A stretch of 64,000 nucleotides of DNA from Microtetraspora glauca (GTDB lineage: Bacteria; Actinomycetota; Actinomycetes; Streptosporangiales; Streptosporangiaceae). This document shows positions 1 through 64,000 of the stretch, piece by piece. The notes under the pieces were generated by a model. The model ran no database searches. It saw only the letters and a program-made list of their open reading frames with translations, and was not told the origin of the DNA. The stretch spans positions 1 through 64,000 of the forward strand of contig BBYL01000023.1 in assembly GCA_001570385.1 (NCBI GenBank). The letters are read 5' to 3'. Both the position numbers and the translations under genes were made by a program. The stretch's first letter is position 1, and every line of letters starts with the position of its first letter.

Positions 1-2624
1 TCGCCCGGGTGGATGCCATCGCGGTGCGGGCGAAGAAGACCGGCCTGCACGCCCCGATCGACCAGGTGCGGGCGGATGTGTTCCTGGGCCTGCTGGACGG
101 CAGCATGTCCGGCCTGGACGACGATCAGATCATCGCCGTCCTGTTCGACAACGCCGCCCGCACACGGGCTGGTGACGAGGACGACTACGACGACCAGCTC
201 TCCGACGATCCCTTCGACGTCACCGACCTCGACGACAGCACCGACCTCTACGGCACCTGCGACGACACCGACGACACTGGGGACGCCGAGAACACCCGGC
301 GCTCCGGCAACCTCCACGACGTCCAGCACGCCAACGGCGAGAAGAACGGCGACGTTGACGACACCGTCACCGGAGCGGTCCCTTACGGCTCTGCCGATCA
401 CAGCAACGGCACCGACCCCTGTAACGCGAACGCGTCCGACGCTGGCGACGGCAGGGCTGACAACACCGACGCCAGCGCGGCCCCCTCCGCTCCATCCGAT
501 CACGGCAACCGCATCGATATGTGTGACCCGGACGGCTCTGGCGACGGCAGGGCTGACGACACCGGCACAAGCGCGACCTCCTCCGCTCCATCCGATCACG
601 GCGACGGCATCGATACGTCGGACGCGTGCGGCGCTGGTGGTGGCGACCTCGGCCCCAATGCGAGCGTCAAAGATCCCCTCGGGGGTAGCGACGCTCCTTG
701 TTTCGAGGCGAGTGCCCGCAGTCCCTTCGACAACGGTGGCGACGTCTGCGCCCCCGAGCCTGGCGACAGCGAGCCTGACGCGGGTCCGCCCGGCCCCGAC
801 CCCGGTCCCGGTCCTGGCGATGGCGATGGCGATGGCGATGGCGATGGCGATGGTGGCCCCGCCGGCCCCGCCCCGGGCTCCGGTCCCGATGCTGGTCCCG
901 GATCGGGGATCGAATCCAACGCCGCCCCTGGCTCTGAGACCGGTAGCGGCAACCTTCAGGTGGGCCTGTCAGGCGCGGGCACCATGACGGGAAGCACGGA
1001 GACCAAAAACGGCATTACGCCCAGCGCAGCGGGGCCCGCCGGTGCGGCGTGGTCGGTCGGGTTCGCGGCCGGTGAGCTACGGGTCCAGGTGTCCACCCTG
1101 ATGCACCTGGACGACCAGCCCGCCGAACTCGCCGGATGGGGACCCATCCACGCGCAGTTGGCTCGCAGACTCGCCAAACGACAGATCGGCGGGGAATGGC
1201 GGTTCGCCGTCTGCGACGAACAGGGCCAACTACTCCACGCCGGGATCACCCGACGCCGACCCGCAGGGTGGCCCCGCCACCCGGTACCAGATCCTGCGCC
1301 CCACCCGGCTGATCCAGCGCCCACACCGCCATTCCGCCCGGCCGAACCAGGCACCTCTTCTGCGTCCCGTCCGGCCGCCCCGGACACCCCTCCTGCATTC
1401 GATCCGACCGCCCCGGACACCTTTCCCGCATCTCGCTTTGCCGATCCGACCCCCCCTCCAGGGGCCGGCTCCGCGAGCGGTCCGGGTGGTGGTTCGGTTC
1501 GCCGTCGCGGGATCGTCGAACTCCAGCTCCCGCTGTCGCTGCTGCACGAGTTGCACGCCGACATCTACGCCCAGGGCGGCTGGGCCGCCGTCATCGCCGA
1601 CATCATGCGCCAATACGGCCAAGCCACAGGGCAGAACTCCCACTCCCCATCCAGCCCTCGAAACGGCCACGGCAACGGAAGCGTCCACGGGGATGGAAAC
1701 GCCGACGGCAGCGGAAGCCTCCACGGCGATGGTGATGATGGCGGTGGTGGCGGCGGTGATGGTGGCGGTGGTGGTGGTGGCGGTGGTGGTGGTGGCGGTG
1801 GTGGTGGTGATGGCGACAGCGGCGGTGAGAGCGCGAGTGTCGTCACCCCGACCGTCGAAGGCGGCAGCACCAGCGGCCTCGGCGCTGCCCAGTTCGCTGA
1901 CGCCCAGTCCGCTGATCCTGGAGCTCTCGGGGTTACGGCTCGCGGTGCTACGGCTCGCGGTGCTACGGCTCGCGGGGTTACGGCTCGCAGTGCTACGGCT
2001 CGCGATGTTACGGATCATGGTGCTGCAGCCCATGCTGCGCGGGACACGGTCACCGGCGGCCAGAAGGCTGCCGGGGATGAGCGGCGGCGGTTCCCCACAG
2101 CCGGGCTGCGTCGATGGATCGAGATCCGCGACAGGGTCTGCTCCCATCCCGGATGCCGTGCACCAGCCGCCCGGTCGGAGATGGACCACACCCGCCAGTA
2201 CGCGAACGGCGGCCCCACCACCGAACACAACCTCGCCGCCGCGTGCGCGCACGACCACGACCTGCGCGACAACGGCTGGCAGGTCATCCAGACCAGCCCC
2301 GGACATGTGACCTGGATCAGCCGGACCGGCCACCGCTACCCGGCCGAGCCGCCACCGATCATCGAACCCATGCCCGAACCCTTCGCCCCCAACGGCTGGA
2401 CCACCGCCAGTGCCGCACGTGCCGCACGTGGGCTCGCGTCCAGCGGGTACGGCGCGGGCAGCATTGCCGGAGCCTCCCAGGAAGAGCTCCCGTTCCTGCC
2501 GACCTGGTCCTATGAACCCGCCTGGTGGGAAGAACCCCGCCCCGAACCCGATCCCGCGCCACAGGATGCGGCGTCATCCGGCCCATCGCTCGACCCCGAT
2601 GGGGAGGACATTCCACCCTTCTGA
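1..2624 (+). CDS. DUF222/HNH endonuclease family protein, 5'-truncated by window edge
   Basis: The C-terminal part is an HNH nuclease domain. It shows a zinc-type pair CSHPGC, then SEMDH, NGGPTTEHN and CAHDHDLRDNGW near residues 705-760 of the visible protein. The first visible residues resemble the end of a DUF222 (13E12-type) domain, so the reading frame very likely starts upstream of base 1; the GTG at 9 is probably internal. Between the two domains lie about 600 residues of Asp/Gly/Pro/Ala-rich low complexity, including Gly-Asp and poly-Gly runs. DUF222-HNH genes are multicopy in actinomycetes; their function is poorly known (possible selfish or DNA-processing elements). The family call is secure, the function is not. 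Confidence 0.8.
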   Translation, partial: ARVDAIAVRAKKTGLHAPIDQVRADVFLGLLDGSMSGLDDDQIIAVLFDNAARTRAGDEDDYDDQLSDDPFDVTDLDDSTDLYGTCDDTDDTGDAENTRRSGNLHDVQHANGEKNGDVDDTVTGAVPYGSADHSNGTDPCNANASDAGDGRADNTDASAAPSAPSDHGNRIDMCDPDGSGDGRADDTGTSATSSAPSDHGDGIDTSDACGAGGGDLGPNASVKDPLGGSDAPCFEASARSPFDNGGDVCAPEPGDSEPDAGPPGPDPGPGPGDGDGDGDGDGDGGPAGPAPGSGPDAGPGSGIESNAAPGSETGSGNLQVGLSGAGTMTGSTETKNGITPSAAGPAGAAWSVGFAAGELRVQVSTLMHLDDQPAELAGWGPIHAQLARRLAKRQIGGEWRFAVCDEQGQLLHAGITRRRPAGWPRHPVPDPAPHPADPAPTPPFRPAEPGTSSASRPAAPDTPPAFDPTAPDTFPASRFADPTPPPGAGSASGPGGGSVRRRGIVELQLPLSLLHELHADIYAQGGWAAVIADIMRQYGQATGQNSHSPSSPRNGHGNGSVHGDGNADGSGSLHGDGDDGGGGGGDGGGGGGGGGGGGGGGGDGDSGGESASVVTPTVEGGSTSGLGAAQFADAQSADPGALGVTARGATARGATARGVTARSATARDVTDHGAAAHAARDTVTGGQKAAGDERRRFPTAGLRRWIEIRDRVCSHPGCRAPAARSEMDHTRQYANGGPTTEHNLAAACAHDHDLRDNGWQVIQTSPGHVTWISRTGHRYPAEPPPIIEPMPEPFAPNGWTTASAARAARGLASSGYGAGSIAGASQEELPFLPTWSYEPAWWEEPRPEPDPAPQDAASSGPSLDPDGEDIPPF
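442..633 (+). repeat. Imperfect 96-bp tandem duplication inside the DUF222-HNH gene
   Basis: Two copies with a 96-base offset (from 442 and from 538) share long blocks such as GGCGACGGCAGGGCTGAC and TCCGCTCCATCCGATCACGG. Each encodes 32 residues, so the reading frame is kept. It lies in the low-complexity linker and is consistent with linker expansion by slippage or unequal crossing-over. Confidence 0.75.
818..855 (+). repeat. GATGGC hexamer microsatellite coding for a Gly-Asp run
   Basis: About six uninterrupted copies of the hexamer GATGGC encode alternating Gly-Asp. Six-base units keep the frame when copy number changes. Confidence 0.85.
1725..1815 (+). repeat. GGTGGC/GGTGGT trinucleotide-rich poly-glycine tract
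   Basis: A nearly pure GGN codon run encodes about 20 consecutive glycines interrupted by Asp. It is a likely hypervariable linker. Long-read and short-read assemblies may disagree on its length. Confidence 0.85.
1928..2012 (+). repeat. Five to six 15-bp repeats encoding Ala-Arg-Gly-x-Thr
   Basis: Copies of a 15-base unit centred on TACGGCTCGCGGTGC repeat in tandem with single-base changes, giving repeated TARGA-type pentapeptides just before the HNH domain. The repeat is in frame and probably structural linker. Confidence 0.8.
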
Positions 2625-3062
2625 ACCGGTGGAATACCGAGCCGGTCCCGATGACGGTAGGGCACCAGACCAGCGGCCCCGTGGCGGGGAAGGTTGCGAT
2701 GCGAGCGCCTCAACGGATGCCCTGGGCGCTGACCCGAGACCGGCCTCAGGCGCGGCGGCGACGTCACCATCGCGGCCGGATCTGGCGAGGAGGGGGCACC
2801 CAGCACGGCGTCCGCGCGCACGAAGGAGGTCACCGTGTGGGCGATCAGCACGCGGCTGAAGCGGCTGAACCCGATGCGGGCCAACACACTCCGAACGGCC
2901 GTGGCATGGAGACGCATATGAAACAGCCGCGCGCGGAGCCACCTGAACCAGCAAAGCAACCGGGAACGACGGGGGTGCGAACAGACCACGCAGACTCACG
3001 ATGAGCGGGAACGGCGCGGGCAGCATGACCGATCGGGCAGGGCTTGACCTGTCAGAAAGGAC
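2625..3062. other. 438-bp intergenic stretch, no gene supported
   Basis: Lies between the stop codon of the HNH gene and the stop codon of the IclR gene (convergent). Open frames exist on both strands but they are Arg/Pro-rich artefacts of GC bias, without a recognisable domain or a good ribosome binding site. I see no clear hairpin with a T-run and no repeats. Confidence 0.5.
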
Positions 3063-3848
3063 CTAATCGGAGTGGCCGAGTTGTGCGGAGATCCGGGCCG
3101 CGGAGTCGAGCAGCAGCCGGACGCAGTCGGCCATGTGCGGCTCGAACCGGGTGACCGGGCCTGAGACGCTGATCGCCGCCACCACGTGACCGTCGTGGTC
3201 GAAGACCGGGGCGGCGACGGAGGCGGCGCCCACCTGGCGCTCCCCCAGCGAGGTGGCGTATCCCCTGGCGCGCGTCTCGGCCAGCTCGGCTCTGAGCTTC
3301 TCGGGGTCGGTGATCGTGGCGTCGGTGACCCGCTCCAGGCGGTGCCTGGCCAGGTAGCCGTCGATCTCCTCGTCGGGCAGAAAGGCCAGGATCGCCTTGG
3401 ACGAGCTGCCCGCGTGCAGTGCGTACGGGATGCCGAGGGAGACCTCCATCCGCAACTCCTGCTTGGGCACGACCTGCTCGGCGTAGAGCCGGGTGTCGCC
3501 GCGACGGATCGACAGGGTGGCGGTCTCGCCGGTCTGGGCGGACAGGCGGCGCAGTTCGCCGGCGGCCAGGAGCCGCAGGTCGGTGCGCGCGAGGTAGGCG
3601 CGCCCCAGGGCGATCGCCGCGTGACCGAGGGCGTAACGCCTGCTGGCCGGGTCCACGGTGATGAGCTCGCGGTTGCGCAGCGCGGTGAGGATGCGGTGCA
3701 CCGCCGCCTTCGTCAGGCCGAGCTCAGTGGCGATCTCGGTCACCCCAAGGTCGGGACGGGGGCTACGCCCGAACAGCAGAAGGACATCCATCGCACGCTC
3801 GACCGCCGCGATGGACCTGCTCTGGCTCTCCGGCTCCTCGGAAGACAT
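3063..3848 (-). CDS. IclR-family transcriptional regulator
   Basis: 261-residue regulator with an N-terminal winged helix (about residues 12-75, including the LGLTKAAVHRIL recognition-helix region) and a C-terminal IclR effector domain ending near residue 255, normal for the family. The start at 3848 (MSSEEPES) is chosen because the open frame runs on upstream without IclR similarity. It is divergent from the oxygenase operon; the 138-bp gap carries a promoter and GTTTCC/GGAAAC half-sites. IclR regulators usually control adjacent catabolic genes and bind palindromes with GGAA-type arms. It is therefore the best candidate for the GAAACA-N-TGTTTC element seen across the locus (inference). Confidence 0.9.
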   Translation of the reverse strand: MSSEEPESQSRSIAAVERAMDVLLLFGRSPRPDLGVTEIATELGLTKAAVHRILTALRNRELITVDPASRRYALGHAAIALGRAYLARTDLRLLAAGELRRLSAQTGETATLSIRRGDTRLYAEQVVPKQELRMEVSLGIPYALHAGSSSKAILAFLPDEEIDGYLARHRLERVTDATITDPEKLRAELAETRARGYATSLGERQVGAASVAAPVFDHDGHVVAAISVSGPVTRFEPHMADCVRLLLDSAARISAQLGHSD

Positions 3849-3858
3849 GGCAACAAGT

Positions 3859-3875
3859 GTATCCCGGTGCGAAAC
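3859..3875. promoter_or_regulatory. Weak half-site pair upstream of the IclR gene
   Basis: GTATCC, five bases, CGAAAC: one mismatch in each arm against the GTTTCC-N5-GGAAAC arrangement seen next to the strong operators. It sits just upstream of the IclR start, where an autoregulatory site would be expected. Confidence 0.35.
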
Positions 3876-3915
3876 GGTTATCGGGTCCTCGTCGCGACAG
3901 CGGCTCCCCAGCGCA

Positions 3916-3944
3916 TTGACACCCAGAACCCCCCTCGTTACCGT
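3916..3944 (+). promoter_or_regulatory. Predicted sigma-70-type promoter of the oxygenase operon
   Basis: TTGACA (3916-3921), a 17-base spacer and TACCGT (3939-3944), reading toward the flavin reductase gene at 3987. Spacing and -35 are ideal; the -10 is moderate. The operator-like half-sites lie directly downstream. Confidence 0.6.
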
Positions 3945-3947
3945 CAG

Positions 3948-3978
3948 CGTTACAACGTTTCCTACAGCGGAACGGCGG
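3948..3978. promoter_or_regulatory. Degenerate IclR-type operator downstream of the -10 box
   Basis: CGTTACAACGTTTCC (3948-3962) reads on the other strand as a degenerate copy of GGAAACA-N-TGTTTCC (about 10 of 14 positions). It is followed by TACAG and CGGAAC, repeating the GTTTCC-N5-half-site spacing found at stronger sites. Its position after the -10 box suits a repressor. Confidence 0.45.
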
Positions 3979-3986
3979 TAGTCTCG

Positions 3987-4496
3987 GTGGACACGAACCT
4001 CCTGCGCGAGGTGCTGGCCCGATGGGCGAGTGGCGTGGTGGTGGTCGCCACCATGACCGACTCGGGCAGGCGGCACGGCATGACGGCCAGCTCGTTCAGC
4101 GCTGTCGCGCTCGACCCACCCTTGATCTCGATCTGTCTCACGACGACGAGCACCACTCAGCGATTGATCGAGCAGAGCGACATCTTCACGGTGAGCATCC
4201 TGGGTCATGACCACGAGCCCATCGGGCGGCGGTTCGCGGGCATGGACAAGTCGGGAACCACGGATCGCTTCGGTCAGGAGCGGTGGGACACCGCCCAGAC
4301 CGGCGCCCCGGTCCTCGCGGACGCGGTCGGCTGGCTGGACTGCCGGGTGGCCGCCAGGCACGAGGCCGGCGACCACACGATCATCCTCGGTACGGTGCAG
4401 GCCGCGGCCACACCGCGCTCGGCCGAGCCACTCATCTACCACGCCCGCACGTTCTGCAAGCTCCGCAACGCGATGATGCAGGGGGTAATCCAATGA
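3987..4496 (+). CDS. Flavin reductase-like FMN-binding protein (two-component monooxygenase partner)
   Basis: 169-residue protein of the flavin reductase/HpaC family. Typical features are the early RWASGVVVVATM segment, the TASSFSAVALDPPLIS flavin-binding block and a C-terminal RTFCKL segment. It would use NAD(P)H to supply reduced flavin to an oxygenase; the immediate downstream gene is such a candidate and overlaps it by ATGA. The GTG at 3987 is chosen because homology begins there. The ribosome binding site is weak (GGCGG). First gene of the 3987-9805 operon. Confidence 0.85.
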   Translation: MDTNLLREVLARWASGVVVVATMTDSGRRHGMTASSFSAVALDPPLISICLTTTSTTQRLIEQSDIFTVSILGHDHEPIGRRFAGMDKSGTTDRFGQERWDTAQTGAPVLADAVGWLDCRVAARHEAGDHTIILGTVQAAATPRSAEPLIYHARTFCKLRNAMMQGVIQ

Positions 4497-5764
4497 TCGC
4501 CGAACGACTCGTCGAGGACATGACCGACGCCGAGCGGGAGCGCGCCGCCCGGGTCGAGTCCGTGCTACCCGCGCTGCGGGCCATGGCGGAGGAGTCCGAC
4601 ATGCGGGCGACGTTCCCCGCCTCGCACGTCGGACTGCTGCGCGACGCCGGGCTACTCGGCCTCGTGGTGCCGGAGAGGTTCGGCGGGCTGGGCGGCACGC
4701 TGCGCGATCTGGCCGCTGCCACCTTCGCCATGGGTACGGCCTGCCCCTCCACCGCGCTGGCCTTCTTCTTCCACAACACCAGCGCCTCCCGCGGGCTGCT
4801 GCCGCTGGAGGCCATCGAGGCCGGGCTGTTCACCGAGGAGGAGGCGCCGAACGTCCGCGCCTTCGCCGAGAAGGTGCTGACCCGGATGGCCGGCGGCACC
4901 TGGCTGGCCAACTTCGCGTCCGAGTCGGTGAAGAGTTCGACCGCCAACATCACGATCGCCACCACCGCTCGCCCGGTCGACGGCGGCTGGGTCCTCGACG
5001 GCGAGAAGTCGTTCGGCTGCGCCACAGGCGTCGCCGACTACTACCTGACCACGGCCAAGCTGGAGGGGCACGAAACCGCCGAGGGCCTCGCCACGTTCTT
5101 CGTTCCGCGCGACGCGGAGGGCGTGAGCGCTCGGGACACCTGGGACGGCCTCGGCATGCGGGCCAGCGCCAACAACGGCATCCGGCTGAACGGCGTGTTC
5201 ATCCCCGCCGAGGAGGCGCTCACGATCCCCGGCGCGTTCACCCGCATGCTCACCATGAGCCGGGGCAGCTTCGTGGGGAACCAGCTCGCCATCTCGGCCG
5301 TCTACACCGGGGCCGCGCAGAGCGCCTACGACCACATCATCGAAACGCTCACCCGCAAGACCTTCGCCGACACCGGCAGGCCGATCGCGTCCTCCCCGCT
5401 GCACCAGCAACTCATCGGCGAGATGACCCAGCAGCTCGAGACCGCGTACCTCTGGCTGCGCTACCAGCTGCTGCTCGAGACCAGCGAGCCCCCGCTGAAG
5501 CCGAAGCAGGAGGTGTTCACGCAGTGGCGGCTCGGCAAGGGCTCGGTCACCGAGGCCTGTTTCCAGGTCGCGCTGATCGCGTTCAAGGCCGGTGGCACCT
5601 CGGGGGCGATGATGAACGGCGTCGTCGGCCGCGCGCTGCGCGACCTCGCGATGGGACTGGTCATGACGTTCCCGGCCGAGCGGGGCAGGCTGGAGACCGC
5701 CCAGATCATCACGGAGGCCAAGGCGAACGAGCTGTTCACCACCGCGGCCCGTTCCGGGGAATGA
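4493..5764 (+). CDS. Acyl-CoA dehydrogenase-fold flavin-dependent monooxygenase candidate
   Basis: 423-residue protein with acyl-CoA dehydrogenase N-terminal, middle (GEKSFGCATG, LGMRAS) and C-terminal domains. The ATG overlaps the flavin reductase stop (ATGA). Members of this fold paired with a flavin reductase (HpaB/DszC-like group) use reduced flavin and oxygen to hydroxylate substrates instead of oxidising acyl-CoA. The pairing makes a monooxygenase the likelier role. A genuine acyl-CoA dehydrogenase cannot be excluded from sequence alone. The substrate is unknown; the context suggests a pyrrole, side chain or phytol-derived compound (inference). Confidence 0.75.
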   Translation: MIAERLVEDMTDAERERAARVESVLPALRAMAEESDMRATFPASHVGLLRDAGLLGLVVPERFGGLGGTLRDLAAATFAMGTACPSTALAFFFHNTSASRGLLPLEAIEAGLFTEEEAPNVRAFAEKVLTRMAGGTWLANFASESVKSSTANITIATTARPVDGGWVLDGEKSFGCATGVADYYLTTAKLEGHETAEGLATFFVPRDAEGVSARDTWDGLGMRASANNGIRLNGVFIPAEEALTIPGAFTRMLTMSRGSFVGNQLAISAVYTGAAQSAYDHIIETLTRKTFADTGRPIASSPLHQQLIGEMTQQLETAYLWLRYQLLLETSEPPLKPKQEVFTQWRLGKGSVTEACFQVALIAFKAGGTSGAMMNGVVGRALRDLAMGLVMTFPAERGRLETAQIITEAKANELFTTAARSGE

Positions 5765-5796
5765 TCGGGAACATCGAGTCCAATAGTGGAGCATTC

Positions 5797-7233
5797 GTGA
5801 TCGACATTCCTGCCCACCGCGACCTGGTGGACGGCACCTGGGCCGACTGCACTGAGGATCTGGACTTCGATCTCGAAGATCCGGCCACCGGCGAAGCCAC
5901 CGGCCGGGCACTCGGGACGGCTCCCGGGCGCATCGAGGCGGCCCTCGACGCCGCCGACGGCAACGCGGCGCGATGGGCCGCCACCCCGCCGGAGCGCCGG
6001 GCCGAACTCCTCGATTCCGCCGCGGAAGCGCTGGACAAGCGGATCGCGGAGATCGTCGCGCTGGAGTCCTTCGCCACCGGGGTGCCGATCCGGCAGACCA
6101 CCCCACTCGGAACGATCGTCTCCGGCTCGTTCCGCCTCGCCGCCGCCCAGCTCCGCGAGGGCTGGTTGCACAGCACACGGGACCGCGAGGACGGGAGGGC
6201 CGTGGAGGTGCACCGGCTGCCCCTCGGCCCCGCCCTATGCCTGGTTCCGTGGAACGCCCCGGCGCCGATGGCCGCGCACAAGGTCGCCAGCGCGCTCGCC
6301 GCGGGCTGCCCGGTGCTCCTCAAGGTGAGCGAGTACGCACCCTACGGCTCCCAGTTGCTCGCCCAGGTTCTGCACGAGGTACTCCCACCGGGCGTCTTCC
6401 AGTTCCTCCAGGGCGGGCCGCGGACCGGTGGGCGGCTGGTCGAGGACCCGCGCGTCCGCGCGGTCTCCTTCACCGGCGGTCTGGCGGGTGGGCGGTCCGT
6501 CGCGGCCGCCTGCGCCGCCGGGCTCCGCCCCGTGCAGCTCGAACTCGGCGGCAACAACCCCCTGGTGGTCATGCCCGACGCCGACACCGGGACCGCCGCG
6601 CGGGCCGCGACGGACCTGCTCACCACGCTCAACGGCCAATGGTGCCGGGCGCTGGGCCGCCTGATCGTCCCCCGTGAGCGCCTCGACGAGATCGTCGAGG
6701 CCGTCGGCGAGCACCTGCGCGCCCTGCGTGTGGGGCCCCCGCTGGAGGAGACCACCGACTACGGCCCCCTGATCCACTCCGTACACCTGCGACGGGTCAA
6801 CGAGGCGATCGCCGCCTCCGGCGGCCTGGCGTTACCGTGCGGGACCGTGCCCGAGGTCGGCAACTTCCTCGCGCCCACGCTGCTCACCGGAACCGATCTC
6901 ACCGACGAGATATTCGGCCCGGTCGCGGCCGTCGTCCCCTACGACACCGTGGACGAGGCCGTCGCGCTGGCCAACGCCACGCCGTACGGGCTGGAAGGGT
7001 ACGTCGTGGGCACGGACGAGGAGCGGTCGCTCGCTGTCGCCCGGCGTGTCCGGGCGGGCGAGGTGAAGGTCAACGGCTCCAGCGTCATGAGCCTGGACCT
7101 GTTCACCCCACGCCCGGCCTGGGGTCTGTCTGGCCTGGGAGAAGAAGGCACCCGCGAAACGCTCCAGTTCTTCACCAACGCCCGAGTCGTCGGTGTCGAG
7201 GGCGGCTTCGCCCTGCACGGGAGGCGGCCATGA
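5797..7233 (+). CDS. Aldehyde dehydrogenase family protein
   Basis: NAD(P)-dependent aldehyde dehydrogenase of about 478 residues. Seen are the catalytic Glu motif LELGGNNP, the catalytic Cys in NGQWCRA and a C-terminal EIFGPVAAV block. Two starts are possible: ATG at 5761, overlapping the upstream stop (ATGA) but with almost no spacing to a Shine-Dalgarno, and GTG at 5797 with GGAG five bases upstream; I prefer 5797. It is second in line after the monooxygenase pair, so it probably oxidises an aldehyde made by them or by phytol oxidation (inference). Confidence 0.85.
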   Translation: MIDIPAHRDLVDGTWADCTEDLDFDLEDPATGEATGRALGTAPGRIEAALDAADGNAARWAATPPERRAELLDSAAEALDKRIAEIVALESFATGVPIRQTTPLGTIVSGSFRLAAAQLREGWLHSTRDREDGRAVEVHRLPLGPALCLVPWNAPAPMAAHKVASALAAGCPVLLKVSEYAPYGSQLLAQVLHEVLPPGVFQFLQGGPRTGGRLVEDPRVRAVSFTGGLAGGRSVAAACAAGLRPVQLELGGNNPLVVMPDADTGTAARAATDLLTTLNGQWCRALGRLIVPRERLDEIVEAVGEHLRALRVGPPLEETTDYGPLIHSVHLRRVNEAIAASGGLALPCGTVPEVGNFLAPTLLTGTDLTDEIFGPVAAVVPYDTVDEAVALANATPYGLEGYVVGTDEERSLAVARRVRAGEVKVNGSSVMSLDLFTPRPAWGLSGLGEEGTRETLQFFTNARVVGVEGGFALHGRRP

Positions 7234-8366
7234 GACGGGTGCTGGTGGCCGGCGCCGGGCCGGTGGGGCTGACCGCGGCGCTCGCCCTCGCGCGAGGCGG
7301 CGTACCGGTAACCGTGCTGGAGGCCGGATCCGAACTGGCGGCCGAGTCACGGGCGTCCACCTTCCACCCGCCCACGCTGGAGATGCTCGCCGAGCTGGAG
7401 GTGCTGGACGAGCTGCTCGCCAGAGGCCTGGTCGCCCGCACGTTCCAGTATCGCGATCGGTCCGGGGGCCCGATCGCGTCTCTGGACATGGACGTCCTCT
7501 CGGGCGACACTCCCTACCCTTTCAGGGTCCAGTGCGAACAGAGCAAGCTCACCCCGATCCTGCTGGACCACCTGCGACGGCACGGCGGCGAGGTCCTTTT
7601 CGGGAGAGAGGTCCGATCGCTGGCCGTCCACGCGGACGAGGTGACCGCCACCACCGCGGGCGACACGTTCACCGGCGACTGGCTGATCGGCGCCGACGGC
7701 GCCCACTCGGCGGTACGCCACGCGCTCGGCATCCCCTTCGAAGGCCTGACCTATCCCGAACGCTTCCTGGTCGCCTCGGCCGACGAGGACCTGGAGCCGC
7801 TGCTCCCAGGGATCGAGCTGATCAACTACGTGTTCGATCCGGCGGAATGGCTCGTGCTGCTCAGGACCCCTGACCACTGGCGGGTCCTGCTGCCCACGCC
7901 GTCCGACACGCCCGACGCGGCCGAGCTGGCCCGCCTGCCCGCGCGGCTGCGCGCCATAGCCGACCCCGGCCGTGACTGGAAGATCGCCCACGCCTCCATC
8001 TACCGGGTCCACCAGCGGATCGCCGCCCGCTTCCGGCACGGCCGGGTGCTCCTGGCCGGCGACGCCGCCCATGTCAACAACCCGCTCGGCGGCCTGGGCA
8101 TGAACAGCGGCATCCACGACGCGGTCGCCGTCGCCACCGCGCTCCTGGCGGACGACGACGACGCGCTCGACGCCGCCGCGTCCAGGAGGCGTGAGGTGGC
8201 GCTCAACCATGTCCGCCCGATGAGCCATGGCACCTGGGAGAAGCTGCGCTCGGCCGACCCGGCGGCGCACCACGCGGAGCTGCGGAACCTGGCCGCCGAC
8301 CCACACGCGGCCCGGACCCATCTGCTTCGCGCGTGCCTGATCTCCTCGCTGCGCGAGACCGCGTGA
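7230..8366 (+). CDS. Class A FAD-dependent monooxygenase
   Basis: 378-residue flavoprotein of the PHBH/FAD_binding_3 family. It has the N-terminal Rossmann GAGPVG, the middle DG motif (GADGAHS) and the GD motif (LAGDAAHVNNPLGG). Enzymes of this class hydroxylate aromatic or heteroaromatic rings with NAD(P)H and oxygen. ATGA overlap with the upstream aldehyde dehydrogenase and a good GGGAGG site (7219-7224) fix the start. It lacks the extra C-terminal thioredoxin-like domain of the larger phenol hydroxylases. The substrate is not deducible; a pyrrolic ring would fit the locus (inference). Confidence 0.85.
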   Translation: MRRVLVAGAGPVGLTAALALARGGVPVTVLEAGSELAAESRASTFHPPTLEMLAELEVLDELLARGLVARTFQYRDRSGGPIASLDMDVLSGDTPYPFRVQCEQSKLTPILLDHLRRHGGEVLFGREVRSLAVHADEVTATTAGDTFTGDWLIGADGAHSAVRHALGIPFEGLTYPERFLVASADEDLEPLLPGIELINYVFDPAEWLVLLRTPDHWRVLLPTPSDTPDAAELARLPARLRAIADPGRDWKIAHASIYRVHQRIAARFRHGRVLLAGDAAHVNNPLGGLGMNSGIHDAVAVATALLADDDDALDAAASRRREVALNHVRPMSHGTWEKLRSADPAAHHAELRNLAADPHAARTHLLRACLISSLRETA

Positions 8367-9805
8367 GCACCACATCACCGGGGAGCGCCCCCGTGATCGC
8401 CAGGGAGAATCCGGCTCGGTCCGGCGAGCTCGTGGGATGCGTGCCGGCCACGGAACCGGCCGCGGTGGACTCGGCGGTCCGCCGGGCGGACGACGCGTTT
8501 CGCGAGTGGTCGAGGATCCCGATCACGGAGCGGATCACCGCACTGCTGGGGTCCGCCGAGGCCGTCTCCGCCCGGTCGGAGGGGTTGGCCACGCTGCTGG
8601 CCCGCGAGTCCGGCAAGCCTCTGGCCGACTGCCGCGGCGAGATCGGCTTCGCGGTCGCCTTCCTGCGCTGGGTCTGCGACCGCGCCCCGGTCACCCTCGC
8701 GCCCACGGAGATCGACGACGCCGCCGGGCGGCTGGTGGTGCGGCGCAAGCCGTACGGGGTGGTGGGCTGCATCACCCCGTGGAACGCGCCGGTCATCCTC
8801 GCGCTGCTCAAGCTCGGGCCCGCGCTGGTGGCGGGCAACACGGTCGTGCTCAAACCCTCGCCGCTGGCCCCGCTCGCGATCACGGAGATCGTCTCGCTGC
8901 TGCCGGCGGTACAGGTCGTCCACGGCGGCGCCGAGACCGGCCGGGCGCTGGTCGGCCACCCGCTGGTTCGCAAGGTCGCCTTCACCGGCGGCGACGCGGC
9001 CGGGCGGGAGATCGCGGCGACGGCCGGGGCGATGATCACACCCTCGGTCCTGGAGCTGGGCGGCAACGACCCTGCGGTCTTCCTCCCGGACTTCGCGTTG
9101 GCCGACGCCGACTATGAGCGGCTGGTCATGGCGTCCTTCGCGACCAGCGGTCAGGTCTGCATGGCCGCCAAACGCCTGTACGTCCCGCGCGCTCGGGTCG
9201 CGGAGTTCACCGAGGCGTACGTCGCGGCGGCGGAACGGATCCTCGTCGTCGGCGATCCGCTCGATCCGCGGGTCACGATGGGACCGGTCATCTCGGCCGG
9301 TGCCGCCGCCAGGATACGCGCGCTCCTCGCGGCGTCGGGTGGCGGCACGGCGGTGCCGCTGGGACGGAACGCTCCCGGACATGATCCGCTGTCTGGATAT
9401 TTCGTGACCCCGCGTCTCGTCGTGGGTCTGGACGATGACGCCCCCCTCGTGGCCGCGGAGCAGTTCGGCCCGCTCGTGCCCCTCCTGGTCTACGACGACG
9501 AGGAAGAGGTCCTGACCCGCGCCAACGCGAGCGAACTGGGTCTCGGGGCCTCCGTCTGGTCCGCCGACGAGGAGCGCGCCTTCGCGCTGGCGGACCGGCT
9601 GGAGGCCGGATTCGTCTTCGTCAACACGCACAACCGCACCGGGATGTCCCTGCGCGCGCCCTTCGGCGGGATCAAGCGCAGCGGCTACGGCCGCGAGTAC
9701 GGCGAGGAGGGCCTGTTGGAGTACGTCCACCCTGCGGTCGTCCACGCCCCCGCCGCCTTCCGTCCCGGCGGTACAGGCATGGCCGCGGGCGCCTACCCCG
9801 GCTGA
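8363..9805 (+). CDS. Aldehyde dehydrogenase family protein (second copy)
   Basis: 480-residue aldehyde dehydrogenase with LELGGNDP (Glu region), SGQVCMAAKR (catalytic Cys) and the C-terminal FGGIKRSGYGREYG signature typical of succinate-semialdehyde-type enzymes. The GTG at 8363 overlaps the upstream stop by GTGA; another GTG at 8333 is possible. It is clearly diverged from the enzyme at 5797-7233, so the two are probably not redundant. Last gene of the operon. Confidence 0.87.
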   Translation: MSTTSPGSAPVIARENPARSGELVGCVPATEPAAVDSAVRRADDAFREWSRIPITERITALLGSAEAVSARSEGLATLLARESGKPLADCRGEIGFAVAFLRWVCDRAPVTLAPTEIDDAAGRLVVRRKPYGVVGCITPWNAPVILALLKLGPALVAGNTVVLKPSPLAPLAITEIVSLLPAVQVVHGGAETGRALVGHPLVRKVAFTGGDAAGREIAATAGAMITPSVLELGGNDPAVFLPDFALADADYERLVMASFATSGQVCMAAKRLYVPRARVAEFTEAYVAAAERILVVGDPLDPRVTMGPVISAGAAARIRALLAASGGGTAVPLGRNAPGHDPLSGYFVTPRLVVGLDDDAPLVAAEQFGPLVPLLVYDDEEEVLTRANASELGLGASVWSADEERAFALADRLEAGFVFVNTHNRTGMSLRAPFGGIKRSGYGREYGEEGLLEYVHPAVVHAPAAFRPGGTGMAAGAYPG

Positions 9806-9983
9806 CCCGCCTCCGCGCCCACCTCCGCGCCCCATCTCCACGCCGCGCGGAACGCTCCGGGCCCTGACGGCGCCAGTGGGTGACCGGCGGGGTGACCAGT
9901 GGGGATGAACGCGCCGGGATCCCCACCGTACCGAACTCCTCGGCGGTCGTCTTTCAGGCGGCGATCCCAATGGGGCACCCCTC

Positions 9984-10012
9984 TTGACGCGCCAGAACCC
10001 CAGTCCTAGGTT
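9984..10012 (+). promoter_or_regulatory. Predicted promoter of the first ABC importer operon
   Basis: TTGACG (9984-9989), a 17-base spacer and TAGGTT (10007-10012), followed directly by operator-like half-sites and then the substrate-binding protein gene. The rest of the 9806-9983 gap shows nothing recognisable. Confidence 0.6.
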
Positions 10013-10034
10013 TCCACTAACGGAACAGCGTATC
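10010..10034. promoter_or_regulatory. Degenerate IclR-type operator before the ABC importer
   Basis: GTTTCC, ACTAA, CGGAAC followed by a poor second arm (GCGTATC). The segment 10022-10034 matches GAAACA-N-TGTTTC at about 9 of 12 positions. The same layout as at 3948-3978, downstream of the -10 box, suggests shared control. Confidence 0.4.
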
Positions 10035-10061
10035 TCTATGGGATACAGGAAAGGTGGCGTC

Positions 10062-11591
10062 GTGGAACTCACTCGCCGAAAGGTCCTACGAATTGGCGGG
10101 CTGGCTGTCGCCGCGATCGCCACCGGGTGCGCGACCGCACCGAAGAAGGTCGCCACAGGAGCGACCGGTACGGCCGGCGCGGCCGGCGCGCCGCTCGTCG
10201 TCGCCTCCTCCGCCATCACCAACTCCCTCGACCCGGCCGCCGCGCTCTCCAACGTGGGCGCCACCTTCACCGCCCAGGTCTATGACCCCCTGGTCACCTT
10301 CGGCACGGACGGGAAGCCGGCACCGGCCCTGGCCACCGCCTGGCACATGGTCGACGACCGCACGATGGAGTTCACTCTCCGCCAGGGGGTGAAGTTCCAC
10401 CGCGGTGGAGTCTTCGACGCCGCCGCGGTCAAAGCCAACATCGACCGGCTCCTCTCCGGCGACCCGACGTTCGCCTTCCGCGCTGGGCAGATGGGCACGC
10501 TTTCCGGCGCGGAGGTCGTCGACGCGAGCACCGTACGGATCACGACGAAGGAACCGGACCCCGTCCTGCTGAACCGCCTGGTCCGGTTGAGCATCACCGA
10601 CCCGGCGATCTTCAAGGAGAAGCCGGGCACGGTCGCCTCCGGCACCGGCCCCTTCCGGGTGACCGCGTACACCCCGGCCAAGAGCATCGAGTTGGACGCG
10701 TTCCCCGAGTCCTGGCGGAAGTCCGCGAGCGTCACGACCGCCCGCATCGTCGCCATCCCCGACCCCGGCACGCTGACCACCGCGCTCCGTACCGGCGAGG
10801 TGGACGGCGCCTACGGCCTGCCGCCCGCGGTGGCGGCGCAACTGGCCGCGTCGTTCACCGTGAAGCCCGTCACCGCCGGATCCTGCGCGGTGCTGAGCAT
10901 GATCGGCGATGTGGAGCCCAAGCTACGCGACAAGCGGGTACGGCTGGCGCTCAACCTGGCCGTCAACAAGGAGGAGTTCGTGAAGTCCGGGCTGTCGGGC
11001 TACGGGAAGGTGCCCAACGGGCAGCTGCTCCAGCCCGGCTTCGTCGGTCACGACCCCTCCCTGGAGGCCTTCCCCTATGACCCTGATCGCGCCAAGGCCC
11101 TGCTCAAGGAGGCCGGTGCGGAGGGCCTGACCCTGAACATCGCCACCACCGCGCTCTTCAAGCAGCAGGCCGAGATAGCCGCCGGCTACCTCGCCAAGGT
11201 CGGCATCACTTCCGAGGTGGTCATCCAAGACCTCTCGACCTTCATCACCACGTTGCTGAAGAAGAGCGAGACCCCCCTGATCTACTGGCAGACCGACTAC
11301 TTCGACCTGCGCGACATCGCCGGGGTCAGCCGCTTCGGCCCGCAGCCCGAGGGTGTGCAGAAGCACGTGGACGACGAGGAGTACATCAGCCTCTTCACGA
11401 AAGCCCAGGCCGAGATGGATCCGGCCAAGCGGGAGGAGACCATCAAGGCGATGGCCAGGCGGCTCCACGACGAGGCCGGAGTCGTCTTCCTGGCCTGGCC
11501 GCAGACGGTCTACGTCCACTCGGCCAGGTCCGACCTGAAGCTCAACGTCGACGGCAACGTGCTGCTGTCCGAATCCAGGAAGGCGATATGA
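10062..11591 (+). CDS. Peptide/nickel-type ABC transporter substrate-binding lipoprotein (SBP family 5)
   Basis: 509-residue extracytoplasmic binding protein. The N-terminus has a twin-arginine-like TRRKVLR, a hydrophobic core and a lipobox ending ATGC, so it is probably a Tat- or Sec-exported lipoprotein. The remainder has SBP_bac_5 features (LDPAAALSNVG, RQGVKFHRG). The GTG at 10062 follows AGGAAAGG by about eight bases; longer in-frame starts run through the operator and promoter and are rejected. It heads a five-gene importer operon inside the regulon, so the ligand may be a tetrapyrrole breakdown product rather than a peptide (inference). Confidence 0.87.
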   Translation: MELTRRKVLRIGGLAVAAIATGCATAPKKVATGATGTAGAAGAPLVVASSAITNSLDPAAALSNVGATFTAQVYDPLVTFGTDGKPAPALATAWHMVDDRTMEFTLRQGVKFHRGGVFDAAAVKANIDRLLSGDPTFAFRAGQMGTLSGAEVVDASTVRITTKEPDPVLLNRLVRLSITDPAIFKEKPGTVASGTGPFRVTAYTPAKSIELDAFPESWRKSASVTTARIVAIPDPGTLTTALRTGEVDGAYGLPPAVAAQLAASFTVKPVTAGSCAVLSMIGDVEPKLRDKRVRLALNLAVNKEEFVKSGLSGYGKVPNGQLLQPGFVGHDPSLEAFPYDPDRAKALLKEAGAEGLTLNIATTALFKQQAEIAAGYLAKVGITSEVVIQDLSTFITTLLKKSETPLIYWQTDYFDLRDIAGVSRFGPQPEGVQKHVDDEEYISLFTKAQAEMDPAKREETIKAMARRLHDEAGVVFLAWPQTVYVHSARSDLKLNVDGNVLLSESRKAI

Positions 11592-12541
11592 GCGCAGGCC
11601 GTACAGCCCCGCGGGTTCTCCGCGCGGGCGCGGTATGGCTGGTCCGGCTGGTCGTGACCGTCCTGGGCGTGCTGACCCTGCTCTTCTTCCTCCTCCGCCT
11701 GTCCGGTGATCCCGCCGCGGTCCTCGTGGGACCGGGCGGGTCCCAGGAGGACATCGACCGGGTCCGCACCGAACTGGGCCTGGACCTTCCGCTGTGGACG
11801 CAGTACGGCACCTTCCTCGGCGATGTCGCCCGGCTCGACTTCGGGGTCTCCCCGCATACGGGAGAGCCCGCCATCTCGGCGGTGCTGGCCCGGCTGCCAC
11901 TCACCCTGCAGATCGTCGGCGCCACGCTCGCGCTCGCGGTGCTGGTCGGCGTGCCGCTCGGCATGCTCGCCGCGGCCCGGGCCCGCCACGCCTCCGCCCG
12001 CGCCGTCACAGCGGCCGCCTCGATCGCCCAGGCGATGCCGAACTTCGTGCTCGGCCTGCTGCTCCTGCTGGTCTTCGCGCTCTGGCTCGGCTGGTTGCCG
12101 AGCTACGGCGCGGAGAGCCCGCTGCACGCGGTGCTCCCGACGCTGACCCTCGCCGCCTTCACCGTCGCCCGCGTCGTACGGCTGGTACGTGCCGGCTTGC
12201 TGGAGGCGATCGAGCAGGACTTCATCCGCACGGTACGCGCGAAGGGGGGCGGCCGTCTGCGCGCGCTGGCGCGGCACGCGCTGCCCAACGCGTTCCCGCC
12301 GGTGCTGGCCTTCCTCGTGGTCGACAGCGCCTACCTGCTGTCCAGCACGGTGATCGTCGAACAGCTCTACGCCTACGACGGGATCGGCAAGCAACTCGTG
12401 GACGCGATCTTCCAGCGGGACTACCCGATCGTGCAGGCGACGGTGTTCGTGGTGGCGGTGCTGGTCGTCGCGGTCAGCGCGATCGGCGACGTGCTCGGCG
12501 CGCTCGTCGACCCGCGAGTCAGAAGGGAGGCGGCGGGATGA
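11588..12541 (+). CDS. ABC transporter permease, DppB type
   Basis: 317-residue inner-membrane permease with about six hydrophobic helices and the BPD_transp_1 loop (RTVRAKGGGRLRALARHALPN, the EAA-like motif). It starts by ATGA overlap with the binding protein. Pairs with the next permease to form the channel. Confidence 0.9.
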   Translation: MSAGRTAPRVLRAGAVWLVRLVVTVLGVLTLLFFLLRLSGDPAAVLVGPGGSQEDIDRVRTELGLDLPLWTQYGTFLGDVARLDFGVSPHTGEPAISAVLARLPLTLQIVGATLALAVLVGVPLGMLAAARARHASARAVTAAASIAQAMPNFVLGLLLLLVFALWLGWLPSYGAESPLHAVLPTLTLAAFTVARVVRLVRAGLLEAIEQDFIRTVRAKGGGRLRALARHALPNAFPPVLAFLVVDSAYLLSSTVIVEQLYAYDGIGKQLVDAIFQRDYPIVQATVFVVAVLVVAVSAIGDVLGALVDPRVRREAAG

Positions 12542-13365
12542 GGACGTCGGTGCGGATCGCACTGGCGGGGTCGGCGCTGATCGCGCTCGCGGTGACGTTC
12601 GGCCCGCCTCTGCTCGGTCTGGATCCGCTGGAGCAGGATCTGCCGGCCAAGCTGGCGCCGCCGTTCTGGATGGAGGGCGCGCTGGCCGGCCATCCACTCG
12701 GCACCGACCAACTCGGCCGCGATCTGCTGGCGCGTGTCCTGGCGGGCGGGCGGACCTCACTGCTGGTCGGCTTCGCCGCCAGCTCGCTCGCCTGCGCGGT
12801 GGGCATCGTGGTGGGGCTGCTCGCGGGCTACCTCGGCGGCTGGGTCGACCGGCTGGTCATGGGGCTGGGCGATCTCTGGATCGCCTTTCCCTTCCTGGTG
12901 CTGGCGATCGCGACCATCGGCGTCGTGGGTTCGTCGACCCCGGTCCTGATCACGCTGCTCGTACTCGCCGGCTGGGTCACCTCCGCCAGGGTGACCCGGG
13001 CGATCGTCAAGCAGGTCAGGGGTGAGGACTACGTGATGGCGGCGGTCGGCGCGGGCGCCGGTCACCTGAACGTGCTGACCCGGCATCTGCTGCCCGCGGT
13101 GGCCGGCGCCAACCTGGTGATCTGGACCTTCAGCGTCGGCACGATGGTGCTCGTCGAGGGCGGACTGTCGTTCCTCGGTCTGGGTGTGCGCCCGCCCACC
13201 CCTTCCTGGGGCACGATCCTCAACGACGGACGCGAGTTGCTGGAGACGGCGTGGTGGATCCCACTGTGGCCGGGACTGACGCTCACCCTGACCGTGCTCC
13301 TCGTCAACCTGCTGGGCGACGGACTCCGTGACACTCTCGACGTTCGGACGGACGACCATGCTTGA
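12538..13365 (+). CDS. ABC transporter permease, DppC type
   Basis: 275-residue permease with the DppC signature HPLGTDQLGRDLLARVLAG near residue 55, an EAA-like loop (YVMAAVGAGAGHLNVLTRHLLP) and SFLGLGVRPPTPSWG near the C-terminus. ATGA overlap with the upstream permease. It is the second half of the import channel. Confidence 0.9.
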   Translation: MRTSVRIALAGSALIALAVTFGPPLLGLDPLEQDLPAKLAPPFWMEGALAGHPLGTDQLGRDLLARVLAGGRTSLLVGFAASSLACAVGIVVGLLAGYLGGWVDRLVMGLGDLWIAFPFLVLAIATIGVVGSSTPVLITLLVLAGWVTSARVTRAIVKQVRGEDYVMAAVGAGAGHLNVLTRHLLPAVAGANLVIWTFSVGTMVLVEGGLSFLGLGVRPPTPSWGTILNDGRELLETAWWIPLWPGLTLTLTVLLVNLLGDGLRDTLDVRTDDHA

Positions 13366-14272
13366 AGTGAAGGATCTGGTGGTGACCGCCGGGGGCGTGC
13401 GGATCGTCGACGGCGTCTCCTTCGAGGTACGACCGGGCGAGGTGCTCGGCATGGTCGGCGAGTCGGGGTCGGGCAAGACGATGACCATGCTCGCGGTGGC
13501 CGGGCTGCTGCCCGGCCCGGCCCGGATCACCGGAGGGACGGCCGCCCTGTACGGCACCGAGCTGACCGAGGCCCGGCTCGAACGGATCAGGGGACGCCGG
13601 ATCGGCTTCGTCTTCCAGGACCCGGCGACGTCGCTCAACCCGCTCATGCGGGTCGGCGCGCAGATCGCGGAGGTACTGCGGATTCACGGCCTGGGCCGTA
13701 CGGCGGCGCGGCGGCGGGCCGTGGAGCTGCTGGAGCAGGTCGGCATCGGCCCGGAGCGGGCCAGGGTGTATCCGCACGAGCTCTCGGGCGGGATGCGGCA
13801 GCGGATCGTGATCGCGATGGCCATCGCGCTCAGGCCCGCCCTGTTGATCGCGGACGAGCCCACCACGGCGCTGGACGTCACGGTCCAGGAGCAGATCATG
13901 CGGGTGCTGCGCGCCGCGCAGCGGGAGACGGGAGCGGCGACCGTGCTCGTCAGCCACGATCTCGGCCTCGTCTCCGAGGCCGCGCACCGGATCGCGGTGA
14001 TGTACTCCGGCCGCCTGGTCGAGACAGGAACCGCGGACGAGGTCCTCGGCGCGCCTCGGCACCCCTACTCCGCCGCCCTCATGCGGTCACGGCCGCGGAT
14101 CGGCGCGGGCCGGGGGCCGCTGCCGGTGATCCCCGGGCATCCGCCCGCGCCGAAGTCACGCCCACCCGGCTGTGCCTTCCACCCCCGCTGTCCTGTCGCG
14201 CTCGCCCGTTGCGCGCAGGAGGTCCCCCCGCTTGCCGGCGGCGTGGCCTGCTGGGCGGTGCAGGATGGCTGA
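13358..14272 (+). CDS. ABC transporter ATP-binding protein, DppD type
   Basis: 304-residue ATPase with Walker A GESGSGKT, signature LSGGMRQR, Walker B LLIADEPT and switch SHD. The C-terminal oligopeptide-transporter extension has the Cys pattern [15 protein letters not shown]. The ATG at 13358 overlaps the permease by eight bases; the longer frame from 13328 is rejected because homology starts at MLEVKDL. Confidence 0.9.
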
Positions 14273-15002
14273 GCCGCTGCTCCGTGTCACCGACCTGCGC
14301 AAGAGCTACGGCGAGTCATGGGCGGTCGACGGCGTGACGTTCGCGGTCGATCGGGGCGAGACGCTCGCGATCGTGGGCGAGTCCGGCTGCGGGAAGTCGA
14401 CGCTGGCCCGGTGTGTGGCGCGGCTGGCGCAGCCCACCAGCGGCAGCGTGCGCTTGGACGGGCTGGAGCTGGCGACACTGTCACGCCGGCGGCTGCGCCC
14501 GCTGCGGCCACGTTTCCAGCTCGTCTTCCAGGACCCCTCCACCTCGCTGAACCCGCGCTGGACCGTCGAAGAGATCGTGCGGGAGCCGCTACGCCTGCAA
14601 GGCGTGCGCGGGGACGTGCCCGGCCTGCTCTCGGAAGTCGGCCTGGACCCCGGGCTCGCGGGCAGGCACCCGCACCAGCTCTCCGGCGGGCAGCGGCAAC
14701 GCGTGGGCATCGCGAGGGCGCTGGCCCTCTCGCCCGACCTGCTGGTGCTCGACGAGCCGGTCACCGCGTTGGACGTCTCCGTGCAGGCCCAGATCATCAA
14801 CCTGCTGCTCCGGCTGCAGGAGGAGCGCGGCCTGGGCTACCTGTTCATCTCACACGACCTCGCGGTGGTGAGCGCCGTCGCCCATCGGATCGCGGTGATG
14901 CACGCCGGCCGGCTGGTCGAGACGGGGCCGGCCGAGCAGGTGCTCGGCCGGCCCTCGCACGACTACACCAGGGCCCTGGTCGCGGCGGTCCCCGGCGCCT
15001 GA
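14265..15002 (+). CDS. ABC transporter ATP-binding protein, DppF type
   Basis: 245-residue ATPase with Walker A GESGCGKS, signature LSGGQRQR, Walker B LLVLDEP and switch SHD. It ends soon after the switch region and lacks the Cys-containing C-terminal extension of its partner, which is common for the F subunit. The overlap with the upstream gene indicates coupled translation. The operon closes with a strong terminator hairpin. Confidence 0.9.
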
Positions 15003-15031
15003 CCAGGCGGTATCCGTCGGATACCGCCTGG
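15003..15031. terminator. Perfect 13-bp stem hairpin, probable bidirectional terminator
   Basis: Arms 15003-15015 (CCAGGCGGTATCC) and 15019-15031 are exact complements around a 3-base GTC loop. They fill the gap between two convergent stop codons (15002 and 15032). There is no T-run, as is usual in actinomycetes. Confidence 0.85.
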
Positions 15032-16333
15032 CTAGGCGTGCGCCACGGCGGGACGCGCGAAGCCGAAGTTCTCGCGGAGCGTCGTGCCGTCGTACTCGGT
15101 ACGGAACAGGCCCCGCCGCTGCAGCTCCGGCACGACGTGGTCGACGAAGTCCTCCAGGCCGCCGGGCAGGGTCGGGGGCATGACGTTGAAGCCGTCGGCG
15201 GCGCCCTTGGTGAACCATTCCTCGATCTCGTCGGCGATCCGCTCGGGGGTGCCCGCCACCACTCGGTGTCCCCGGTTCCCGGCCAGGCGGCTGAGCAACT
15301 GCCGTACGGTCAGGCCCTCCCGCTTGGCCATGGCCACGACGACCCCGGCCCGGCTCCGCTGGCCCTCGTTCACCCCCGGGATCTCGGGCAGCGGCTCGTC
15401 GAGTGGATGGTCCGTCAGGTCCACGCCGAGGACGTCGGAGAGCGCGCCGAGCGCCGACTCGGGGACGACGAGCGCCCCGAGCTCCTCCTGCAGCCGCGCC
15501 GCCTCGGCTTCGGTGGAGCCGATGATGGGCGACAGGCCCGGCAGGATCGCCACATCGTCGCGGTCCCGGCCGTACTTCGCGAGCCGGCCCTTGAAGTCGG
15601 CGTAGAACGCCAGGGCCGAGTAGATGACCGGTTGCGCGGTGAAGACGGCTTCGGCGTAGCGGGCGGCGAACTCCTTGCCGTCCTCGGAGGAGCCCGCCTG
15701 GACCAGCAGCGGCCGCCCCTGCGGCGGGCGGGGGATGTTCAGCGGTCCGTGGACCTTGAAGAGATCTCCCTTGTGGTCGACGGCGCGGACCTTCTCCTTG
15801 TCGGCGTAGATGCCCTGGTCCTGGTCGGCGACGATGGCGTCGTCCGCCCAGCTGTCCCAGAGCTTGGTGACCACGTCCACGAACTCGGTCGCCCTGACGT
15901 ATCGGGCGGCGTGGGGCGGGAGGTCCCCGCCGAAGTTGCGCGCCTCCGACTCGAAGGCCGAGGTGACGATGTTCCATCCGGCGCGGCCATGGCTGATGTG
16001 ATCCAGCGAAGCGAACTTGCGCGCCACGTTGAACGGCTCGTTGTAGGTGGTGGACACGGTACCGATCAGGCCCACGTGCTCGGTGACCGCGGCCATCGCG
16101 GCCAGCGTCGTGACCGGCTCCAGGCCGCCGAGGGTGTGGTACTTGATGTCTCCCCAGAAGGAGAGGGAGTCGGCCAGGAACACCGAGTCGAGTTTGCCCC
16201 GCTCGGCGATCTGGGCCAGCTCCTGGTAGTGCCGGATATCGGTGACCCGGGAGGGATCCGCGCCCGCGGTACGCCAGGCGGCCTCGTGGTGGCCGACGCC
16301 CATGAGGAAGGCGTTCAGATGGAGCTTTCTCAT
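15032..16333 (-). CDS. LLM-class flavin-dependent monooxygenase (NtaA/DszA family)
   Basis: 433-residue luciferase-like protein of the long NtaA/SnaA/DszA group; seen are the N-terminal KLHLNAFL, FWGDIKYHTLGGLEP and AGWNIVTSA segments. Such enzymes use reduced FMN from a separate reductase to oxidise N- or S-containing or chelate compounds. The ATG at 16333 follows GGAGGATGAG. The upstream ATG at 16363 falls inside the operator and is rejected. It is transcribed alone, toward the importer operon, behind a near-perfect operator. The flavin donor could be the reductase at 3987 (inference). Confidence 0.87.
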   Translation of the reverse strand: MRKLHLNAFLMGVGHHEAAWRTAGADPSRVTDIRHYQELAQIAERGKLDSVFLADSLSFWGDIKYHTLGGLEPVTTLAAMAAVTEHVGLIGTVSTTYNEPFNVARKFASLDHISHGRAGWNIVTSAFESEARNFGGDLPPHAARYVRATEFVDVVTKLWDSWADDAIVADQDQGIYADKEKVRAVDHKGDLFKVHGPLNIPRPPQGRPLLVQAGSSEDGKEFAARYAEAVFTAQPVIYSALAFYADFKGRLAKYGRDRDDVAILPGLSPIIGSTEAEAARLQEELGALVVPESALGALSDVLGVDLTDHPLDEPLPEIPGVNEGQRSRAGVVVAMAKREGLTVRQLLSRLAGNRGHRVVAGTPERIADEIEEWFTKGAADGFNVMPPTLPGGLEDFVDHVVPELQRRGLFRTEYDGTTLRENFGFARPAVAHA

Positions 16334-16354
16334 CTCATCCTCCAACCACAGTGT

Positions 16355-16380
16355 GTTTCCCATAAGGAAACATTGTTTTG
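16355..16380. promoter_or_regulatory. Regulon operator upstream of the LLM monooxygenase
   Basis: GTTTCC (16355-16360), five bases, GGAAAC (16366-16371), then the remainder of GGAAACATTGTTTTG (to 16380). The 13-bp core GAAACATTGTTTT has one mismatch against GAAACA-N-TGTTTC. Confidence 0.75.
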
Positions 16381-16409
16381 CCTACGAAGACTAGCAACAG
16401 CGGGTGGGA

Positions 16410-16691
16410 TCACGAATCGTGGTCGACGACGGCGCGAGCGGCGAGCCGCGGGCGGAGCCAGGCGGCCACCTCGAGGTGGGCCGGGTGCTCCTGGTAACCG
16501 GTCAGCTCTTCGAGGGACTCGTGCCGCGTGATCAGGCACAGGTCGTAGGAGACCGGAGACCCGACCGTGTCGAGCCCGACGACGAGATCGCGGATCTGCT
16601 CCACCCTGCCCCTCAGCCCTTGGAGCAGCTCCGCGGCCTTCGGCGCGTCCTCCCGATCCGTGAACCTCATCAGCACCACGTGGGTCAGCAT
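16410..16691 (-). CDS. Dabb (stress-responsive A/B barrel) domain protein
   Basis: 93-residue protein with the Dabb fold: starts MLTHVVLMRF and contains the RDLVVGLDTVGS and YDLCLITRHESLEELTGY segments. A strong AGGAGG lies about seven bases before the ATG at 16691, which shortens the 99-residue open frame. Dabb dimers include cyclases and heme- or polyketide-handling proteins as well as proteins of unknown role. It sits behind the perfect operator at 16741, so it belongs to the regulon. The function is not assigned. Confidence 0.8.
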   Translation of the reverse strand: MLTHVVLMRFTDREDAPKAAELLQGLRGRVEQIRDLVVGLDTVGSPVSYDLCLITRHESLEELTGYQEHPAHLEVAAWLRPRLAARAVVDHDS

Positions 16692-16739
16692 GATTTTCCT
16701 CCTGGACATTTCCTCCGGTTCCGCGAGATCCTACGGCTT

Positions 16740-16754
16740 GGAAACAGTGTTTCT
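16740..16754. promoter_or_regulatory. Regulon operator, perfect palindrome between Dabb and nitrilase genes
   Basis: GGAAACAGTGTTTCT; bases 16741-16753 form the perfect palindrome GAAACA-G-TGTTTC. It lies in the divergent promoter region and could control both genes. On the downstream side GTTTCT, CTAGA, TGTAAC echoes the N5-spaced half-site pattern. Confidence 0.8.
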
Positions 16755-16780
16755 CTAGATGTAACAGTCGAGGAGCGGGC

Positions 16781-18412
16781 ATGGTGCGTGTCGCGGCGGC
16801 GCAACTTGAGACGGGTCAGGACGTGGCGGCCAACCTTGCCGCCTGCCTCCGCGTGATCGACTCGGCCGCGGCCCAGGGAGCCGAGGTGATCGTGCTGCCC
16901 GAGTTCTGCAACCACCTGTCCTGGTACGAGGACCGCGCGCACGCGCGACGGCTGGCCTGCCGGCACGGGGACCCGTTTCTCTCCGCCGTCTCCGAGCGGG
17001 CCGCCAGGCACCGCGCGTACGTCAAGATCGGTGTCACCCTGGCGAGGCGGGACGGACGCACCACAGGCGCCTCACTGCTCTACGGCCCCGACGGAACCCT
17101 CCTCGGCGAGGCCGACAAGCAGACCCTGATGGGCGCGGAGAACGACCACCTCGACCCCGGAACGACCGTCGGCCCGGTGATCGCGACCGAGATCGGCCGG
17201 CTCGGCATGTACGCCTGCATGGAGGGCGTGATCAGCGAGGTCACCCGGGGGCTGGTGCTGCGCGGCGCGCAGGTGCTGCTCAACAGCCTGAACTCGTTCG
17301 CCGTGGACGAGGCGAGCCTGCACATCCCCGTCCGGGCCGCCGAGAACAAGGTCTGGGTGGTCGCCGCCAACAAGGTCGGGCCGCTGGTGCCCGCGGACAC
17401 GCTGGGCTCGGTCAGCGCCGGGCTCGGCGTCCCGCCGGAATGGTTGCACGGCGCGGGCGAGAGCCAGATCGTCGCTCCGGACGGCACCATCGTGGCCCGA
17501 GCGCCACGGACCGGCGAGGCGGTGGTCGTCGCCGACATCGACGTGGCCCTCGCCGACGACAAGCTCCGCCCCGACGGCACGGACATCCTGGCCGCTCGCC
17601 GCCCGGCCCTCTACGGGCCGATCGCCGCCGAGCCCCGGGGCCGCAGGGCTTCCGCCGGAGCCGAGCGCCTGATCGTGTCCGCGGTGCGGCCCGGCGACGA
17701 GCCGGGTACCGCCGCGGATCTCATCCGGCAGGCGGCCGAAGGCGGAGCGGAACTGGTCGTGCTCCCCGAACTCTGCGGGGTGACGGCGGCGGACGCGGCA
17801 CGAGCGGTCCGCGGGACGGCGGCGCACGTGGTGCTCACCGAGATCCGGGACGGGGCCCACGAGGGGCTGCTGGTCTCCGGTGAGGGGGTCGTGGGGCGGC
17901 AGCGGGCCCTCCACGCCTCCGCACGGCACGCCGGGCGGGTCACCTCGCTGGGCGATGGCCTGGAGATCTTCGAACTGCCCTGGGGACGGCTCGCCGTCGT
18001 CGTCGGCGACGACGCGGTGTACCCCGAGACGTTCAGGCTGGCGGCGCTGGCCGACGCGGACGTCGTCGCGGTTCCGTTCACCCCGTCCGAACCCTGGGAG
18101 CTGGAGTACGGCCTGCTGGAACGGGCCGCGGAGAACCGGCTCAACGTCGTCGCCGCCGGCCATGACGGACCGGCGGGCCTGGCCGGGGCGATCCTGGCGG
18201 CGCCGCGCGACTTCACCCTCTGGACCGCCTGGGAGGGCCCGTTCAGCGGCCGCATCAGCCACCCGCTCGTCACGCCGGTCAAGAACGGCGACCGCGTGGT
18301 TCGCGCCGACGTCTACCCGGCGCAGGCCGTCAACCGGCACGTCTCACGCCTGACCGACCTCGTGGACGGCAGGCCCTGGCGGCTGGTCGACGCACTCGTC
18401 ACCGGCCATTGA
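16781..18412 (+). CDS. Tandem two-domain nitrilase-superfamily amidohydrolase
   Basis: 543 residues containing two carbon-nitrogen hydrolase domains. Domain 1 (about 1-275) has a complete triad: E41 in VLPEFC, K113 in ADKQTL, C146 in MYACMEG. Domain 2 (about 290-543) keeps a Glu in VLPELC, but its Lys position reads GRQRAL and its Cys position VVGDDAVYPE, so it looks catalytically dead. Family members (about 270-330 aa) hydrolyse nitriles, amides or carbamoyl groups. The ATG at 16781 follows GAGGAG. In this regulon it might open a cyclic imide or remove an amide nitrogen (inference). Confidence 0.82.
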   Translation: MVRVAAAQLETGQDVAANLAACLRVIDSAAAQGAEVIVLPEFCNHLSWYEDRAHARRLACRHGDPFLSAVSERAARHRAYVKIGVTLARRDGRTTGASLLYGPDGTLLGEADKQTLMGAENDHLDPGTTVGPVIATEIGRLGMYACMEGVISEVTRGLVLRGAQVLLNSLNSFAVDEASLHIPVRAAENKVWVVAANKVGPLVPADTLGSVSAGLGVPPEWLHGAGESQIVAPDGTIVARAPRTGEAVVVADIDVALADDKLRPDGTDILAARRPALYGPIAAEPRGRRASAGAERLIVSAVRPGDEPGTAADLIRQAAEGGAELVVLPELCGVTAADAARAVRGTAAHVVLTEIRDGAHEGLLVSGEGVVGRQRALHASARHAGRVTSLGDGLEIFELPWGRLAVVVGDDAVYPETFRLAALADADVVAVPFTPSEPWELEYGLLERAAENRLNVVAAGHDGPAGLAGAILAAPRDFTLWTAWEGPFSGRISHPLVTPVKNGDRVVRADVYPAQAVNRHVSRLTDLVDGRPWRLVDALVTGH

Positions 18413-18438
18413 CATAGCCACGCCAAGAGTTTCACCAT
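18409..18438 (+). promoter_or_regulatory. Predicted promoter of the chlorophyll-catabolism-like operon
   Basis: TTGACA (18409-18414), overlapping the nitrilase stop codon, an 18-base spacer and CACCAT (18433-18438). The -35 is perfect, the -10 moderate. The operator overlaps the -10, fitting repression. Confidence 0.6.
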
Positions 18439-18454
18439 GGGAAACAATGTTTCG
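18429..18454. promoter_or_regulatory. Regulon operator overlapping the operon promoter
   Basis: GTTTCA (18429-18434), five bases, then GGAAACAATGTTTCG (18440-18454). The core 18441-18453 is a perfect GAAACA-A-TGTTTC palindrome. An ATG at 18437 falls within it and is therefore unlikely to be a start codon. Confidence 0.8.
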
Positions 18455-18469
18455 AACAGGAGTCCCGTT

Positions 18470-19288
18470 TTGAAAGAGACGCTCCAGAACGTGGAAGACA
18501 TGGTCGACCAGTCGCCGATCGTCGACGTCACCGAGGCCTTCCAGCGGTGGCAGGAGTTGCTCGGCGAGCTGACAGCGAAGATCGAGGCCCGGTTCGAACT
18601 GAGGCGCGACCCGTCCACCGAGGCTCTCGAGTCGTACGGGTCCTACCCTGAGGGGGCGGGCGGCAGGCTCGCCGCCTTCAGCGGTCCGGAGATCGACTGG
18701 ATGGTTCACTCCTGGATCGGGAACCCGAAGGCGAGCTTCGTCAACCTGCACCTGACGGTCTGGCTCGGCCCGCACATCAGGGTCCCGCACCTGGGCATCG
18801 CGCTGCTGCTCTGGCCCGAAGGGTGGTTCTACGCCGACGCCATCCCACGCGGCGACCTCATCGGCGACGGGGACTACTACGACCGCTACTACACCCCCAA
18901 CGAGGCGGACTGGCTGGAGCACAGGGAGAAGCACGAGGACTTCGTCTGGTTCACCAGCCCGACCGCGTTCATCCGGGCCAGCCTCTCCCCGACGGCGTAC
19001 TGCTACTCCTTCCCGGCCTCCCAAGCCAACATCGAGGTCGTACGCGACGTGCTGCACCGGCGGGTCGACCAGTGGCTGGCCTGGGTGGACGAGGCCGAGC
19101 CCGTCCCGTTCGAGGAGCGGGCCGCGCTGGCCGAGCGCGACCTCGCCGTCCGCAGGAACATCGCCGAACGCGACCCGGCGAACGTGATGGGCGTCAAGCT
19201 GTTCGGCCAGGAGACCACCGACATGCTGGTGCGCTCCCTGTGGGGCGGCGACCGGGTGCTCCCCCGGCCCTCGGGACCGGGTGAATGA
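18470..19288 (+). CDS. Red chlorophyll catabolite reductase (RCCR)-like protein, copy 1
   Basis: 272 residues from a TTG start preceded by AGGAG at seven bases (18458-18462). The longer frame from ATG 18437 runs through the operator. Segments in RCCR order are IDWMVHSWI (about 75), an IPRGDLIGDGDYYDRYY block (about 125-141; plant RCCR has LLPRKDL followed by Y residues), SPTAFIRASLSPTA (about 163-176) and a C-terminal VRDVLHRRVDQWLAW. RCCR belongs to the ferredoxin-dependent bilin reductase fold and reduces the open-chain product made by PaO. The similarity was judged by eye; the family is likely, the exact substrate unknown. First gene of a seven-gene operon. Confidence 0.65.
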   Translation: MKETLQNVEDMVDQSPIVDVTEAFQRWQELLGELTAKIEARFELRRDPSTEALESYGSYPEGAGGRLAAFSGPEIDWMVHSWIGNPKASFVNLHLTVWLGPHIRVPHLGIALLLWPEGWFYADAIPRGDLIGDGDYYDRYYTPNEADWLEHREKHEDFVWFTSPTAFIRASLSPTAYCYSFPASQANIEVVRDVLHRRVDQWLAWVDEAEPVPFEERAALAERDLAVRRNIAERDPANVMGVKLFGQETTDMLVRSLWGGDRVLPRPSGPGE

Positions 19289-20252
19289 CCCTATGAGCCT
19301 GGTCAGGTCACTGTGGTGGGCCGCGCGGACCGGGGGACGACCTCCCTTCGACACCGCGCATCTCAAGGTCTACTATCCGGCGACGGCCCACGGTGACGAC
19401 GCGGAGCGGCTGGCCGGAGTGTTCCCGCCCGCCCCGGACGGCATGCCGTACCCCGTCGTGCTGTTCCTCTCGGGCATCAACGTCGGGCAGGACGCCTACC
19501 GGCGGCTCGCCTGCCTGCTCGCGGCCGGGGGCTTCGCCGTGGTGACCTTCGACCAGGTGGCGGAACTGTTCGGCGGCCAGTACGGCCTGACGCCGGGAGT
19601 CGACGTCGACGCGGCCACACCGCGGACGTACGGCACACGCCCCACCTGCCCGGCCATCCCCGCGCTGCTGGACGCGCTGGCCCGGCTCAACGAGACGGGA
19701 CCGCTCAAAGGCGCGCTGGACCTGGACCGCGTCGCGCTCGGCGGCCACTCCGCCGGCGGCACGGTCGCTCTGCAGTCCGCGCGCTTCTTCCCCCAGGTGA
19801 AGGCGGTGTTCGCCTGGGGCACGCACACGATGGCGGCCACCATGCTCGGCTGGCCGGCGGGCACGGTGTTGCCCGCCCAGGTGACCTGCCCCGTACTGCT
19901 CGGCGCCGGAGGCAACGACGGCGTCGTCGACGGCAGCGCCGACCGGTACGGCGAGGACCCCGCGACCCGGCGGGATCCGGTGACCAGGACCTTCGAGGAG
20001 GCCCTGCCCGAGTCGCCGGAAAGCGGGCGGGGCGGTGACCATCTGCTGGCCGTCTACGAAGGCGCCAACCATTTCGCGATCGCCGACCCGGTGGACCCGA
20101 CCGTGGCGCGCGCGTTCCTGGACGGCCCCGCCTCTCGCGATGTCCTCCCTCAGTTCGGGCATCTCGTCATGGTCTTCCTGGGGGCCCACCTGTCTCAGGA
20201 CCACGGGGCCCGAGCCGCACTCGACGGATTCGACGGACTACGTCGACGTTAG
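19281..20252 (+). CDS. Alpha/beta hydrolase, chlorophyllase/pheophytinase-type
   Basis: 323-residue hydrolase. Visible are the strand-plus-oxyanion region PVVLFLSGINVGQDAY (about 58-73), the nucleophile elbow GGHSAGG with S157 (chlorophyllases have GHSRGG), a likely acid D213 in AGGNDG and H264 in GANHF. Chlorophyllases or pheophytinases remove phytol by ester hydrolysis, the expected step before a PaO-type oxygenase, which is encoded next. The start is GTG 19281 (overlapping the upstream stop) or ATG 19293. No signal peptide is seen, so it is probably cytoplasmic. Hydrolase family certain; substrate inferred from neighbours. Confidence 0.75.
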   Translation: MNDPMSLVRSLWWAARTGGRPPFDTAHLKVYYPATAHGDDAERLAGVFPPAPDGMPYPVVLFLSGINVGQDAYRRLACLLAAGGFAVVTFDQVAELFGGQYGLTPGVDVDAATPRTYGTRPTCPAIPALLDALARLNETGPLKGALDLDRVALGGHSAGGTVALQSARFFPQVKAVFAWGTHTMAATMLGWPAGTVLPAQVTCPVLLGAGGNDGVVDGSADRYGEDPATRRDPVTRTFEEALPESPESGRGGDHLLAVYEGANHFAIADPVDPTVARAFLDGPASRDVLPQFGHLVMVFLGAHLSQDHGARAALDGFDGLRRR

Positions 20253-20262
20253 GAGCGAGATC

Positions 20263-21408
20263 ATGCTCAAGAATTTCTGGTACGCGCTGGAGTTCGCCGA
20301 CAGGGTCGGGCGCAAGCCCATGAGAGTACGCTGCCTGGACCAGGACTTCGTGCTCTACCGCACGCGCAAGGGCGACATCGCCTGCCTGTCGGACCTGTGC
20401 GTCCACCGCGGCGGCGCGCTGTCCATGGGCACCCTCAAGGGCGACACGGTCGTGTGTCCCTACCACGGCTGGGAGTACGAACCCGGCGGCGCGTGCGTGC
20501 GGATCCCCGCCAACCCGGAAGGACGGGGCATCCCCAGGAAGGCCCGGGTCGACTCCTACCCGACGACCGTGAGGTACGGCTTGGTGTGGGCGTTCCTCGG
20601 CGACCTGTCCGAGGAGGAACGGCCGCCCATCCCGCACATCCCGGAGTACGACAATCCGGCCTTCCGCATGGTCCGGCTCGAGATGGAGGTCAACGCCAAC
20701 TACGAGCGGGCCTTCGAGAACGCGGTGGACGCCGCGCACACCCCGTTCGTCCACGGCACCGTGTTCGGCAATCCGGACAAGCCGGAGATCCCCGACTACA
20801 CCATCCGGCAGGAGGACTGGTTCGCCGAGGCCGACGTCCAGCTCAGCCCGCCGATGCCCAAGGGCATCTGGGGAATGCTGGCCAGGCGTAGGAAGCGGCC
20901 CGAGCACGTGACCGTGACCAACGGCTGGTACCTGCCCAACGTGATCAAGCTGCACGTCCGGCTCCCGTTCGGCGAACTGATCATGTGGGACTTCAACATC
21001 CCGCTCTCGCAGGACCGCACGCTCATCAAGATCTTGGCCTTCCGCACCTTCTTCCCCAGAGCCTGGGCCGACAAGAACGCGATCAAGCGGACCATGCGGA
21101 TCCTCAAGCAGGACATACCGATCGTGGAGTCGCAGCGCCCGGAACTCCTGCCCTTCGACCTGTCCGACGAGTTGCACATCCGCAGCGACGCGCTCCAGGT
21201 CGCCTACCGCCGCCGCCGCGCCGAGCTCATCCAGAAGGGCTGGTGGGTCGGCGACGACGACACGGTGGTCAGCGAGCACCCGCACCGCCGGGCCACCGTC
21301 ATCCCCTCCCCCGCGCGCCGCGACAACCCCGAACTCGCCCGCGCGTGGGTGCACAAGGCCAGGTCCGAGCGCGGCCGCTTGTCCGCGGACGCCGACGGCC
21401 CCCTATAG
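20263..21408 (+). CDS. Rieske non-heme iron oxygenase, pheophorbide a oxygenase/VanA type
   Basis: 381-residue oxygenase. The Rieske 2Fe-2S ligands are C46-H48 (CVH) and C65-H68 (CPYH). The mononuclear iron site shows ENAVDAAHTPFVHG with H159 and H164, and bridging D156. Homologues include pheophorbide a oxygenase, which opens the chlorin ring, and demethylases such as VanA. I see no C-terminal CxxC pair or membrane helix as in plant PaO, so it is probably soluble. AGGAG (20251-20255) is seven bases before the ATG. No dedicated ferredoxin or reductase gene lies nearby. PaO-like function is inferred from the RCCR, hydrolase and NOL-like neighbours. Confidence 0.75.
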   Translation: MLKNFWYALEFADRVGRKPMRVRCLDQDFVLYRTRKGDIACLSDLCVHRGGALSMGTLKGDTVVCPYHGWEYEPGGACVRIPANPEGRGIPRKARVDSYPTTVRYGLVWAFLGDLSEEERPPIPHIPEYDNPAFRMVRLEMEVNANYERAFENAVDAAHTPFVHGTVFGNPDKPEIPDYTIRQEDWFAEADVQLSPPMPKGIWGMLARRRKRPEHVTVTNGWYLPNVIKLHVRLPFGELIMWDFNIPLSQDRTLIKILAFRTFFPRAWADKNAIKRTMRILKQDIPIVESQRPELLPFDLSDELHIRSDALQVAYRRRRAELIQKGWWVGDDDTVVSEHPHRRATVIPSPARRDNPELARAWVHKARSERGRLSADADGPL

Positions 21409-21428
21409 AAACCGGAAGAAGTCGCGTG

Positions 21429-22154
21429 ATGAGCCTCCCCGCCGCTCTCAGCGAGCGGACCCTGTCGGCGCTCAGCGAGGCCCTCGGCCTTGAGACCGTC
21501 GACGACATCCCCCTGACCAGCCCGATGTCGCCCGATCCCGTCGGCCGCCTCCTCGTCCTGCGCCGGCCCCCGGCCGCGAAGGGGGCGGAGCAGCCGGTGG
21601 ACCGGGTGGTCGACAAGGTGGTGGCGGTCAGCCTGGTCGTGCCGATGATCGGGCTGGACAGTCACATGATCTTCGCGTTCACCGTGCCTGACTCGGCGGT
21701 GCCGCACTTCACCCTCGACTCGGTGGCCTCGCCGGACTACCACGCCATGCACCTCGACCTGATCCCGCGGGGCGAACTGGCGGTCAACCTCGCCTACCTG
21801 GACGCGTGCTACCTGGAGCTGACCCCCCTGCTGGAGGACGCCGCGAAGATCGAGGGCGTCTCGCCAGCGGCGATCGGGCCCCGGCAGCGAGCCATGATGT
21901 CGCCGTGGATGGTCGTGTGCAGGGCGACCCCCGAAGCGTTCACCGCGCTGGACGGCACCGTCGACGCGTACCTCCGGCACTGGCTCAGCCTGGTCGCCGG
22001 GGGCGTGCCCGCACTTGAGGGCGACCTGGCCGCCCGTGACCGCGCCGGCCGGGAGAACCTCTTCTCCCCCGAGGTCGACCCGGTCTGGCACCAGGTCACC
22101 CGGCTCATCGGAGCCGAACAGTCCGAACGCGTGAGAGGAGAACTGGTCCGATGA
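21429..22154 (+). CDS. RCCR-like protein, copy 2
   Basis: 241-residue protein with the same core blocks as the gene at 18470: IFAFTVPDSAVPHFTLDS, HLDLIPRGELAVNLAYLDACY (the PRxDL-type motif with trailing Tyr), a Pro/Trp-rich segment before the last helix, and DAYLRHWLSL. It is diverged from copy 1, so two successive or alternative reductions are possible. GGAAGAAG lies seven bases before ATG 21429; a GTG at 21426 is also possible. Bilin-reductase-like fold inferred by eye; confidence is lower than for copy 1 because no long identical stretch is visible. Confidence 0.55.
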   Translation: MSLPAALSERTLSALSEALGLETVDDIPLTSPMSPDPVGRLLVLRRPPAAKGAEQPVDRVVDKVVAVSLVVPMIGLDSHMIFAFTVPDSAVPHFTLDSVASPDYHAMHLDLIPRGELAVNLAYLDACYLELTPLLEDAAKIEGVSPAAIGPRQRAMMSPWMVVCRATPEAFTALDGTVDAYLRHWLSLVAGGVPALEGDLAARDRAGRENLFSPEVDPVWHQVTRLIGAEQSERVRGELVR

Positions 22155-23083
22155 GCGAACCGAGCGAGTGGCAGCGGCGCATCGCGGGTGAGTGGGTCGG
22201 GCGGCCGTCGCTGTTCGACGCGACGGGCACCTGGCAGGGCTTCGAGGACATCCGGCGATCGTCGGTGTTCGAGGACGGCGTCACGACCTACTACATGGAC
22301 GGCGGCCTCACCGGTGGCGGGCCCATGGCGGGGCGTTTCAAGCTGGGCGCGCCCTTCGCCTTCGGGGTGACCGACTCCGACCTCGACCGCGTCTACACCG
22401 GCCCCGACTTCTTCGGCACCGGCCAGCCGTACGGCTCCTTCGTGGACGCCCACTACTACGGACCCGGCTGGCAGACCGACCTCAACACCTGGAACCAGGT
22501 GCTGCCCGACGGCGAGACCCAGGTCTACTCGTCGGCGCTCTACCAGGGCCCGGCCATGATCGGCATCTTCAACGGCGTCTACACGCGCAACCCGGAGAAG
22601 GTCGAGGCCAGGCTCGCCCAGGAGACGCGGTGCGGGGCCGTGCCGTACATCCTGCCGACCAAGGACACCGCGGTGTACGGCGGGACGTGCGAGCTGTGGG
22701 GCGCGGACCAGAAGCCGCGCGGGAACGTGCAGATCACGATCGAGCTCGAACCGGTGAACCTGCTGACCACCCGGCACCGCGTCACCTGGAGCGGATCGCT
22801 CAGCCGCTCCTATGAGACGGTCGTGCGCCGCGACGGCTTCCGCTCCCTCTACGAGGGGCCGGACGCCTGGGGCAACGCGATCGCGTACGGCAGGGCGAAC
22901 TACGGCACCCTCCACTTCACCGACGTGTGGAAGCTCAGGTCCAGGGAGTTCATGATCGACGCCGAGCCGGGCATGGGCGCCGGTTCCACGCTCGCCGTGG
23001 TCTACGAGTTGTTCGAGGGCGGCGGGCTGTCCGCCGTCGCGCACGGTGTGCTGGAGCGCCGCACCGGTGGAGTCGAGGCTTGA
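22151..23083 (+). CDS. Unknown beta-rich protein, possibly lipocalin-like
   Basis: 310 residues, not recognised. It is rich in Gly, Tyr, Thr and alternating hydrophobic residues, with many short predicted strands (IAGEWVGRPSLFD, TTYYMDGGL, HYYGPGWQTD, TQVYSSALYQGP, IGIFNGVYTR) and a second half of similar character, suggesting one large or two smaller beta barrels. No signal peptide or membrane segment. Start by ATGA overlap within the operon, so it is co-translated with the pathway genes. Candidate roles are pigment binding/carrier or a missing step such as magnesium removal; both are guesses from context. Confidence 0.6.
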   Translation: MSEPSEWQRRIAGEWVGRPSLFDATGTWQGFEDIRRSSVFEDGVTTYYMDGGLTGGGPMAGRFKLGAPFAFGVTDSDLDRVYTGPDFFGTGQPYGSFVDAHYYGPGWQTDLNTWNQVLPDGETQVYSSALYQGPAMIGIFNGVYTRNPEKVEARLAQETRCGAVPYILPTKDTAVYGGTCELWGADQKPRGNVQITIELEPVNLLTTRHRVTWSGSLSRSYETVVRRDGFRSLYEGPDAWGNAIAYGRANYGTLHFTDVWKLRSREFMIDAEPGMGAGSTLAVVYELFEGGGLSAVAHGVLERRTGGVEA

Positions 23084-23844
23084 CCGTCGTCGTCGTGACC
23101 GGCGGCACCCGGGGCATCGGCCTCGGCATGGCGCGGGCGCTGCTGGAGCGCGGCCACTCGGTGGCCGTCTGCGGCCGCACGGAGGAGTCGGTGGAACGCG
23201 CCGGCCCGGACCTTCGTGACGCCCTCGCCATGGTCGCGGACGTGGCCGACCGGGAGCAGGTCCGGGCGCTCTGGGACGCCGCGGCCGAGCGGTACGGCCG
23301 GATCGACGTCTGGATCAACAACGCGGGGATCTCCCACGCCAGGAGACCGATGTGGGAGCTGACGGAGGGCGCCGCCCGCTCGGTCGTGGACGTCAACCTG
23401 CTCGGCGTGCTCAACGGCTCGGCGGTGGCGCTGGCCGGCATGGCCGAGCAGGGCTCCGGACACCTGTGGAACATGGAGGGCCTCGGCAGCGACGGCCGCT
23501 CGGTACCCGGGCTGGCGATCTACGGCGCGACCAAGCGCGCGGTGACCTACCTGACCCGGGCCCTGGCCAAGGAGGTGCCGCCCGGGGTGTCGGCCGGGCT
23601 GCTCAGCCCCGGGATGGTCGTCACCGATCTGCTGACCCACGACTACGACCCCGAGGCGCTGGAGAAGGCCAAGAAGATCTTCAACATCCTGGCCGACCGG
23701 GTCGAGACCGTCGCCCCCTGGCTGGCCGAGCAGGCCGTGTCGCAGACCCGCAACGGCGCCCACGTCCGATGGTTGACCACGACCAGGACGATGGCCCGCT
23801 TCGCCACCGCGCCCTTCCGCAGGCGCGACCTCTTCACGGCCTGA
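23080..23844 (+). CDS. Short-chain dehydrogenase, chlorophyll(ide) b reductase (NOL/NYC1)-like
   Basis: 254-residue SDR starting at TTG 23080, which overlaps the upstream stop (TTGA) with GGAG at seven bases. Cofactor motif TGGTRGIG (about 7-14), IDVWINNAG (75-83), Ser in GLGSDGR and YGATK (Y148, K152). Beyond the generic SDR core it carries features I associate with plant NOL/NYC1: NMEGLGSDGR, LSPGMVVTDLL, the IFNILADRVETVA segment and a C-terminal VRWLT. Those enzymes reduce the C7 formyl of chlorophyll b. The substrate could be another formyl-tetrapyrrole. This is the strongest single match to chlorophyll metabolism in the window. Confidence 0.75.
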   Translation: MTVVVVTGGTRGIGLGMARALLERGHSVAVCGRTEESVERAGPDLRDALAMVADVADREQVRALWDAAAERYGRIDVWINNAGISHARRPMWELTEGAARSVVDVNLLGVLNGSAVALAGMAEQGSGHLWNMEGLGSDGRSVPGLAIYGATKRAVTYLTRALAKEVPPGVSAGLLSPGMVVTDLLTHDYDPEALEKAKKIFNILADRVETVAPWLAEQAVSQTRNGAHVRWLTTTRTMARFATAPFRRRDLFTA

Positions 23845-23881
23845 GCCGTACTCCGTAGCCCCCACACCGAAGGAGATTTCG

Positions 23882-24625
23882 ATGACCGACGCGCTCGGCT
23901 GGCGCCGGAAGTTCGGCGTGATCGCACCCTCCACGAACACGATCGTGGAGCCGGACTTCTACCGCATGGCGGTCCCCGGCGTGACCGCGCACTTCAGCCG
24001 CATCCACATCCGCGACCAGAACATGGACGGCGACGCGGGGATGGAGCGGCTGCTCGAGCAGATCCGCGAGGAGATCGGCGCGGCCTGCGAGCGGGTGCTG
24101 ACCTGCGAGCCGGACTACATGGTGATGGGCATGTCCGCCGAGACGTTCTGGGGCGGGGTCGAGGGGAACCGCCAGTTCGTCAAGCAGATCCACGACATCA
24201 CCGGGCTGCGGGTCGCCACGGGCGCGGAGGCGTGCGAGCGGGCCCTGAAGCTGTACGGCGCGCGCCGCATCGGCGTCGTCACGCCGTACCAGCCGGTGGG
24301 TGACGCGAACGTGGTCCGGTTCTTCGGCGAGATCGGCTTCGAGGTGACGGCGATCAACGGCCTGCGCTGTCCGACCGCCGTGTCGATCGCCCACGTCACC
24401 GAGGACGAGCTGAGAAAGGCCCTGCTCAGCGTCGACGGGCCGGACGTCGACGCGCTCGTCCAGTGCGGGACGAACCTGTCGATGGTCGGGCTCGCCGACG
24501 AGGCCGAGCGCTGGCTCGGCAAGCCGGTCATCGCGATCAACGCCGCCACCTGGTGGATGGCCCTGCGCGACAACGGCGTCGAGGACAAGGTCCACGGCGC
24601 CGGATCCCTGCTGCGCGACCACTGA
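23882..24625 (+). CDS. Arylmalonate decarboxylase/maleate isomerase-family (Asp/Glu racemase superfamily) protein
   Basis: 247-residue protein with the family start GVIAPSTNTIVEPDF and a conserved C195 in VQCGTNLS. The first cysteine of maleate isomerases is absent: that position reads MGMSAETFWGG (residues 82-92), closer to the MGTSLSFYRG-type loop of arylmalonate decarboxylase. One Cys suggests decarboxylation or one-base chemistry rather than classical two-Cys maleate isomerisation. AAGGAG precedes the ATG. It is separated by 37 bases from the SDR and probably the last gene of the operon. Confidence 0.78.
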   Translation: MTDALGWRRKFGVIAPSTNTIVEPDFYRMAVPGVTAHFSRIHIRDQNMDGDAGMERLLEQIREEIGAACERVLTCEPDYMVMGMSAETFWGGVEGNRQFVKQIHDITGLRVATGAEACERALKLYGARRIGVVTPYQPVGDANVVRFFGEIGFEVTAINGLRCPTAVSIAHVTEDELRKALLSVDGPDVDALVQCGTNLSMVGLADEAERWLGKPVIAINAATWWMALRDNGVEDKVHGAGSLLRDH

Positions 24626-24628
24626 GAA

Positions 24629-24659
24629 GCGGCGGTCAGAACCGGGCGACGACCGCCGC
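24629..24659. terminator. Hairpin between convergent genes, possible bidirectional terminator
   Basis: GCGGCGGTC (24629-24637) pairs with GACCGCCGC (24651-24659) around a 13-base loop. It sits between the stop codons of convergent genes and overlaps the last codons of the minus-strand amidase. Confidence 0.55.
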
Positions 24660-25265
24660 CTCATCCCAGACCTCGCCGTACTTGGCCTGGATGTCGAACA
24701 GGCTCGCCTCGTGCGGGCGGTCGTCGCGGTCGCCGACGGCCTGCCGTACCACGACGGGCACGAACCCGTGTTGCACGGAGTCGACGGCGGTGGCGCGGAC
24801 GCAGCCGCTGGTCGAGACTCCGGCGATGACCAGGGTGTCGGCCCGCGACGCGGTCAGGGTGGAGGCCAGGGTGGTGCCGAAGAACGAGCTGGCGTACTGC
24901 TTGACGATCACCAGTTCGCCGTCCCGGGGCGCCACCTCGGGCATCAACTCGCCGAGCGGACCGTCACCGACCAGATGCCGCAGCGGCGCCACCTTCCGGA
25001 AGAACAGCCCGCCGTCGACCCCACCGGGGCCGAACGCGACCCGGGTGTGGATGACCGGGACGCCCGCCGTACGCGCCGCGGACAGGACACGGGCCGCCGA
25101 CTCCAGGCACGCGCGCGAGCCCATGTACAGCTCGGCTCCCGGCTCGAAGTAGGCCCGCATCAGGTCGATGAGGAGGAGCACCGGGCGGTCCCCGAAGGGC
25201 AGGGAGCGCCCGTACACCTCGTCATGGGGCCTGACCACGTCATGAGGTTCATGAGGCAGGGGCAT
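24636..25265 (-). CDS. Isochorismatase-family amidohydrolase (N-carbamoylsarcosine/maleamate amidase type)
   Basis: 209-residue cysteine hydrolase with the triad D34 (LLIDLMRAYF), K122 (IVKQYASSFF) and C155 (GVSTSGCVRAT). The sequence around the Asp and Cys resembles N-carbamoylsarcosine amidase and maleamate amidohydrolase more than true isochorismatases. It hydrolyses small amides, releasing ammonia. A strong GGAAGGAG precedes the ATG. It is last in a three-gene minus operon (GntR, CoA-transferase, amidase). Next to an AMDase/maleate-isomerase-family enzyme it recalls maleamate degradation (known for nicotinate and maleimide pathways). Confidence 0.82.
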   Translation of the reverse strand: MPLPHEPHDVVRPHDEVYGRSLPFGDRPVLLLIDLMRAYFEPGAELYMGSRACLESAARVLSAARTAGVPVIHTRVAFGPGGVDGGLFFRKVAPLRHLVGDGPLGELMPEVAPRDGELVIVKQYASSFFGTTLASTLTASRADTLVIAGVSTSGCVRATAVDSVQHGFVPVVVRQAVGDRDDRPHEASLFDIQAKYGEVWDEAAVVARF

Positions 25266-25295
25266 GGGCGCTCCTTCCTGGCTCGTCCGGCGACG

Positions 25296-26492
25296 TCAGA
25301 TGACGCCGTCGCCCGACAGGCGGGCGAGGTCCGCGTCGGTGAGTCCGAGCAGGCCCCGATAGACCTCCTCGTTGTGCTGGCCCAGCGCGGGTCCCACGCT
25401 GCGCACGCTGCCGGGCGTGGCCGACAGCTTGGGCACGACGTTCTGCATCGCCAGCTCACCGAAGTCGGGGTGCGGGACGCGCACGATCGCCTCGCGGGCG
25501 GCGAAGTGCGGGTCCGCGAACATGTCCTCGGCCCGGTAGATGCGCCCGGCCGGCACGCCGCCCTCGTTGAGCCGGGCCAGCAGGTCGTCGGCGTCGATCC
25601 CGGCGGTCCAGGCGGCGATGATCTCGTCCAGCTCGGCCATGTGCTCGCCGCGCGCGCTGTGCGTCGCGTACCGGTCGTCGGCCGCGAGCTCGGGCCGGTC
25701 CATGACCTTGGCCAGCCGGGTGAAGACGCTGTCCTGGTTGGCGGCGATGAGGACGGAGTCGCCGTCCATCGTGGGATAGACGTTGCTCGGCGAGACGTTG
25801 GGCAGCACGGGCCCGGTGCGCTCGCGCTGGTAGGACGACTGCTGCCATTCGGGCAGCATCGACTCCATCATCGCCAGCACGGCCTCGTAGATCGCGGAGT
25901 CGACCACCTGCCCCTTGCCGCTGCGCGTGCGCTCGTGCAGCGCGACGAGCGTGCCCACGCACGCGTGCACGGCGGCGAGCGAGTCGCCGAGCGAGATCCC
26001 GGCACGCGACGGCGGCCGGTCCGGGTCGCCGGTGACATGGCGGATGCCGCCCATCGCCTCACCGATCGAGCCGTAGCCCGCCCGCGGCGCGTAGGGGCCG
26101 GTCTGTCCGAACCCGGTGACCCGCGTGATGATCAGCCGCGGGTTGATCGCGTGCAGCTCGTCCGGGCTCATGCCCCAGCGTTCCAGCGTGCCGGGCCGGA
26201 AGTTCTCCAGCAGGACGTCGGCCCGCTCCACCAGCCGCCGGACCAGGTCCTGGCCCGCGGAGGTGCGCAGGTCGCAGGTCACCGACTTCTTGTTGCGCGC
26301 CACGACGGGCCACCACAGCGACCTGCCGTAGGGCTTCTCCCTGCCCCACTGGCGCATGGGGTCGCCCCTTCCGGGGTCCTCGACCTTGATGACCTCCGCG
26401 CCGAAGTCGCCGAGCAGCTGGCCGCAGAACGGGCCGGCGAGCAGCTGCCCGAGCTCGATGACGCGGACGTCGCCGAGGGGGATGTCTCTCAT
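25296..26492 (-). CDS. CaiB/BaiF (family III) CoA-transferase
   Basis: 398-residue CoA-transferase with the family start VIELGQLLAGPFCGQLLGDF and catalytic D170 in ISLGDSLAAVHA. Family III enzymes move CoA from a donor such as succinyl-CoA to organic acids. ATG 26492 follows AGGAGATGGA and overlaps the GntR stop (ATGA). With a lyase of the HMG-CoA type encoded divergently, the pair resembles the CoA-activation plus retro-aldol cleavage used for branched dicarboxylates such as citramalate. Confidence 0.9.
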   Translation of the reverse strand: MRDIPLGDVRVIELGQLLAGPFCGQLLGDFGAEVIKVEDPGRGDPMRQWGREKPYGRSLWWPVVARNKKSVTCDLRTSAGQDLVRRLVERADVLLENFRPGTLERWGMSPDELHAINPRLIITRVTGFGQTGPYAPRAGYGSIGEAMGGIRHVTGDPDRPPSRAGISLGDSLAAVHACVGTLVALHERTRSGKGQVVDSAIYEAVLAMMESMLPEWQQSSYQRERTGPVLPNVSPSNVYPTMDGDSVLIAANQDSVFTRLAKVMDRPELAADDRYATHSARGEHMAELDEIIAAWTAGIDADDLLARLNEGGVPAGRIYRAEDMFADPHFAAREAIVRVPHPDFGELAMQNVVPKLSATPGSVRSVGPALGQHNEEVYRGLLGLTDADLARLSGDGVI

Positions 26493-27154
26493 TCCATCTC
26501 CTGGTGAGGGCTCGTTTCGTGGTGAAGGTTCGTTTCGTGGTGACGCGGACCCAGCAGCGACGCCCGCGCGGAGAACAGGTGGGCGCGCATGACCGCCTCC
26601 GCCCACTCCGGGTCCCCGGCCCGTACGGCCGCCGCGATCTCGATGTGGTGGTCGACGCTGCGCCGCATGGCCTCATCGTCGAAGGAGTTGTACGTGCGCA
26701 GCAGAACCGCCGAGTGGACCAGCGAGCTGATCGACTGAGCGAGCACCATGCTTCCGCCGAGCCGGACCAACGCCTGGTGGAAGTCGGCGTTCAGCCGGTA
26801 GACGGTGTCCAGGTCACGCCGCCCGGCGTGGTCCCTGATCGCGACGGCGACCTCGTGCAGGTGCGCCGCGTCCTCGGCGGTGGCGGTGACGGCCGCCTGT
26901 CTGGCGGCGAGCCCCTCGATCCTGGCCCGCAGCTCGAAGATCGTCTCCAGATCCTCGCGGGGGTACTCCACGACCCGCGCTCCCTTGTTGGCCGTGATCT
27001 CGACCAGTCCCTCGGCCTGCAGGCGCCACAGGGCCTCCCTGACCGGGGTGCGGCTGACGCCGAGCGTCTCGGCGAGATCGACCTCGCCGAGCCGGTCTCC
27101 CGGGGCGTAGTGCCCGCCGAGGATCAGGCTCCGCAAATCATCCGTCACTGTCAT
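26489..27154 (-). CDS. GntR-family regulator, FCD subfamily
   Basis: 221 residues: winged helix (about 1-70, LGVSRTPVREALWRLQAEGLV) and an all-helical FCD effector domain (about 80-205) with the metal-binding-type Asp/His set (DFHQAL, DHHIEI). The C-terminus ends in a His-rich duplicated HHETN/HHETS tail. Start 27154 follows GGAGG. It is the first gene of a three-gene operon and divergent from the lyase gene; FCD regulators usually sense the organic acid handled by their neighbours and autoregulate. Confidence 0.9.
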   Translation of the reverse strand: MTVTDDLRSLILGGHYAPGDRLGEVDLAETLGVSRTPVREALWRLQAEGLVEITANKGARVVEYPREDLETIFELRARIEGLAARQAAVTATAEDAAHLHEVAVAIRDHAGRRDLDTVYRLNADFHQALVRLGGSMVLAQSISSLVHSAVLLRTYNSFDDEAMRRSVDHHIEIAAAVRAGDPEWAEAVMRAHLFSARASLLGPRHHETNLHHETSPHQEME

Positions 27155-27226
27155 GTGTACATTCCTCCGGTCGAACTGCCACCATGATGCGGAAAACACC
27201 GGTTTCGAGCAAGGGGTTGCATACAA
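27153..27226. promoter_or_regulatory. Divergent regulatory region between GntR and the lyase gene
   Basis: The 75-base gap holds TGTACA-type (27155-27162) and TTGCATACAA (27217-27226) elements resembling GntR/FCD half-sites, and a TACAAT that could be a -10 box. Assignments are tentative. Confidence 0.35.
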
Positions 27227-27229
27227 TCC

Positions 27230-28180
27230 ATGGACATCGAGATCATCGAAGTCGGGCCGCGCGACGGGCTGCAGAACGAGCCGGTCATCGTGCCCACGGC
27301 CGCCAAGGTGGCCTACATCCGATCGCTGATCGCTGCCGGGCTGCGGCGCGTCGAGGCCGTCAGCTTCGTCCACCCGCGCCGGGTTCCGCAGATGGCCGAC
27401 GCGGAGGAGGTCATGGCCCGCGTCCCGCGTGTCCCGGGGGTCCGCTACGCGGGGCTGGTGCTGAACGAGCGCGGCCTCGACCGCGCACTGCGGGCCGGGG
27501 TGGACGAGGTCAACGCCGTTGTGGTGGCCACGGAGACCTTCTCCCAGCGCAACCAGGGCATGTGCGTGGACGACGCCGTCGCCGGGTTCGGCGTGATCGC
27601 CGTCCGCGCCCGCGAGGCGGGGCTCCGGGTGACGCTGACCGTGGCGGCCGCCTTCGGCTGCCCGTTCGAGGGCGAGGTGGCCCCGGACCTGGTCGCCGGC
27701 ATCGTACGGCGCTGTCCGGGAGCGCAGGAGATCGCGCTGGCCGACACCATCGGCGTGGGCGTCCCCGCCGACGTGCGGCGGCTGGCCGCCGCCGTCCGCG
27801 AGGTGAGCCCGCTGCCGCTGCGCTTCCACTTCCACAACACCCGCAACACCGGGTACGCGAACGCCGTGGCCGCGCTGGAGTCGGGCGCCGTCGCCCTCGA
27901 CGCCAGCGCGGGCGGCATCGGCGGGTGCCCCTTCGCCCCCGCCGCCACCGGCAACATCGCCACCGAGGATCTGGCCTACCTGCTGCACCGCTCGGAGATC
28001 GCCACCGGGGTCGATCTGGCCGGCGTACTGGCCGCCGCCGAGCTCGTCGAGGCCGCGCTGGGCACCCGGGTCCCCGCCCAGCTCGGCCGTGCGGGGATCT
28101 GGCCGGACTCCCGAGCATTGCACAACCCGGCAGCCCGTTCTACTGTACGAAACACTGTTTCCTTTTCACCCGACCAGTGA
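27230..28180 (+). CDS. HMG-CoA lyase-like (DRE-TIM metallolyase) enzyme
   Basis: 316-residue TIM-barrel lyase with GPRDGLQNE (R11, D12), the metal ligands RFHFHNTRNT (H200, H202) and the signature loop GGCPFAPAATGN with C233. It cleaves 3-hydroxy-3-alkyl acyl-CoAs, giving acetyl-CoA or a ketoacid; leucine degradation is the textbook role. Citramalyl-CoA-type substrates are handled by related enzymes, and the divergent CoA-transferase makes that attractive here. The last 21 codons contain a promoter and operator for the next gene. Confidence 0.9.
   Translation: MDIEIIEVGPRDGLQNEPVIVPTAAKVAYIRSLIAAGLRRVEAVSFVHPRRVPQMADAEEVMARVPRVPGVRYAGLVLNERGLDRALRAGVDEVNAVVVATETFSQRNQGMCVDDAVAGFGVIAVRAREAGLRVTLTVAAAFGCPFEGEVAPDLVAGIVRRCPGAQEIALADTIGVGVPADVRRLAAAVREVSPLPLRFHFHNTRNTGYANAVAALESGAVALDASAGGIGGCPFAPAATGNIATEDLAYLLHRSEIATGVDLAGVLAAAELVEAALGTRVPAQLGRAGIWPDSRALHNPAARSTVRNTVSFSPDQ
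28118..28146 (+). promoter_or_regulatory. Predicted promoter inside the 3' end of the lyase gene
   Basis: TTGCAC (28118-28123), exactly 17 bases, TACTGT (28141-28146). An operator follows two bases later, the same promoter-then-operator layout as at 3916 and 9984. Confidence 0.55.
28148..28162. promoter_or_regulatory. Regulon operator, perfect palindrome
   Basis: CGAAACACTGTTTCC; bases 28149-28161 are a perfect GAAACA-C-TGTTTC palindrome. It overlaps the coding end of the lyase gene and lies 54 bases before the hydrolase-fragment start. Confidence 0.75.
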
Positions 28181-28215
28181 AAGGTGCCACCACCCCGCCG
28201 AGCACAGGGAGAAAC

Positions 28216-28725
28216 GTGTGGCGCCTGGCCGGCAACGGCTACCCGAACCTGAAGGGCGCGATCCTGTTCGACGGCGTGGCGTCCTCGGGCTTCACCGACA
28301 ACCTCCTCGCCATCTCGGCCGGCGCCACCCGCCCGGTCCTCCAGATCGCGGCGCGGCCGAGCGTCGCCAACCTGTTCAACAACTCCTTCGACGCGCTGGC
28401 GAGCCTCGGGTCGGACTTCGTCGGCATCCAGCTCGTGTGGACGAAGTACACCCTCGGGGTCCCCTCCGGAGGTAGCTGCCACATCGACGCCGAGGGGGAG
28501 AACACCGACGCGATCGGCGTCCTCGGCGCCGCCTGCTCCCCCAACGCCACGCAGGTCTCCCGGCTGCGCGACTTCACCTCGACCTGGGCGCGGGACCTCG
28601 CGACCGGTTCGTACACCGCTTCCCACTACTGCGGTGACTCCGACGATCTCTCCACCTGCGGCAGCCGGGCGAACGTCGTCCTCGGCGGCAGCCTGCCGTA
28701 CGCGGCGGTCATCCCCAACTCCTGA
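28216..28725 (+). pseudogene. C-terminal fragment of a secreted-type alpha/beta hydrolase
   Basis: The 169-residue open frame from GTG 28216 (GGGAG upstream) resembles only the second half of an alpha/beta hydrolase: GAILFDGVASSGF, RPVLQIAARPS and a possible catalytic His in GGSCHIDAEGEN, plus paired cysteines typical of an exported enzyme. The nucleophile-Ser half and any signal peptide are missing, and upstream DNA encodes the lyase, so the gene is probably truncated. It nevertheless retains a full regulon promoter and operator. It might alternatively be a short functional protein; I consider that less likely. Confidence 0.55.
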
Positions 28726-28777
28726 CACCGCAATCCGCCGGACGCCGGCGGCGACGCCGGTGAGCCACAATCACCGC

Positions 28778-29227
28778 ATGAGAAAACCGCTCACCGGCGC
28801 GACCCGGCTCCCCGACGGCGTCCAGATCCGCGGTCGGGGACTGCGCAGGCCGGCTCCCGGCGGCCCGGTACCCGACTTCGCGGTCTACCTCGGCTCCGCC
28901 CGCCTCCGGCGTCGCCATCAGGCCGCCCTGCTCTGGCCGCACGAATGGATCCGCTGGCCGGACTTCCTGCTCCCCCTGGACCGGCACGCGGCCGCCCGCT
29001 CCATCACCCACCTGCATGACCGGGCGCGGTCCGGCGAGGCCGTCGAGGTCGCCTGCGACGGGGGTGCCGGCCGGACCGGCACGGTCATGGCCTGTCTGGC
29101 CACCCTCACGGGTCTGTCCCCTCACGACGCCGTCACCTGGACACGCGAGCACTACCACCACCGGGCGATCGAGACTCCCTGGCAACGGCGGTGGGTGGCG
29201 TGGTTCGCCGCCCACACCGGGTCGTGA
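28778..29227 (+). CDS. Protein-tyrosine phosphatase-like protein
   Basis: 149 residues with the C-x5-R phosphatase loop (C93 to R99, ACDGGAGRTGT) and a candidate general acid D62 in RWPDFLLP. The residue before the catalytic Cys is Ala, not the usual His. It is small, cytosolic, with a weak ribosome binding site. The gene stands alone between the regulon region and the M20 operon. Confidence 0.75.
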   Translation: MRKPLTGATRLPDGVQIRGRGLRRPAPGGPVPDFAVYLGSARLRRRHQAALLWPHEWIRWPDFLLPLDRHAAARSITHLHDRARSGEAVEVACDGGAGRTGTVMACLATLTGLSPHDAVTWTREHYHHRAIETPWQRRWVAWFAAHTGS

Positions 29228-29273
29228 TCCCCGGGGTATGCCCGCCTCTTGGCCGCACGGACGAACAACGCGA

Positions 29274-29330
29274 TCCGCTTAGGTGAAGCGGACGAATTCC
29301 CCAGCCCTGCCTTCTCATACCGTTGCGGTA
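29274..29330. promoter_or_regulatory. Hairpin and short palindrome before the M20 operon
   Basis: TCCGCTT (29274-29280) pairs with AAGCGGA (29286-29292) across a 5-base loop. TACCG-TTG-CGGTA (29318-29330) is a perfect palindrome just upstream of the GGAGGG site. Either may be an operator or attenuator; the regulator is unknown. Confidence 0.4.
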
Positions 29331-29353
29331 AACATCCATCGGAGGGCTGGTAC

Positions 29354-30442
29354 GTGTCCGTAGTGAACCTCGGCCTGATGCTTGAGGACCTGGAGGAGCT
29401 CGTCGTCTGCGAGTCCTTCTCCGCCGACCACGAGGCGGTGGCCCGCAGCGCGACGGTGGTCGCCGACCAGGGGGCCGGCAGGCTCGGCGCGCGTCCCGAG
29501 ACCATCGTGATCGACGGCGTCAGCCATCTGCGCTGGACCTTCGGTACGCCACGGGTGCTGCTGGTCGGTCACCACGACACGGTCTGGCCGATCGGTTCGC
29601 TGCGCGAGCACCCCTGGTCGCTGGAGGACGGGATCGCCAGGGGACCCGGCGTGTTCGACATGAAGGCCGGGCTGGTGCAGACCTTCCACGCGCTGGCCGC
29701 GCTTCCCTCGCTCGAGGGGGTGTGCGTGCTGGTCACCGGGGACGAGGAGCTCGGCTCTCCCTCCTCGCGCGCGCTGATCGAGGACTCCGCGCGCGGGTGC
29801 GCGGCCGCGTTCGTGCTCGAGGCCGCGGCCGACGGCGGCGCGCTCAAGACCGCGCGCAAGGGCATCTCCACCTACCAGGTCACCGTCCGGGGAAGGGCCG
29901 CGCACGCGGGCCTGGAGCCGCAGGCGGGGGCCAACGCCGGCATGGAGCTGGCCCATCAGATCCTCGCGCTCGGCGCGATGGGCGAGGGCGACACCACGGT
30001 CACCCCGACCGTGCTGTCCGGCGGGAGCACGATCAACACCGTGCCCGCGCTGGCCTCGGTGGCGGTGGACGTACGGGTCCCCTCCCTCAAGGAGCAGAAG
30101 AGGGTGGACGAGCTGGTGCGGGGGTTGTCCCCCCGTCTCGCCGGGACCCGGCTGCTGGTGAGCGGAGGTCCGAACCGGCCGCCGCTGGAGGAGGCGTCCT
30201 CGGCCCGCCTGTTCGCGCTGGCCCGCCGGATCGCCGAGGAGCTGGGCATGCCGCCGTTGCGGGGCGTGGCCGTGGGCGGCGCGTCCGACGGCAACCTCAC
30301 CGCGGGGGTCGGCTGTCCCACGCTCGACGGGCTGGGCGCGGTGGGCGGCGGCGCGCACGCGGCCCACGAGCACACGCTCGTCGCGGAGATGCCCGGCCGG
30401 ACGAGGCTGCTCGCCGAACTGGTCCGGACGGTGCTCGGATGA
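29354..30442 (+). CDS. M20-family metallohydrolase (deacylase/carboxypeptidase type)
   Basis: 362 residues with the M20 metal and catalytic set: VGHHDTVWP, GVFDMKAG, TGDEELGSP, a Glu in FVLEAA and a late His in GAHAAHEH. An M20 dimerisation domain lies in the middle (RGRAAHAGLEPQAG). GTG 29354 has GGAGGG at seven bases. Followed by ATGA overlap with an acetyltransferase and then an N-acylamino acid racemase-like gene. In the known D-amino acid conversion route an M20 enzyme removes the N-succinyl group from the L-product; that role is likely here. Confidence 0.85.
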   Translation: MSVVNLGLMLEDLEELVVCESFSADHEAVARSATVVADQGAGRLGARPETIVIDGVSHLRWTFGTPRVLLVGHHDTVWPIGSLREHPWSLEDGIARGPGVFDMKAGLVQTFHALAALPSLEGVCVLVTGDEELGSPSSRALIEDSARGCAAAFVLEAAADGGALKTARKGISTYQVTVRGRAAHAGLEPQAGANAGMELAHQILALGAMGEGDTTVTPTVLSGGSTINTVPALASVAVDVRVPSLKEQKRVDELVRGLSPRLAGTRLLVSGGPNRPPLEEASSARLFALARRIAEELGMPPLRGVAVGGASDGNLTAGVGCPTLDGLGAVGGGAHAAHEHTLVAEMPGRTRLLAELVRTVLG

Positions 30443-31218
30443 CCGGTGTGGCGGTGCGCGAACTGCACACCATCGCGGAGTTCGAGGACGTCTTCCGGCT
30501 CTTCGACGACATCTGGCACCCGGAACCGGGCGGCGCGCCCATCACCGTGGAGCTGATGCGGGCGCTGTCGCACTCGGGGAACTACGTCACCGGAGCCTAC
30601 GAGGGGGACCGCCTGGCCGGCGCTTCCGTCGGTTTCCTGGCGGCCCCGGCCGGCCGGGTGCTGCACTCCCACGTCACCGGCGCCTCGATCGGCCGCGGGA
30701 TCGGGTACGCGCTCAAGCTGCACCAGCGCGACTGGGCGCTCGCCCGGGGCCTGGACCGGATCACCTGGACCTACGACCCGCTGGTGCGCCGCAACGCCCA
30801 CTTCAACCTGGCCAAGCTCGGCGCGCGCCCCGAGGAGTACCTGCCGTCGTTCTACGGCACCATGGAGGACGCGATCAACGGCGGGGACGAGTCGGACCGG
30901 ATGCTCGCCATCTGGCGCCTGACCGATCCGTACGTGCTGGCCGCCGTCCGGCGGGAGCCGTACGCGCCGCAGATCCCGCCGGACGCGGCGATCGGGCTGG
31001 CCGACAGGGACGGCCATCCGGTCCCCGGCCGGACCGACGCGCGGACGGTCCTGGTGGCGGTGCCCGGCGACATCGAGAGCCTGCGCCGTACCGATCCCGG
31101 CGCGGCCAAGGCGTGGCGGCACGCCGTACGCGAAGTGCTGGGCGGCCTCCTGCGAGACGGTTACCGGGTCACCGGGTTCCACCGGAAGTCCTGTTACGTC
31201 GTGGAACATCCGGCCTGA
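30439..31218 (+). CDS. GNAT-family acyltransferase (COG3375-like)
   Basis: 259-residue protein with a GNAT core in the first half: DRLAGASVGFLA, HSHVTGASIGRGIGYALKLHQRDWA and ITWTYDPLVRRNAHFNLAKLG. Members of this group next to N-acylamino acid racemases act as N-succinyltransferases on D-amino acids. ATGA overlap with the M20 gene. The C-terminal third has no recognised domain. Confidence 0.8.
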   Translation: MTGVAVRELHTIAEFEDVFRLFDDIWHPEPGGAPITVELMRALSHSGNYVTGAYEGDRLAGASVGFLAAPAGRVLHSHVTGASIGRGIGYALKLHQRDWALARGLDRITWTYDPLVRRNAHFNLAKLGARPEEYLPSFYGTMEDAINGGDESDRMLAIWRLTDPYVLAAVRREPYAPQIPPDAAIGLADRDGHPVPGRTDARTVLVAVPGDIESLRRTDPGAAKAWRHAVREVLGGLLRDGYRVTGFHRKSCYVVEHPA

Positions 31219-31336
31219 TCAGACGGCCTTCCCCCGGCCGGTCGGCGGACACACGGGGGCAAGCGGTGGAAGAGACGAGCAGGCCGCCCGACCGGCGGCC
31301 GTGTCGGAGGGAGACGCGGCGGAAAGCCGCACCATC

Positions 31337-32437
31337 ATGAAGATCACTGGAATCGAGATGCGGCGGATCGCGATGCCGCTGGTGGCGCCGTTCCGCACCT
31401 CGTTCGGCACCGAGACGGCCCGCGACGTGCTGCTCGTACGGGTCGTCACCCCCGACTCCGAGGGCTGGGGCGAGTGCGCGGCCATGTCGGAGCCGCTCTA
31501 CTCCTCCGAGTACGCCGACGGCGCCGCGGAGGCGCTGCGCCGCTTCCTCATCCCCGCCCTGCCCGCCCGCGTCGACGCCTTCGGCACGGGCCGGGCACTG
31601 GCTCCGTTCAAGGGCCACCGGATGGCCAAGGCCGCCCTGGAGACGGCGGTCCTGGACGCCCAGCTCCGCTCCTCCGGCCAGTCCTTCGCCTCCTTCCTCG
31701 GCGCCGCCGCAGAGCGGGTGCCCTGCGGGGTGTCGGTCGGCATCATGGACTCGATCCCCGAGCTGCTCGACGCCGTCGAGGGCTACCTGTCCGAGGGGTA
31801 CGTCCGGATCAAGCTGAAGATCCAGCCCGGTTGGGACCTCGCACCCGTCCGCGCCGTACGCGAGCGGTTCGGTCCGGACGTGCCGCTCCAGGTCGACGCC
31901 AACGCCGCCTACACCCTGACCGACGCCCCCCATCTGGCCAAGCTCGACGCCTTCGACCTGCTGCTCATCGAGCAGCCGCTGGCCAACGACGACATGGTGC
32001 AGCACGCCGCGCTCGCCCGCAGGATCACCACCCCGGTCTGCCTGGACGAGTCCATCGAGTCGGCCGAGCACGCCGCGGCCGCCATCACGCTGGGCGCCTG
32101 CTCGATCATCAACGTCAAGCCCGCCCGCGTCGGGGGTTACCTGGAGGCGCGCCGCATCCACGACCTGGCCCGCGCCCACGGCGTCGCCGTGTGGTGCGGC
32201 GGCATGCTGGAGACGGGGATCGGCCGGGCGGCCAACGTCGCCCTGGCCGCCCTTCCCGGCTTCACGCTGCCCGGTGACACCTCGGCCTCACGCCGCTATT
32301 TCGCCACCGACATCACACCGCCGTTCGAGCTGCGCGACGGCCACCTGGACGTCCCGGCGGGCCCCGGTATCGGCGTCGACCCCGTCCAGGACATCCTGGA
32401 CGAGGTCACCACCTCCACCGAGTGGATCACGAGGTAG
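31337..32437 (+). CDS. Enolase-superfamily racemase: N-acylamino acid racemase/o-succinylbenzoate synthase family
   Basis: 366 residues with the muconate-cycloisomerase-type active site fully present: K159-x-K161 (RIKLKI), metal ligands D187 (VDANAAY), E212 (LIEQPL), D237 (LDESI) and K261 (NVKPARVGG). Family members make o-succinylbenzoate or racemise N-succinylamino acids. With an M20 deacylase and GNAT acyltransferase upstream and no menaquinone genes nearby, the racemase role is favoured. Separated by 118 bases from the GNAT gene. Confidence 0.85.
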   Translation: MKITGIEMRRIAMPLVAPFRTSFGTETARDVLLVRVVTPDSEGWGECAAMSEPLYSSEYADGAAEALRRFLIPALPARVDAFGTGRALAPFKGHRMAKAALETAVLDAQLRSSGQSFASFLGAAAERVPCGVSVGIMDSIPELLDAVEGYLSEGYVRIKLKIQPGWDLAPVRAVRERFGPDVPLQVDANAAYTLTDAPHLAKLDAFDLLLIEQPLANDDMVQHAALARRITTPVCLDESIESAEHAAAAITLGACSIINVKPARVGGYLEARRIHDLARAHGVAVWCGGMLETGIGRAANVALAALPGFTLPGDTSASRRYFATDITPPFELRDGHLDVPAGPGIGVDPVQDILDEVTTSTEWITR

Positions 32438-32451
32438 CGCGAGGCCGCCCG

Positions 32452-33144
32452 TCAGCCCCGGCCGAGGCGGGGAACCGCCTCGAGCAGCGAGCGGGTGTAG
32501 CCCTCCTTGGGCGCGCCCACCACCTCCTCGGTCGGCCCCGTCTCGACGAGCCGGCCCTCGTGCATCACCGCCACGACGTCGGAGACGTACCGGACGACGG
32601 CGAGGTTGTGCGAGATGAACAGCATCGACAGGCCGAACTCCGCGCGCAGCGAGCGGACCAGGTTGAGCACCGAGCCCTGGACGGAGACGTCCAGGGCGGA
32701 GGTGATCTCGTCGGCGATCAGCAGCTCGGGCCGGGCGCCGAGCGCGCGGGCGATCGCCACCCGCTGGCGCTGGCCACCGGACAGCTCGCGCGGGTAGCGC
32801 CCCGCCAGCTCGGCCGGCAGCGACACCAGCGACAGCAGCCGCTCCACCTCGGGTCCGCGCGCGGTCCTGGGCAGGCGCAACCCCTCGGCCACCGACGCGC
32901 CCACGGTCATGCGCGGGTCGAGGGAGGTGGAGGGGTCCTGGAAGACCATCTGTATCCGGCGCGGATCTCCGCCCTCGACGGCCCCGGTGTACGGCACCAG
33001 ACCGCTCACCGCCCTGGCGAGCGTGGACTTGCCCGACCCCGACTCCCCCACCAGGCCGACGATCGAACCCGGGGGGATCTCCAGCGTGACGTCGTCGACG
33101 GCGGTGAACGCGCCGAACCTGACCGTCAGGTTCTTGATGATCAT
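32452..33144 (-). CDS. ABC transporter ATP-binding protein (DppF type, second importer)
   Basis: 230-residue ATPase: Walker A GESGSGKS, signature LSGGQRQR, Walker B LLIADEITSALD, where the residue after the catalytic Glu is Ile instead of the usual Pro, and switch SHN in place of SHD. ATG 33144 follows GGGAGG by four bases and overlaps the upstream stop. Last gene of the minus-strand importer operon. Confidence 0.88.
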   Translation of the reverse strand: MIIKNLTVRFGAFTAVDDVTLEIPPGSIVGLVGESGSGKSTLARAVSGLVPYTGAVEGGDPRRIQMVFQDPSTSLDPRMTVGASVAEGLRLPRTARGPEVERLLSLVSLPAELAGRYPRELSGGQRQRVAIARALGARPELLIADEITSALDVSVQGSVLNLVRSLRAEFGLSMLFISHNLAVVRYVSDVVAVMHEGRLVETGPTEEVVGAPKEGYTRSLLEAVPRLGRG

Positions 33145-34967
33145 CAAGCCTCCCAGCAGGCGACGCGGTGCGCCGTGCCGTACGAGATGAGGGGCGGGAG
33201 CTCGGCGCACCGGGCGGTCGCCAGCTCGCAGCGGGCCGCGAAGGCGCACCCTCCGCCGACCTCGGCGGGCGAAGGCTGGCGGCCCGGGATGCTGGCCAGC
33301 GGCAGGGACCTGTCGGTCTCCATGTCGGGCAACGAGGCGACCAGCGCGCGGGTGTAGGGATGCGCGGCGCCGGAGACCAGCTCCTCGACCGGCAGCTCCT
33401 CCACGACGCGTCCCGCGTACATCACCACGACCCGATGGCACAGCTCGCCGACCACGGCGATGTCATGGGAGATGAACAGGGTGGCCGCGCCGGTCTCGTC
33501 GGTCACCTGGCGCAGCAGGCGCAGGATCTCCCGCTGCACGGTCACGTCGAGCGCGGTGGTCGGCTCGTCGGCGATGATCAGCCGCGGTTCGCCCATCAGG
33601 CCCATCGCGATCACCGCACGCTGCCGCATGCCGCCGGACAGCTCGTGCGGGTGCTGCCGGGCCCTCCTGCCGGGCTCCGGGACGCGCACGTGCTCCAGCC
33701 GGTCCACCGCCCGGTTCCCGGCCTCGGTACGGCTCGCGCCCTGGTGGACGATCGCCACCTCGGCGAGCTGCCCGCCGACCCGCAGTGCCGGGTTGAGCGA
33801 GGCCATCGGGTCCTGGAAGACCATCGCCAGCGACGTCCCGAGCAGCCTGCGGCGCTCCGTTTCCGGCAGCTCGCCGAGGTCGGCGCCGCACAGCCGGAGC
33901 CGTCCCGCGCTCACCTCGCCCGGGTAGGGGACCAGCCCGCCGATCGCCGACGCGGTCAGGCTCTTCCCGCTGCCCGACTCCCCCACCAGGCCGACGATCT
34001 CGCCGGGCGCGACGGTCAGCGACAGCCCGCGCACCGGTGTCACGCCGCCGGGGAAGGTGACCGTCAGGTCGCGCACCTCCAGGACCGCGTCCGGGTCGGG
34101 TTCGCCGATCCCGCCGGTGTCGGGTACGGCCCGGCCGGTGGCCTTCGCCTCCGGCGCGGAACCGCGTGCCGCCGCCCGTGCCAGGACGTCTCCCAGCAGG
34201 TTGAAGCCGATGCCCGCGAGCGCGACCGCGGCCGCGGGGCCGAGGGCGACGGCCGGGGTGGCGTAGATCCGGCTGAAGCCGTCGAAGAGCAGCCGGCCCC
34301 AGTCGAACGACGGCGGCTGCACGCCGAGGCCGAGGAAGGACATGCCGGCGAGCCCGAGAAGCGCGCCGCCCAGCGCCTGTGTGAGGTTGAGGATCAGCGG
34401 CTCGGCGATGTTGGGCAGGACGTGCCGGCTCATCACCCGCCACCGGGAGACACCGAGCATGCGGGCGGCCGACACGTAGTCGGCGCCGGCGACGGACGCC
34501 GCGAGCGTCTGGGTGAGCCGGGCGAATCCGGGGGCGACGGCGGCGCCGATGCCCAGCACCGCTCCTCGCGCCCCGAGCCCCGCGATCACCGCGGTGAACA
34601 TCGCGAGCAGCAGGCCGGGGAAGGCGACCAGCGCGTTGACCGTACCGGTGACCAGGCGTGCGGCGCGGCGGGGCAGCACCGAGGGAAGGGCGCCGAGGAC
34701 GACGCCGGCCCCCGCGCCGATGAGCGTCGCCAGCAGGGCGAGGGCGAGCGAGAGCCGTCCGGCGACCAGCACCCGGGCGAGGATGTCGCGGCCCAGGTTG
34801 TCGGTGCCGAGCGGGTGCGCGGCCGAGACTCCCTGGAGGATGGCCGTCGAGTCGATGCGTTCGGCCTCGGCTCCCCAGATCGGCGGGCCGACGATCGCCA
34901 GGATCACCATGAGCGTGACCAGGAGGGTCCCGGCGATCCCGGCGGGGGACCGCAGCAGATGCCGCAT
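33144..34967 (-). CDS. Fused ABC permease (DppC) plus ATP-binding protein (DppD)
   Basis: 607-residue fusion. Residues about 1-280 form a DppC-type permease (HPLGTDNLGRDILARVLVAG, SFLGLGVQPPSFDWG). After a linker of about 35 residues comes a DppD-type ATPase (about 315-607) with Walker [28 protein letters not shown] and the Cys-containing C-terminal extension (GGGCAFAARCELATARC). Start 34967 overlaps the DppB stop (ATGA). There is no stop codon between the parts, so it is a real fusion. Confidence 0.88.
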   Translation of the reverse strand: MRHLLRSPAGIAGTLLVTLMVILAIVGPPIWGAEAERIDSTAILQGVSAAHPLGTDNLGRDILARVLVAGRLSLALALLATLIGAGAGVVLGALPSVLPRRAARLVTGTVNALVAFPGLLLAMFTAVIAGLGARGAVLGIGAAVAPGFARLTQTLAASVAGADYVSAARMLGVSRWRVMSRHVLPNIAEPLILNLTQALGGALLGLAGMSFLGLGVQPPSFDWGRLLFDGFSRIYATPAVALGPAAAVALAGIGFNLLGDVLARAAARGSAPEAKATGRAVPDTGGIGEPDPDAVLEVRDLTVTFPGGVTPVRGLSLTVAPGEIVGLVGESGSGKSLTASAIGGLVPYPGEVSAGRLRLCGADLGELPETERRRLLGTSLAMVFQDPMASLNPALRVGGQLAEVAIVHQGASRTEAGNRAVDRLEHVRVPEPGRRARQHPHELSGGMRQRAVIAMGLMGEPRLIIADEPTTALDVTVQREILRLLRQVTDETGAATLFISHDIAVVGELCHRVVVMYAGRVVEELPVEELVSGAAHPYTRALVASLPDMETDRSLPLASIPGRQPSPAEVGGGCAFAARCELATARCAELPPLISYGTAHRVACWEA

Positions 34968-35935
34968 CAGGTCTCCTTCAGCGCGGAGGTCGGGTCGAGC
35001 GCACCGAGAAGCAGATCGACGAGGAGGTTCACGGCCAGCACGATCGCGCCGTAGACGAGGATCACGCCCTGCGCGACCGGATAGTCCTTCTGCGTGATGG
35101 ACTCCACGATCCGCAGCCCCAGCCCCGGCCAGGCGAAGACGTACTCGACGAGCACGCTCCCGGCGATCAGGCCGGTGAGCAGCAGCCCGCCCACGGTCAG
35201 GGTCGCGGTGAGCGTGTTGGGCAGGACGTGCCGGACGTACAGCCGGGCGGCGGGCAGGCGCTTGGCCCGGGCCAGCCGGATGTGGTCGGTGCCCAGCTCG
35301 CGCAGCGTCTCCACCCGCGAGATGCGGGCGATCATCGCCGTCGGCGCGATGGCCAGGGCGAGGATCGGCAGGACGAAGGACTCCGGCCCGCCCTTGCCCG
35401 CGGGCGGGAACCAGCCGAACCCGATCGCGAACACGGCGACCAGGGCGATCGAATAGAGGAACTCGGGCACGGCGACGGCCGCGCCCGTCGCCGTGGTGAA
35501 GGCCGCCTCGGTGCCCCTGTTGCGGCCGTTCTCGGTGCGGATCGCCGCCCACATGCCGAGCGGCACCGCCACGAGCAGGGCCACGACGGTGGCGAGCAGG
35601 GCGAGCCCGAGGGTGTTGGGCAGCCGGGCCGCGATGACGTCGCGGACCGGCTCCCCGCTGATGAACGACGTGCCGAACTCCCCGCCGAGCACGTCGCGGA
35701 CGTAGGACAGCAGCTGGTCCGGGATCGGCTGGTCCAGCCCGAGCGCCGCGCGCCTGGCGGCGACCAGCTCGACCGGCGCCGCCGGGCCGAGCGAGGCGCG
35801 TACGGGATCGCCCGGGATCAGGTGGATCATCGCGAAGGACGCCACGAGCAGAACGGCCAGCGAGACGGCGAACCTGACGACGCGCCGCAGCGCGAACGAG
35901 CCGCCCGCCCTCCTCGGGCGCGGAGTCTGGGCCAT
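34967..35935 (-). CDS. ABC transporter permease, DppB type (second importer)
   Basis: 322-residue permease with about six membrane helices, DppB-like start (LVASFAMIHLIPGDPVRASLG) and the EAA-like loop (HIRLARAKRLPAARLYVRHVLPN). Its ATG directly abuts the binding-protein stop codon (TGAATG). Confidence 0.9.
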   Translation of the reverse strand: MAQTPRPRRAGGSFALRRVVRFAVSLAVLLVASFAMIHLIPGDPVRASLGPAAPVELVAARRAALGLDQPIPDQLLSYVRDVLGGEFGTSFISGEPVRDVIAARLPNTLGLALLATVVALLVAVPLGMWAAIRTENGRNRGTEAAFTTATGAAVAVPEFLYSIALVAVFAIGFGWFPPAGKGGPESFVLPILALAIAPTAMIARISRVETLRELGTDHIRLARAKRLPAARLYVRHVLPNTLTATLTVGGLLLTGLIAGSVLVEYVFAWPGLGLRIVESITQKDYPVAQGVILVYGAIVLAVNLLVDLLLGALDPTSALKET

Positions 35936-37522
35936 TCAGCCCGCCTCGGTCATCCGGATCGAGGTCGGCGAGAACAAGCCCGCCATCAGGCCGAACGTCG
36001 CGTTCTTGGTGGCGACCAGCACGGTGGTCTCCACGGCCGGCACCAGGTCGGCGGCCTCGAACAGCGCGGATTCCGACTCCAGCCAGAGCCTGCAGCCCTC
36101 CTCGCCCGGCTTGAGCACGGCCTCGGCCACCAGCTTCTCGTACCGCTCGTTGGCCAGGTGGGCGAAGTTGGCGCCCTTCGGCGCGGCCGGGCCGGACAGG
36201 AACCCGACGAGCTGCGAGGGCAGCGTGACGCCGATCGGCAGCCAGACGACGTCCCAGTCCTGGGTGACGTTGAGCGACTCCGACAGCTTGGTGTCGATGA
36301 CGCCGTTCAGCGTGACGTCGACGCCCGCCTTCTTCCAGGCCGCGGCGAGGTATTCGGCCGCGGCCTGCACGCCCGCGCCCTTGGTGGTGGCGTAGAGCAG
36401 GCGCAGGGTCAGCTTCCGCCCGTCCTTGGCTCGTACGCCGTCGGGGCCGGCCTTCCAGCCCGCGGCGTCCAGAGCGGCCGAAGCGGCGGACGCGTCGAAG
36501 GCGGGGACGTGGCCGGTGACGGTGTCGCCCTGGCAGGGGCGCGGTTCCAGCACCAGCCCGGTGGCGGGGCGGCCGGTGCCGCTCGACGCGATCCCGGCGA
36601 GCTCCTTGAGGTCGATCGCCTGGGTGAGCGCCCTGCGCACCGCGGGGTCCTTGGCGGGACGGTCGTCGCCCTGGTGGTAGAAGAACTGCCCGTTGCCCGC
36701 CGACAGGACCATCTTGCCGATGCCGGGCAGCGCTTCGAGCCGCGCGCGGTCGGCGCCGTAGACGATCGCGCCGTTGAGGCCGCCGGAGATCAGCAGGTTG
36801 GCCGCGGTCTGCTCGTTCGGCACGACCTTCAGCACGACCTTGGCGGGCTGGCCGGGCTCCTTCGTGGTGGCGCCGCCGGGCCCCCAGACGTAATCCTCGC
36901 GCACCTGGAAGGTGTAGTGGTCGCTGGGCACCGCCTCGACGAGTTTGTAGGGGCCGGAGCCCGAGGTGCCGTGGGCCAGCGCCGACCGGTCCTTGAGCCC
37001 CTTGCCGCAGACAACGAACATCAGCGGGGCGCTCTCCAGGATGAAGCTGAACGGCTTCGGGGTGGACAGGGTCACCGTGCCCGCCGCGTCGTCCGCCTCG
37101 GCCTTCATCCCGACGGGCACGAGAACGCCGTAGACGGGCGACTTGGTGGCGGGGTCGGCGATGTGGTTGACGTTCGCGGCCACGTCGGCGGGGGTGAGCG
37201 CGGACCCGTCGGAGCAGGTGACGCCCTTGCGGAGGGTGAAGGTGACCGCGTCGGGCGTGACGTCCCACTTCTCGGCCAGCCCGGGAAGCATCTTCCCGTC
37301 GGGCCCGTAGTGGACGAGGGTGTCGTAGGCGAACGAGAGCACGGTGTTGGTGACCGAGAGCACGCCCATGGCCGGATCGAGCACGCCGGGGTCACTGCTG
37401 ATCGCGAAGGTGAAGGTGCCGCCGTCGGCGGTTTCGCCTGATCGGGTGCCCGCCGTACCGCCGCATGCGGCCGCGAACAGGCAGAGGGCGCCGAGCACGG
37501 CCGCCGCTCCGGTGTTTCTCAT
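35936..37522 (-). CDS. Peptide-type ABC transporter substrate-binding lipoprotein (second importer)
   Basis: 528-residue SBP family 5 protein with a signal peptide and lipobox (LFAAACGG), then SSDPGVLDPAMG and LRKGVTCSDG segments. ATG 37522 is preceded by TGGAG; the 12-residue longer frame lacks a signal-peptide logic. Heads the second importer operon, adjacent to peptidase and D-amino-acid genes, so a peptide ligand is reasonable here. Confidence 0.88.
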   Translation of the reverse strand: MRNTGAAAVLGALCLFAAACGGTAGTRSGETADGGTFTFAISSDPGVLDPAMGVLSVTNTVLSFAYDTLVHYGPDGKMLPGLAEKWDVTPDAVTFTLRKGVTCSDGSALTPADVAANVNHIADPATKSPVYGVLVPVGMKAEADDAAGTVTLSTPKPFSFILESAPLMFVVCGKGLKDRSALAHGTSGSGPYKLVEAVPSDHYTFQVREDYVWGPGGATTKEPGQPAKVVLKVVPNEQTAANLLISGGLNGAIVYGADRARLEALPGIGKMVLSAGNGQFFYHQGDDRPAKDPAVRRALTQAIDLKELAGIASSGTGRPATGLVLEPRPCQGDTVTGHVPAFDASAASAALDAAGWKAGPDGVRAKDGRKLTLRLLYATTKGAGVQAAAEYLAAAWKKAGVDVTLNGVIDTKLSESLNVTQDWDVVWLPIGVTLPSQLVGFLSGPAAPKGANFAHLANERYEKLVAEAVLKPGEEGCRLWLESESALFEAADLVPAVETTVLVATKNATFGLMAGLFSPTSIRMTEAG

Positions 37523-37618
37523 GGGGGACTCCAGGAAGCCGGGGGTGATGCCCCACATTCGCCGGTTGGCGGCGATCCTTCTTCGTGCCCAGCGACGAAA
37601 AGCGGGCGGCTCGTCGTG

Positions 37619-39232
37619 CTACCGCCCGAAGATCCGCATCTGGAGCATCGCGGCCAGCCGGGCTTCGGGGTCGGCCAGGTCCAGGCCGCTGATCTCGAGC
37701 AGCCGCTTCAACCGGTAGCGGAAGGTGTTGGCGTGCACGTGCACCCTGGCCGAGGCGGCGTTCACGTCCCCGAAGGCGTCCAGGTACGCCCGCAGGGTGG
37801 CGGCCAGTTCGCTGCCGTGCTCCGCGTCATGGGCGAGGAGCCGCTCGTAGGGCCCGGTGGGCGTCTGCTCCTCGGCCTGGACCAGGTCCGAGAGCTGGAG
37901 CAGCAACGACTCGAAGTGCACGGAGGTGTAGCCCGCGACCGTGCCGGACGCCTCGCGGGCCCGCAGCACCCGCAGCGCCCGATCGGCGTCGGCCCGGGAT
38001 CTGGCCACCTCGGCCAGGTTGCGCGCCATGCGCCCCACGCCGATGTTGGCCGCGTGCCGGGGACCGACGCGGGCGAGGAAGCTCTCGGCGACCCGCACGG
38101 CCCGCGCCTCCTCCTCCCCGCTCGCGTGCATCGGGAGCACGGCGTAGGCGACCGAGCCGACCAGCGCGGCCGCGGCTTTGGGGTGGATGGCGCCGACGTG
38201 CAGGGCGAGCGCGTCGCAGAACCGCTGCCGGTCGCTCTCCCTGCGGGCGGCGTCGGTCTCGGATCCGCCGCTGAGCTGGGCGGCGAGCACGCAGAGACGC
38301 TCGCTCGCGACGCCGAGGCGGCCGGCGGCCTCGGCGGCGTCCCCACCGCCCGCGAGCACGGTGGACAGCAGGTCGGTGCGGAGCCGCCGCTGGGCGTCCG
38401 CCCCGGCCCGCTGCCGCAGCAGCTGCAAGGCGACGATCTTGGCGGCGTCGCCGAGTGCCTGCCGGCGCTGCCCGCTCAGCGGTTCGCGCACGGCGGCCCA
38501 GATGGAGCCGAGGATCTCGTCTCCCGACCGTACGGCCACCGCCGCCCGGTTGAGGCTGCCGTCGTGCAGTTCGATGTAGATCGGCTCGCGGCTTTGGTAG
38601 AGCTGCCGGAAGAATCCGCGCTGCTCCAGCATCCGGCGGTACCGCTCCGGCACCTGGCGGCCGAGCACGGTCGCGACCCGGCCCGCGTCGGCCTCGTCCT
38701 GCCGCCCGGAGTACGCCAGCACCCGGGAGGACCTGTCCTCGATGGTGACCGGCGCGTCCAGCAACGCGCACACGGCGTTGGCCAGGGCGAACAGGTCGTC
38801 GTGCGGGGCCTCCCCCGGCTCGGCGAGGTCGCCCTCCGCCAGCAGGGAGCGCAGCAGCGCGGCCACCTGCGCCCACGAGGCGGCGCGGGTGAGTCCGAGG
38901 ACCGCCACCCCGGTCTGGCGGACCTTCGCGCGGACGAGGTCGTCGGCGTCCACCGGCTGCTTGACGACGATCCCCGCCGCCGCGCCCGCCGCGTCGAGCA
39001 GGGCGCAGATCTGCTCCGCGCGGTCGACCCCGACGGCGAGCAGGATGCCGCCCGCGGGCAGGAGCAGCTCGTCGAGGGGGTCGTAGATGTGCACGCCGGT
39101 GACCTCGGCGTCGAGCTCGCCGGGTGCGGCGGCCACGTCCAGCACGGTGCTGCCCAGGTCTTCCAGGATGCGCCGCAGGCTGGAACGTGGCCGGTCACTC
39201 ATCCGCTCACGATAGTGAACGTAAATGGACAT
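37619..39232 (-). CDS. PucR/CdaR-family transcriptional regulator
   Basis: 537 residues. The N-terminal part (LDVAAAPGELDAEVTGVHIYDP) matches the PucR sensor domain. The C-terminus carries the GGDEF-like/HTH_30 module (VHVHANTFRYRLKRLLEISGLDL). PucR regulators control purine, peptide and amino-acid use. The ATG at 39232 overlaps the stop of the beta-lactamase-fold gene by one base; an internal ATG at 39202 is a possible start. Probably controls the flanking importer and peptidase genes. Confidence 0.85.
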   Translation of the reverse strand: MSIYVHYRERMSDRPRSSLRRILEDLGSTVLDVAAAPGELDAEVTGVHIYDPLDELLLPAGGILLAVGVDRAEQICALLDAAGAAAGIVVKQPVDADDLVRAKVRQTGVAVLGLTRAASWAQVAALLRSLLAEGDLAEPGEAPHDDLFALANAVCALLDAPVTIEDRSSRVLAYSGRQDEADAGRVATVLGRQVPERYRRMLEQRGFFRQLYQSREPIYIELHDGSLNRAAVAVRSGDEILGSIWAAVREPLSGQRRQALGDAAKIVALQLLRQRAGADAQRRLRTDLLSTVLAGGGDAAEAAGRLGVASERLCVLAAQLSGGSETDAARRESDRQRFCDALALHVGAIHPKAAAALVGSVAYAVLPMHASGEEEARAVRVAESFLARVGPRHAANIGVGRMARNLAEVARSRADADRALRVLRAREASGTVAGYTSVHFESLLLQLSDLVQAEEQTPTGPYERLLAHDAEHGSELAATLRAYLDAFGDVNAASARVHVHANTFRYRLKRLLEISGLDLADPEARLAAMLQMRIFGR

Positions 39233-40104
39233 CACTCGCGAAGGTGCTCGATAGCCATGCGGGCCGCCCGGCCGATCGCCGCGTCCGCCGTGGGCAGCCG
39301 CAGGCCGAGCGAGTCCGTACGGAGGAAGACCGCGGCGGCATAGCGCCGTCCGTCCGGATACTCCACGACACCTGCCTCGTTGCGCACGCCCGGGAGGGTG
39401 CCGGTCTTGCCGGAGACCTTCACCTCGTCGCCGAACCCGGAGGAGAGCCGGTGCGGCCAGATCTGGTTCCCCATGATCTTCCGTACCTCCGCGCAGGCCT
39501 CCGGGGGACCGGCCTCGTCCCGCCAGATCTTGCTCAGCAGGGTCGTGGTCTCGCGAGGCGTCCCCGACGTCGTACGCGCCGGATCCAGGACCGACAGCGC
39601 CCGGATCCGCTCCTCGGACACTCCCGAGAGATCCTCCTCGGAAAGGTTCTCGACGGAGAGACCGAGCTCGGACACCATACTGCCCAGCAGTTCGGCGCAG
39701 CCGCCGATCAGGTGCGTACGCTCCAGACCGAGCCCGCGCAGCGTGGCGTGCAGGTTGTCCAGCCCGACCCGGCGCAGCAGCACGTCGGTGGCCGCGTTGT
39801 CGCTCATGGTCATCATGAAGTGGGCCAGGTCGCGCAACGTCAGCGAGACGTCGTCGGCGCACCCGGAGGTTCCGACGCCTCCGTCCTTGTCGGCCGCCGT
39901 GACGGTGAGCCGCTCGGTGCGTTCCAAGGTCCCCGCCGCCGCCTGCCTGGCGTACTCCAGCACGACAGGGATCTTGAACACCGAGGCGAGCACGACCGGC
40001 TCGTCGGGGTTCAGCCCGGTCTCGGCGGGGCCGTCGACATCGCGGACGTGGACGAAACCCTCCACGTCCGCGTCGTCGAACGCCTCGCGCAGGGCGTCAC
40101 GCAC
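39232..40104 (-). CDS. Class A beta-lactamase-fold serine hydrolase
   Basis: 290 residues with the penicillin-binding set S41-x-x-K44 (ASVFKIP), SDN (MTMSDNAAT) and KTG (VSGKTGTL). There is no signal peptide, so it is probably cytoplasmic and a peptidase/amidase rather than a resistance enzyme. GTG start at 40104, overlapping the preceding gene by eight bases. Confidence 0.85.
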   Translation of the reverse strand: MRDALREAFDDADVEGFVHVRDVDGPAETGLNPDEPVVLASVFKIPVVLEYARQAAAGTLERTERLTVTAADKDGGVGTSGCADDVSLTLRDLAHFMMTMSDNAATDVLLRRVGLDNLHATLRGLGLERTHLIGGCAELLGSMVSELGLSVENLSEEDLSGVSEERIRALSVLDPARTTSGTPRETTTLLSKIWRDEAGPPEACAEVRKIMGNQIWPHRLSSGFGDEVKVSGKTGTLPGVRNEAGVVEYPDGRRYAAAVFLRTDSLGLRLPTADAAIGRAARMAIEHLRE

Positions 40105-41437
40105 GGCGTAGCGCCCGGCCGTTGTGGACGTAGGCGGCCCGGCCGTCTTCGACCACGAAGGTGAGGATCTCGTGCCTGCCCTCCTCCGGCTCGGCCGCGA
40201 TGAAGGAGTGATCGCGGTAGTGGACGAACCGGGTGGTGACCTGCGCGACGCCCGCCTTCAGCATGAACTCGCCGGGGATCAACGTGACGTCCAGGCCGCC
40301 GTCCGCCTCGGAGATCTCGTAGGAGAGCGCCGGGCCGTCGTACCTGCCGGTGTAGGCCGTGAGGTCCACGACCTCGGGCGTCCCGGCCGGAACCGGGAAG
40401 TCCGGCACGTCGAGCCCGGCCGCCTCGCGGATCAGCGGCAGGGCCACGTCGGTGAGCAGCCCCATGAAGCCGGGGCCGTTGACGGTCATCGCGATCGCGA
40501 AGTCCGCGCCGGGCGCGACCCGCCAGAACGTGCTCTGCCCGATCGTCCCGCCGTCGTGACCGAAGACCTCACCGCCCCAGTCGAACAGCTCGAGCCCGAG
40601 CCCCCAGCGGTCGGCGAGCAGCCCGGAGACGCCGGGCACGTCGACCTGCCCGGTCCGCATGGCGGCGACCGACTCCTCCGACAGCAGGCGGGTGCCGTCC
40701 TCGGCCACTCCCCCGGCCATGAACATCCGGCCGAAGCGGACCAGCTCGCGCGGGGCCAGGCACATCGTGGAACCCGCCGGAGCGTTGGAGCGCGGCATCT
40801 GCCACGAGGGGAAGACGGTGCCCTCGGGACCGACATGTCCGGCCGACGCCCGGAAGAGGATCGCCTCCTCGGGCAGGAGCGCCCAGTTCGTGGCGCCGAG
40901 CCGCTTCAGCAGGCGCTCGCGCATCGCCTCCTCCCAGGTGGTGCCCCGCACCCGCGCGACCAGCGCGCCCAGTACGCAGTAGCCCGCGTTGCAGTACGAG
41001 AACAGAGCACCCGGCTCGTGCACGTGACCGGCGCCGTGCAGGAAGGCCATGTACTTGTCCAGGCAGTCGTCGCCGCGCCCGGTGTCCTCGAACAGGTCGC
41101 CGTCGAAGCCGCCCGTGTGGGTGAGCAGGTGCCGTACGGTGATGCTCTTCTCCGCGCCGTCGGCAACGGCGAATTCGGGCAGGTAGTCGCGCACCGGCCG
41201 GTCCAGCTCGACCAGCCCCTCGTCCACGAGCTGCATGACCAGGGCGGCGGTCCACACCTTGGTGGTGGAGCCGACCTGGAAGACGCTGTCGGTCGTCGTC
41301 TCCACGCCGGTGTTCCTGTTCACCACGCCGGTGGCGACCTCGACGAGCTCTCCACCCGTCCAGACCGCGAGGGCCGCGCCCGGCACACCGTGCCGGGTGG
41401 CCGCCTCGTCGAAACGCTTCTGCAGGTCCTCGATCAT
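40097..41437 (-). CDS. Serine hydrolase, class C beta-lactamase/D-aminopeptidase (S12) type
   Basis: 446 residues with S57-x-x-K60 (VGSTTKVW), Y148-x-N150 (FSYCNAGY) and the third motif GHDGGTIG, plus a C-terminal beta-rich extension (about 345-446). There is no export signal. The neighbour at 41447 is a clear paralogue with the same motifs (SYCN, GRGDDC). In this D-amino-acid context a D-aminopeptidase or D-peptide hydrolase role is reasonable. Confidence 0.85.
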   Translation of the reverse strand: MIEDLQKRFDEAATRHGVPGAALAVWTGGELVEVATGVVNRNTGVETTTDSVFQVGSTTKVWTAALVMQLVDEGLVELDRPVRDYLPEFAVADGAEKSITVRHLLTHTGGFDGDLFEDTGRGDDCLDKYMAFLHGAGHVHEPGALFSYCNAGYCVLGALVARVRGTTWEEAMRERLLKRLGATNWALLPEEAILFRASAGHVGPEGTVFPSWQMPRSNAPAGSTMCLAPRELVRFGRMFMAGGVAEDGTRLLSEESVAAMRTGQVDVPGVSGLLADRWGLGLELFDWGGEVFGHDGGTIGQSTFWRVAPGADFAIAMTVNGPGFMGLLTDVALPLIREAAGLDVPDFPVPAGTPEVVDLTAYTGRYDGPALSYEISEADGGLDVTLIPGEFMLKAGVAQVTTRFVHYRDHSFIAAEPEEGRHEILTFVVEDGRAAYVHNGRALRRA

Positions 41438-41446
41438 GCTGACTCC

Positions 41447-42760
41447 TCAGGCGATCTTGGGGGTGGCGCGCACGCCGAGGTGGACGTACGGCGAACCGTC
41501 GTCGAGCTGGTAGAAGACGGCCGAGAGCCACTGGGGCTCACCGTCCGGCCTGCCGACGAAGGTGGTGTCGTCGACCGGGACGAGGTCGAACTCCATCGGC
41601 GGCTGCAGCCCGGCGAGGGCACCGGTGGCCTCGCCGTACAGCGAGAGCTTTCCGTCGCGCGCGGTCAGCGTCATCCGGCTGCCCGCCCGCTCGTACACGC
41701 CGGCGTACCGCGCGACGTCGGTCTCGTACGGCTCCGCCGGCGGGCCGAGCACGGGCGGCACCGCCAGGCCGAGCAGCTCGTCGAAGAGCTCGGTCGCCAG
41801 GGCGTGCTGGAAGGCGGCGGTGTGGCCGCCGTTGGCCAGCACGCACACCACCGTCTCCGTCTCGGGGATCATCCAGAGCATGGCGGCCTGGCCGATGGTG
41901 TTGCCGCCGTGCGAGACGACCCGGCGGCCCTGCCACTCGTCCAGGATCCAGCCGATGCCCCACTGCTTTCCGAGGGTGTACGGGTTGGGGATGTCCACCT
42001 GCGGCTCCCACATCGCCGCGGGGCCCGCGAGCAGCTCGGTGCCCAGGTGCGCGCGGGCGAACGCGACGACGTCGGCGGGGCGGGCGCAGATCAGCCCGGC
42101 CGGGCCGCAGGAGCGCATCAGCCCCCAGGTGGGAGCGGGCGCGCCGCCCATGTGGCCCATGGCGCCGCGGAAGCGCAGGACGTCCTCGGGCAGGGTCCAG
42201 GTGTGGGTGAGGCCGAGCGGCTCGATGATCTGCTCACGCAGCGCGGCGTCCCAGACCTGACCGGTGAGGCGCTCGATGACGCGCCCGGCGACGATGAACC
42301 CGGAGTTGCAGTACGACTGGGTGGCGCCGAGGGGGTGGTTCTGCGCCAGGTCGGCGCACGCCTGGACGTACTTCTCCACGCAGTCGTCACCGCGGCCCGT
42401 GTCGAGGAACAGGTCCCCGTCGATTCCGGAGGTGTGCGTGAGCAGGTGCCGGATCGTGACGGTCTTGGTCACCTCCGGATCTGCGACCCGGAACTCGGGC
42501 AGGACCTCGGCGACCGGGGTCTCGAGCGTCAGCTCGCCCCGCTCGACGAGCAGCATGATCTGCGTGGCGGTCCACACCTTGGTGACCGAGCCGATCTGGA
42601 AGAGGGAGTCGGTGGTCACCTCCACTCCGGTGACCGTGTTGAGCACGCCGGCGGCGTACTCGTGCACCTCCCCCTCATGAAGGAAGGCCAGGTTGGCGCC
42701 GGGTACCTCGTATTCGGCGATCAGCTCGGCGAGACGGGCGTGCCATCGACCGGGATCCAC
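41447..42760 (-). CDS. Serine hydrolase, S12 type, paralogue of upstream-encoded copy
   Basis: 437 residues from GTG 42760 (GGAG close upstream) with S58-x-x-K61 (IGSVTKVW), SYCNSGF and SHGGNTIG. Shares the DTGRGDDC segment and architecture with the gene at 40097, indicating duplication. The start is inside the 3' end of the S9 peptidase gene (40-base overlap). No signal peptide, so predicted cytoplasmic, acting after peptide import. Confidence 0.82.
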   Translation of the reverse strand: MDPGRWHARLAELIAEYEVPGANLAFLHEGEVHEYAAGVLNTVTGVEVTTDSLFQIGSVTKVWTATQIMLLVERGELTLETPVAEVLPEFRVADPEVTKTVTIRHLLTHTSGIDGDLFLDTGRGDDCVEKYVQACADLAQNHPLGATQSYCNSGFIVAGRVIERLTGQVWDAALREQIIEPLGLTHTWTLPEDVLRFRGAMGHMGGAPAPTWGLMRSCGPAGLICARPADVVAFARAHLGTELLAGPAAMWEPQVDIPNPYTLGKQWGIGWILDEWQGRRVVSHGGNTIGQAAMLWMIPETETVVCVLANGGHTAAFQHALATELFDELLGLAVPPVLGPPAEPYETDVARYAGVYERAGSRMTLTARDGKLSLYGEATGALAGLQPPMEFDLVPVDDTTFVGRPDGEPQWLSAVFYQLDDGSPYVHLGVRATPKIA

Positions 42761-44613
42761 TGCTCCAGCCACTCGACGATCCTTTCGTTGTAGTCCACCC
42801 GGTGGGACGGGCGGCCGTTGAGGATGAACAGATGAGAGCCGCCGGGATAGCGGACCAGCCGGACCGGCACGCCCTGTTCGCGTAGCGCGGCGAACCACTG
42901 CTCGGCCTGGCCGACCGGGCACCGGTCGTCGTCCTCCCCGTGGAGGATCAGCGTGGGCGTGGTCACCCGGGCGACGTGGGTCATCGGGGACTGCTCCTCG
43001 ATGTCGCCCCGGCACTCGTACGCCTTGAGGAAGTGCCCTGCGTCGGACGTGCCGGCCATGCTGGTCAGCTCGCTGACGCACCCTCCGGGGATGGCCGCCT
43101 TGAACCGGCCGGTCCGGGTGGGCAGCCAGCAGGAGACGTAGCCGCCGTAGCTGTAGCCCGTCACCGCGAGCCGGTCGGGGTCGGCGACGCCTTCGGCGAC
43201 CAGGTCGTCGATCGGGCTCAGGAAGTCGTCGGTGTCGGCGACGCCCCAGGCTCCGACGGCGGCGGTGTAGAACGCCTCGCCGTACCCGTCGCTGCCGCGC
43301 GGGTTGACGGTCAGCACCGTCCAGCCCCGGGCGGCGAGCACCTGGTGGTAGAGGTGGACGCCGTCGAAGACCGGCGCCCAGGCGTTGTGCGGGCCGCCGT
43401 GCGCGTCCAGCAGGAGCGGTCCCGGCTCCGTGAGCGTCTCGTCCCGCAGCACGAATCCCTCGACCCGCGTCCCGTCAGGGGCGGTGAAGGTACGGCTCCG
43501 CGGGACGAACAGCTCGACGTCGTGGAGCCCGTGGGAGGAGAGCATGGTCGCCTCGGAGACCGTCACGGCCCCGTTCGCGGCGACGTCCGCGAGGTAGACC
43601 TCTCCCGCGCTGTACGGCGTCGCCGCGACGTAGGCGATCCTGCCTTTCGCCGCGCTGACGCCGGAGACCACCTGGTCCCCGCCGATGATCTTCTCGCCGG
43701 GCGCGCGGTAGAGATGGGTGAAGCCGCCGTCTCGCGCGCAGAAGATCAGGTCGTCGCCCGCGAGCTGGGGCGTCGCGCCGGGATATCCCGGGGCGCCCAC
43801 CATGACGTTGCGGTCGATGCCGGTCTCGATCTCCACGAGGCCGTCGGCCCCGAGGTCGAACAGGCGGGCGTGGCCCACCGGGTCGCCGTCGTATCCGACG
43901 ACCAGCAGCCGTTCGCCCAGCCACCAGGCGCCCGCGCAGATCACGCCGGGGCCGGTGAGCCGCTCGGGTTCGCCGCCGGAGACGTCCACCGAGTAGACCG
44001 CGCCGGCCGCGGTCAGGTCGCGGTCGGCCTCCATGCTCGTGGTGAAGGCGAGCCTCCCGCCGTCCGGCGACCAGGACGGCTCTCCCGCGTGGAAGTCGCC
44101 CGCGGTGATCTGCCGGGCCTCACCCGTGTCCACGGACACCACGAAGAGATGCATGGTCAGGCCACGCAGCAGACCCGTGCCGTCGGCCTTGTACTCCAGG
44201 CTGTCGGCGACGACCGGGGCGTGCGGGTCGAGGTCGCCGTACGGCGCGGCGTACGCGATCAGCGTCCCGTCCGGCGACCAGACCGCGGCGCCCGCCCCCA
44301 GCGGCGCGGAGGTGAGGACGCGGGGTTCGCCGCCGTCCATCGGCAGCAGGTGGATCTGCGGCTTCCCGTCCACGGGGCGGAGGAAGGCGAGCGAGCGCCC
44401 GTCGGGCGACCAGCGCGGGGAGGAGTCGCGCGGGCCGCCCGTCAGGCGTCGCGGTTCGCCACCGGGAGCGGCGAGCCAGATCTCGGACCGGTTCTCGTCG
44501 GACTCACGATCGGCCCTGGTGACCGTGTAGGCCACGGTGCTCCCGTCAGGGCAGAGCCGGGGGTCCCCCGGCACCGCGAGGCGGTAGAGGTCGCTGAGGG
44601 AGAGGCGAGGCAT
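42721..44613 (-). CDS. S9-family (prolyl oligopeptidase) peptidase
   Basis: 630-residue enzyme: N-terminal beta-propeller with repeated PD40 strands (PRWSPDGRSLAFL, AVWSPDGTLIAYA, PSWSPDGGRLAFT) to about residue 360, then the alpha/beta hydrolase domain with the nucleophile in TGYSYGGY, Asp in HGEDDDRCP and His in PGGSHLF. It cleaves short peptides. First gene of the hydrolase string; no signal peptide. Confidence 0.9.
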   Translation of the reverse strand: MPRLSLSDLYRLAVPGDPRLCPDGSTVAYTVTRADRESDENRSEIWLAAPGGEPRRLTGGPRDSSPRWSPDGRSLAFLRPVDGKPQIHLLPMDGGEPRVLTSAPLGAGAAVWSPDGTLIAYAAPYGDLDPHAPVVADSLEYKADGTGLLRGLTMHLFVVSVDTGEARQITAGDFHAGEPSWSPDGGRLAFTTSMEADRDLTAAGAVYSVDVSGGEPERLTGPGVICAGAWWLGERLLVVGYDGDPVGHARLFDLGADGLVEIETGIDRNVMVGAPGYPGATPQLAGDDLIFCARDGGFTHLYRAPGEKIIGGDQVVSGVSAAKGRIAYVAATPYSAGEVYLADVAANGAVTVSEATMLSSHGLHDVELFVPRSRTFTAPDGTRVEGFVLRDETLTEPGPLLLDAHGGPHNAWAPVFDGVHLYHQVLAARGWTVLTVNPRGSDGYGEAFYTAAVGAWGVADTDDFLSPIDDLVAEGVADPDRLAVTGYSYGGYVSCWLPTRTGRFKAAIPGGCVSELTSMAGTSDAGHFLKAYECRGDIEEQSPMTHVARVTTPTLILHGEDDDRCPVGQAEQWFAALREQGVPVRLVRYPGGSHLFILNGRPSHRVDYNERIVEWLEQWIPVDGTPVSPS

Positions 44614-44709
44614 GACCGAACACTAGGCACCCGTCCCCGGCGACTTCTTCGGCCGCCTCGACGAATCCGGCCCGTTTCGTTGTGCCGTCCTCCAACCCGG
44701 CGCGGCGGG

Positions 44710-45795
44710 CTACGGCCACGGGGACCGGACGATGGCGGACGCGGCGGCGTGGACGGCGCCGAGGCCGTCGGCACGGGCGACGATCCGGCCGGATTCGACG
44801 CGGACGGCGACCTCCGTCCCATCGCTGACGGCGGCCACGCCCGCCGCCGCGGCGAGGGCGCCGGACTCGTCGTACACCACCTGGAGGCGCGGCCACGCCG
44901 AACGCGGGAACGCCGGGCGCAGGCAGCCGCACAGGTCGGCGACGGCCAGCCGCGCCAGCGGCGCCAACTCGCCCGGGTCGCCGGTGACCAGGACGGCGGT
45001 GACCTCGGCTCCGGGCGGCGCGGCCCGCACCGCCTCCTCGGCCGCGGACAGCCGGTGCAGGCCGAGCACGGCCACCACGCCGTCGCCGGTGAGCCGCGCG
45101 GGCTCGCCCCGGATCGCGTCCGTCGCGGACGGCGGGGACCAGGGCTCGTCGGCGGGGCGGGCAGCCGGGACCCAGGTCACGTGCGGGGGCGGCCACCGGT
45201 CGCCGAGGTCGAGGTCCGCCAGTCGCTCACAGGCGCCGACGATGTCGAACGGCTCGACGAAGCCGGGGGCGGCGGCGGCCATCTGGCCGGCGCCGTGCAG
45301 GGTCGTGAGCGCGGTCTCGGCCACCCGGACCAGGCGGCCCGTCCCCGGCGGGGCCAGACGTTCGAGGGCGAGCCCGAGCAGGATCGCGTCCAGTTTCATC
45401 AGCTGCGCGAACGGGCGCCGGGTGCGCTCGTCGGCGAGGACCTCGTGCAGCAGGTCCACGCCGAGCCGGGCCGGACCGTGCTCGTCGCTCGTGGCCAGCG
45501 GCAGCCGGGCGACCCAGGCGCGGGCGAAGGCGCGCAGCGCCTCCCGGGTGGTCAGGCCCGGCTCCGGATGTGACGGGCGGGGTGCGCGCTCGGCCAGGTC
45601 GGCCAGGACGGCGAAGTAGAGGGCCCGCTTGCCGGGGAAGTTGGAGTAGACCGCGCCTCGGGTGAGCTCGGCGCGCTCGGCGATGTCGTCGATCTTCGCG
45701 TCGCGGAAGCCGCGCGCGGCGAACTCGTCCCTGGCCGCGGCGAGCACCTTGGCGCGGGTGCGCTCCTGCGTCTGCGCCCTGCTGAGCCGGGCCAT
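44710..45795 (-). CDS. TetR-family regulator with an unusual long C-terminal extension
   Basis: 361 residues, nearly twice the usual TetR length. Residues about 8-60 form the helix-turn-helix ([29 protein letters not shown]). The middle is a helical ligand domain to about 210. The last 130-150 residues ([58 protein letters not shown]) read like a degenerate thioredoxin/peroxiredoxin-type domain without the catalytic Cys pair. Divergent from clpX, with a palindrome between. Confidence 0.85.
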
Positions 45796-45870
45796 CGTCC
45801 TCCCTCGTGGCGGCGTTTGCCGTACCTGCCGAGCCACGATAGCGTGGCCATTCAAGTGGCATCATCATCT

Positions 45871-45887
45871 GAATGTTATGAACATTC
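45871..45887. promoter_or_regulatory. TetR-type operator between tetR and clpX genes
   Basis: GAATGTT-ATG-AACATTC is a perfect 7-bp-arm palindrome in the 135-base divergent gap, 44 bases before the clpX start. It is the natural operator for the adjacent TetR protein and would link clpX expression to its ligand. Confidence 0.7.
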
Positions 45888-45930
45888 GGGTGCTACCAGG
45901 AGTGGGCGACCGCCGAGGAGGCGTTTCCGA

Positions 45931-47205
45931 GTGGCACGCACCGGTGACAACGTGCTGACGTGCGCGTTCTGCGGGAAGAGCCAGCAGCAGGTCAGGAAGC
46001 TCATCGCGGGTCCGGGTCACATCTGCATCTGTGACGAGTGCGTCGAGCTCTGCAACGAGCTCATCGAGGAGGAGCGCGGCGAGAGCGCGGAGGACGGAGC
46101 GCGGCGCCTGCCGAAGCCCCGGGAGATCCACGAGTTCCTCGACCAGTACGTCGTCGGGCAGGAGGACGCCAAGCGGACGCTCGCGGTGGCGGTCTACAAC
46201 CACTACAAGCGGGTGCGGCACCCCGGCGAACGCGGCAGGGACGACGATCTGGAGCTGGCCAAGTCCAACGTCCTGCTGATCGGCCCGACCGGCTGCGGCA
46301 AGACCTACCTCGCCCAGACACTCGCCCGCATGCTCGACGTTCCGTTCGCCGTCGCCGACGCCACCGCGCTGACCGAGGCCGGGTACGTCGGGGAGGACGT
46401 GGAGAACATCCTGCTCAAGCTGATCCAGGCCGCCGACTACGACGTGAGCAGGGCCGAGACCGGCATCGTCTACATCGACGAGATCGACAAGGTCTCCCGC
46501 AAGAGCGAGAACCCGTCGATCACACGGGACGTCTCCGGCGAGGGCGTCCAGCAGGCGCTGCTGAAGATCCTTGAGGGCACGACCGCGAGCGTGCCTCCCC
46601 AGGGCGGCCGCAAGCACCCGCACCAGGACACCATCCAGATCGACACGACCCGGGTGCTGTTCATCGTCGGCGGTGCGTTCCCCGGTCTGGAGGGGATCGT
46701 CGAGCAGCGGACCGGCCGCGTGGGCGCCGGGTTCCGCGCCGCGCTCCGCCCCACGGAGGCTGCCGAGGACCATGACCTCGCCCAGGTCATGCCGCAGGAC
46801 CTGGTGCGCTTCGGACTGATACCGGAGCTCGTCGGACGGCTTCCGGTGGTGTCGGCCTTCCGGCCGCTGGACCGGGCGGCGTTGACGCGGATCCTCACCG
46901 AGCCGCGCAACGCGCTGATCAAGCAGTATCGGAAGCTGGTCGGGATGGACGGCGTCGAACTGGAGTTCACCGAGGACGCCGTCGCCGCGATCGCCGACCA
47001 GGCGCTGCTGCGCCGCACCGGCGCCAGGGCGCTGCGCGCGATCCTCGAGGAGATCCTGCTCAACGTGATGTACGAGGTGCCGAGCCGGGACGACGTGGCC
47101 CGCGTCGTGGTGGACCGCGCCACCGTGCTCGACAACGTCAACCCGACCCTGGTGCCGCGCGGACGGCTCGACTCCGGCGCCGGACGCCGCGAGAGGTCCG
47201 CCTGA
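45931..47205 (+). CDS. clpX: ClpX-type AAA+ unfoldase, probable second copy
   Basis: 424 residues with the zinc-binding domain (C11, C14, C34, C37), Walker A GPTGCGKT (the common Ser is Cys), the pore loop GYVGEDVEN, Walker B VYIDEIDK, the RKH loop GGRKHPHQ and a C-terminal small domain. The loop that carries the ClpP-docking IGF tripeptide reads RVGAGFRAA, so the first residue is Ala. There is no clpP or tig nearby, and the gene is paired with a TetR regulator. All suggest a paralogue of the housekeeping clpX. GTG start with GGAGG nine bases upstream. Confidence 0.85.
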
Positions 47206-47211
47206 GTCCGC

Positions 47212-48228
47212 TCAGCCCCGGCGTTCGCGGGTCAGCAGCCAGGCCAGGTAGCAGCCGCCCAGCGCGGCGGTCACCACACCCACCGGCACCTGGCCGTCGG
47301 TGAGGCGCTGGGCGACCACGTCCGACCCGAGCAGCACCAGGCCGCCCGTCAACCCCGAGGCGACCAGCCCCGGCCCCGGGGAGCGCGTCAGGCGGCGGGC
47401 GATCTGCGGCGCGGTGAGGGCGACGAACTCGATCAGCCCGACCGAGGCTGTGGCGACCGAGCACAGCGCGACCGCGGTGACCATGAGCGTCAGCCGTACC
47501 CGCTCGACCGGCACTCCGAGGCCCTTCGCGGCGTCGTCACCGAGTTCGAGCAGCGGCAGGTTGCGCGCGGCGGCGGCGAGTACGGGCAGGACGAGCGCGA
47601 GCGCGGCGGCGATCATCCCGACGTGCTCCCAGCTCCGGCCGTTCAGGCTGCCGAACAGCCAGGCGTTGGCGCGCTGCGCCTCGGTGACCTCGGCCCGCGT
47701 GATCAGGAAGGAGTTGACCGAGACCAGCATGGCGCTGACCCCGATGCCGATCAGCACCAGCCGGTAGCCCTGCACGCCCCTCCGGTACGCCAGGACGTAG
47801 ACCAGCGCGGCGGTGAGCACGCCCCCGCCGACGGCCGAGCCCGCCAGCAGCAGGGGGCCGCCGCCGATGACGAGGATCTGCACGATCGCGCCCGTGGCCG
47901 CCCCCGTGGTGAAGCCGACCACGTCGGGGCTGCCGAGGGGGTTGCGCGCCAGACTCTGGAAGACCGCGCCGCTGACGCCGAGCGCCGCACCCACCATGAT
48001 CGCGGTGAGCGTGCGCGGCAGGCGGAGCTTCAGCACGACGTACTCGGTGGCGCGGTCACCCTGCCCGAACAGGGTGCGGATCACCTCGCCCGGCGCGATC
48101 CGGACGTCTCCCGTGCCGACGGCGAGGATCGCGGCCACGACGACGGCGACGGCGACGAGCGTGCCCGCGACCACCGCGCGGGGGCGCAGGCGCAGGGAGA
48201 TCGGACCTGTCCGTACGGTGGTGTTCAC
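47212..48228 (-). CDS. FecCD-family siderophore ABC permease
   Basis: 338-residue permease with many membrane helices and the FecCD motifs RLPRTLTAIMVGAALGVSGA and RNPLGSPDVVGFTTGA. The GTG start overlaps the upstream permease stop (GTGA). Imports ferric siderophore with its partner. Confidence 0.92.
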   Translation of the reverse strand: MNTTVRTGPISLRLRPRAVVAGTLVAVAVVVAAILAVGTGDVRIAPGEVIRTLFGQGDRATEYVVLKLRLPRTLTAIMVGAALGVSGAVFQSLARNPLGSPDVVGFTTGAATGAIVQILVIGGGPLLLAGSAVGGGVLTAALVYVLAYRRGVQGYRLVLIGIGVSAMLVSVNSFLITRAEVTEAQRANAWLFGSLNGRSWEHVGMIAAALALVLPVLAAAARNLPLLELGDDAAKGLGVPVERVRLTLMVTAVALCSVATASVGLIEFVALTAPQIARRLTRSPGPGLVASGLTGGLVLLGSDVVAQRLTDGQVPVGVVTAALGGCYLAWLLTRERRG

Positions 48229-49220
48229 AGCGAGGCCATCCTTACGCCGCGGACGAGGGCGATGAGCACGGGGGCTCCGAGGAACGCGGTGACCAGGCCG
48301 ACCTCCAGCTCTCCCGGCCAGGCGACCAACCGGGCCGCCACGTCGGCCGCGAGCAGCAGCACCGCGGCCAGCACCACCGAGTACGGCATCAGCCACCGCT
48401 GGTCGGGCCCGGTGACGGCCCTGGCCAGATGCGGCACGGCCAGGCCGACGAACATCAGCGGCCCCACGGACGCGGTCGCCGAGCCGCACAGCAGGACCAC
48501 CGCGACCGCGCCGAGCACCCGGGTACGGGTCAGCCGCACCCCGAGCGCCCGCGCGACGTCGTCGCCCAGCGCCATGCTGTTGAGCGGCCTGGCCAGCGCC
48601 AGTGCCAGGACGATCCCGACGGCGAGGAAGGGCAGCAGCTCGGCCAGCACGTTCAGGTCGCGCCCGGACAGCGAGCCCACCGCCCAGAAGCGGAACTTGT
48701 CGAAGGCGTTCAGGTCCACCATGACGATGCCGGAGACCAGCGCCTGGAGCGCGGCTCCGACCGCGGTGCCGGCCAGTGCCAGCCGTACCGGTGTGGCGCC
48801 TCCCCTGCCGCGCGAGCCCAGGGCGTACACCGCGACCGCGGCGCCCAGCGCTCCGGCGAAGGCGAACCAGACGTAGGACAGCGGCGCGGTGATGCCGAGG
48901 AAGGCGATGGCGACCACCACGGCGGCGGAGGCTCCCGCGTTGACGCCGAGCAGGCCGGGGTCGCCCAGAGGGTTCCTGGTCAGCGCCTGGACCAGCGCGC
49001 CCGCCAGACCGAGCGCGGCTCCCACGCCCAGGCCGAGAAGGGTGCGCGGCAGGCGCAGCTCTCTGACCACGATGGCGTGCTCCGAGCCGCCCCCGTGCCA
49101 CAGCGCCCGCCACACCTCGTCAAACGGGATCGACTGCGCCCCGACGGCCAGGCTCGCCATCACCGCGGCGCCGAGCGCCAGCAGGGAGAGGACGAGGCCG
49201 ACTGCCCGTTTCTTCATCAT
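48225..49220 (-). CDS. FecCD-family siderophore ABC permease, partner subunit
   Basis: 331-residue permease with RLPRTLLGLGVGAALGLAGA and RNPLGDPGLLGVNAGA. Start at the double ATG at 49220/49217. Transcribed from the iron-box region divergently from the binding protein. No FecE/FepC-type ATPase is encoded next to the pair. Confidence 0.92.
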   Translation of the reverse strand: MMKKRAVGLVLSLLALGAAVMASLAVGAQSIPFDEVWRALWHGGGSEHAIVVRELRLPRTLLGLGVGAALGLAGALVQALTRNPLGDPGLLGVNAGASAAVVVAIAFLGITAPLSYVWFAFAGALGAAVAVYALGSRGRGGATPVRLALAGTAVGAALQALVSGIVMVDLNAFDKFRFWAVGSLSGRDLNVLAELLPFLAVGIVLALALARPLNSMALGDDVARALGVRLTRTRVLGAVAVVLLCGSATASVGPLMFVGLAVPHLARAVTGPDQRWLMPYSVVLAAVLLLAADVAARLVAWPGELEVGLVTAFLGAPVLIALVRGVRMASL

Positions 49221-49232
49221 AGGGGGACCTTA

Positions 49233-49276
49233 TTAGGTAAGCCTTGCCTTAATGAACTAAGGTTCGCCTTACCTAA
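49233..49276. promoter_or_regulatory. Two DtxR/IdeR-type iron boxes in the divergent promoter
   Basis: 19-bp sites at 49233-49251 (14 of 19 matches to the classical TTAGGTTAGGCTAACCTAA) and 49258-49276 (15 of 19). They lie between the permease operon and the binding protein operon, implying iron repression of both directions. Confidence 0.82.
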
Positions 49277-49300
49277 TTTTTACCTACATGAGGAGTGCCC

Positions 49301-50311
49301 ATGTCCTTCACCCGCCGGGCCGCCGCCGTACTGGCCGCGGCCATCGCCCTCGCCGGTGTCACCGCGTGCGGATCAGGAGGGGGTGAGACGCGGGACGAGG
49401 CCGCGGCGGCCCCCGCGTCCTCCGGCGCCGGCCGTTCGGTCCGGCATGACGGCGGGACCACGGAGGTGCCGGCCAAGCCCCAGCGGATCGTCTCGGTCAG
49501 CGTGACGCTGACCGGCCACCTGCTGGCCATGGAGGCGCCGCTGATCGCCAGCCAGGCCACCCCGCCCTCCCCGATCGTGGACTCCAACGGCTTCTTCTCC
49601 CAGTGGGCCGACGTCGCCGTCGAGCGCGGGGTGCAGGTGGCCTACAAGGGCTTCGAACCGGCGCTGGAGAAGATCGCCGGGCTGCGGCCCGACCTGATCG
49701 TCGGCTCGGCCTCCGGCGCCGACGACGCGTCCAAGGTGTACGACCGGCTCAGCGAGATCGCGCCCACGCTCATCTACCGCTACGACAACCTCTCCTGGCA
49801 GGACCTGACCACCAAGATCGGCACGGCCCTCGGCCTGGAGGCCGGCGCCGCCAAGGTCATCCAGAGCTACGACCAGCACGTCTCCGAGGTCAAGGCCGCC
49901 ATCAAGGCGCCGGAGCAGGAGATCGCGCTGCTGCGGGTCAACCCCACCGAGATCCCCGTCTTCACCCCCGTCTCGGCGCAGGGCCAGCTCCTGACCTCCC
50001 TCGGCCTGAAGGTGCGCGAACTGCCCCCCGGCCTGGAGACCACCGCCGACCAGAACGAGGGCGGAGCGCGCGCCGACATGGTGCCCGTCGCCACCGAGAA
50101 CGTCACCAAGGCGTTCGGCGACGCCTCCCTCTTCTTCGTCAGCCACACCCAGAAGGACATCGACGCCGCCGCCGCCAAGCCGCTCTGGCGCGACCTGCCC
50201 GCCGTGAAGGACAAGCGCCTGTACGACCTGGGCCTGGACTCCTTCCGCCTCGACTACTACAGCGCCACCAACGTGGTGGACCGCGTGGCCGGGTTCTTCA
50301 AGGGCCAGTGA
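49301..50311 (+). CDS. Iron-siderophore ABC transporter substrate-binding lipoprotein
   Basis: 336-residue protein with a signal peptide and lipobox (AGVTAC), then the periplasmic-binding (TroA/FepB-like) fold: PQRIVSVSVTLTGHLLAM, PDLIVGSASGADD, NLSWQDLTTKIG. AGGAG before ATG 49301. First gene of a three-gene iron operon. Confidence 0.9.
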   Translation: MSFTRRAAAVLAAAIALAGVTACGSGGGETRDEAAAAPASSGAGRSVRHDGGTTEVPAKPQRIVSVSVTLTGHLLAMEAPLIASQATPPSPIVDSNGFFSQWADVAVERGVQVAYKGFEPALEKIAGLRPDLIVGSASGADDASKVYDRLSEIAPTLIYRYDNLSWQDLTTKIGTALGLEAGAAKVIQSYDQHVSEVKAAIKAPEQEIALLRVNPTEIPVFTPVSAQGQLLTSLGLKVRELPPGLETTADQNEGGARADMVPVATENVTKAFGDASLFFVSHTQKDIDAAAAKPLWRDLPAVKDKRLYDLGLDSFRLDYYSATNVVDRVAGFFKGQ

Positions 50312-51591
50312 TGCCTTCCCTGCCCGACCCGCGCACCGTCCCGCCGCAGGTGCCGCGCCCGTCCCCGCCAAGGACCGCCACCGGGCCGCTGGTCTCCGCC
50401 CTCGTCGAGTCCGTACGGCGGGGCGACCCCTCGGCGGCCGACGACTTCTGGCGTACGGCCGGGACGCGAGGAACGCCCCTCGTGGAGGAGGCCCCCGGCG
50501 AGCCCGGCCACCGGATCGTCACCTTCCTGTGGCGGGGCGAGGCGCCCGACGTACTGGTCATGGTCAACAAGGTGACCGACCCCAGCGTGCTGGACGCCTC
50601 CCTCATGGAGCGCGTCGAGGGCACCGACATCTGGCACAGGGGCTACGTGATGCGCTCGGACTGGCGCGCGACCTATCGCCTGGCCCCGGGCGACCCCCTC
50701 GCCCCCGAGACGGACGGGCCGGTGGCGCTGCGGATGATCGCGGCGGGCTCCCCGGCGCCCAGGGCCGCGATCCGCCGCTGGAGCCAGGGCCTGGCGAACG
50801 CCGTTCCCGACCCGCTCAACCGCCGGGCCTCCCAGGACGGCTCGGTCGTCGAACTGCCCGACGCGCCGCCCGACATCTGGTCCGCGCCCCGCGACGTCCC
50901 CAAGGGGACGCTCACCGAGCGGAGGTTCGCCAGCGCGATCCTGGGCGACGAGCGGACGGTGTGGACCTACGAACCGCCCGTCCACTCCGAAGGCGTACTG
51001 GTGCTGCTGGACGGCGAGGAGTGGGCGCAGTCGGGATGGATCGCCACCGTGCTGGACAATCTCATCGCGGCGGGGGCTGTGCCCCCGCTGCGGGCGATCA
51101 TGCCCGGCAACGTGGACACGGCGACCCGCGTGCGCGAGCTGGCCTGCCATGAGCCGTTCACACGCTTCCTCACCGAGGAGCTGGTGCCTCGCGACAGCGG
51201 GCCCGCGATCATCGGCGGGGCCAGCCTGGGCGGGCTGACCGCGGCGTACGCGGCCTACCTCGCGCCGGACAGGTTCGACAGGGTCATCTCGCTGTCGGGA
51301 TCGTTCTGGTGGCCGAACGCCGCCGCGCCGGGAGCCGAGCCCGCCTGGCTGACGCGGGAGCTGGCCCGCCGCCCGCGCCTGCCCGTGCGCTTCCACCTCG
51401 ACGTGGGGTTGCAGGAATGGGCGTTGCTCGCCCCCACCCGCCACCTGCGCGATGTGCTCGCGGCCAGGGGGTACGAGCATGACTATCACGAGTACAACGG
51501 CGGCCACGACGCCCTGTGCTGGCGGGTCGCCCTTCCCGAGGCCCTGCGCCGGATCACCCGAGACCATCCTGAGAGGACCGCAGAGTCATGA
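50311..51591 (+). CDS. Enterochelin esterase-like ferric siderophore esterase
   Basis: 426 residues. The N-terminal Fes-type domain (FLWRGEAPDVLVMVNKVTD) is followed by the esterase D-like hydrolase with the nucleophile in GGASLGGLTA and a late His in NGGHDALCW. Hydrolyses ester siderophores in the cytoplasm to release iron. One-base TGATG overlap with the binding protein gene. Confidence 0.9.
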   Translation: MPSLPDPRTVPPQVPRPSPPRTATGPLVSALVESVRRGDPSAADDFWRTAGTRGTPLVEEAPGEPGHRIVTFLWRGEAPDVLVMVNKVTDPSVLDASLMERVEGTDIWHRGYVMRSDWRATYRLAPGDPLAPETDGPVALRMIAAGSPAPRAAIRRWSQGLANAVPDPLNRRASQDGSVVELPDAPPDIWSAPRDVPKGTLTERRFASAILGDERTVWTYEPPVHSEGVLVLLDGEEWAQSGWIATVLDNLIAAGAVPPLRAIMPGNVDTATRVRELACHEPFTRFLTEELVPRDSGPAIIGGASLGGLTAAYAAYLAPDRFDRVISLSGSFWWPNAAAPGAEPAWLTRELARRPRLPVRFHLDVGLQEWALLAPTRHLRDVLAARGYEHDYHEYNGGHDALCWRVALPEALRRITRDHPERTAES

Positions 51592-52400
51592 CCCTGCCGC
51601 GCACCACGATCGTCCGTCACCCGCTGGTCTACCGGCTGCTTGAGGTGAGGCGGGTCGTGCGGATCACCCCGAGCACGGTGCGGGTCACCCTGGGCGGCGA
51701 GGCGCTGGCCGGCTTCAGGTCGCAGGCGCCCACCGACCACGTGAAGCTGTGCTTCGCCGAACCCGGAGCCGAGCTGCCGGTCGCACCGGTGATCGAGAAC
51801 GACGCCTGGGTGGACGGCCCCGTCGCGCCCATCACGCGTGACTACACGATCCGCCATCACCGGCCGGACGCCCTCGAACTGGACGTGGACATGGTCGTGC
51901 ACGGCGACGGCGTCGGCTCGTCCTGGGCCGCGCGGGCCGAGCCCGGCATGCGGCTGGGCGTGCTCGGCCCGCGCGGCTCCCACGTGCCGCCGCTGACCCA
52001 CGACTGGTATCTGCTGGCGGCGGAGGAGACCGCGATCCCGGCGCTGGGCCGCTGGCTGGAGACGCTGCCCGCCGGGGTGAGGGTCATCGCGTTCGCCGAG
52101 GTCGCCGGGCCGGAGGAGGAGCAGGACCTCGCCACGGCGGCCGACCTGTCGCTGACCTGGCTGCACCGCGGCGACGCGGCACCGGGGACGAGCGACCTCC
52201 TGGAGCGGGCGATCCGCGCCGTCGATCTCCCGCCGGGCGTCGGCTTCGCCTGGATCGCGGGCGAGGCGACGACGCTCAAGCCGATCCGCCGCCACCTGCG
52301 CCGTGAGCGCGGCCTGGCGAAGGAGCAGGTCGACGTCGACGGCTACTGGAAACGCGGGACGGCCGACCACGACCACCACGAGGACGACGACGCCGAGTGA
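51588..52400 (+). CDS. Siderophore-interacting protein (FAD ferric reductase, ViuB/SIP family)
   Basis: 270-residue SIP with the FAD motif TRDYTIRHH and the C-terminal VDGYWKRG signature, then a His/Asp-rich tail. Reduces ferric siderophore iron with NAD(P)H. ATGA overlap with the esterase; a strong hairpin follows. Confidence 0.92.
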   Translation: MTLPRTTIVRHPLVYRLLEVRRVVRITPSTVRVTLGGEALAGFRSQAPTDHVKLCFAEPGAELPVAPVIENDAWVDGPVAPITRDYTIRHHRPDALELDVDMVVHGDGVGSSWAARAEPGMRLGVLGPRGSHVPPLTHDWYLLAAEETAIPALGRWLETLPAGVRVIAFAEVAGPEEEQDLATAADLSLTWLHRGDAAPGTSDLLERAIRAVDLPPGVGFAWIAGEATTLKPIRRHLRRERGLAKEQVDVDGYWKRGTADHDHHEDDDAE

Positions 52401-52404
52401 CCGG

Positions 52405-52429
52405 CCCGCCCGCCTCACGGGCGGGCGGG
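52405..52429. terminator. GC-rich 10-bp stem hairpin, bidirectional terminator
   Basis: CCCGCCCGCC (52405-52414) pairs exactly with 52420-52429 around a 5-base loop, directly after the SIP stop codon and before the stop of the convergent sigma factor gene. Confidence 0.8.
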
Positions 52430-53719
52430 TCCGCTCTCAGGCTGCCTGGGCATTGCAGCTGACTCTCGCGACCACTCGGCGGATCGACGTTGGCGGGGAT
52501 CTTCGCAGCGGGCGCGCTCGAGCAGTGCGCGCCGTTCGGATTCGGAGTGGGCGGCTGCGGCGGCCCGGCGGAACAGGGCGGCCGCCCGGTCGCGGTCGCC
52601 ATGGCGCGCGGTGAGGTCGGCTTCCACGGCGATGGCGAGCGGGTAGTCGTCCAGCGCGCCGCTGGCGCGGGCCCAGGCGAGCAGTGCCAGCCCGGCCGCC
52701 GGCCCGTGCGCGTAGCCATGCGCCACGGCGCGATTCAGCTCGATCACCGGTGAGGGTTGGATCCCGGCGAGCCGGTCGTACCACGTGGCGATCGCCGGCC
52801 AGTCGGTGGCGTCGGCGGAGGTGGCGGTGGCGTGGCAGGCGGCGATCCGGGCCTGCAGTGCGTACGGGCCGTTCTCCGTTGTCCCGGCGAGGGCGCGCAG
52901 GCCCTCGGCGATCGCGGCGTGGTCCCAGCGGAGCCGGTCCTGCTTGTCCAGGGCGAGCAGATTGCCGTGCAGGTCACGGCGGGCGTCACGCCGGGAGTGC
53001 TGGAACAGGAACAACGCCAGTAGCGCGGACACCTCCCCCTGACCGGGCATGAGCTGCCGGAGGAGACGGGCAAGGCGGATCGCCTCGTCGGCGAAAGCGG
53101 GCCGGCCGTCGGCGTTGTAGCCGTAGGTGAACAGCAGGTACAGCACCGCCAGAACTCCGGGGAGCCGCTCGGTGAGCGCCCGGCCGGTTGGCACCCGGTA
53201 CGGGATGCCCGCATCCGCGATCTTCTTCTTGGCCCGGGTCAGGCGCCGGGTCATGGTCGACTCGCTGACCAGAAAGGCCCGCGCGATGTCGGCGGTGGGC
53301 ACCCCGCCGATCGTTCGCAGCGTCAGCGCCACGCGCGCCTCCAGGGCGAGCGCGGGATGGCAGCAGGTGAAGATGAGCCGCAGCCGGTCGTCCACGAGCT
53401 CCTCCGCCGCCGGGGCCGGGCCCGGATCGGCAAGCGCGAGCACCGCCAGCTCGGCAAGCTTGCGGCGTTCGACCGACGCACGGCGCAGCACGTCGATCGC
53501 GCGGTTGCGTGCCACCGTCATCAGCCAGCCGCCAGGTTCGCCCGGCACGCCCTCCCGGGGCCACCGCTGCAGGGCGAGCGTCAGCGCCTCCTGGGCGCAG
53601 TCCTCGGCCAGCGTCCAGTCGCCGGTGACGCGAATCAGCGCGGCCACGATCCGCGCGTACGAATCCGCGCTCGCGGCCGTGACGGCGTCGGCCGTCGCGG
53701 CCGCGAACGAATCGGTCAC
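52415..53719 (-). CDS. ECF sigma factor of the ECF42 type (with C-terminal TPR-like extension)
   Basis: 434 residues: sigma region 2 (DWTLAEDCAQEALTLALQRWP, NRAIDVLRRA), region 4 (SESTMTRRLTRAKKKI) and a long helical extension (about 210-400; the GYNADGRPAFADEAIRLARLL block). This domain order and a YCII/DGPF neighbour are the hallmarks of ECF42. There is no anti-sigma gene. GTG 53719 is chosen because upstream in-frame residues lie in the neighbour gene. Confidence 0.88.
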   Translation of the reverse strand: MTDSFAAATADAVTAASADSYARIVAALIRVTGDWTLAEDCAQEALTLALQRWPREGVPGEPGGWLMTVARNRAIDVLRRASVERRKLAELAVLALADPGPAPAAEELVDDRLRLIFTCCHPALALEARVALTLRTIGGVPTADIARAFLVSESTMTRRLTRAKKKIADAGIPYRVPTGRALTERLPGVLAVLYLLFTYGYNADGRPAFADEAIRLARLLRQLMPGQGEVSALLALFLFQHSRRDARRDLHGNLLALDKQDRLRWDHAAIAEGLRALAGTTENGPYALQARIAACHATATSADATDWPAIATWYDRLAGIQPSPVIELNRAVAHGYAHGPAAGLALLAWARASGALDDYPLAIAVEADLTARHGDRDRAAALFRRAAAAAHSESERRALLERARCEDPRQRRSAEWSRESAAMPRQPESGPARP

Positions 53720-53729
53720 GCCGTCATCC

Positions 53730-54059
53730 TCACAGATCGACCAACGGGCGCAGCTCCAGCCGTCCCTCTCGGGCCATCGGATGGGCGCGGGCAACCTCGA
53801 TCGCCTCGTCCAGATCGGCGCACTCCAGCAGGTCGTAGCCCACGATCACTTCCTTGGACTCCGTGAACGGACCATCCGAGACCAGCAGTTGGCCATTGCG
53901 GACCCTGACAGTGGTGGCGGCGGACGTCGGCGCCAGCACGCTGCCCTCCAATCGGCGGCCGCGCGCGTCGTTCTCCGACACCCACACATCGATGTCGGGC
54001 TCGTCTGTCTTGTCGGTGTCGGGCTCGGTGTCGGTGCAGACGAACATCATGTACTTCAT
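53730..54059 (-). CDS. YCII-related (DGPF) protein
   Basis: 109 residues beginning MKYMMFVCTD, with the SDGPFTESKEVIVGYDLLEC motif. AGGAGCGAAG before the ATG. The gene lies ten bases before the ECF42 sigma factor, its usual partner. Confidence 0.9.
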   Translation of the reverse strand: MKYMMFVCTDTEPDTDKTDEPDIDVWVSENDARGRRLEGSVLAPTSAATTVRVRNGQLLVSDGPFTESKEVIVGYDLLECADLDEAIEVARAHPMAREGRLELRPLVDL

Positions 54060-54304
54060 CTTCGCTCCTCGGTGTCGTGAACTCGGTGTCGTGAACTCAC
54101 CACGGTGACGAACGGGCGGCCCGGTTCCGGACACAGGCGCACCAGAATATTTGCCATAGTCGTCTGCCACAGTGACCGCGGCGGGGAAAGGGCTCGTCAC
54201 GCACCTCCCGTCTCGTGGATGCCATGGCGATACGCCAAACCGGTGCGCTATTGCGGCAGCAAACGGGTATTCAGGCTTGATTATGCGAAGTAAGGTGATT
54301 GCTT

Positions 54305-54718
54305 GTGACGACGTTCGGCATCAGCGAGGCGGCCGCCTTGCTCGGAGTCAGCTCCGACACCGTCCGTCGATGGGTGGACGCGGGCCGGTTGACGGCCGAG
54401 CGGGACGAGCACGGCCACCGTCGGGTGGACGGCGCCGACCTCGCCGCGTTCGCCCGGGCGCAGATCGAGGCGGAGAACGGCTCAGGCCACTCCTCGGCGC
54501 GTAACCGCTTCCGCGGGATCGTCACCGAGGTGATCAAGGACGCGGTGATGGCCCAGGTGGAGATCGCCGCGGGGCCGTACCGCGTGGTGTCGCTGATGAG
54601 CCGCCAGGCCGCCGACGAGCTGCGCCTGGAGGTGGGCGTGGTGGCGATCGCCGTGATCAAGTCCACCAACGTCGTCGTGGAGATCCCCGACCACGCGCGT
54701 GTGGTGACCCAGCAATGA
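54305..54718 (+). CDS. HTH (excisionase-like) plus TOBE/Mop molybdate-binding regulator
   Basis: 137 residues: an N-terminal MerR/Xis-like helix-turn-helix (GISEAAALLGVSSDTVRRWVDAGRL split over about 5-30) and a C-terminal TOBE (Mop) domain (about 70-135, NRFRGIVTEVIKDAVMAQVEI). The molybdate-binding domain and position 18 bases before modA suggest it senses molybdate and regulates the operon. GTG 54305 follows AAGGTGA. Confidence 0.85.
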   Translation: MTTFGISEAAALLGVSSDTVRRWVDAGRLTAERDEHGHRRVDGADLAAFARAQIEAENGSGHSSARNRFRGIVTEVIKDAVMAQVEIAAGPYRVVSLMSRQAADELRLEVGVVAIAVIKSTNVVVEIPDHARVVTQQ

Positions 54719-54736
54719 AGCGATAAGGAGCCCTTG

Positions 54737-55534
54737 GTGTTCAGGCGTCTTTCCCGGTGGGCCGTCGCGCTCCCCCTCGCCGTCGCGCTCGTGGGCGTGG
54801 CCGGCTGCGGTTCCAGCGAGCCGGGCGCGCCCGCGGCGGCCGACCCCGCGTCCGGCGGCGGAGCCACGACGGTGACGGTGTTCGCGGCCGCGTCGCTGAC
54901 CGGCACGTTCACCGAGCTCGGCAAGACGTTCGAGGCCGCCCATCCGGGCACGTCGGTGAGGTTCAACTTCGGCTCAAGCGCGACGCTCGCGCAGCAGATC
55001 ACCCAGGGGGCGCCGGCCGACGTGTTCGCGGCCGCCAGCCCGGCCACGATGAAGACGGTGACCGACGCCTCGCTGGCGAGCGCGCCGACGACGTTCGTCC
55101 GCAACAAGTTGCAGATCGCCGTCCCGGCCGGCAACCCGGCCAAGGTGGACGCGCTCAGCGACCTGACCGATCCGAAGGTGAAGGTCGCGCTCTGCGCCGA
55201 GCAGGTGCCCTGCGGCGCCGCCGCGGTCAAAGCGCTGGACGCCGCGGGGCTGAAGGTCACGCCGGTCACCCTGGAGCAGGACGTCAAGGCCACCCTCACC
55301 AAGGTCGAACTCGGCGAGGTCGACGCCGCCCTGGTCTACACGACCGACGTGATCGCCTCGGGGGGCAAGGTGAACGGCATCGCGTTCCCCGAGGCCGAGA
55401 AGGCGATCAACGACTACCCGATCGCGACCCTGTCCAAGGCTCCCGCGGGTGACCTGGCCAAGCAGTTCGTCGACCTGGTGCTGTCGCAGCAGGGCAGGGA
55501 CGTGCTCAGCAAGGCCGGCTTCGAAGCGCCCTGA
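54737..55534 (+). CDS. modA: Molybdate ABC transporter substrate-binding protein
   Basis: 265-residue lipoprotein (lipobox GVAGC) with ModA motifs TVFAAASLTGTFTELG, FNFGSSATLAQQI and GAPADVFAAAS. GTG 54737 has AAGGAG six bases upstream. Captures molybdate outside the membrane. Confidence 0.93.
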   Translation: MFRRLSRWAVALPLAVALVGVAGCGSSEPGAPAAADPASGGGATTVTVFAAASLTGTFTELGKTFEAAHPGTSVRFNFGSSATLAQQITQGAPADVFAAASPATMKTVTDASLASAPTTFVRNKLQIAVPAGNPAKVDALSDLTDPKVKVALCAEQVPCGAAAVKALDAAGLKVTPVTLEQDVKATLTKVELGEVDAALVYTTDVIASGGKVNGIAFPEAEKAINDYPIATLSKAPAGDLAKQFVDLVLSQQGRDVLSKAGFEAP

Positions 55535-55540
55535 TCCGCG

Positions 55541-56383
55541 ATGACCTCCACCACGCCGTCACCCGCCCGGGGCTTCGCGGACCGCCCCGGACGAGGCGCG
55601 GTCACCGGGCGCCTGCCCTGGGCCCTGGTGGTGCCCGGCGTGCTCGGGCTGGCCTTCCTGGTGCTGCCGTTCGCCGGGTTGCTGATCCGGGCCCCCTGGT
55701 CGACGCTGTTCCAGCGACTGGCCGAGCCGCAGGTGCTGGAGGCGCTGCGGCTGTCGTTGGTGACCGCGACCGTGGCCACGCTGGTGTGCCTGCTGCTGGG
55801 TGTGCCGCTGGCCTGGCTGCTGGCCAGGGTGTCCTTCCCCGGCCGGCGCCTGGTGCGGGCGCTGATCACCGTGCCGCTGGTGCTGCCCCCGGTCGTCGGG
55901 GGCGTCGCGCTGCTGCTGGTCCTGGGTCGTCGCGGCCTGGTCGGCCAGTGGCTGGACGCCACGTTCGGGATCTCGCTGCCCTTCACCACCGCGGGCGTCG
56001 TGCTCGCCGAGGCGTTCGTGGCGATGCCGTTCCTCGTCATCAGCGTCGAGGGCGCGCTCCGCGCCACGGATCAGCGGTTCGAGGAGGCCGCCGCCACGCT
56101 GGGCGCCTCGCGCTGGACGGTCTTCCGCCGCGTCACCCTGCCGCTCATCGCCCCGGGCATCGTCGCCGGAGCCGTGCTGTGCTGGGCCAGGGCGCTGGGC
56201 GAGTTCGGCGCGACCATCACGTTCGCCGGCAACTTCCCCGGCAGCACCCGGACCATGCCGCTGGCGGTCTACCTCGCGCTGGAGACGGAGCCCGAGGCCG
56301 CCATCGTGCTCAGCCTCGTCCTGCTCGCCGTCTCCCTGGTCATCCTGGCCGGCCTGCGCGACAGGTGGGTGACCAGTCCATGA
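55541..56383 (+). CDS. modB: Molybdate ABC transporter permease
   Basis: 280-residue permease with about six helices; the EAA loop is EAAATLGASRWTVFRRVTLP, and LGEFGATITFAGN is typical of ModB. Six bases after modA. Confidence 0.92.
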   Translation: MTSTTPSPARGFADRPGRGAVTGRLPWALVVPGVLGLAFLVLPFAGLLIRAPWSTLFQRLAEPQVLEALRLSLVTATVATLVCLLLGVPLAWLLARVSFPGRRLVRALITVPLVLPPVVGGVALLLVLGRRGLVGQWLDATFGISLPFTTAGVVLAEAFVAMPFLVISVEGALRATDQRFEEAAATLGASRWTVFRRVTLPLIAPGIVAGAVLCWARALGEFGATITFAGNFPGSTRTMPLAVYLALETEPEAAIVLSLVLLAVSLVILAGLRDRWVTSP

Positions 56384-57480
56384 CCCGGCCGACGTTCCCA
56401 GCCGTGCCCGCGTCCCCGCCCGAGTCCGGGCCCGAGCCTGAGCAGCGCGGCCTGCGCGCCCGCCTGGTCGTCACCCGGCCCTCCTTCGCCCTGGACATCG
56501 AGCTCGACGTCGCCGCCGGAGAGGTCGTCGCCCTGCTCGGCCCCAACGGCGCGGGCAAGACCACCGCGCTGCGCGCCCTCGCCGGACTCACCGCCCTGTC
56601 CACGGGCGGGCACATCACTCTCGACGGCCGGCCGCTGCACACCCTCCCCGCCGAGCGACGCCCGATCGGGATGGTCTTCCAGGACTACCTGCTCTTCCCG
56701 CACCTGTCCGCCCTCGACAACGTGGCCTTCGGCCCCCGCTGCCAGGGTGTCGCCAAGGCCGAGGCCCGGCGCGTCGCCGCCGCCCTGCTGGAGCGGGTCG
56801 GCCTCTCGGAGCACGCCGCCGCCCGGCCCCGCCAACTCTCGGGCGGGCAGGCGCAGCGCGTCGCCCTCGCGCGGGCGCTGGCCGTACGGCCCCGCCTGCT
56901 GCTGCTGGACGAACCGCTCGCCGCGCTCGACGCGCACACCCGCCTGGAGGTCCGCTCCCAGCTGCGCCGCCACCTGGCCGGCTTCGACGGCGCCACCGTC
57001 CTGGTGACCCACGACCCGCTCGACGCCATGGTGCTGGCCGACCGCCTCGTCGTCGTCGAGAACGGCACGGTCGTCCAGCAGGGCGCCCCCGCGGCCGTGG
57101 CCCGCCGTCCGCGCACCGACTACGTCGCCCGCCTGGTCGGCCTCAACCTCTACCGCGGCCTCGCCTCCGGGCAGCAGGTCAAGGTCGACGAGCTGCTGTT
57201 CAGCGTCACAGAACAGCTCGACGGGCCCGCGTTCGTCGCCTTCTCCCCCGCCGCGGTCGCCCTCTACCGATCCCGCCCTGACGGCAGCCCGCGCAACCTG
57301 TGGCAGGCCCGCATCGAAGGCGTCGAACGGCACGGCGACAACGTCCGCGTCCACCTCGACGGCCCGATCACCGCGTTCGCCGACGTCACCCCCGCCGCCG
57401 TCGCCGAGCTCGACCTCACCCCTGGCCGGCGGATCTGGGCGGCGGTCAAGGCCACTGAGACCCACGGATATCCGGCATGA
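56380..57480 (+). CDS. modC: Molybdate ABC transporter ATP-binding protein
   Basis: 366 residues: Walker A GPNGAGKT, signature LSGGQAQR, Walker B LLLLDEPLAALD, switch THD, and a C-terminal TOBE domain (about 290-366). ATGA overlap with modB. Confidence 0.92.
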   Translation: MTRPTFPAVPASPPESGPEPEQRGLRARLVVTRPSFALDIELDVAAGEVVALLGPNGAGKTTALRALAGLTALSTGGHITLDGRPLHTLPAERRPIGMVFQDYLLFPHLSALDNVAFGPRCQGVAKAEARRVAAALLERVGLSEHAAARPRQLSGGQAQRVALARALAVRPRLLLLDEPLAALDAHTRLEVRSQLRRHLAGFDGATVLVTHDPLDAMVLADRLVVVENGTVVQQGAPAAVARRPRTDYVARLVGLNLYRGLASGQQVKVDELLFSVTEQLDGPAFVAFSPAAVALYRSRPDGSPRNLWQARIEGVERHGDNVRVHLDGPITAFADVTPAAVAELDLTPGRRIWAAVKATETHGYPA

Positions 57481-57734
57481 CCGGCGACCCGCCGGACGGC
57501 CCTCACGACTGCAACGCGATCTGCCTCGGCGGCCCGTGCCACGGCATGCTCACCCACATCGACCAGGACATCGGCACTCTCACCCTCCCGGTCCCGCGCC
57601 GGTCACCGTCCGCCCCGCAGACGAGCGCCCGCTATCGCGTCACCCGGGAACGGGTGCGCTATTTCGGCCGGGCCGAGCCGTACATCGCCCTGCACTGGGC
57701 GGCCCCACCCTCGAGATGCCCGTACGGCCACTGA
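57477..57734 (+). CDS. Small hypothetical protein in the mod operon
   Basis: 85 residues starting by ATGA overlap with modC. Not recognised. It has CNAICLGGPCHGML with closely spaced Cys and a His that could bind metal. Soluble and short. Real coding is supported by the coupled start. Confidence 0.55.
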   Translation: MTGDPPDGPHDCNAICLGGPCHGMLTHIDQDIGTLTLPVPRRSPSAPQTSARYRVTRERVRYFGRAEPYIALHWAAPPSRCPYGH

Positions 57735-57948
57735 CACGGCCTATCCCCACAGGCGGCCGGAGGCACAGACCCTCACCTCGGCGATCCGGCTGATGTGCCT
57801 GCCTCCGCACCGGTCACCCGGCACCACCAGGTGCGGGCCCTGATCGTCGACAGATGGAGAGCCGGCCGCCGCTGGTGCCGCCGCACGGGAAGCAAGCGTC
57901 ACATGACCGACACCCGAGAGGCGTTCCCCGACGTCCACGGGAACCGGA

Positions 57949-58512
57949 TCAGACCCGGGGAGCGGGCTTCTGCCCTCGACACGGTGCGCCGACGCCGATG
58001 AGCACCTCGTGCACCGCACCGCCGTCGACTCGGACCCGAATCGGAAGGCATCCGGCCTCGCGGACGATGTACCCCCCGGCGAAGGCGATCCATTCGTCGC
58101 CCGATTCACAGCGGTCCACCACCACACGCGCACCTGGCGACCCCGGGCTGCCCCATGCCAGCCACAGCCGGCCGGTCAGGCCCTCCGGCACCGTCACCTC
58201 GACATGTCGTCCACGCCGCACGAGCAGGCCCTGCTTGGCGAACCATCCCGAACCCCCGCCGGGCAACTCCGCCTCAGCCGCCTGCAGGGCCTGCGCCCTG
58301 CTCTTGCTCGTCGGCAGGGCCACAGCATCGCCGACGACCTGCAGGTCGCCAGAGGGAGCCTGCCCCCCGCCGATCGCCTCGTCACACCGCACCGTCGCGG
58401 AGGCCGCGGGAGGGGGCGAGGATGCGGCCTCTCGCCTCGTTGACGGGTCGCCGGACGTACACGCGGCGGTCACACCGGCCAGTACGGCCGCTACAGCGAT
58501 ACGACTGCGCAC
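57949..58512 (-). CDS. Hypothetical lipoprotein
   Basis: 187 residues from GTG 58512 with a signal peptide and lipobox (GVTAAC), then a Ser/Pro/Ala linker and a domain with Cys residues and the GSPGARVVVDRCESGDEW segment. No family recognised; probably surface-anchored. Monocistronic. Confidence 0.65.
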   Translation of the reverse strand: MRSRIAVAAVLAGVTAACTSGDPSTRREAASSPPPAASATVRCDEAIGGGQAPSGDLQVVGDAVALPTSKSRAQALQAAEAELPGGGSGWFAKQGLLVRRGRHVEVTVPEGLTGRLWLAWGSPGSPGARVVVDRCESGDEWIAFAGGYIVREAGCLPIRVRVDGGAVHEVLIGVGAPCRGQKPAPRV

Positions 58513-58603
58513 GTGTCCACTCTGCTGTACAGGCGGCCCCGAAGTCACGGCCAGGGGACGAACCACCACATCGAGCAGCCTCCGGGAGACCCCGGCGGCT
58601 CGT

Positions 58604-59584
58604 TCAGCGTCCGCGGAGGGTCACCGAGGGAGCCTGGCCGTACCGGGCGCGGTAGGCCGCGGCGAACCGGCCCTGGTGCAGGAACCCCCAGCGGGCGGCC
58701 ACCGTGGTCACGGTGCACCGGGCCGGGTCGCCCGCCCTGAGCTCCTCGTGGACCCGGGCCAGGCGGACGTCCCTGAGGTGCGCCATCGGGGTCAGGCCCA
58801 GGTGGCGGCGGAACCCCTCCTGGAGCGAGCGGCTGCTGACCGCCACGGCCCGCGCCACGTCGTCGGTGCTCAGCGGGTGGCCGGCGTGCTCGTCGATGAA
58901 CTCCATGGCCCGGCGCACCACCTTGGGCAACGCGGGCGGCACCGGCGCGTTCAGCCGGGCCGAGTAGTTGGACGGCTGCATCGTCAGCAGCGAGGCGAGC
59001 AGCGCGTTCTCCAGGTGCGCCATGGCGAGCGGCTGCCCCGCCAGCCCGTCGCCGTGCTCGGCCTCCCGGACGAGCAGGTCGGCCATCGCGCGCCACGCTC
59101 GCGCCTGTCCCGTGGTCATGTCCAGCCCCAGGTCGAAGACGAGCGGCCGGTCGAGCCGCTCGCCGAGCATCTGCTCCAGCGTGTGCTCCACGGCGGCGCG
59201 GTCGAATTTCACGATCAGCTGGGGACAGCCGGCCGCCCAGCGCATGTCCAGGTGTTCCGTCGGCGACGGCAGCGAGGCCAGGTCCGGCGTCGACACGATC
59301 TCCTGTCCCCCGCACCTGATCAGGCTGCGTCCCGCGAGGGGCACCTGCACCAGGTAGAAGGACTCCAGCTCGCCCGGCTCTATGTGGACGTCGGCCGCGT
59401 AGTCCAGGTAGCTCACCCGGATGGACCCGAGCTGGGCCGAGTTGAAACGCGCGGACAACGGCGCCGGGCCGCCGGTCAGGTCCAGCCGGTGCGGGCAGAA
59501 CACCCGTCCGACCAGGTCACGGACCTCATCCAGATCATCACTGGCGAAGACGGCCCGGTTTTCGAGCAGGATCCGCTCACGCAT
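58604..59584 (-). CDS. AraC-family regulator
   Basis: 326 residues: an AraC-binding-like N-terminal domain (HIEPGELESFYLVQVPLAGR) and a C-terminal double helix-turn-helix (STDDVARAVAVSSRSLQEGF, then WGFLHQGRFAAAYRARYG). ATG 59584 with GGGAG at five bases is preferred to 59620. Divergent from the styrene-monooxygenase-like pair, which it probably activates. Confidence 0.88.
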   Translation of the reverse strand: MRERILLENRAVFASDDLDEVRDLVGRVFCPHRLDLTGGPAPLSARFNSAQLGSIRVSYLDYAADVHIEPGELESFYLVQVPLAGRSLIRCGGQEIVSTPDLASLPSPTEHLDMRWAAGCPQLIVKFDRAAVEHTLEQMLGERLDRPLVFDLGLDMTTGQARAWRAMADLLVREAEHGDGLAGQPLAMAHLENALLASLLTMQPSNYSARLNAPVPPALPKVVRRAMEFIDEHAGHPLSTDDVARAVAVSSRSLQEGFRRHLGLTPMAHLRDVRLARVHEELRAGDPARCTVTTVAARWGFLHQGRFAAAYRARYGQAPSVTLRGR

Positions 59585-59870
59585 CGACGCTCCCGCCGCA
59601 CGTCGGACTGACGCCGACATGGTGACGGATCACGGTGCACCCGTCCAGGCGGAATCGCATATTCGTCTCGTCGTCACCGAGGGATGATGGCCCGGTGAGG
59701 TCCGGGTCCCGTCAGAGTGACGTCAGGGTGATGTTCAGGGTCATGTCCAAGGTGGTCTTCGGGGTGATGTCCGCGCCAGGTGGATGACATCCGCGCTCAG
59801 CGGATGGTCAGCGCGCCGTCACGGACCGTACTTTCTGAACAGGTCGACTTCAGAAAGGAAAACGCCCACC

Positions 59871-61094
59871 ATGCGCAGAATCCTGATCGTCGGGGCCGGG
59901 CAGTCCGGCCTCCATCTCGCTCTCGGCCTCCTGCGGCACGGTTACGACGTCACGGTCGTCTCCAACCGGACGCCGGAGGACATCGCCGGTGGCCGGGTGA
60001 TGTCCAGCCAGGCCATGTTCGGTACGGCTCTCGCCCACGAACGCGCCCTCGGCCTCGACTTATGGGGCGACGCCTGCCCCCCGATCGAGGGGATCCAGTT
60101 CACGGTCCCCGGCCCGGATGGCGGCCGGGCGATCGACTGGGCGGCGCGGCTGCGCGCCCCCGCCCGCTCGGTGGACCAGCGGCTCAAGATGCCGGCCTGG
60201 CTGGCGGAGGTCGAGCGACTGGGTGGCAAGATCATCATCCATGACGTGACGCCCGCCGACCTGGAGACCTACGCCGCGCAGTACGACCTGGTCCTCGTCG
60301 CCGCGGGCAAGGGGCCGATCGCCTCGCTGTTCGAGCGGGACCCGGCGCGCTCGCCGTACGACGCCCCGCAGCGGGCGCTCGCCCTCACCTATGTCACCGG
60401 GCTCGCGCCGCGGCCCGACTACTCCGCGGTGTGCTTCAACCTGGTGCCGGGGGTGGGCGAGTACTTCGTCTTCCCCGCGCTGACCGTCACGGGCCCGTGC
60501 CAGATCATGGTGTTCGAGGGGATTCCGGGCGGGCCGATGGACTGCTGGGCCGACGTGCGCACCCCCGCGGAGCACCTGGCCAGGAGCCGGTGGATCCTGG
60601 ACACCTTCCTGCCGTGGGAGGCCGAGCGCTGCGCCGGGGTGGAGCTCACCGACGAGCTCGGCGTCCTGGCGGGGAGGTTCGCCCCGACCGTCCGCAGGCC
60701 GGTCGCCGCGCTGCCCTCGGGCGCGGCGGTGCTCGGCGTGGCCGACGTGGTCGTGCTCAACGACCCGATCACCGGGCAGGGCTCGAACAACGCCGCCAAG
60801 TGCGCCGCCTCCTATCTGGACTCGATCCTGGAGCGCGGCGAGGAGCCGTACGACGCGGCCTGGATGGAGCGGACCTTCGAGCGCTACTGGGCGGACGCCT
60901 CGCACGCCACGGCGTGGACGAACGCCCTGCTCGCGCCCCCGCCGCCGCACGTGCTCGAACTCCTGGGCGCGGCGGGCGGTCTGCCGGAGGTGGCCTCCCG
61001 CTTCGTCAACGGGTTCGACGACCCGCGGGACTTCGCCGAGTGGTTCATGGACCCCGCCGGGGCCCGTGCGTACCTGGACCGATTCGGCGGGTGA
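59871..61094 (+). CDS. Styrene monooxygenase StyA-like FAD oxygenase
   Basis: 407 residues: Rossmann GAGQSG at the N-terminus and StyA-type segments (GGRVMSSQAMFGTAL, GSNNAAKCAASYLDSI). Two-component enzymes of this family epoxidise alkenes or oxidise indole using FADH2. The next gene encodes the matching flavin reductase. ATG 59871 is chosen by homology; the frame upstream is spurious. Confidence 0.85.
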   Translation: MRRILIVGAGQSGLHLALGLLRHGYDVTVVSNRTPEDIAGGRVMSSQAMFGTALAHERALGLDLWGDACPPIEGIQFTVPGPDGGRAIDWAARLRAPARSVDQRLKMPAWLAEVERLGGKIIIHDVTPADLETYAAQYDLVLVAAGKGPIASLFERDPARSPYDAPQRALALTYVTGLAPRPDYSAVCFNLVPGVGEYFVFPALTVTGPCQIMVFEGIPGGPMDCWADVRTPAEHLARSRWILDTFLPWEAERCAGVELTDELGVLAGRFAPTVRRPVAALPSGAAVLGVADVVVLNDPITGQGSNNAAKCAASYLDSILERGEEPYDAAWMERTFERYWADASHATAWTNALLAPPPPHVLELLGAAGGLPEVASRFVNGFDDPRDFAEWFMDPAGARAYLDRFGG

Positions 61095-61103
61095 GGGGCG
61101 GTC

Positions 61104-61574
61104 ATGAGATCCCTGCGTGACGCCCTCGGGCAGTTCGCGACCGGGGTGGCGGTGGTCACGACCGCCACCCCGTGCGGGGAGCGGGCCGGGGTCACCGTCA
61201 ACTCCTTCACCTCGGTCTCGCTCGACCCGCCGCTGGTCCTGTGGTGCCTGTCGCTCCGGGCGCCGAGCGAGCCGGTGTTCCGCCGGGCGGGCCGGTTCGT
61301 GGTCAACATCCTGGCGGCGGACCAGGACGAGCTGTCCCAGCGGTTCGCGACGCCGCTGCCGGACAAGTTCGCCGGCGTGGAGACCCGCCTCACCCGCTCC
61401 GGCCTGCCGGTCCTCCCCGGGACCGTGGCGTACTTCGCGTGCCGGACGCTGACGGCCCACGACGGCGGCGACCACCGCATCTTCGTGGGCGAGGTCGAGC
61501 AGTTCGAACGGCAGGGAGGCGAGCCGCTGGTCTTCCACTCGGGGAGGTACCGTGCGCTGTCGGTGTGCGCGTGA
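61104..61574 (+). CDS. Flavin reductase, StyB-like component
   Basis: 156 residues of the HpaC/StyB type: FATGVAVVTTATP, TVNSFTSVSLDPPLVLWCL and GDHRIFVGEVE. Nine bases after the StyA-like gene; supplies its reduced flavin. Related in family to the reductase at 3987. Confidence 0.88.
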   Translation: MRSLRDALGQFATGVAVVTTATPCGERAGVTVNSFTSVSLDPPLVLWCLSLRAPSEPVFRRAGRFVVNILAADQDELSQRFATPLPDKFAGVETRLTRSGLPVLPGTVAYFACRTLTAHDGGDHRIFVGEVEQFERQGGEPLVFHSGRYRALSVCA

Positions 61575-61582
61575 GCGCGGCC

Positions 61583-62731
61583 TCACAGACCCAGCGACCG
61601 GCCGACGATCTCCTTCATGATCTCGGTGGTTCCTCCGTAGACGCGGGTGATCCGGGCGTCGGCGTAGGCCCGCGCGATCGGATACTCCGCCATGTAGCCG
61701 TAGCCGCCGTGGAGCTGCAGGCACGTGTCGACGGCCCGTCCCTGCAGCTCGGTGCACCACCACTTCGCCTTGGCTGCGTCCTCCGCGGTGAGCTCGCCCT
61801 CCCCCAGAGCGCGTACGCAGTCGTCCACGTAGTGGCAGGCGAGGTCGATCTCGGTGGCGATCTCCGCGAGCCGGAACCTGGTGTTCTGGAAGGCGCCGAT
61901 CGGCCGGCCGAAGGCGTGCCGCTCCTTGACGTACGCGAGGGTCCACTCCAGCGCCGCGCGCGCGGCCGCGACGGCGGCGACCGCGATGCTGAGCCGCTCC
62001 TGGGGAAGGTTGGCCACCAGTTCGCGGAAGCCGTTCCCCTCCTCACCGAGCAGGTTGGCGGCGGGCACGCGCACGCCGTCGAAGGACATCTCGGCGGTGT
62101 CCTGGCCGTGCAGCCCGAGTTTGTCGAGGTTGCGGCCGCGCTCGAAGCCGGTCATCCCGCGTTCCAGGACGAGCAGGCTGATGCCGTCGTGCCGCCGGGC
62201 GGGATCGGTCTTGGCGGCGGTGATGACCAGGTCGGCGTTGATCCCGTTGGTGATGAACGTCTTGGCGCCGTTGACGACGTAGTCGCCGCCGTCGCGCAGC
62301 GCGGTCGTCGTCATGCCCGCCAGGTCGGAGCCGATCCCGGGCTCGGTCATCGCGATGGCGGTGATCAGCTCACCCGCCGCGACGCCGGGCAACCAGCGTG
62401 CCTTCTGCTCCTCGGTGCAGTAGGCCAGGAAGTACGGCAGGCAGATGTCGTTGTGGAGCGTGAGCCCCAGCCCGGCTGAGGCGACACCGGCCCGCTGCAC
62501 CTCCTCGCCGATCACCACGTTGAAGCGGAAGTCGTCCACTCCTCCCCCGCCGTACTCCTCGGGGACGGCCATGCCGAGGAAGCCGCGCGCGCCGGCCGCG
62601 AGGAACAGCTCGCGCGGCACGATGCCCGCGCGCTCCCACTCCCGATGGTGCGGGACGACCTCCTTGCCGAGGAAGCGCCGGAAGCTCTCCCTGAACGCCT
62701 CGTGCTCGCTCTCGAACAGTCTGCGCCGCAT
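61583..62731 (-). CDS. Acyl-CoA dehydrogenase
   Basis: 382 residues with AIAMTEPGIGSDLAGM (FAD and substrate region), a candidate catalytic Glu late in the barrel (ARITRVYGGTTEIMKEIVGRSL) and normal family length. ATG 62731 follows GGAAGGAG. Divergent from the TetR gene at 62899, which probably represses it. Confidence 0.92.
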   Translation of the reverse strand: MRRRLFESEHEAFRESFRRFLGKEVVPHHREWERAGIVPRELFLAAGARGFLGMAVPEEYGGGGVDDFRFNVVIGEEVQRAGVASAGLGLTLHNDICLPYFLAYCTEEQKARWLPGVAAGELITAIAMTEPGIGSDLAGMTTTALRDGGDYVVNGAKTFITNGINADLVITAAKTDPARRHDGISLLVLERGMTGFERGRNLDKLGLHGQDTAEMSFDGVRVPAANLLGEEGNGFRELVANLPQERLSIAVAAVAAARAALEWTLAYVKERHAFGRPIGAFQNTRFRLAEIATEIDLACHYVDDCVRALGEGELTAEDAAKAKWWCTELQGRAVDTCLQLHGGYGYMAEYPIARAYADARITRVYGGTTEIMKEIVGRSLGL

Positions 62732-62898
62732 CGGCCTCGCTCCTTCCCGTCGGCGAAGGCCGCGGGGGAGGCCTGCGCCATGGTGGACACCTTCCCGGGT
62801 TCGCGCGGGGGATTCGCGCGCGTCCTCGTGCCCGGAAACCGTTCGCCCGCCGAAGCGGCCTCTTGACCGAAGCTGCAAATCACGATTCACTGCTTGAC

Positions 62899-63540
62899 AT
62901 GGCCTACCGGCGTACGGAGAAGACCGAGCGGCGACTCGCCGAAGTGCGCGAGCGGATCGTCTCGGCGGCCTGGGCGGTGGTCGCGGAGAGCGGCTTCGAG
63001 GCGGCCAGCGTGTCCGCCGTGGCCGAACGCGCCGGTCTGTCGGCCGGAGGGATCTACCGGCACTTCCCGTCGAGGGGTGCCCTCCTCACCGAGGTCTTCG
63101 AGCGTGCCTCCGGCCACGAGCTCGGCGTGCTGGCCTCCGTGGCGGCCCCCGTACCGGCCCCCGTGGCGGCATCGGACGGCGGGGTGCGGGAGCGCCTCGC
63201 GCGCGTCATCGCGACGTTCGCCCGCCGCGCGCTGGACGGGCGCCGCCTCGCCTACGCGCTGATCGCGGAGCCGGTGGACCCCTCCGTCGACGCGGCCAGG
63301 CTGGAGTACCGGCGGCGCTACCGGGACCTGTTCGCCGGCCTGGTCCGCGAGGGCGTGGCCGCCGGGGAGCTCCCCCCTCAGAACCCGGAGCTGACGGGCG
63401 CCGCGCTGGTGGGCGCGGTGGCCGAATGCCTCGTCGGCCCGCTGGCTCCGGAGCACGATCACGGCGACGACGAGTCGCTGATCGCGAATGTGACGAAGCT
63501 GGCGCTGAACGTGACTGGAGTGACCGCCGATGTCGGCTGA
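62899..63540 (+). CDS. TetR-family regulator
   Basis: 213 residues: an N-terminal helix-turn-helix (FEAASVSAVAERAGLSAGGIYRHF split across about 35-65) and a C-terminal ligand domain. ATG 62899 is chosen as MAYRRTEKTE; no clear Shine-Dalgarno. Overlaps the next acyl-CoA dehydrogenase-like gene by 11 bases; fatty-acid or isoprenoid catabolism control is plausible. Confidence 0.87.
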   Translation: MAYRRTEKTERRLAEVRERIVSAAWAVVAESGFEAASVSAVAERAGLSAGGIYRHFPSRGALLTEVFERASGHELGVLASVAAPVPAPVAASDGGVRERLARVIATFARRALDGRRLAYALIAEPVDPSVDAARLEYRRRYRDLFAGLVREGVAAGELPPQNPELTGAALVGAVAECLVGPLAPEHDHGDDESLIANVTKLALNVTGVTADVG

Positions 63541-64000
63541 GCAGTTCGAGATCGACCCGTTCGTCCAGGCGGCGCCGCGGCTCGCCAACCGGTGGAAGGC
63601 GGACCGGGTACTGCGCCACGCGGTACGGCGCGTCCTCCCGGCCGACGTCTTCGAGAAGGCGGCGGCGGACCTGGAGCACGCCGCCGAGCGCTGCGCGACC
63701 GAGCTGGCGCCCCTGGCGGCCAGGGCGGAGGGGAACCCGCCCAGGCACGTGCCCTACGACGCGTGGGGCAGGCGGGTCGACCGGATCGAGATCGACCCCG
63801 CCTGGACGGAGCTGGTGAAGCTCCTGCAGGGCCTCGGCGCGGTGGCGATCCCCTACGAGCAGACGTACGGACCCCACGGCCGGGTGGTGCAGGCCGCCCT
63901 CTACCAGATCGCGCAGGCCGTCACCGCGACGGCGCTGTGCCCGCTCGCCATGAGTGACGGCGCCGTGGCGTGCCTGCGCGACCATGACGCGGAGCTGGCC
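63530..64000 (+). CDS. Acyl-CoA dehydrogenase-family protein, N-terminal part (cut by window end)
   Basis: An open frame from ATG 63530 runs to the window end (157 codons seen) overlapping the TetR gene. It begins MSAEQFEIDPFVQAAPRLAN and continues with WTELVKLLQGLGAVAIPYEQ and CPLAMSDGAVACL, resembling the AidB-like/acyl-CoA dehydrogenase N-terminal domain. The C-terminal part lies outside the window. Confidence 0.7.
   Translation, partial: MSAEQFEIDPFVQAAPRLANRWKADRVLRHAVRRVLPADVFEKAAADLEHAAERCATELAPLAARAEGNPPRHVPYDAWGRRVDRIEIDPAWTELVKLLQGLGAVAIPYEQTYGPHGRVVQAALYQIAQAVTATALCPLAMSDGAVACLRDHDAELA

Follow-up and report, generated by a model that had tools for sequence, protein, structure and literature searches.

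In plants, chlorophyll is broken down through the PaO/phyllobilin pathway (NYC1/NOL, PPH/CLH, PaO, and RCCR), and the pigment is made and broken down on a scale of 10^12 kg each year, as given in the available text of PMC7318184. Bacteria also encode members of such families. According to the available text of Rockwell et al. 2023 (PMC10151467), genes for pre-PcyA bilin reductases of the FDBR/RCCR superfamily form conserved clusters in heterotrophic bacteria, together with haem oxygenase, an Fe-S protein, V4R proteins, and globins, and homologues of the Mg-dechelatase SGR are described from non-photosynthetic bacteria (available text of PMC8531759, citing Obata et al. 2019). In the literature, we found no described bacterial genes or pathway for consuming chlorophyll-like pigments.

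We analyzed a window of 64,000 nucleotides from Microtetraspora glauca (GCA_001570385.1, 9.27 Mb; contig BBYL01000023.1, here C23, positions 1–64,000), whose gene cluster partly resembles each of these systems. Like the plant pathway, it combines the RCCR family, a Rieske enzyme, a chlorophyllase-like ester hydrolase, and a short-chain dehydrogenase/reductase (SDR), but it differs in having two RCCR-fold proteins, a Rieske enzyme of the VanA_C type, an orphan lipocalin, additional oxidative and amidase/CoA-lyase genes, and the form of a bacterial operon with a conserved palindrome. Staygreen Mg-dechelatase (PF12638) was found in 0 of 10 cluster genomes, in a search run without a positive control, a further difference from plants. 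The SGR homologues of PMC8531759 likewise represent a chlorophyll-degradation enzyme family in non-photosynthetic bacteria, but as a single gene, as far as the available text goes, rather than a multi-gene cluster. With the pre-PcyA clusters the locus shares FDBR/RCCR-superfamily genes, conserved clustering, and heterotrophic hosts, whereas haem oxygenase, the Fe-S protein, V4R, and globins, as listed in the available text of PMC10151467, are all absent from its annotated recurrent neighbours, and haem oxygenase genes occur in this genome on contigs C15 and C19, away from the window. Its putative lower-pathway families resemble those of itaconate/mesaconate and cyclic-imide/lactam catabolism (RipC lyase, family III CoA-transferases, and oxoprolinase), from which its upper pathway differs.

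Layout and conservation of the operon

The sequence-only reading had described an operon of six genes, and all six are present on the + strand at 18437–23844, tightly packed, with neighbours overlapping or separated by no more than about 20 bases. Because a nitrilase gene (nit) upstream and the amd gene downstream recur with the cluster on the same strand, the operon is longer than first described, with eight genes over 16781–24625. No ferredoxin gene was noticed within it.

To follow the cluster in other genomes, we used the best 80 of 95 loci fetched by similarity to RCCR1 alone, to which all counts out of 80 below refer; co-occurrence figures are therefore conditional on RCCR1, which is present in 80/80 by construction. 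All eight core genes occur together in 71 of these 80 loci, confirming the operon, with two genes more than first claimed, and its recurrence in other actinomycetes. PF06405 itself is rare, being present in 8 of 200 genomes of the same family and 3 of 396 of the phylum (this genome included in both counts), and in none of the three same-genus genomes listed. The cluster of these soil actinomycetes is conserved and jointly regulated, and is built around two RCCR relatives.

Predicted proteins of the operon

RCCR1 (18470..19288, +) is closest by sequence to red chlorophyll catabolite reductase, in line with its initial description as RCCR-like: it matches PF06405 (RCC_reductase) at E 4e-15, its 56.1 bits well clear of the 24.9-bit cut-off, and its profile finds solved RCCR (3agb) at E 6.6e-15 and PebB at 7.1e-8. 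Homologues begin at the residue matching TTG at 18470, with ATG at 18437 as an alternative start. In RCCR, we take Glu154 and Asp291 to be the catalytic residues. With the chain numbering of Glu154 checked, the aligned residue in RCCR1 is Ala in 78 of 79 sequences and Thr in one, and Asp aligns with Asp291, within an RDPAN motif, in 79/79. Because it lacks Glu154, RCCR1 is best termed a homologue, with RCC reductase activity only putative.

RCCR2 (21429..22154, +; 76/80) reaches only 14.0 bits (E 0.03) for RCC_reductase in the Pfam scan of the window protein, and across its family RCC_reductase is matched at E ≤ 1 in 43 of 51 members and Fe_bilin_red in 15 of 51. Its predicted model (pLDDT 95.6) matches Arabidopsis RCCR in Foldseek at E 2.4e-12 (TM 0.71–0.74), and the 45 chains found at E ≤ 0.001 comprise RCCR, PebB, PcyA, HY2, PebA, PebS, and two chains of a Ycf2-FtsHi complex. 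Judged by this model, RCCR2 belongs to the RCCR/bilin-reductase fold. The suggestion of a second RCCR-like protein therefore stands at the level of the fold. As to RCCR or bilin reductase, the comparisons point different ways: the structural Z scores are tied (RCCR 22.9, PebB 22.8, PebA 22.7, HY2 22.2), the best solved match of the sequence profile is the phytochromobilin synthase HY2 (E 0.002 and 0.01), and the family-wide Pfam scan favours RCC_reductase. D97, which aligns with RCCR Glu154, is kept in 79/79 sequences, as is D217, which aligns two residues past Asp291 and matches it only via an E-x-D pattern recognized by eye.

The oxygenase (20263..21408, +; 77/80) is a Rieske non-haem iron enzyme of the VanA_C type (Rieske 5.8e-21, VanA_C 4.3e-24) that keeps the CxH/CPYH (CxH...CxxH) Rieske site and the DxxHxxxxH iron site in 77–78 of 78 sequences. 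It had been labelled PaO-type, an assignment not supported by the search for the PaO C-terminal domain: PF08417 is matched at E ≤ 1 in 0 of 14 members, VanA_C in 14 of 14, and PF08417 has no match in this genome. The best solved sequence matches are SxtDIOX/SxtT and methylxanthine demethylases, which act on small molecules. The alpha/beta hydrolase (hyd, 19293..20252, +, or from GTG at 19281; 75/80), with a GHSAGG motif, had been called chlorophyllase/pheophytinase-type. Family scans lend this weak support: at E ≤ 1e-3, Chlorophyllase is matched in 12 of 20 members, but DLH in 16 of 20, with PETase and others comparable, and the window protein scores 23.9–24.0 bits for Chlorophyllase (PF07224), just under the cut-off of 26, matching otherwise generic families. 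The SDR (23080..23844, +; PF00106 2e-41; 76/80) carries conserved WNMEGLGS, YGATK, and LSPGMVVTDLL motifs. An approximate NOL/NYC1 fragment, used as query, matches 77/77 SDR members (window SDR, E 5.4e-15); of 11 further SDR loci in the genome, two gave no match and the rest reached 0.002 at best. This offers only a lead that the SDR may be a relative of NOL/NYC1.

The orphan protein (unk, 22151..23083, +; 76/80) has no Pfam match in the window; none of its 47 members does better than E 0.024, with unrelated families, and DUF3598 is not among the families matched by any of them at E ≤ 1. Its predicted model (pLDDT 92.3) aligns with 2o62 (Z 19.9, rmsd 3.8, 247 residues) and 5yvf (Z 19.5, rmsd 3.9, 265 residues), with Foldseek TM of only 0.55–0.60 of the query, and the N-terminal half of the model also matches the bilin lyase CpeS (Z 12.2). 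We predict a double lipocalin of the DUF3598/BFA1 fold. The nit gene (16781..18412, +; 76/80) encodes a two-domain nitrilase-type amidase (PF00795 7.6e-44, two stretches). In its first domain C146 and K113 are kept in 75 of 77 sequences and E41 in 68 of 77, the remainder being gaps; E41-K113-C146 is presumably the catalytic triad. The amd product (23882..24625, +; 74/80) is EutA/arylmalonate-decarboxylase-like (PF17645 2e-20; TIGR02990 4.6e-21, below its cut-off), has Cys195 in 75 of 93 copies, and is 85–92% identical across seven same-family loci (L011–L017).

Shared palindromes and a candidate regulator

Allowing up to two mismatches, GGAAACN3GTTTCC precedes nit in 67 of 77 loci and has 0 matches before hyd, the Rieske gene, RCCR2, unk, SDR, and amd. 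Palindromes also lie upstream of the IclR gene in 28 of 30 and of the flavin reductase gene (FlvR) in 28 of 31, these two sharing one divergent promoter region, with 0–2 matches before inner operon genes overall. Since related palindromes precede nit and the IclR/flavin-reductase genes and hardly ever inner genes, these genes appear to form one regulon, supporting the shared regulator proposed by the sequence-only reading. The IclR-type protein (3066..3848, −; PF01614 1.6e-45; 33/80) is probably its regulator.

In the window, the putative operator TGGAAACAGTGTTTC (16739..16753, +) precedes nit and is the sole exact TGGAAACN3GTTTC in the genome. A second palindrome, TGTTTCCCATAAGGAAACA (16354..16372, no strand assigned), precedes a luciferase-like monooxygenase gene and is the sole exact GTTTCCN5GGAAAC. 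One-mismatch sites number 23 for the N3 palindrome against 1 for its control, and only 13 for the N5 palindrome against 5 for the reversed control. Such sites mark a second locus of this genome with a Chlorophyllase-family hydrolase (L133 2545–3468; PF07224 30.5 against a cut-off of 26, PETase higher at 41.9 bits; N-terminus resembling a signal peptide on visual inspection) and an MFS transporter that shares 53% identity with a cluster-borne one; another locus with a one-mismatch site encodes a DUF3598_N protein. Importers had been reported around the operon: the ABC importer of the window lies outside the conserved cluster (SBP in 2/80), but the second locus does place a transporter, of the MFS type, next to one-mismatch sites.

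FlvR (3987..4496, +; PF01613 1.6e-40; 32/80) is followed on the + strand by an acyl-CoA-dehydrogenase-fold protein, possibly a two-component monooxygenase (4493..5764; PF08028 1.3e-13; 53/80), aldehyde dehydrogenase 1 (5761..7233; PF00171 2.2e-107; 68/80), an FAD_binding_3 monooxygenase (7230..8366; PF01494 5.8e-57; 64/80), and aldehyde dehydrogenase 2 (8333..9805, start uncertain; PF00171 1.3e-122; 68/80). A small Dabb-family protein (16413..16709, −; PF07876 1.6e-16; 48/80) is divergent to nit.

Proposed catabolism and alternative readings

On balance, we favour a catabolic regulon that lets soil actinomycetes feed on a chlorin, with a chlorophyll derivative (pheophorbide, for example) as the likeliest candidate. 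Two tetrapyrrole-reductase-fold proteins beside an oxygenase in one operon follow the central scheme of chlorophyll breakdown in plants. The initial match to the plant pathway is partly supported: it holds for both RCCRs as members of the fold, but not for the Rieske enzyme without a PaO domain, and it is weak for the hydrolase, just under its cut-off. The part of the proposed refuting check that was run, on the 18470 and 21429 products, did not refute it. From the families present and how they co-occur, the folds predicted for their proteins, and the palindromes shared across the regulon, we infer the substrate, the reactions, and their order as follows. An exported chlorophyllase-family esterase would take off the ester tail and a transporter would import the pigment. 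The Rieske oxygenase would open the macrocycle, in the role of PaO but from a different subfamily, and the SDR may reduce a formyl group. RCCR1 and RCCR2 would reduce the open-chain tetrapyrrole, which the double-lipocalin protein may carry. Flavin monooxygenases and the two aldehyde dehydrogenases could then cut it to monopyrroles and oxidize the aldehydes, amidases of the nitrilase, isochorismatase, and oxoprolinase types (the last in remote clusters) could open lactam/imide rings and release ammonia, and the amd enzyme, CoA-transferase, and CitE/HMG-CoA-lyase-type enzymes may channel branched dicarboxylates to central metabolism. The fullest version, with extracellular dephytylation, import, non-PaO Rieske opening, RCCR1/RCCR2 reduction on the lipocalin, and every pyrrole ring mineralized to CoA thioesters, so that plants would share RCCR (perhaps NOL/NYC1) with soil bacteria that use them for feeding, is possible, with the balance tilting somewhat against it.

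It is unlikely that the regulon instead degrades linear tetrapyrroles not derived from chlorophyll (haem-derived biliverdin/bilirubin or phycobilins), with the Rieske enzyme hydroxylating or cleaving a bilin. The HY2 match of the RCCR2 profile, the 15 of 51 members matching Fe_bilin_red, the equally good structural fit to PebB, PebA, HY2, and RCCR, and three haem oxygenase genes in this genome suit such a substrate, but those genes lie on other contigs than the window, 3 of 10 cluster genomes have no haem oxygenase match, and chlorophyllase-like ester hydrolases in or beside the regulon would have no obvious role on free propionates. Less probable still is recruitment of the RCCR-fold proteins to a non-tetrapyrrole (a lactam, pyrrole alkaloid, or other N-heterocycle) in an ordinary catabolic pathway. 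The missing Glu in RCCR1 and the small-molecule relatives of the Rieske enzyme would agree with this, and isochorismatase, EutA/Amdase-like enzyme, CoA-transferase, and lyases also suit pyridine, pyrimidine, or cyclic imide breakdown; yet two RCCR-fold proteins with a lipocalin of cyanobacterial/plastid fold and chlorophyllase-family hydrolases are unexpected for a small heterocycle, and RCCR2 retains two acidic positions in 79/79 sequences. A biosynthetic role, making or tailoring a tetrapyrrole-like natural product, is very improbable: actinomycetes produce many natural products, and a family whose sole scanned member is neocarzinostatin-like lies near 24 of 83 compared sequences, but the annotated subset of recurrent neighbour families includes no assembly-line or peptide-synthetase gene, and the aldehyde dehydrogenases, amidases, CoA-transferases, lyases, transporters, and IclR regulator are catabolic in character.

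For many actinomycete strains, identified by name, the cluster points to specific genes, along with a candidate regulator site and testable reactions. If active on chlorins, it would provide genes by which soil microbes mineralize tetrapyrroles, as well as new enzymes for ring opening and bilin reduction, and would bear on whether plant chlorophyll-breakdown enzymes have bacterial relatives that serve in feeding.

The putative lower-pathway gene families fit alkyl-maleimide or lactam fragments, which the available text of PMC7318184 reports from oxidation of chlorophyll and haem; in the leaf samples described there, hematinic acid was detected and maleimides were not. In the window, these families comprise an isochorismatase-type amidohydrolase (24639..25265, −; PF00857 2.6e-35; 3/80), a family III CoA-transferase like mesaconate/succinate-glutarate transferases (25299..26606, −, ATG start probably 26492; PF02515 7e-129, NF052585 and NF041294 below cut-off; 5/80, also in L018 and L019), and a hydroxymethylglutaryl-CoA lyase-type enzyme (27230..28180, +; NF004283 309.8 bits, cut-off 246). 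Such genes adjoin few loci (CitE 18/80, HMGL 8/80, CoA-transferase 5/80). Among the proteins scanned, CoA-transferase, CitE, and PrpB-like proteins miss NCBIfam equivalog cut-offs; for the HMG-CoA lyase, a subfamily cut-off is exceeded. Hydantoinase A/B, cyclase, PrpD, CitE, and CoA-transferase genes lie near remote clusters, three of which carry extra CoA-transferase and CitE-type lyase genes, and a CitE of one locus (L063) has the itaconate lyase RipC as its closest match.

Composition and conservation of the operon

All six genes that a sequence-only reading had proposed as a chlorophyll breakdown operon are present in the claimed order on the + strand, with overlaps or gaps of no more than about 20 bases, within an eight-gene operon (16781-24625) that also includes a nitrilase-type amidase gene (nit) and amd, which encodes a EutA/arylmalonate-decarboxylase-like enzyme. 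The operon is real and conserved, and is probably regulated as one unit. An RCCR1 alignment scan found 95 loci encoding a relative, and the best 80 of these were compared (only L020-L099 were counted; L012, L014, L015, and L016 are apparently the same places as L024, L029, L089, and L022). Host taxa among these 80 include Nonomuraea, Nocardia, Actinomadura, Streptosporangium, Catellatospora, Actinoplanes, Dactylosporangium, Streptomyces, and others, together with metagenome-assembled genomes of one actinomycetote, one Anaerolineales, and one Oligoflexaceae member. No RCCR1 relative matched in plasmids, and none of 22 pattern matches in viral contigs was a relative.

Genes in the comparison loci were predicted by a simple caller that missed the window's hydrolase; presence was therefore counted by tblastn at 1e-12, taking one best segment per locus, which in single cases could be a paralogue of the hydrolase or the SDR. 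Among the 80 loci, we detected the nitrilase in 76, RCCR1 in 80 (by construction), the hydrolase in 75, the Rieske protein in 77, RCCR2, the orphan protein, and the SDR in 76 each, and amd in 74. All eight genes co-occur in 71 loci; the other nine are incomplete. Among these, L076 is a contig of 5.7 kb truncated at both ends, L098 breaks off within the cluster and shows no nitrilase in the 10 kb upstream, and L099 is cut upstream and also lacks the Rieske and RCCR2 genes in 7.6 kb downstream. The amd gene is missing from L097, the orphan from L024, and the hydrolase from L046 and L049; of the eight genes, L095 keeps only RCCR1 and the nitrilase, and L020 only RCCR1. This last locus, from Nonomuraea corallina, encodes an RCCR1 90% identical to the window's, a flavin reductase, an ABC importer, and LLM, and looks like a decayed copy of the window's arrangement.

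Among the annotated families, recurring upstream neighbours are a flavin reductase (FlvR, 32 of 80 loci), an ACAD-fold protein (53), an ALDH (68), a FAD monooxygenase (64), and a second ALDH (68). The ABC importer does not belong to the conserved cluster: just 2 of the 80 loci have the SBP. In L022 (1198-2436), a flavin reductase is followed by an HMGL-like domain within one protein, unlike the separate flavin reductase of the window. A small neocarzinostatin-family protein gene lies in L050 (6105-6641, the sole member scanned), and its sequence family was found near 24 of 83 compared sequences. In the window, + strand ORFs of 737, 598, 227, and 513 aa at 14318, 24711, 26504, and 27184 were dropped as they look like shadows of other genes; the likely genes replacing them are the end of the ABC operon (+), LLM (-), isochorismatase (-), CoA-transferase (-), GntR (-), and HMG-CoA lyase (+).

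Putative operators and further loci

Palindromes with GGAAAC/GTTTC half-sites lie at 16354-16372, 16739-16753, 18429-18453, and 28149-28163 of the window. The sites at 18429-18453 overlap a possible ATG start of RCCR1, and that at 28149-28163 lies where the HMG-CoA-lyase-type gene ends. We searched for two forms, GGAAACN3GTTTCC (N3, up to 2 mismatches) and GTTTCCN5GGAAAC (N5), in a region reaching from 200 nt before each gene to 40 nt inside it. Of 77 loci, 67 have the N3 form before nit and 49 have the N5 form there; the N5 form also precedes the IclR regulator gene (28/30) and FlvR (28/31), which share one divergent region. One shuffle per region, run for the N5 form only, gave 0/77, 0/30, and 1/31 for nit, IclR, and FlvR, respectively. 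Each form occurs before RCCR1 in 10 of 79 cases and before CitE in 8 of 15. Upstream of the hydrolase, Rieske, RCCR2, orphan, SDR, and amd genes (73-93 genes each), the N3 form was found 0 times and the N5 form 0-2 times, a pattern that also speaks for their lying inside a single transcript. Sigma-70 and terminator scans gave nothing useful.

Exact forms occur once each in the 9.27 Mb genome, both in the window (N5 at 16355 and TGGAAACN3GTTTC at 16739). Allowing one mismatch, the N5 form has 13 places in the M. glauca genome versus 5 for a reversed control, and the N3 form matches 10 times on one strand and 13 times on the other, versus 0 and 1 for the control. Three such places lie within 3.5 kb on contig C18 (L133, 1589-5695). 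The genes around them encode a hydrolase whose N-terminus looks by eye like a signal peptide (30.5 bits for Chlorophyllase, cut-off 26; 41.9 for PETase), a membrane protein akin to the cluster's Mem214 family (49%), and an MFS transporter that shares 53% identity with one from a cluster. A further membrane protein encoded in this locus also has relatives among the cluster neighbours. On contig C25 (L135, 261-8999), a one-mismatch site lies between a nitrilase-type and a glyoxalase-type gene. Downstream of the former are genes for a DUF3598_N protein (26.7 bits against a cut-off of 22) and an ALDH; this gene set may belong to the regulon as well or may reflect chance.

Protein families of the operon

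Residues 39-267 of RCCR1 match Pfam RCC_reductase (E 4e-15), and among solved sequences it matches, at E ≤ 1, just two kinds: Arabidopsis RCCR (8.7e-9 to 1.3e-8) and, more weakly, an algal bilin reductase (1.3e-5). RCCR1 was rightly read as an RCCR homologue. RCCR2 alone scores below the Pfam cut-off; across its family, RCC_reductase matches 43 of 51 members at E ≤ 1 (best 3.4e-6) and Fe_bilin_red 15 of 51 (best 1e-4), and a profile-profile comparison matches RCCR2 to RCCR1 (97.3%, E 2.3e-11). The nine best Foldseek matches of its predicted structure (pLDDT 95.6) are to Arabidopsis RCCR, followed by PebB, PcyA, HY2, and PebA. Judged from this model, RCCR2 is a member of the RCCR/bilin-reductase superfamily, in line with its earlier description as a second RCCR-like protein at the level of the fold. 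It is not assignable to RCCR proper because its VIA-align Z values are tied among the matches listed (RCCR 22.9, PebB 22.8, PebA 22.7, and HY2 22.2).

The printed Arabidopsis RCCR chains carry Glu at 154 and Asp at 291, which we take to be the catalytic residues. RCCR1 has Ala at the Glu154 position in 78 of 79 sequences and Asp at the Asp291 position in all 79. RCCR2 has Asp at the Glu154 position (79/79) and an invariant Asp217, which is two residues past Asp291 in the alignment and was matched to it by an E-x-D pattern seen by eye. The two proteins may divide the work between them or may form a heterodimer.

The Rieske protein, described earlier as a PaO-type oxygenase, belongs to another family: members match VanA_C in 14 of 14 cases and PaO in none of 14. 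Its iron sites are kept in 77-78 of 78 sequences. In one genome that carries the cluster, the PaO domain (PF08417) is matched at another place (L102, 28.5 bits, just over the cut-off of 27). For the operon hydrolase, the chlorophyllase-type reading is weak. An approximate NOL/NYC1 fragment used as query matches 77 of 77 SDR family members (window SDR 5.4e-15) versus a best value of 0.002 among 11 other SDR loci of M. glauca (the others at least 0.086, with two giving no match). The SDR Tyr and Lys are kept in 76 of 77 (one gap). In Nonomuraea gerenzanensis, a 66% identical SDR gene stands alone (L100, 8950-9693), with no other cluster gene found in the 18.6 kb stretch. Subsets of the length-filtered members were aligned, each set beside the window's sequence (A3, 46 of 68, L047 left out; A4, 50 of 65; A6, 19 of 71; A5, the SDR, 23 of 65 plus L100; A7, 11 of 71 plus L018 and L019).

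The orphan protein has no Pfam match: among 47 family members none scored better than E 0.024, and all hits were to unrelated families. For most of its length, its model (pLDDT 92.3) can be superposed on two structures, cyanobacterial DUF3598 (2o62, Z 19.9) and BFA1, a plastid factor (Z 19.5), with Foldseek TM values of 0.55-0.60 of the query; among the structures listed, OssO, a spirocyclase (14.2), nitrobindin (13.9), and CpeS, a bilin lyase (12.2), match a single domain. Nitrilase catalytic residues are kept (Cys and Lys 75/77, Glu 68/77, the rest gaps). Maleate isomerase was rejected as a name for amd, which keeps one cysteine (75/93 copies) and lacks the first one, presumably present in maleate isomerases; it is therefore called only EutA/Amdase-like. 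Across 93 copies in 76 sequences, residue 195 is Cys in 75 and Val in 18. Some sequences have two copies, and those with Val195 could be a non-catalytic partner.

Substrate and proposed pathway

We weighed chlorophyll against another tetrapyrrole as the cluster's substrate. Ester hydrolases with chlorophyllase similarity and an SDR that may be a NOL/NYC1 relative, given the fragment match, point to chlorophyll. The lack of a PaO speaks against it, as does a search, run without a positive control, that found Staygreen (SGR, PF12638) in 0 of 10 cluster genomes. Haem oxygenase is not strictly needed, since 3 of 10 cluster genomes have no match, which favours chlorophyll; against it, the M. glauca genome has three haem oxygenases, on other contigs. 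Word searches of the open PMC literature, in some cases covering the top 10 to 15 of 40 to 3,176 papers, listed no description of a bacterial operon of such composition. RCCR-related sequences were also used for phylogeny in PMC13193486.

If chlorophyll is the substrate, the plant order of events would be kept in outline, with ring opening by a Rieske enzyme of the VanA_C type rather than by PaO. From gene families, the pathway appears to continue to mineralisation. Oxoprolinase-type and amidase genes would act on lactams or imides, and CoA-transferase, CitE, HMG-CoA lyase, and a PrpB-like lyase could then handle branched dicarboxylates. According to PMC7318184, oxidation of chlorophyll and haem is reported to yield maleimides and hematinic acid; in the leaf samples of that study hematinic acid was found and maleimides were not. 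The HMG-CoA lyase scores 309.8 bits against a cut-off of 246; the PrpB-like lyase (L030) is below cut-off, as is the CitE of L063, which is closest to RipC. Three distant clusters (L018, L019, and L097; RCCR1 44-54% identical) retain the genes for both RCCR proteins, the Rieske protein, the orphan, and the nitrilase, and carry CoA-transferase and CitE; L018 and L097 add hydantoinase B and cyclase genes, with hydantoinase A in L018 and a PrpD-type gene in L097.
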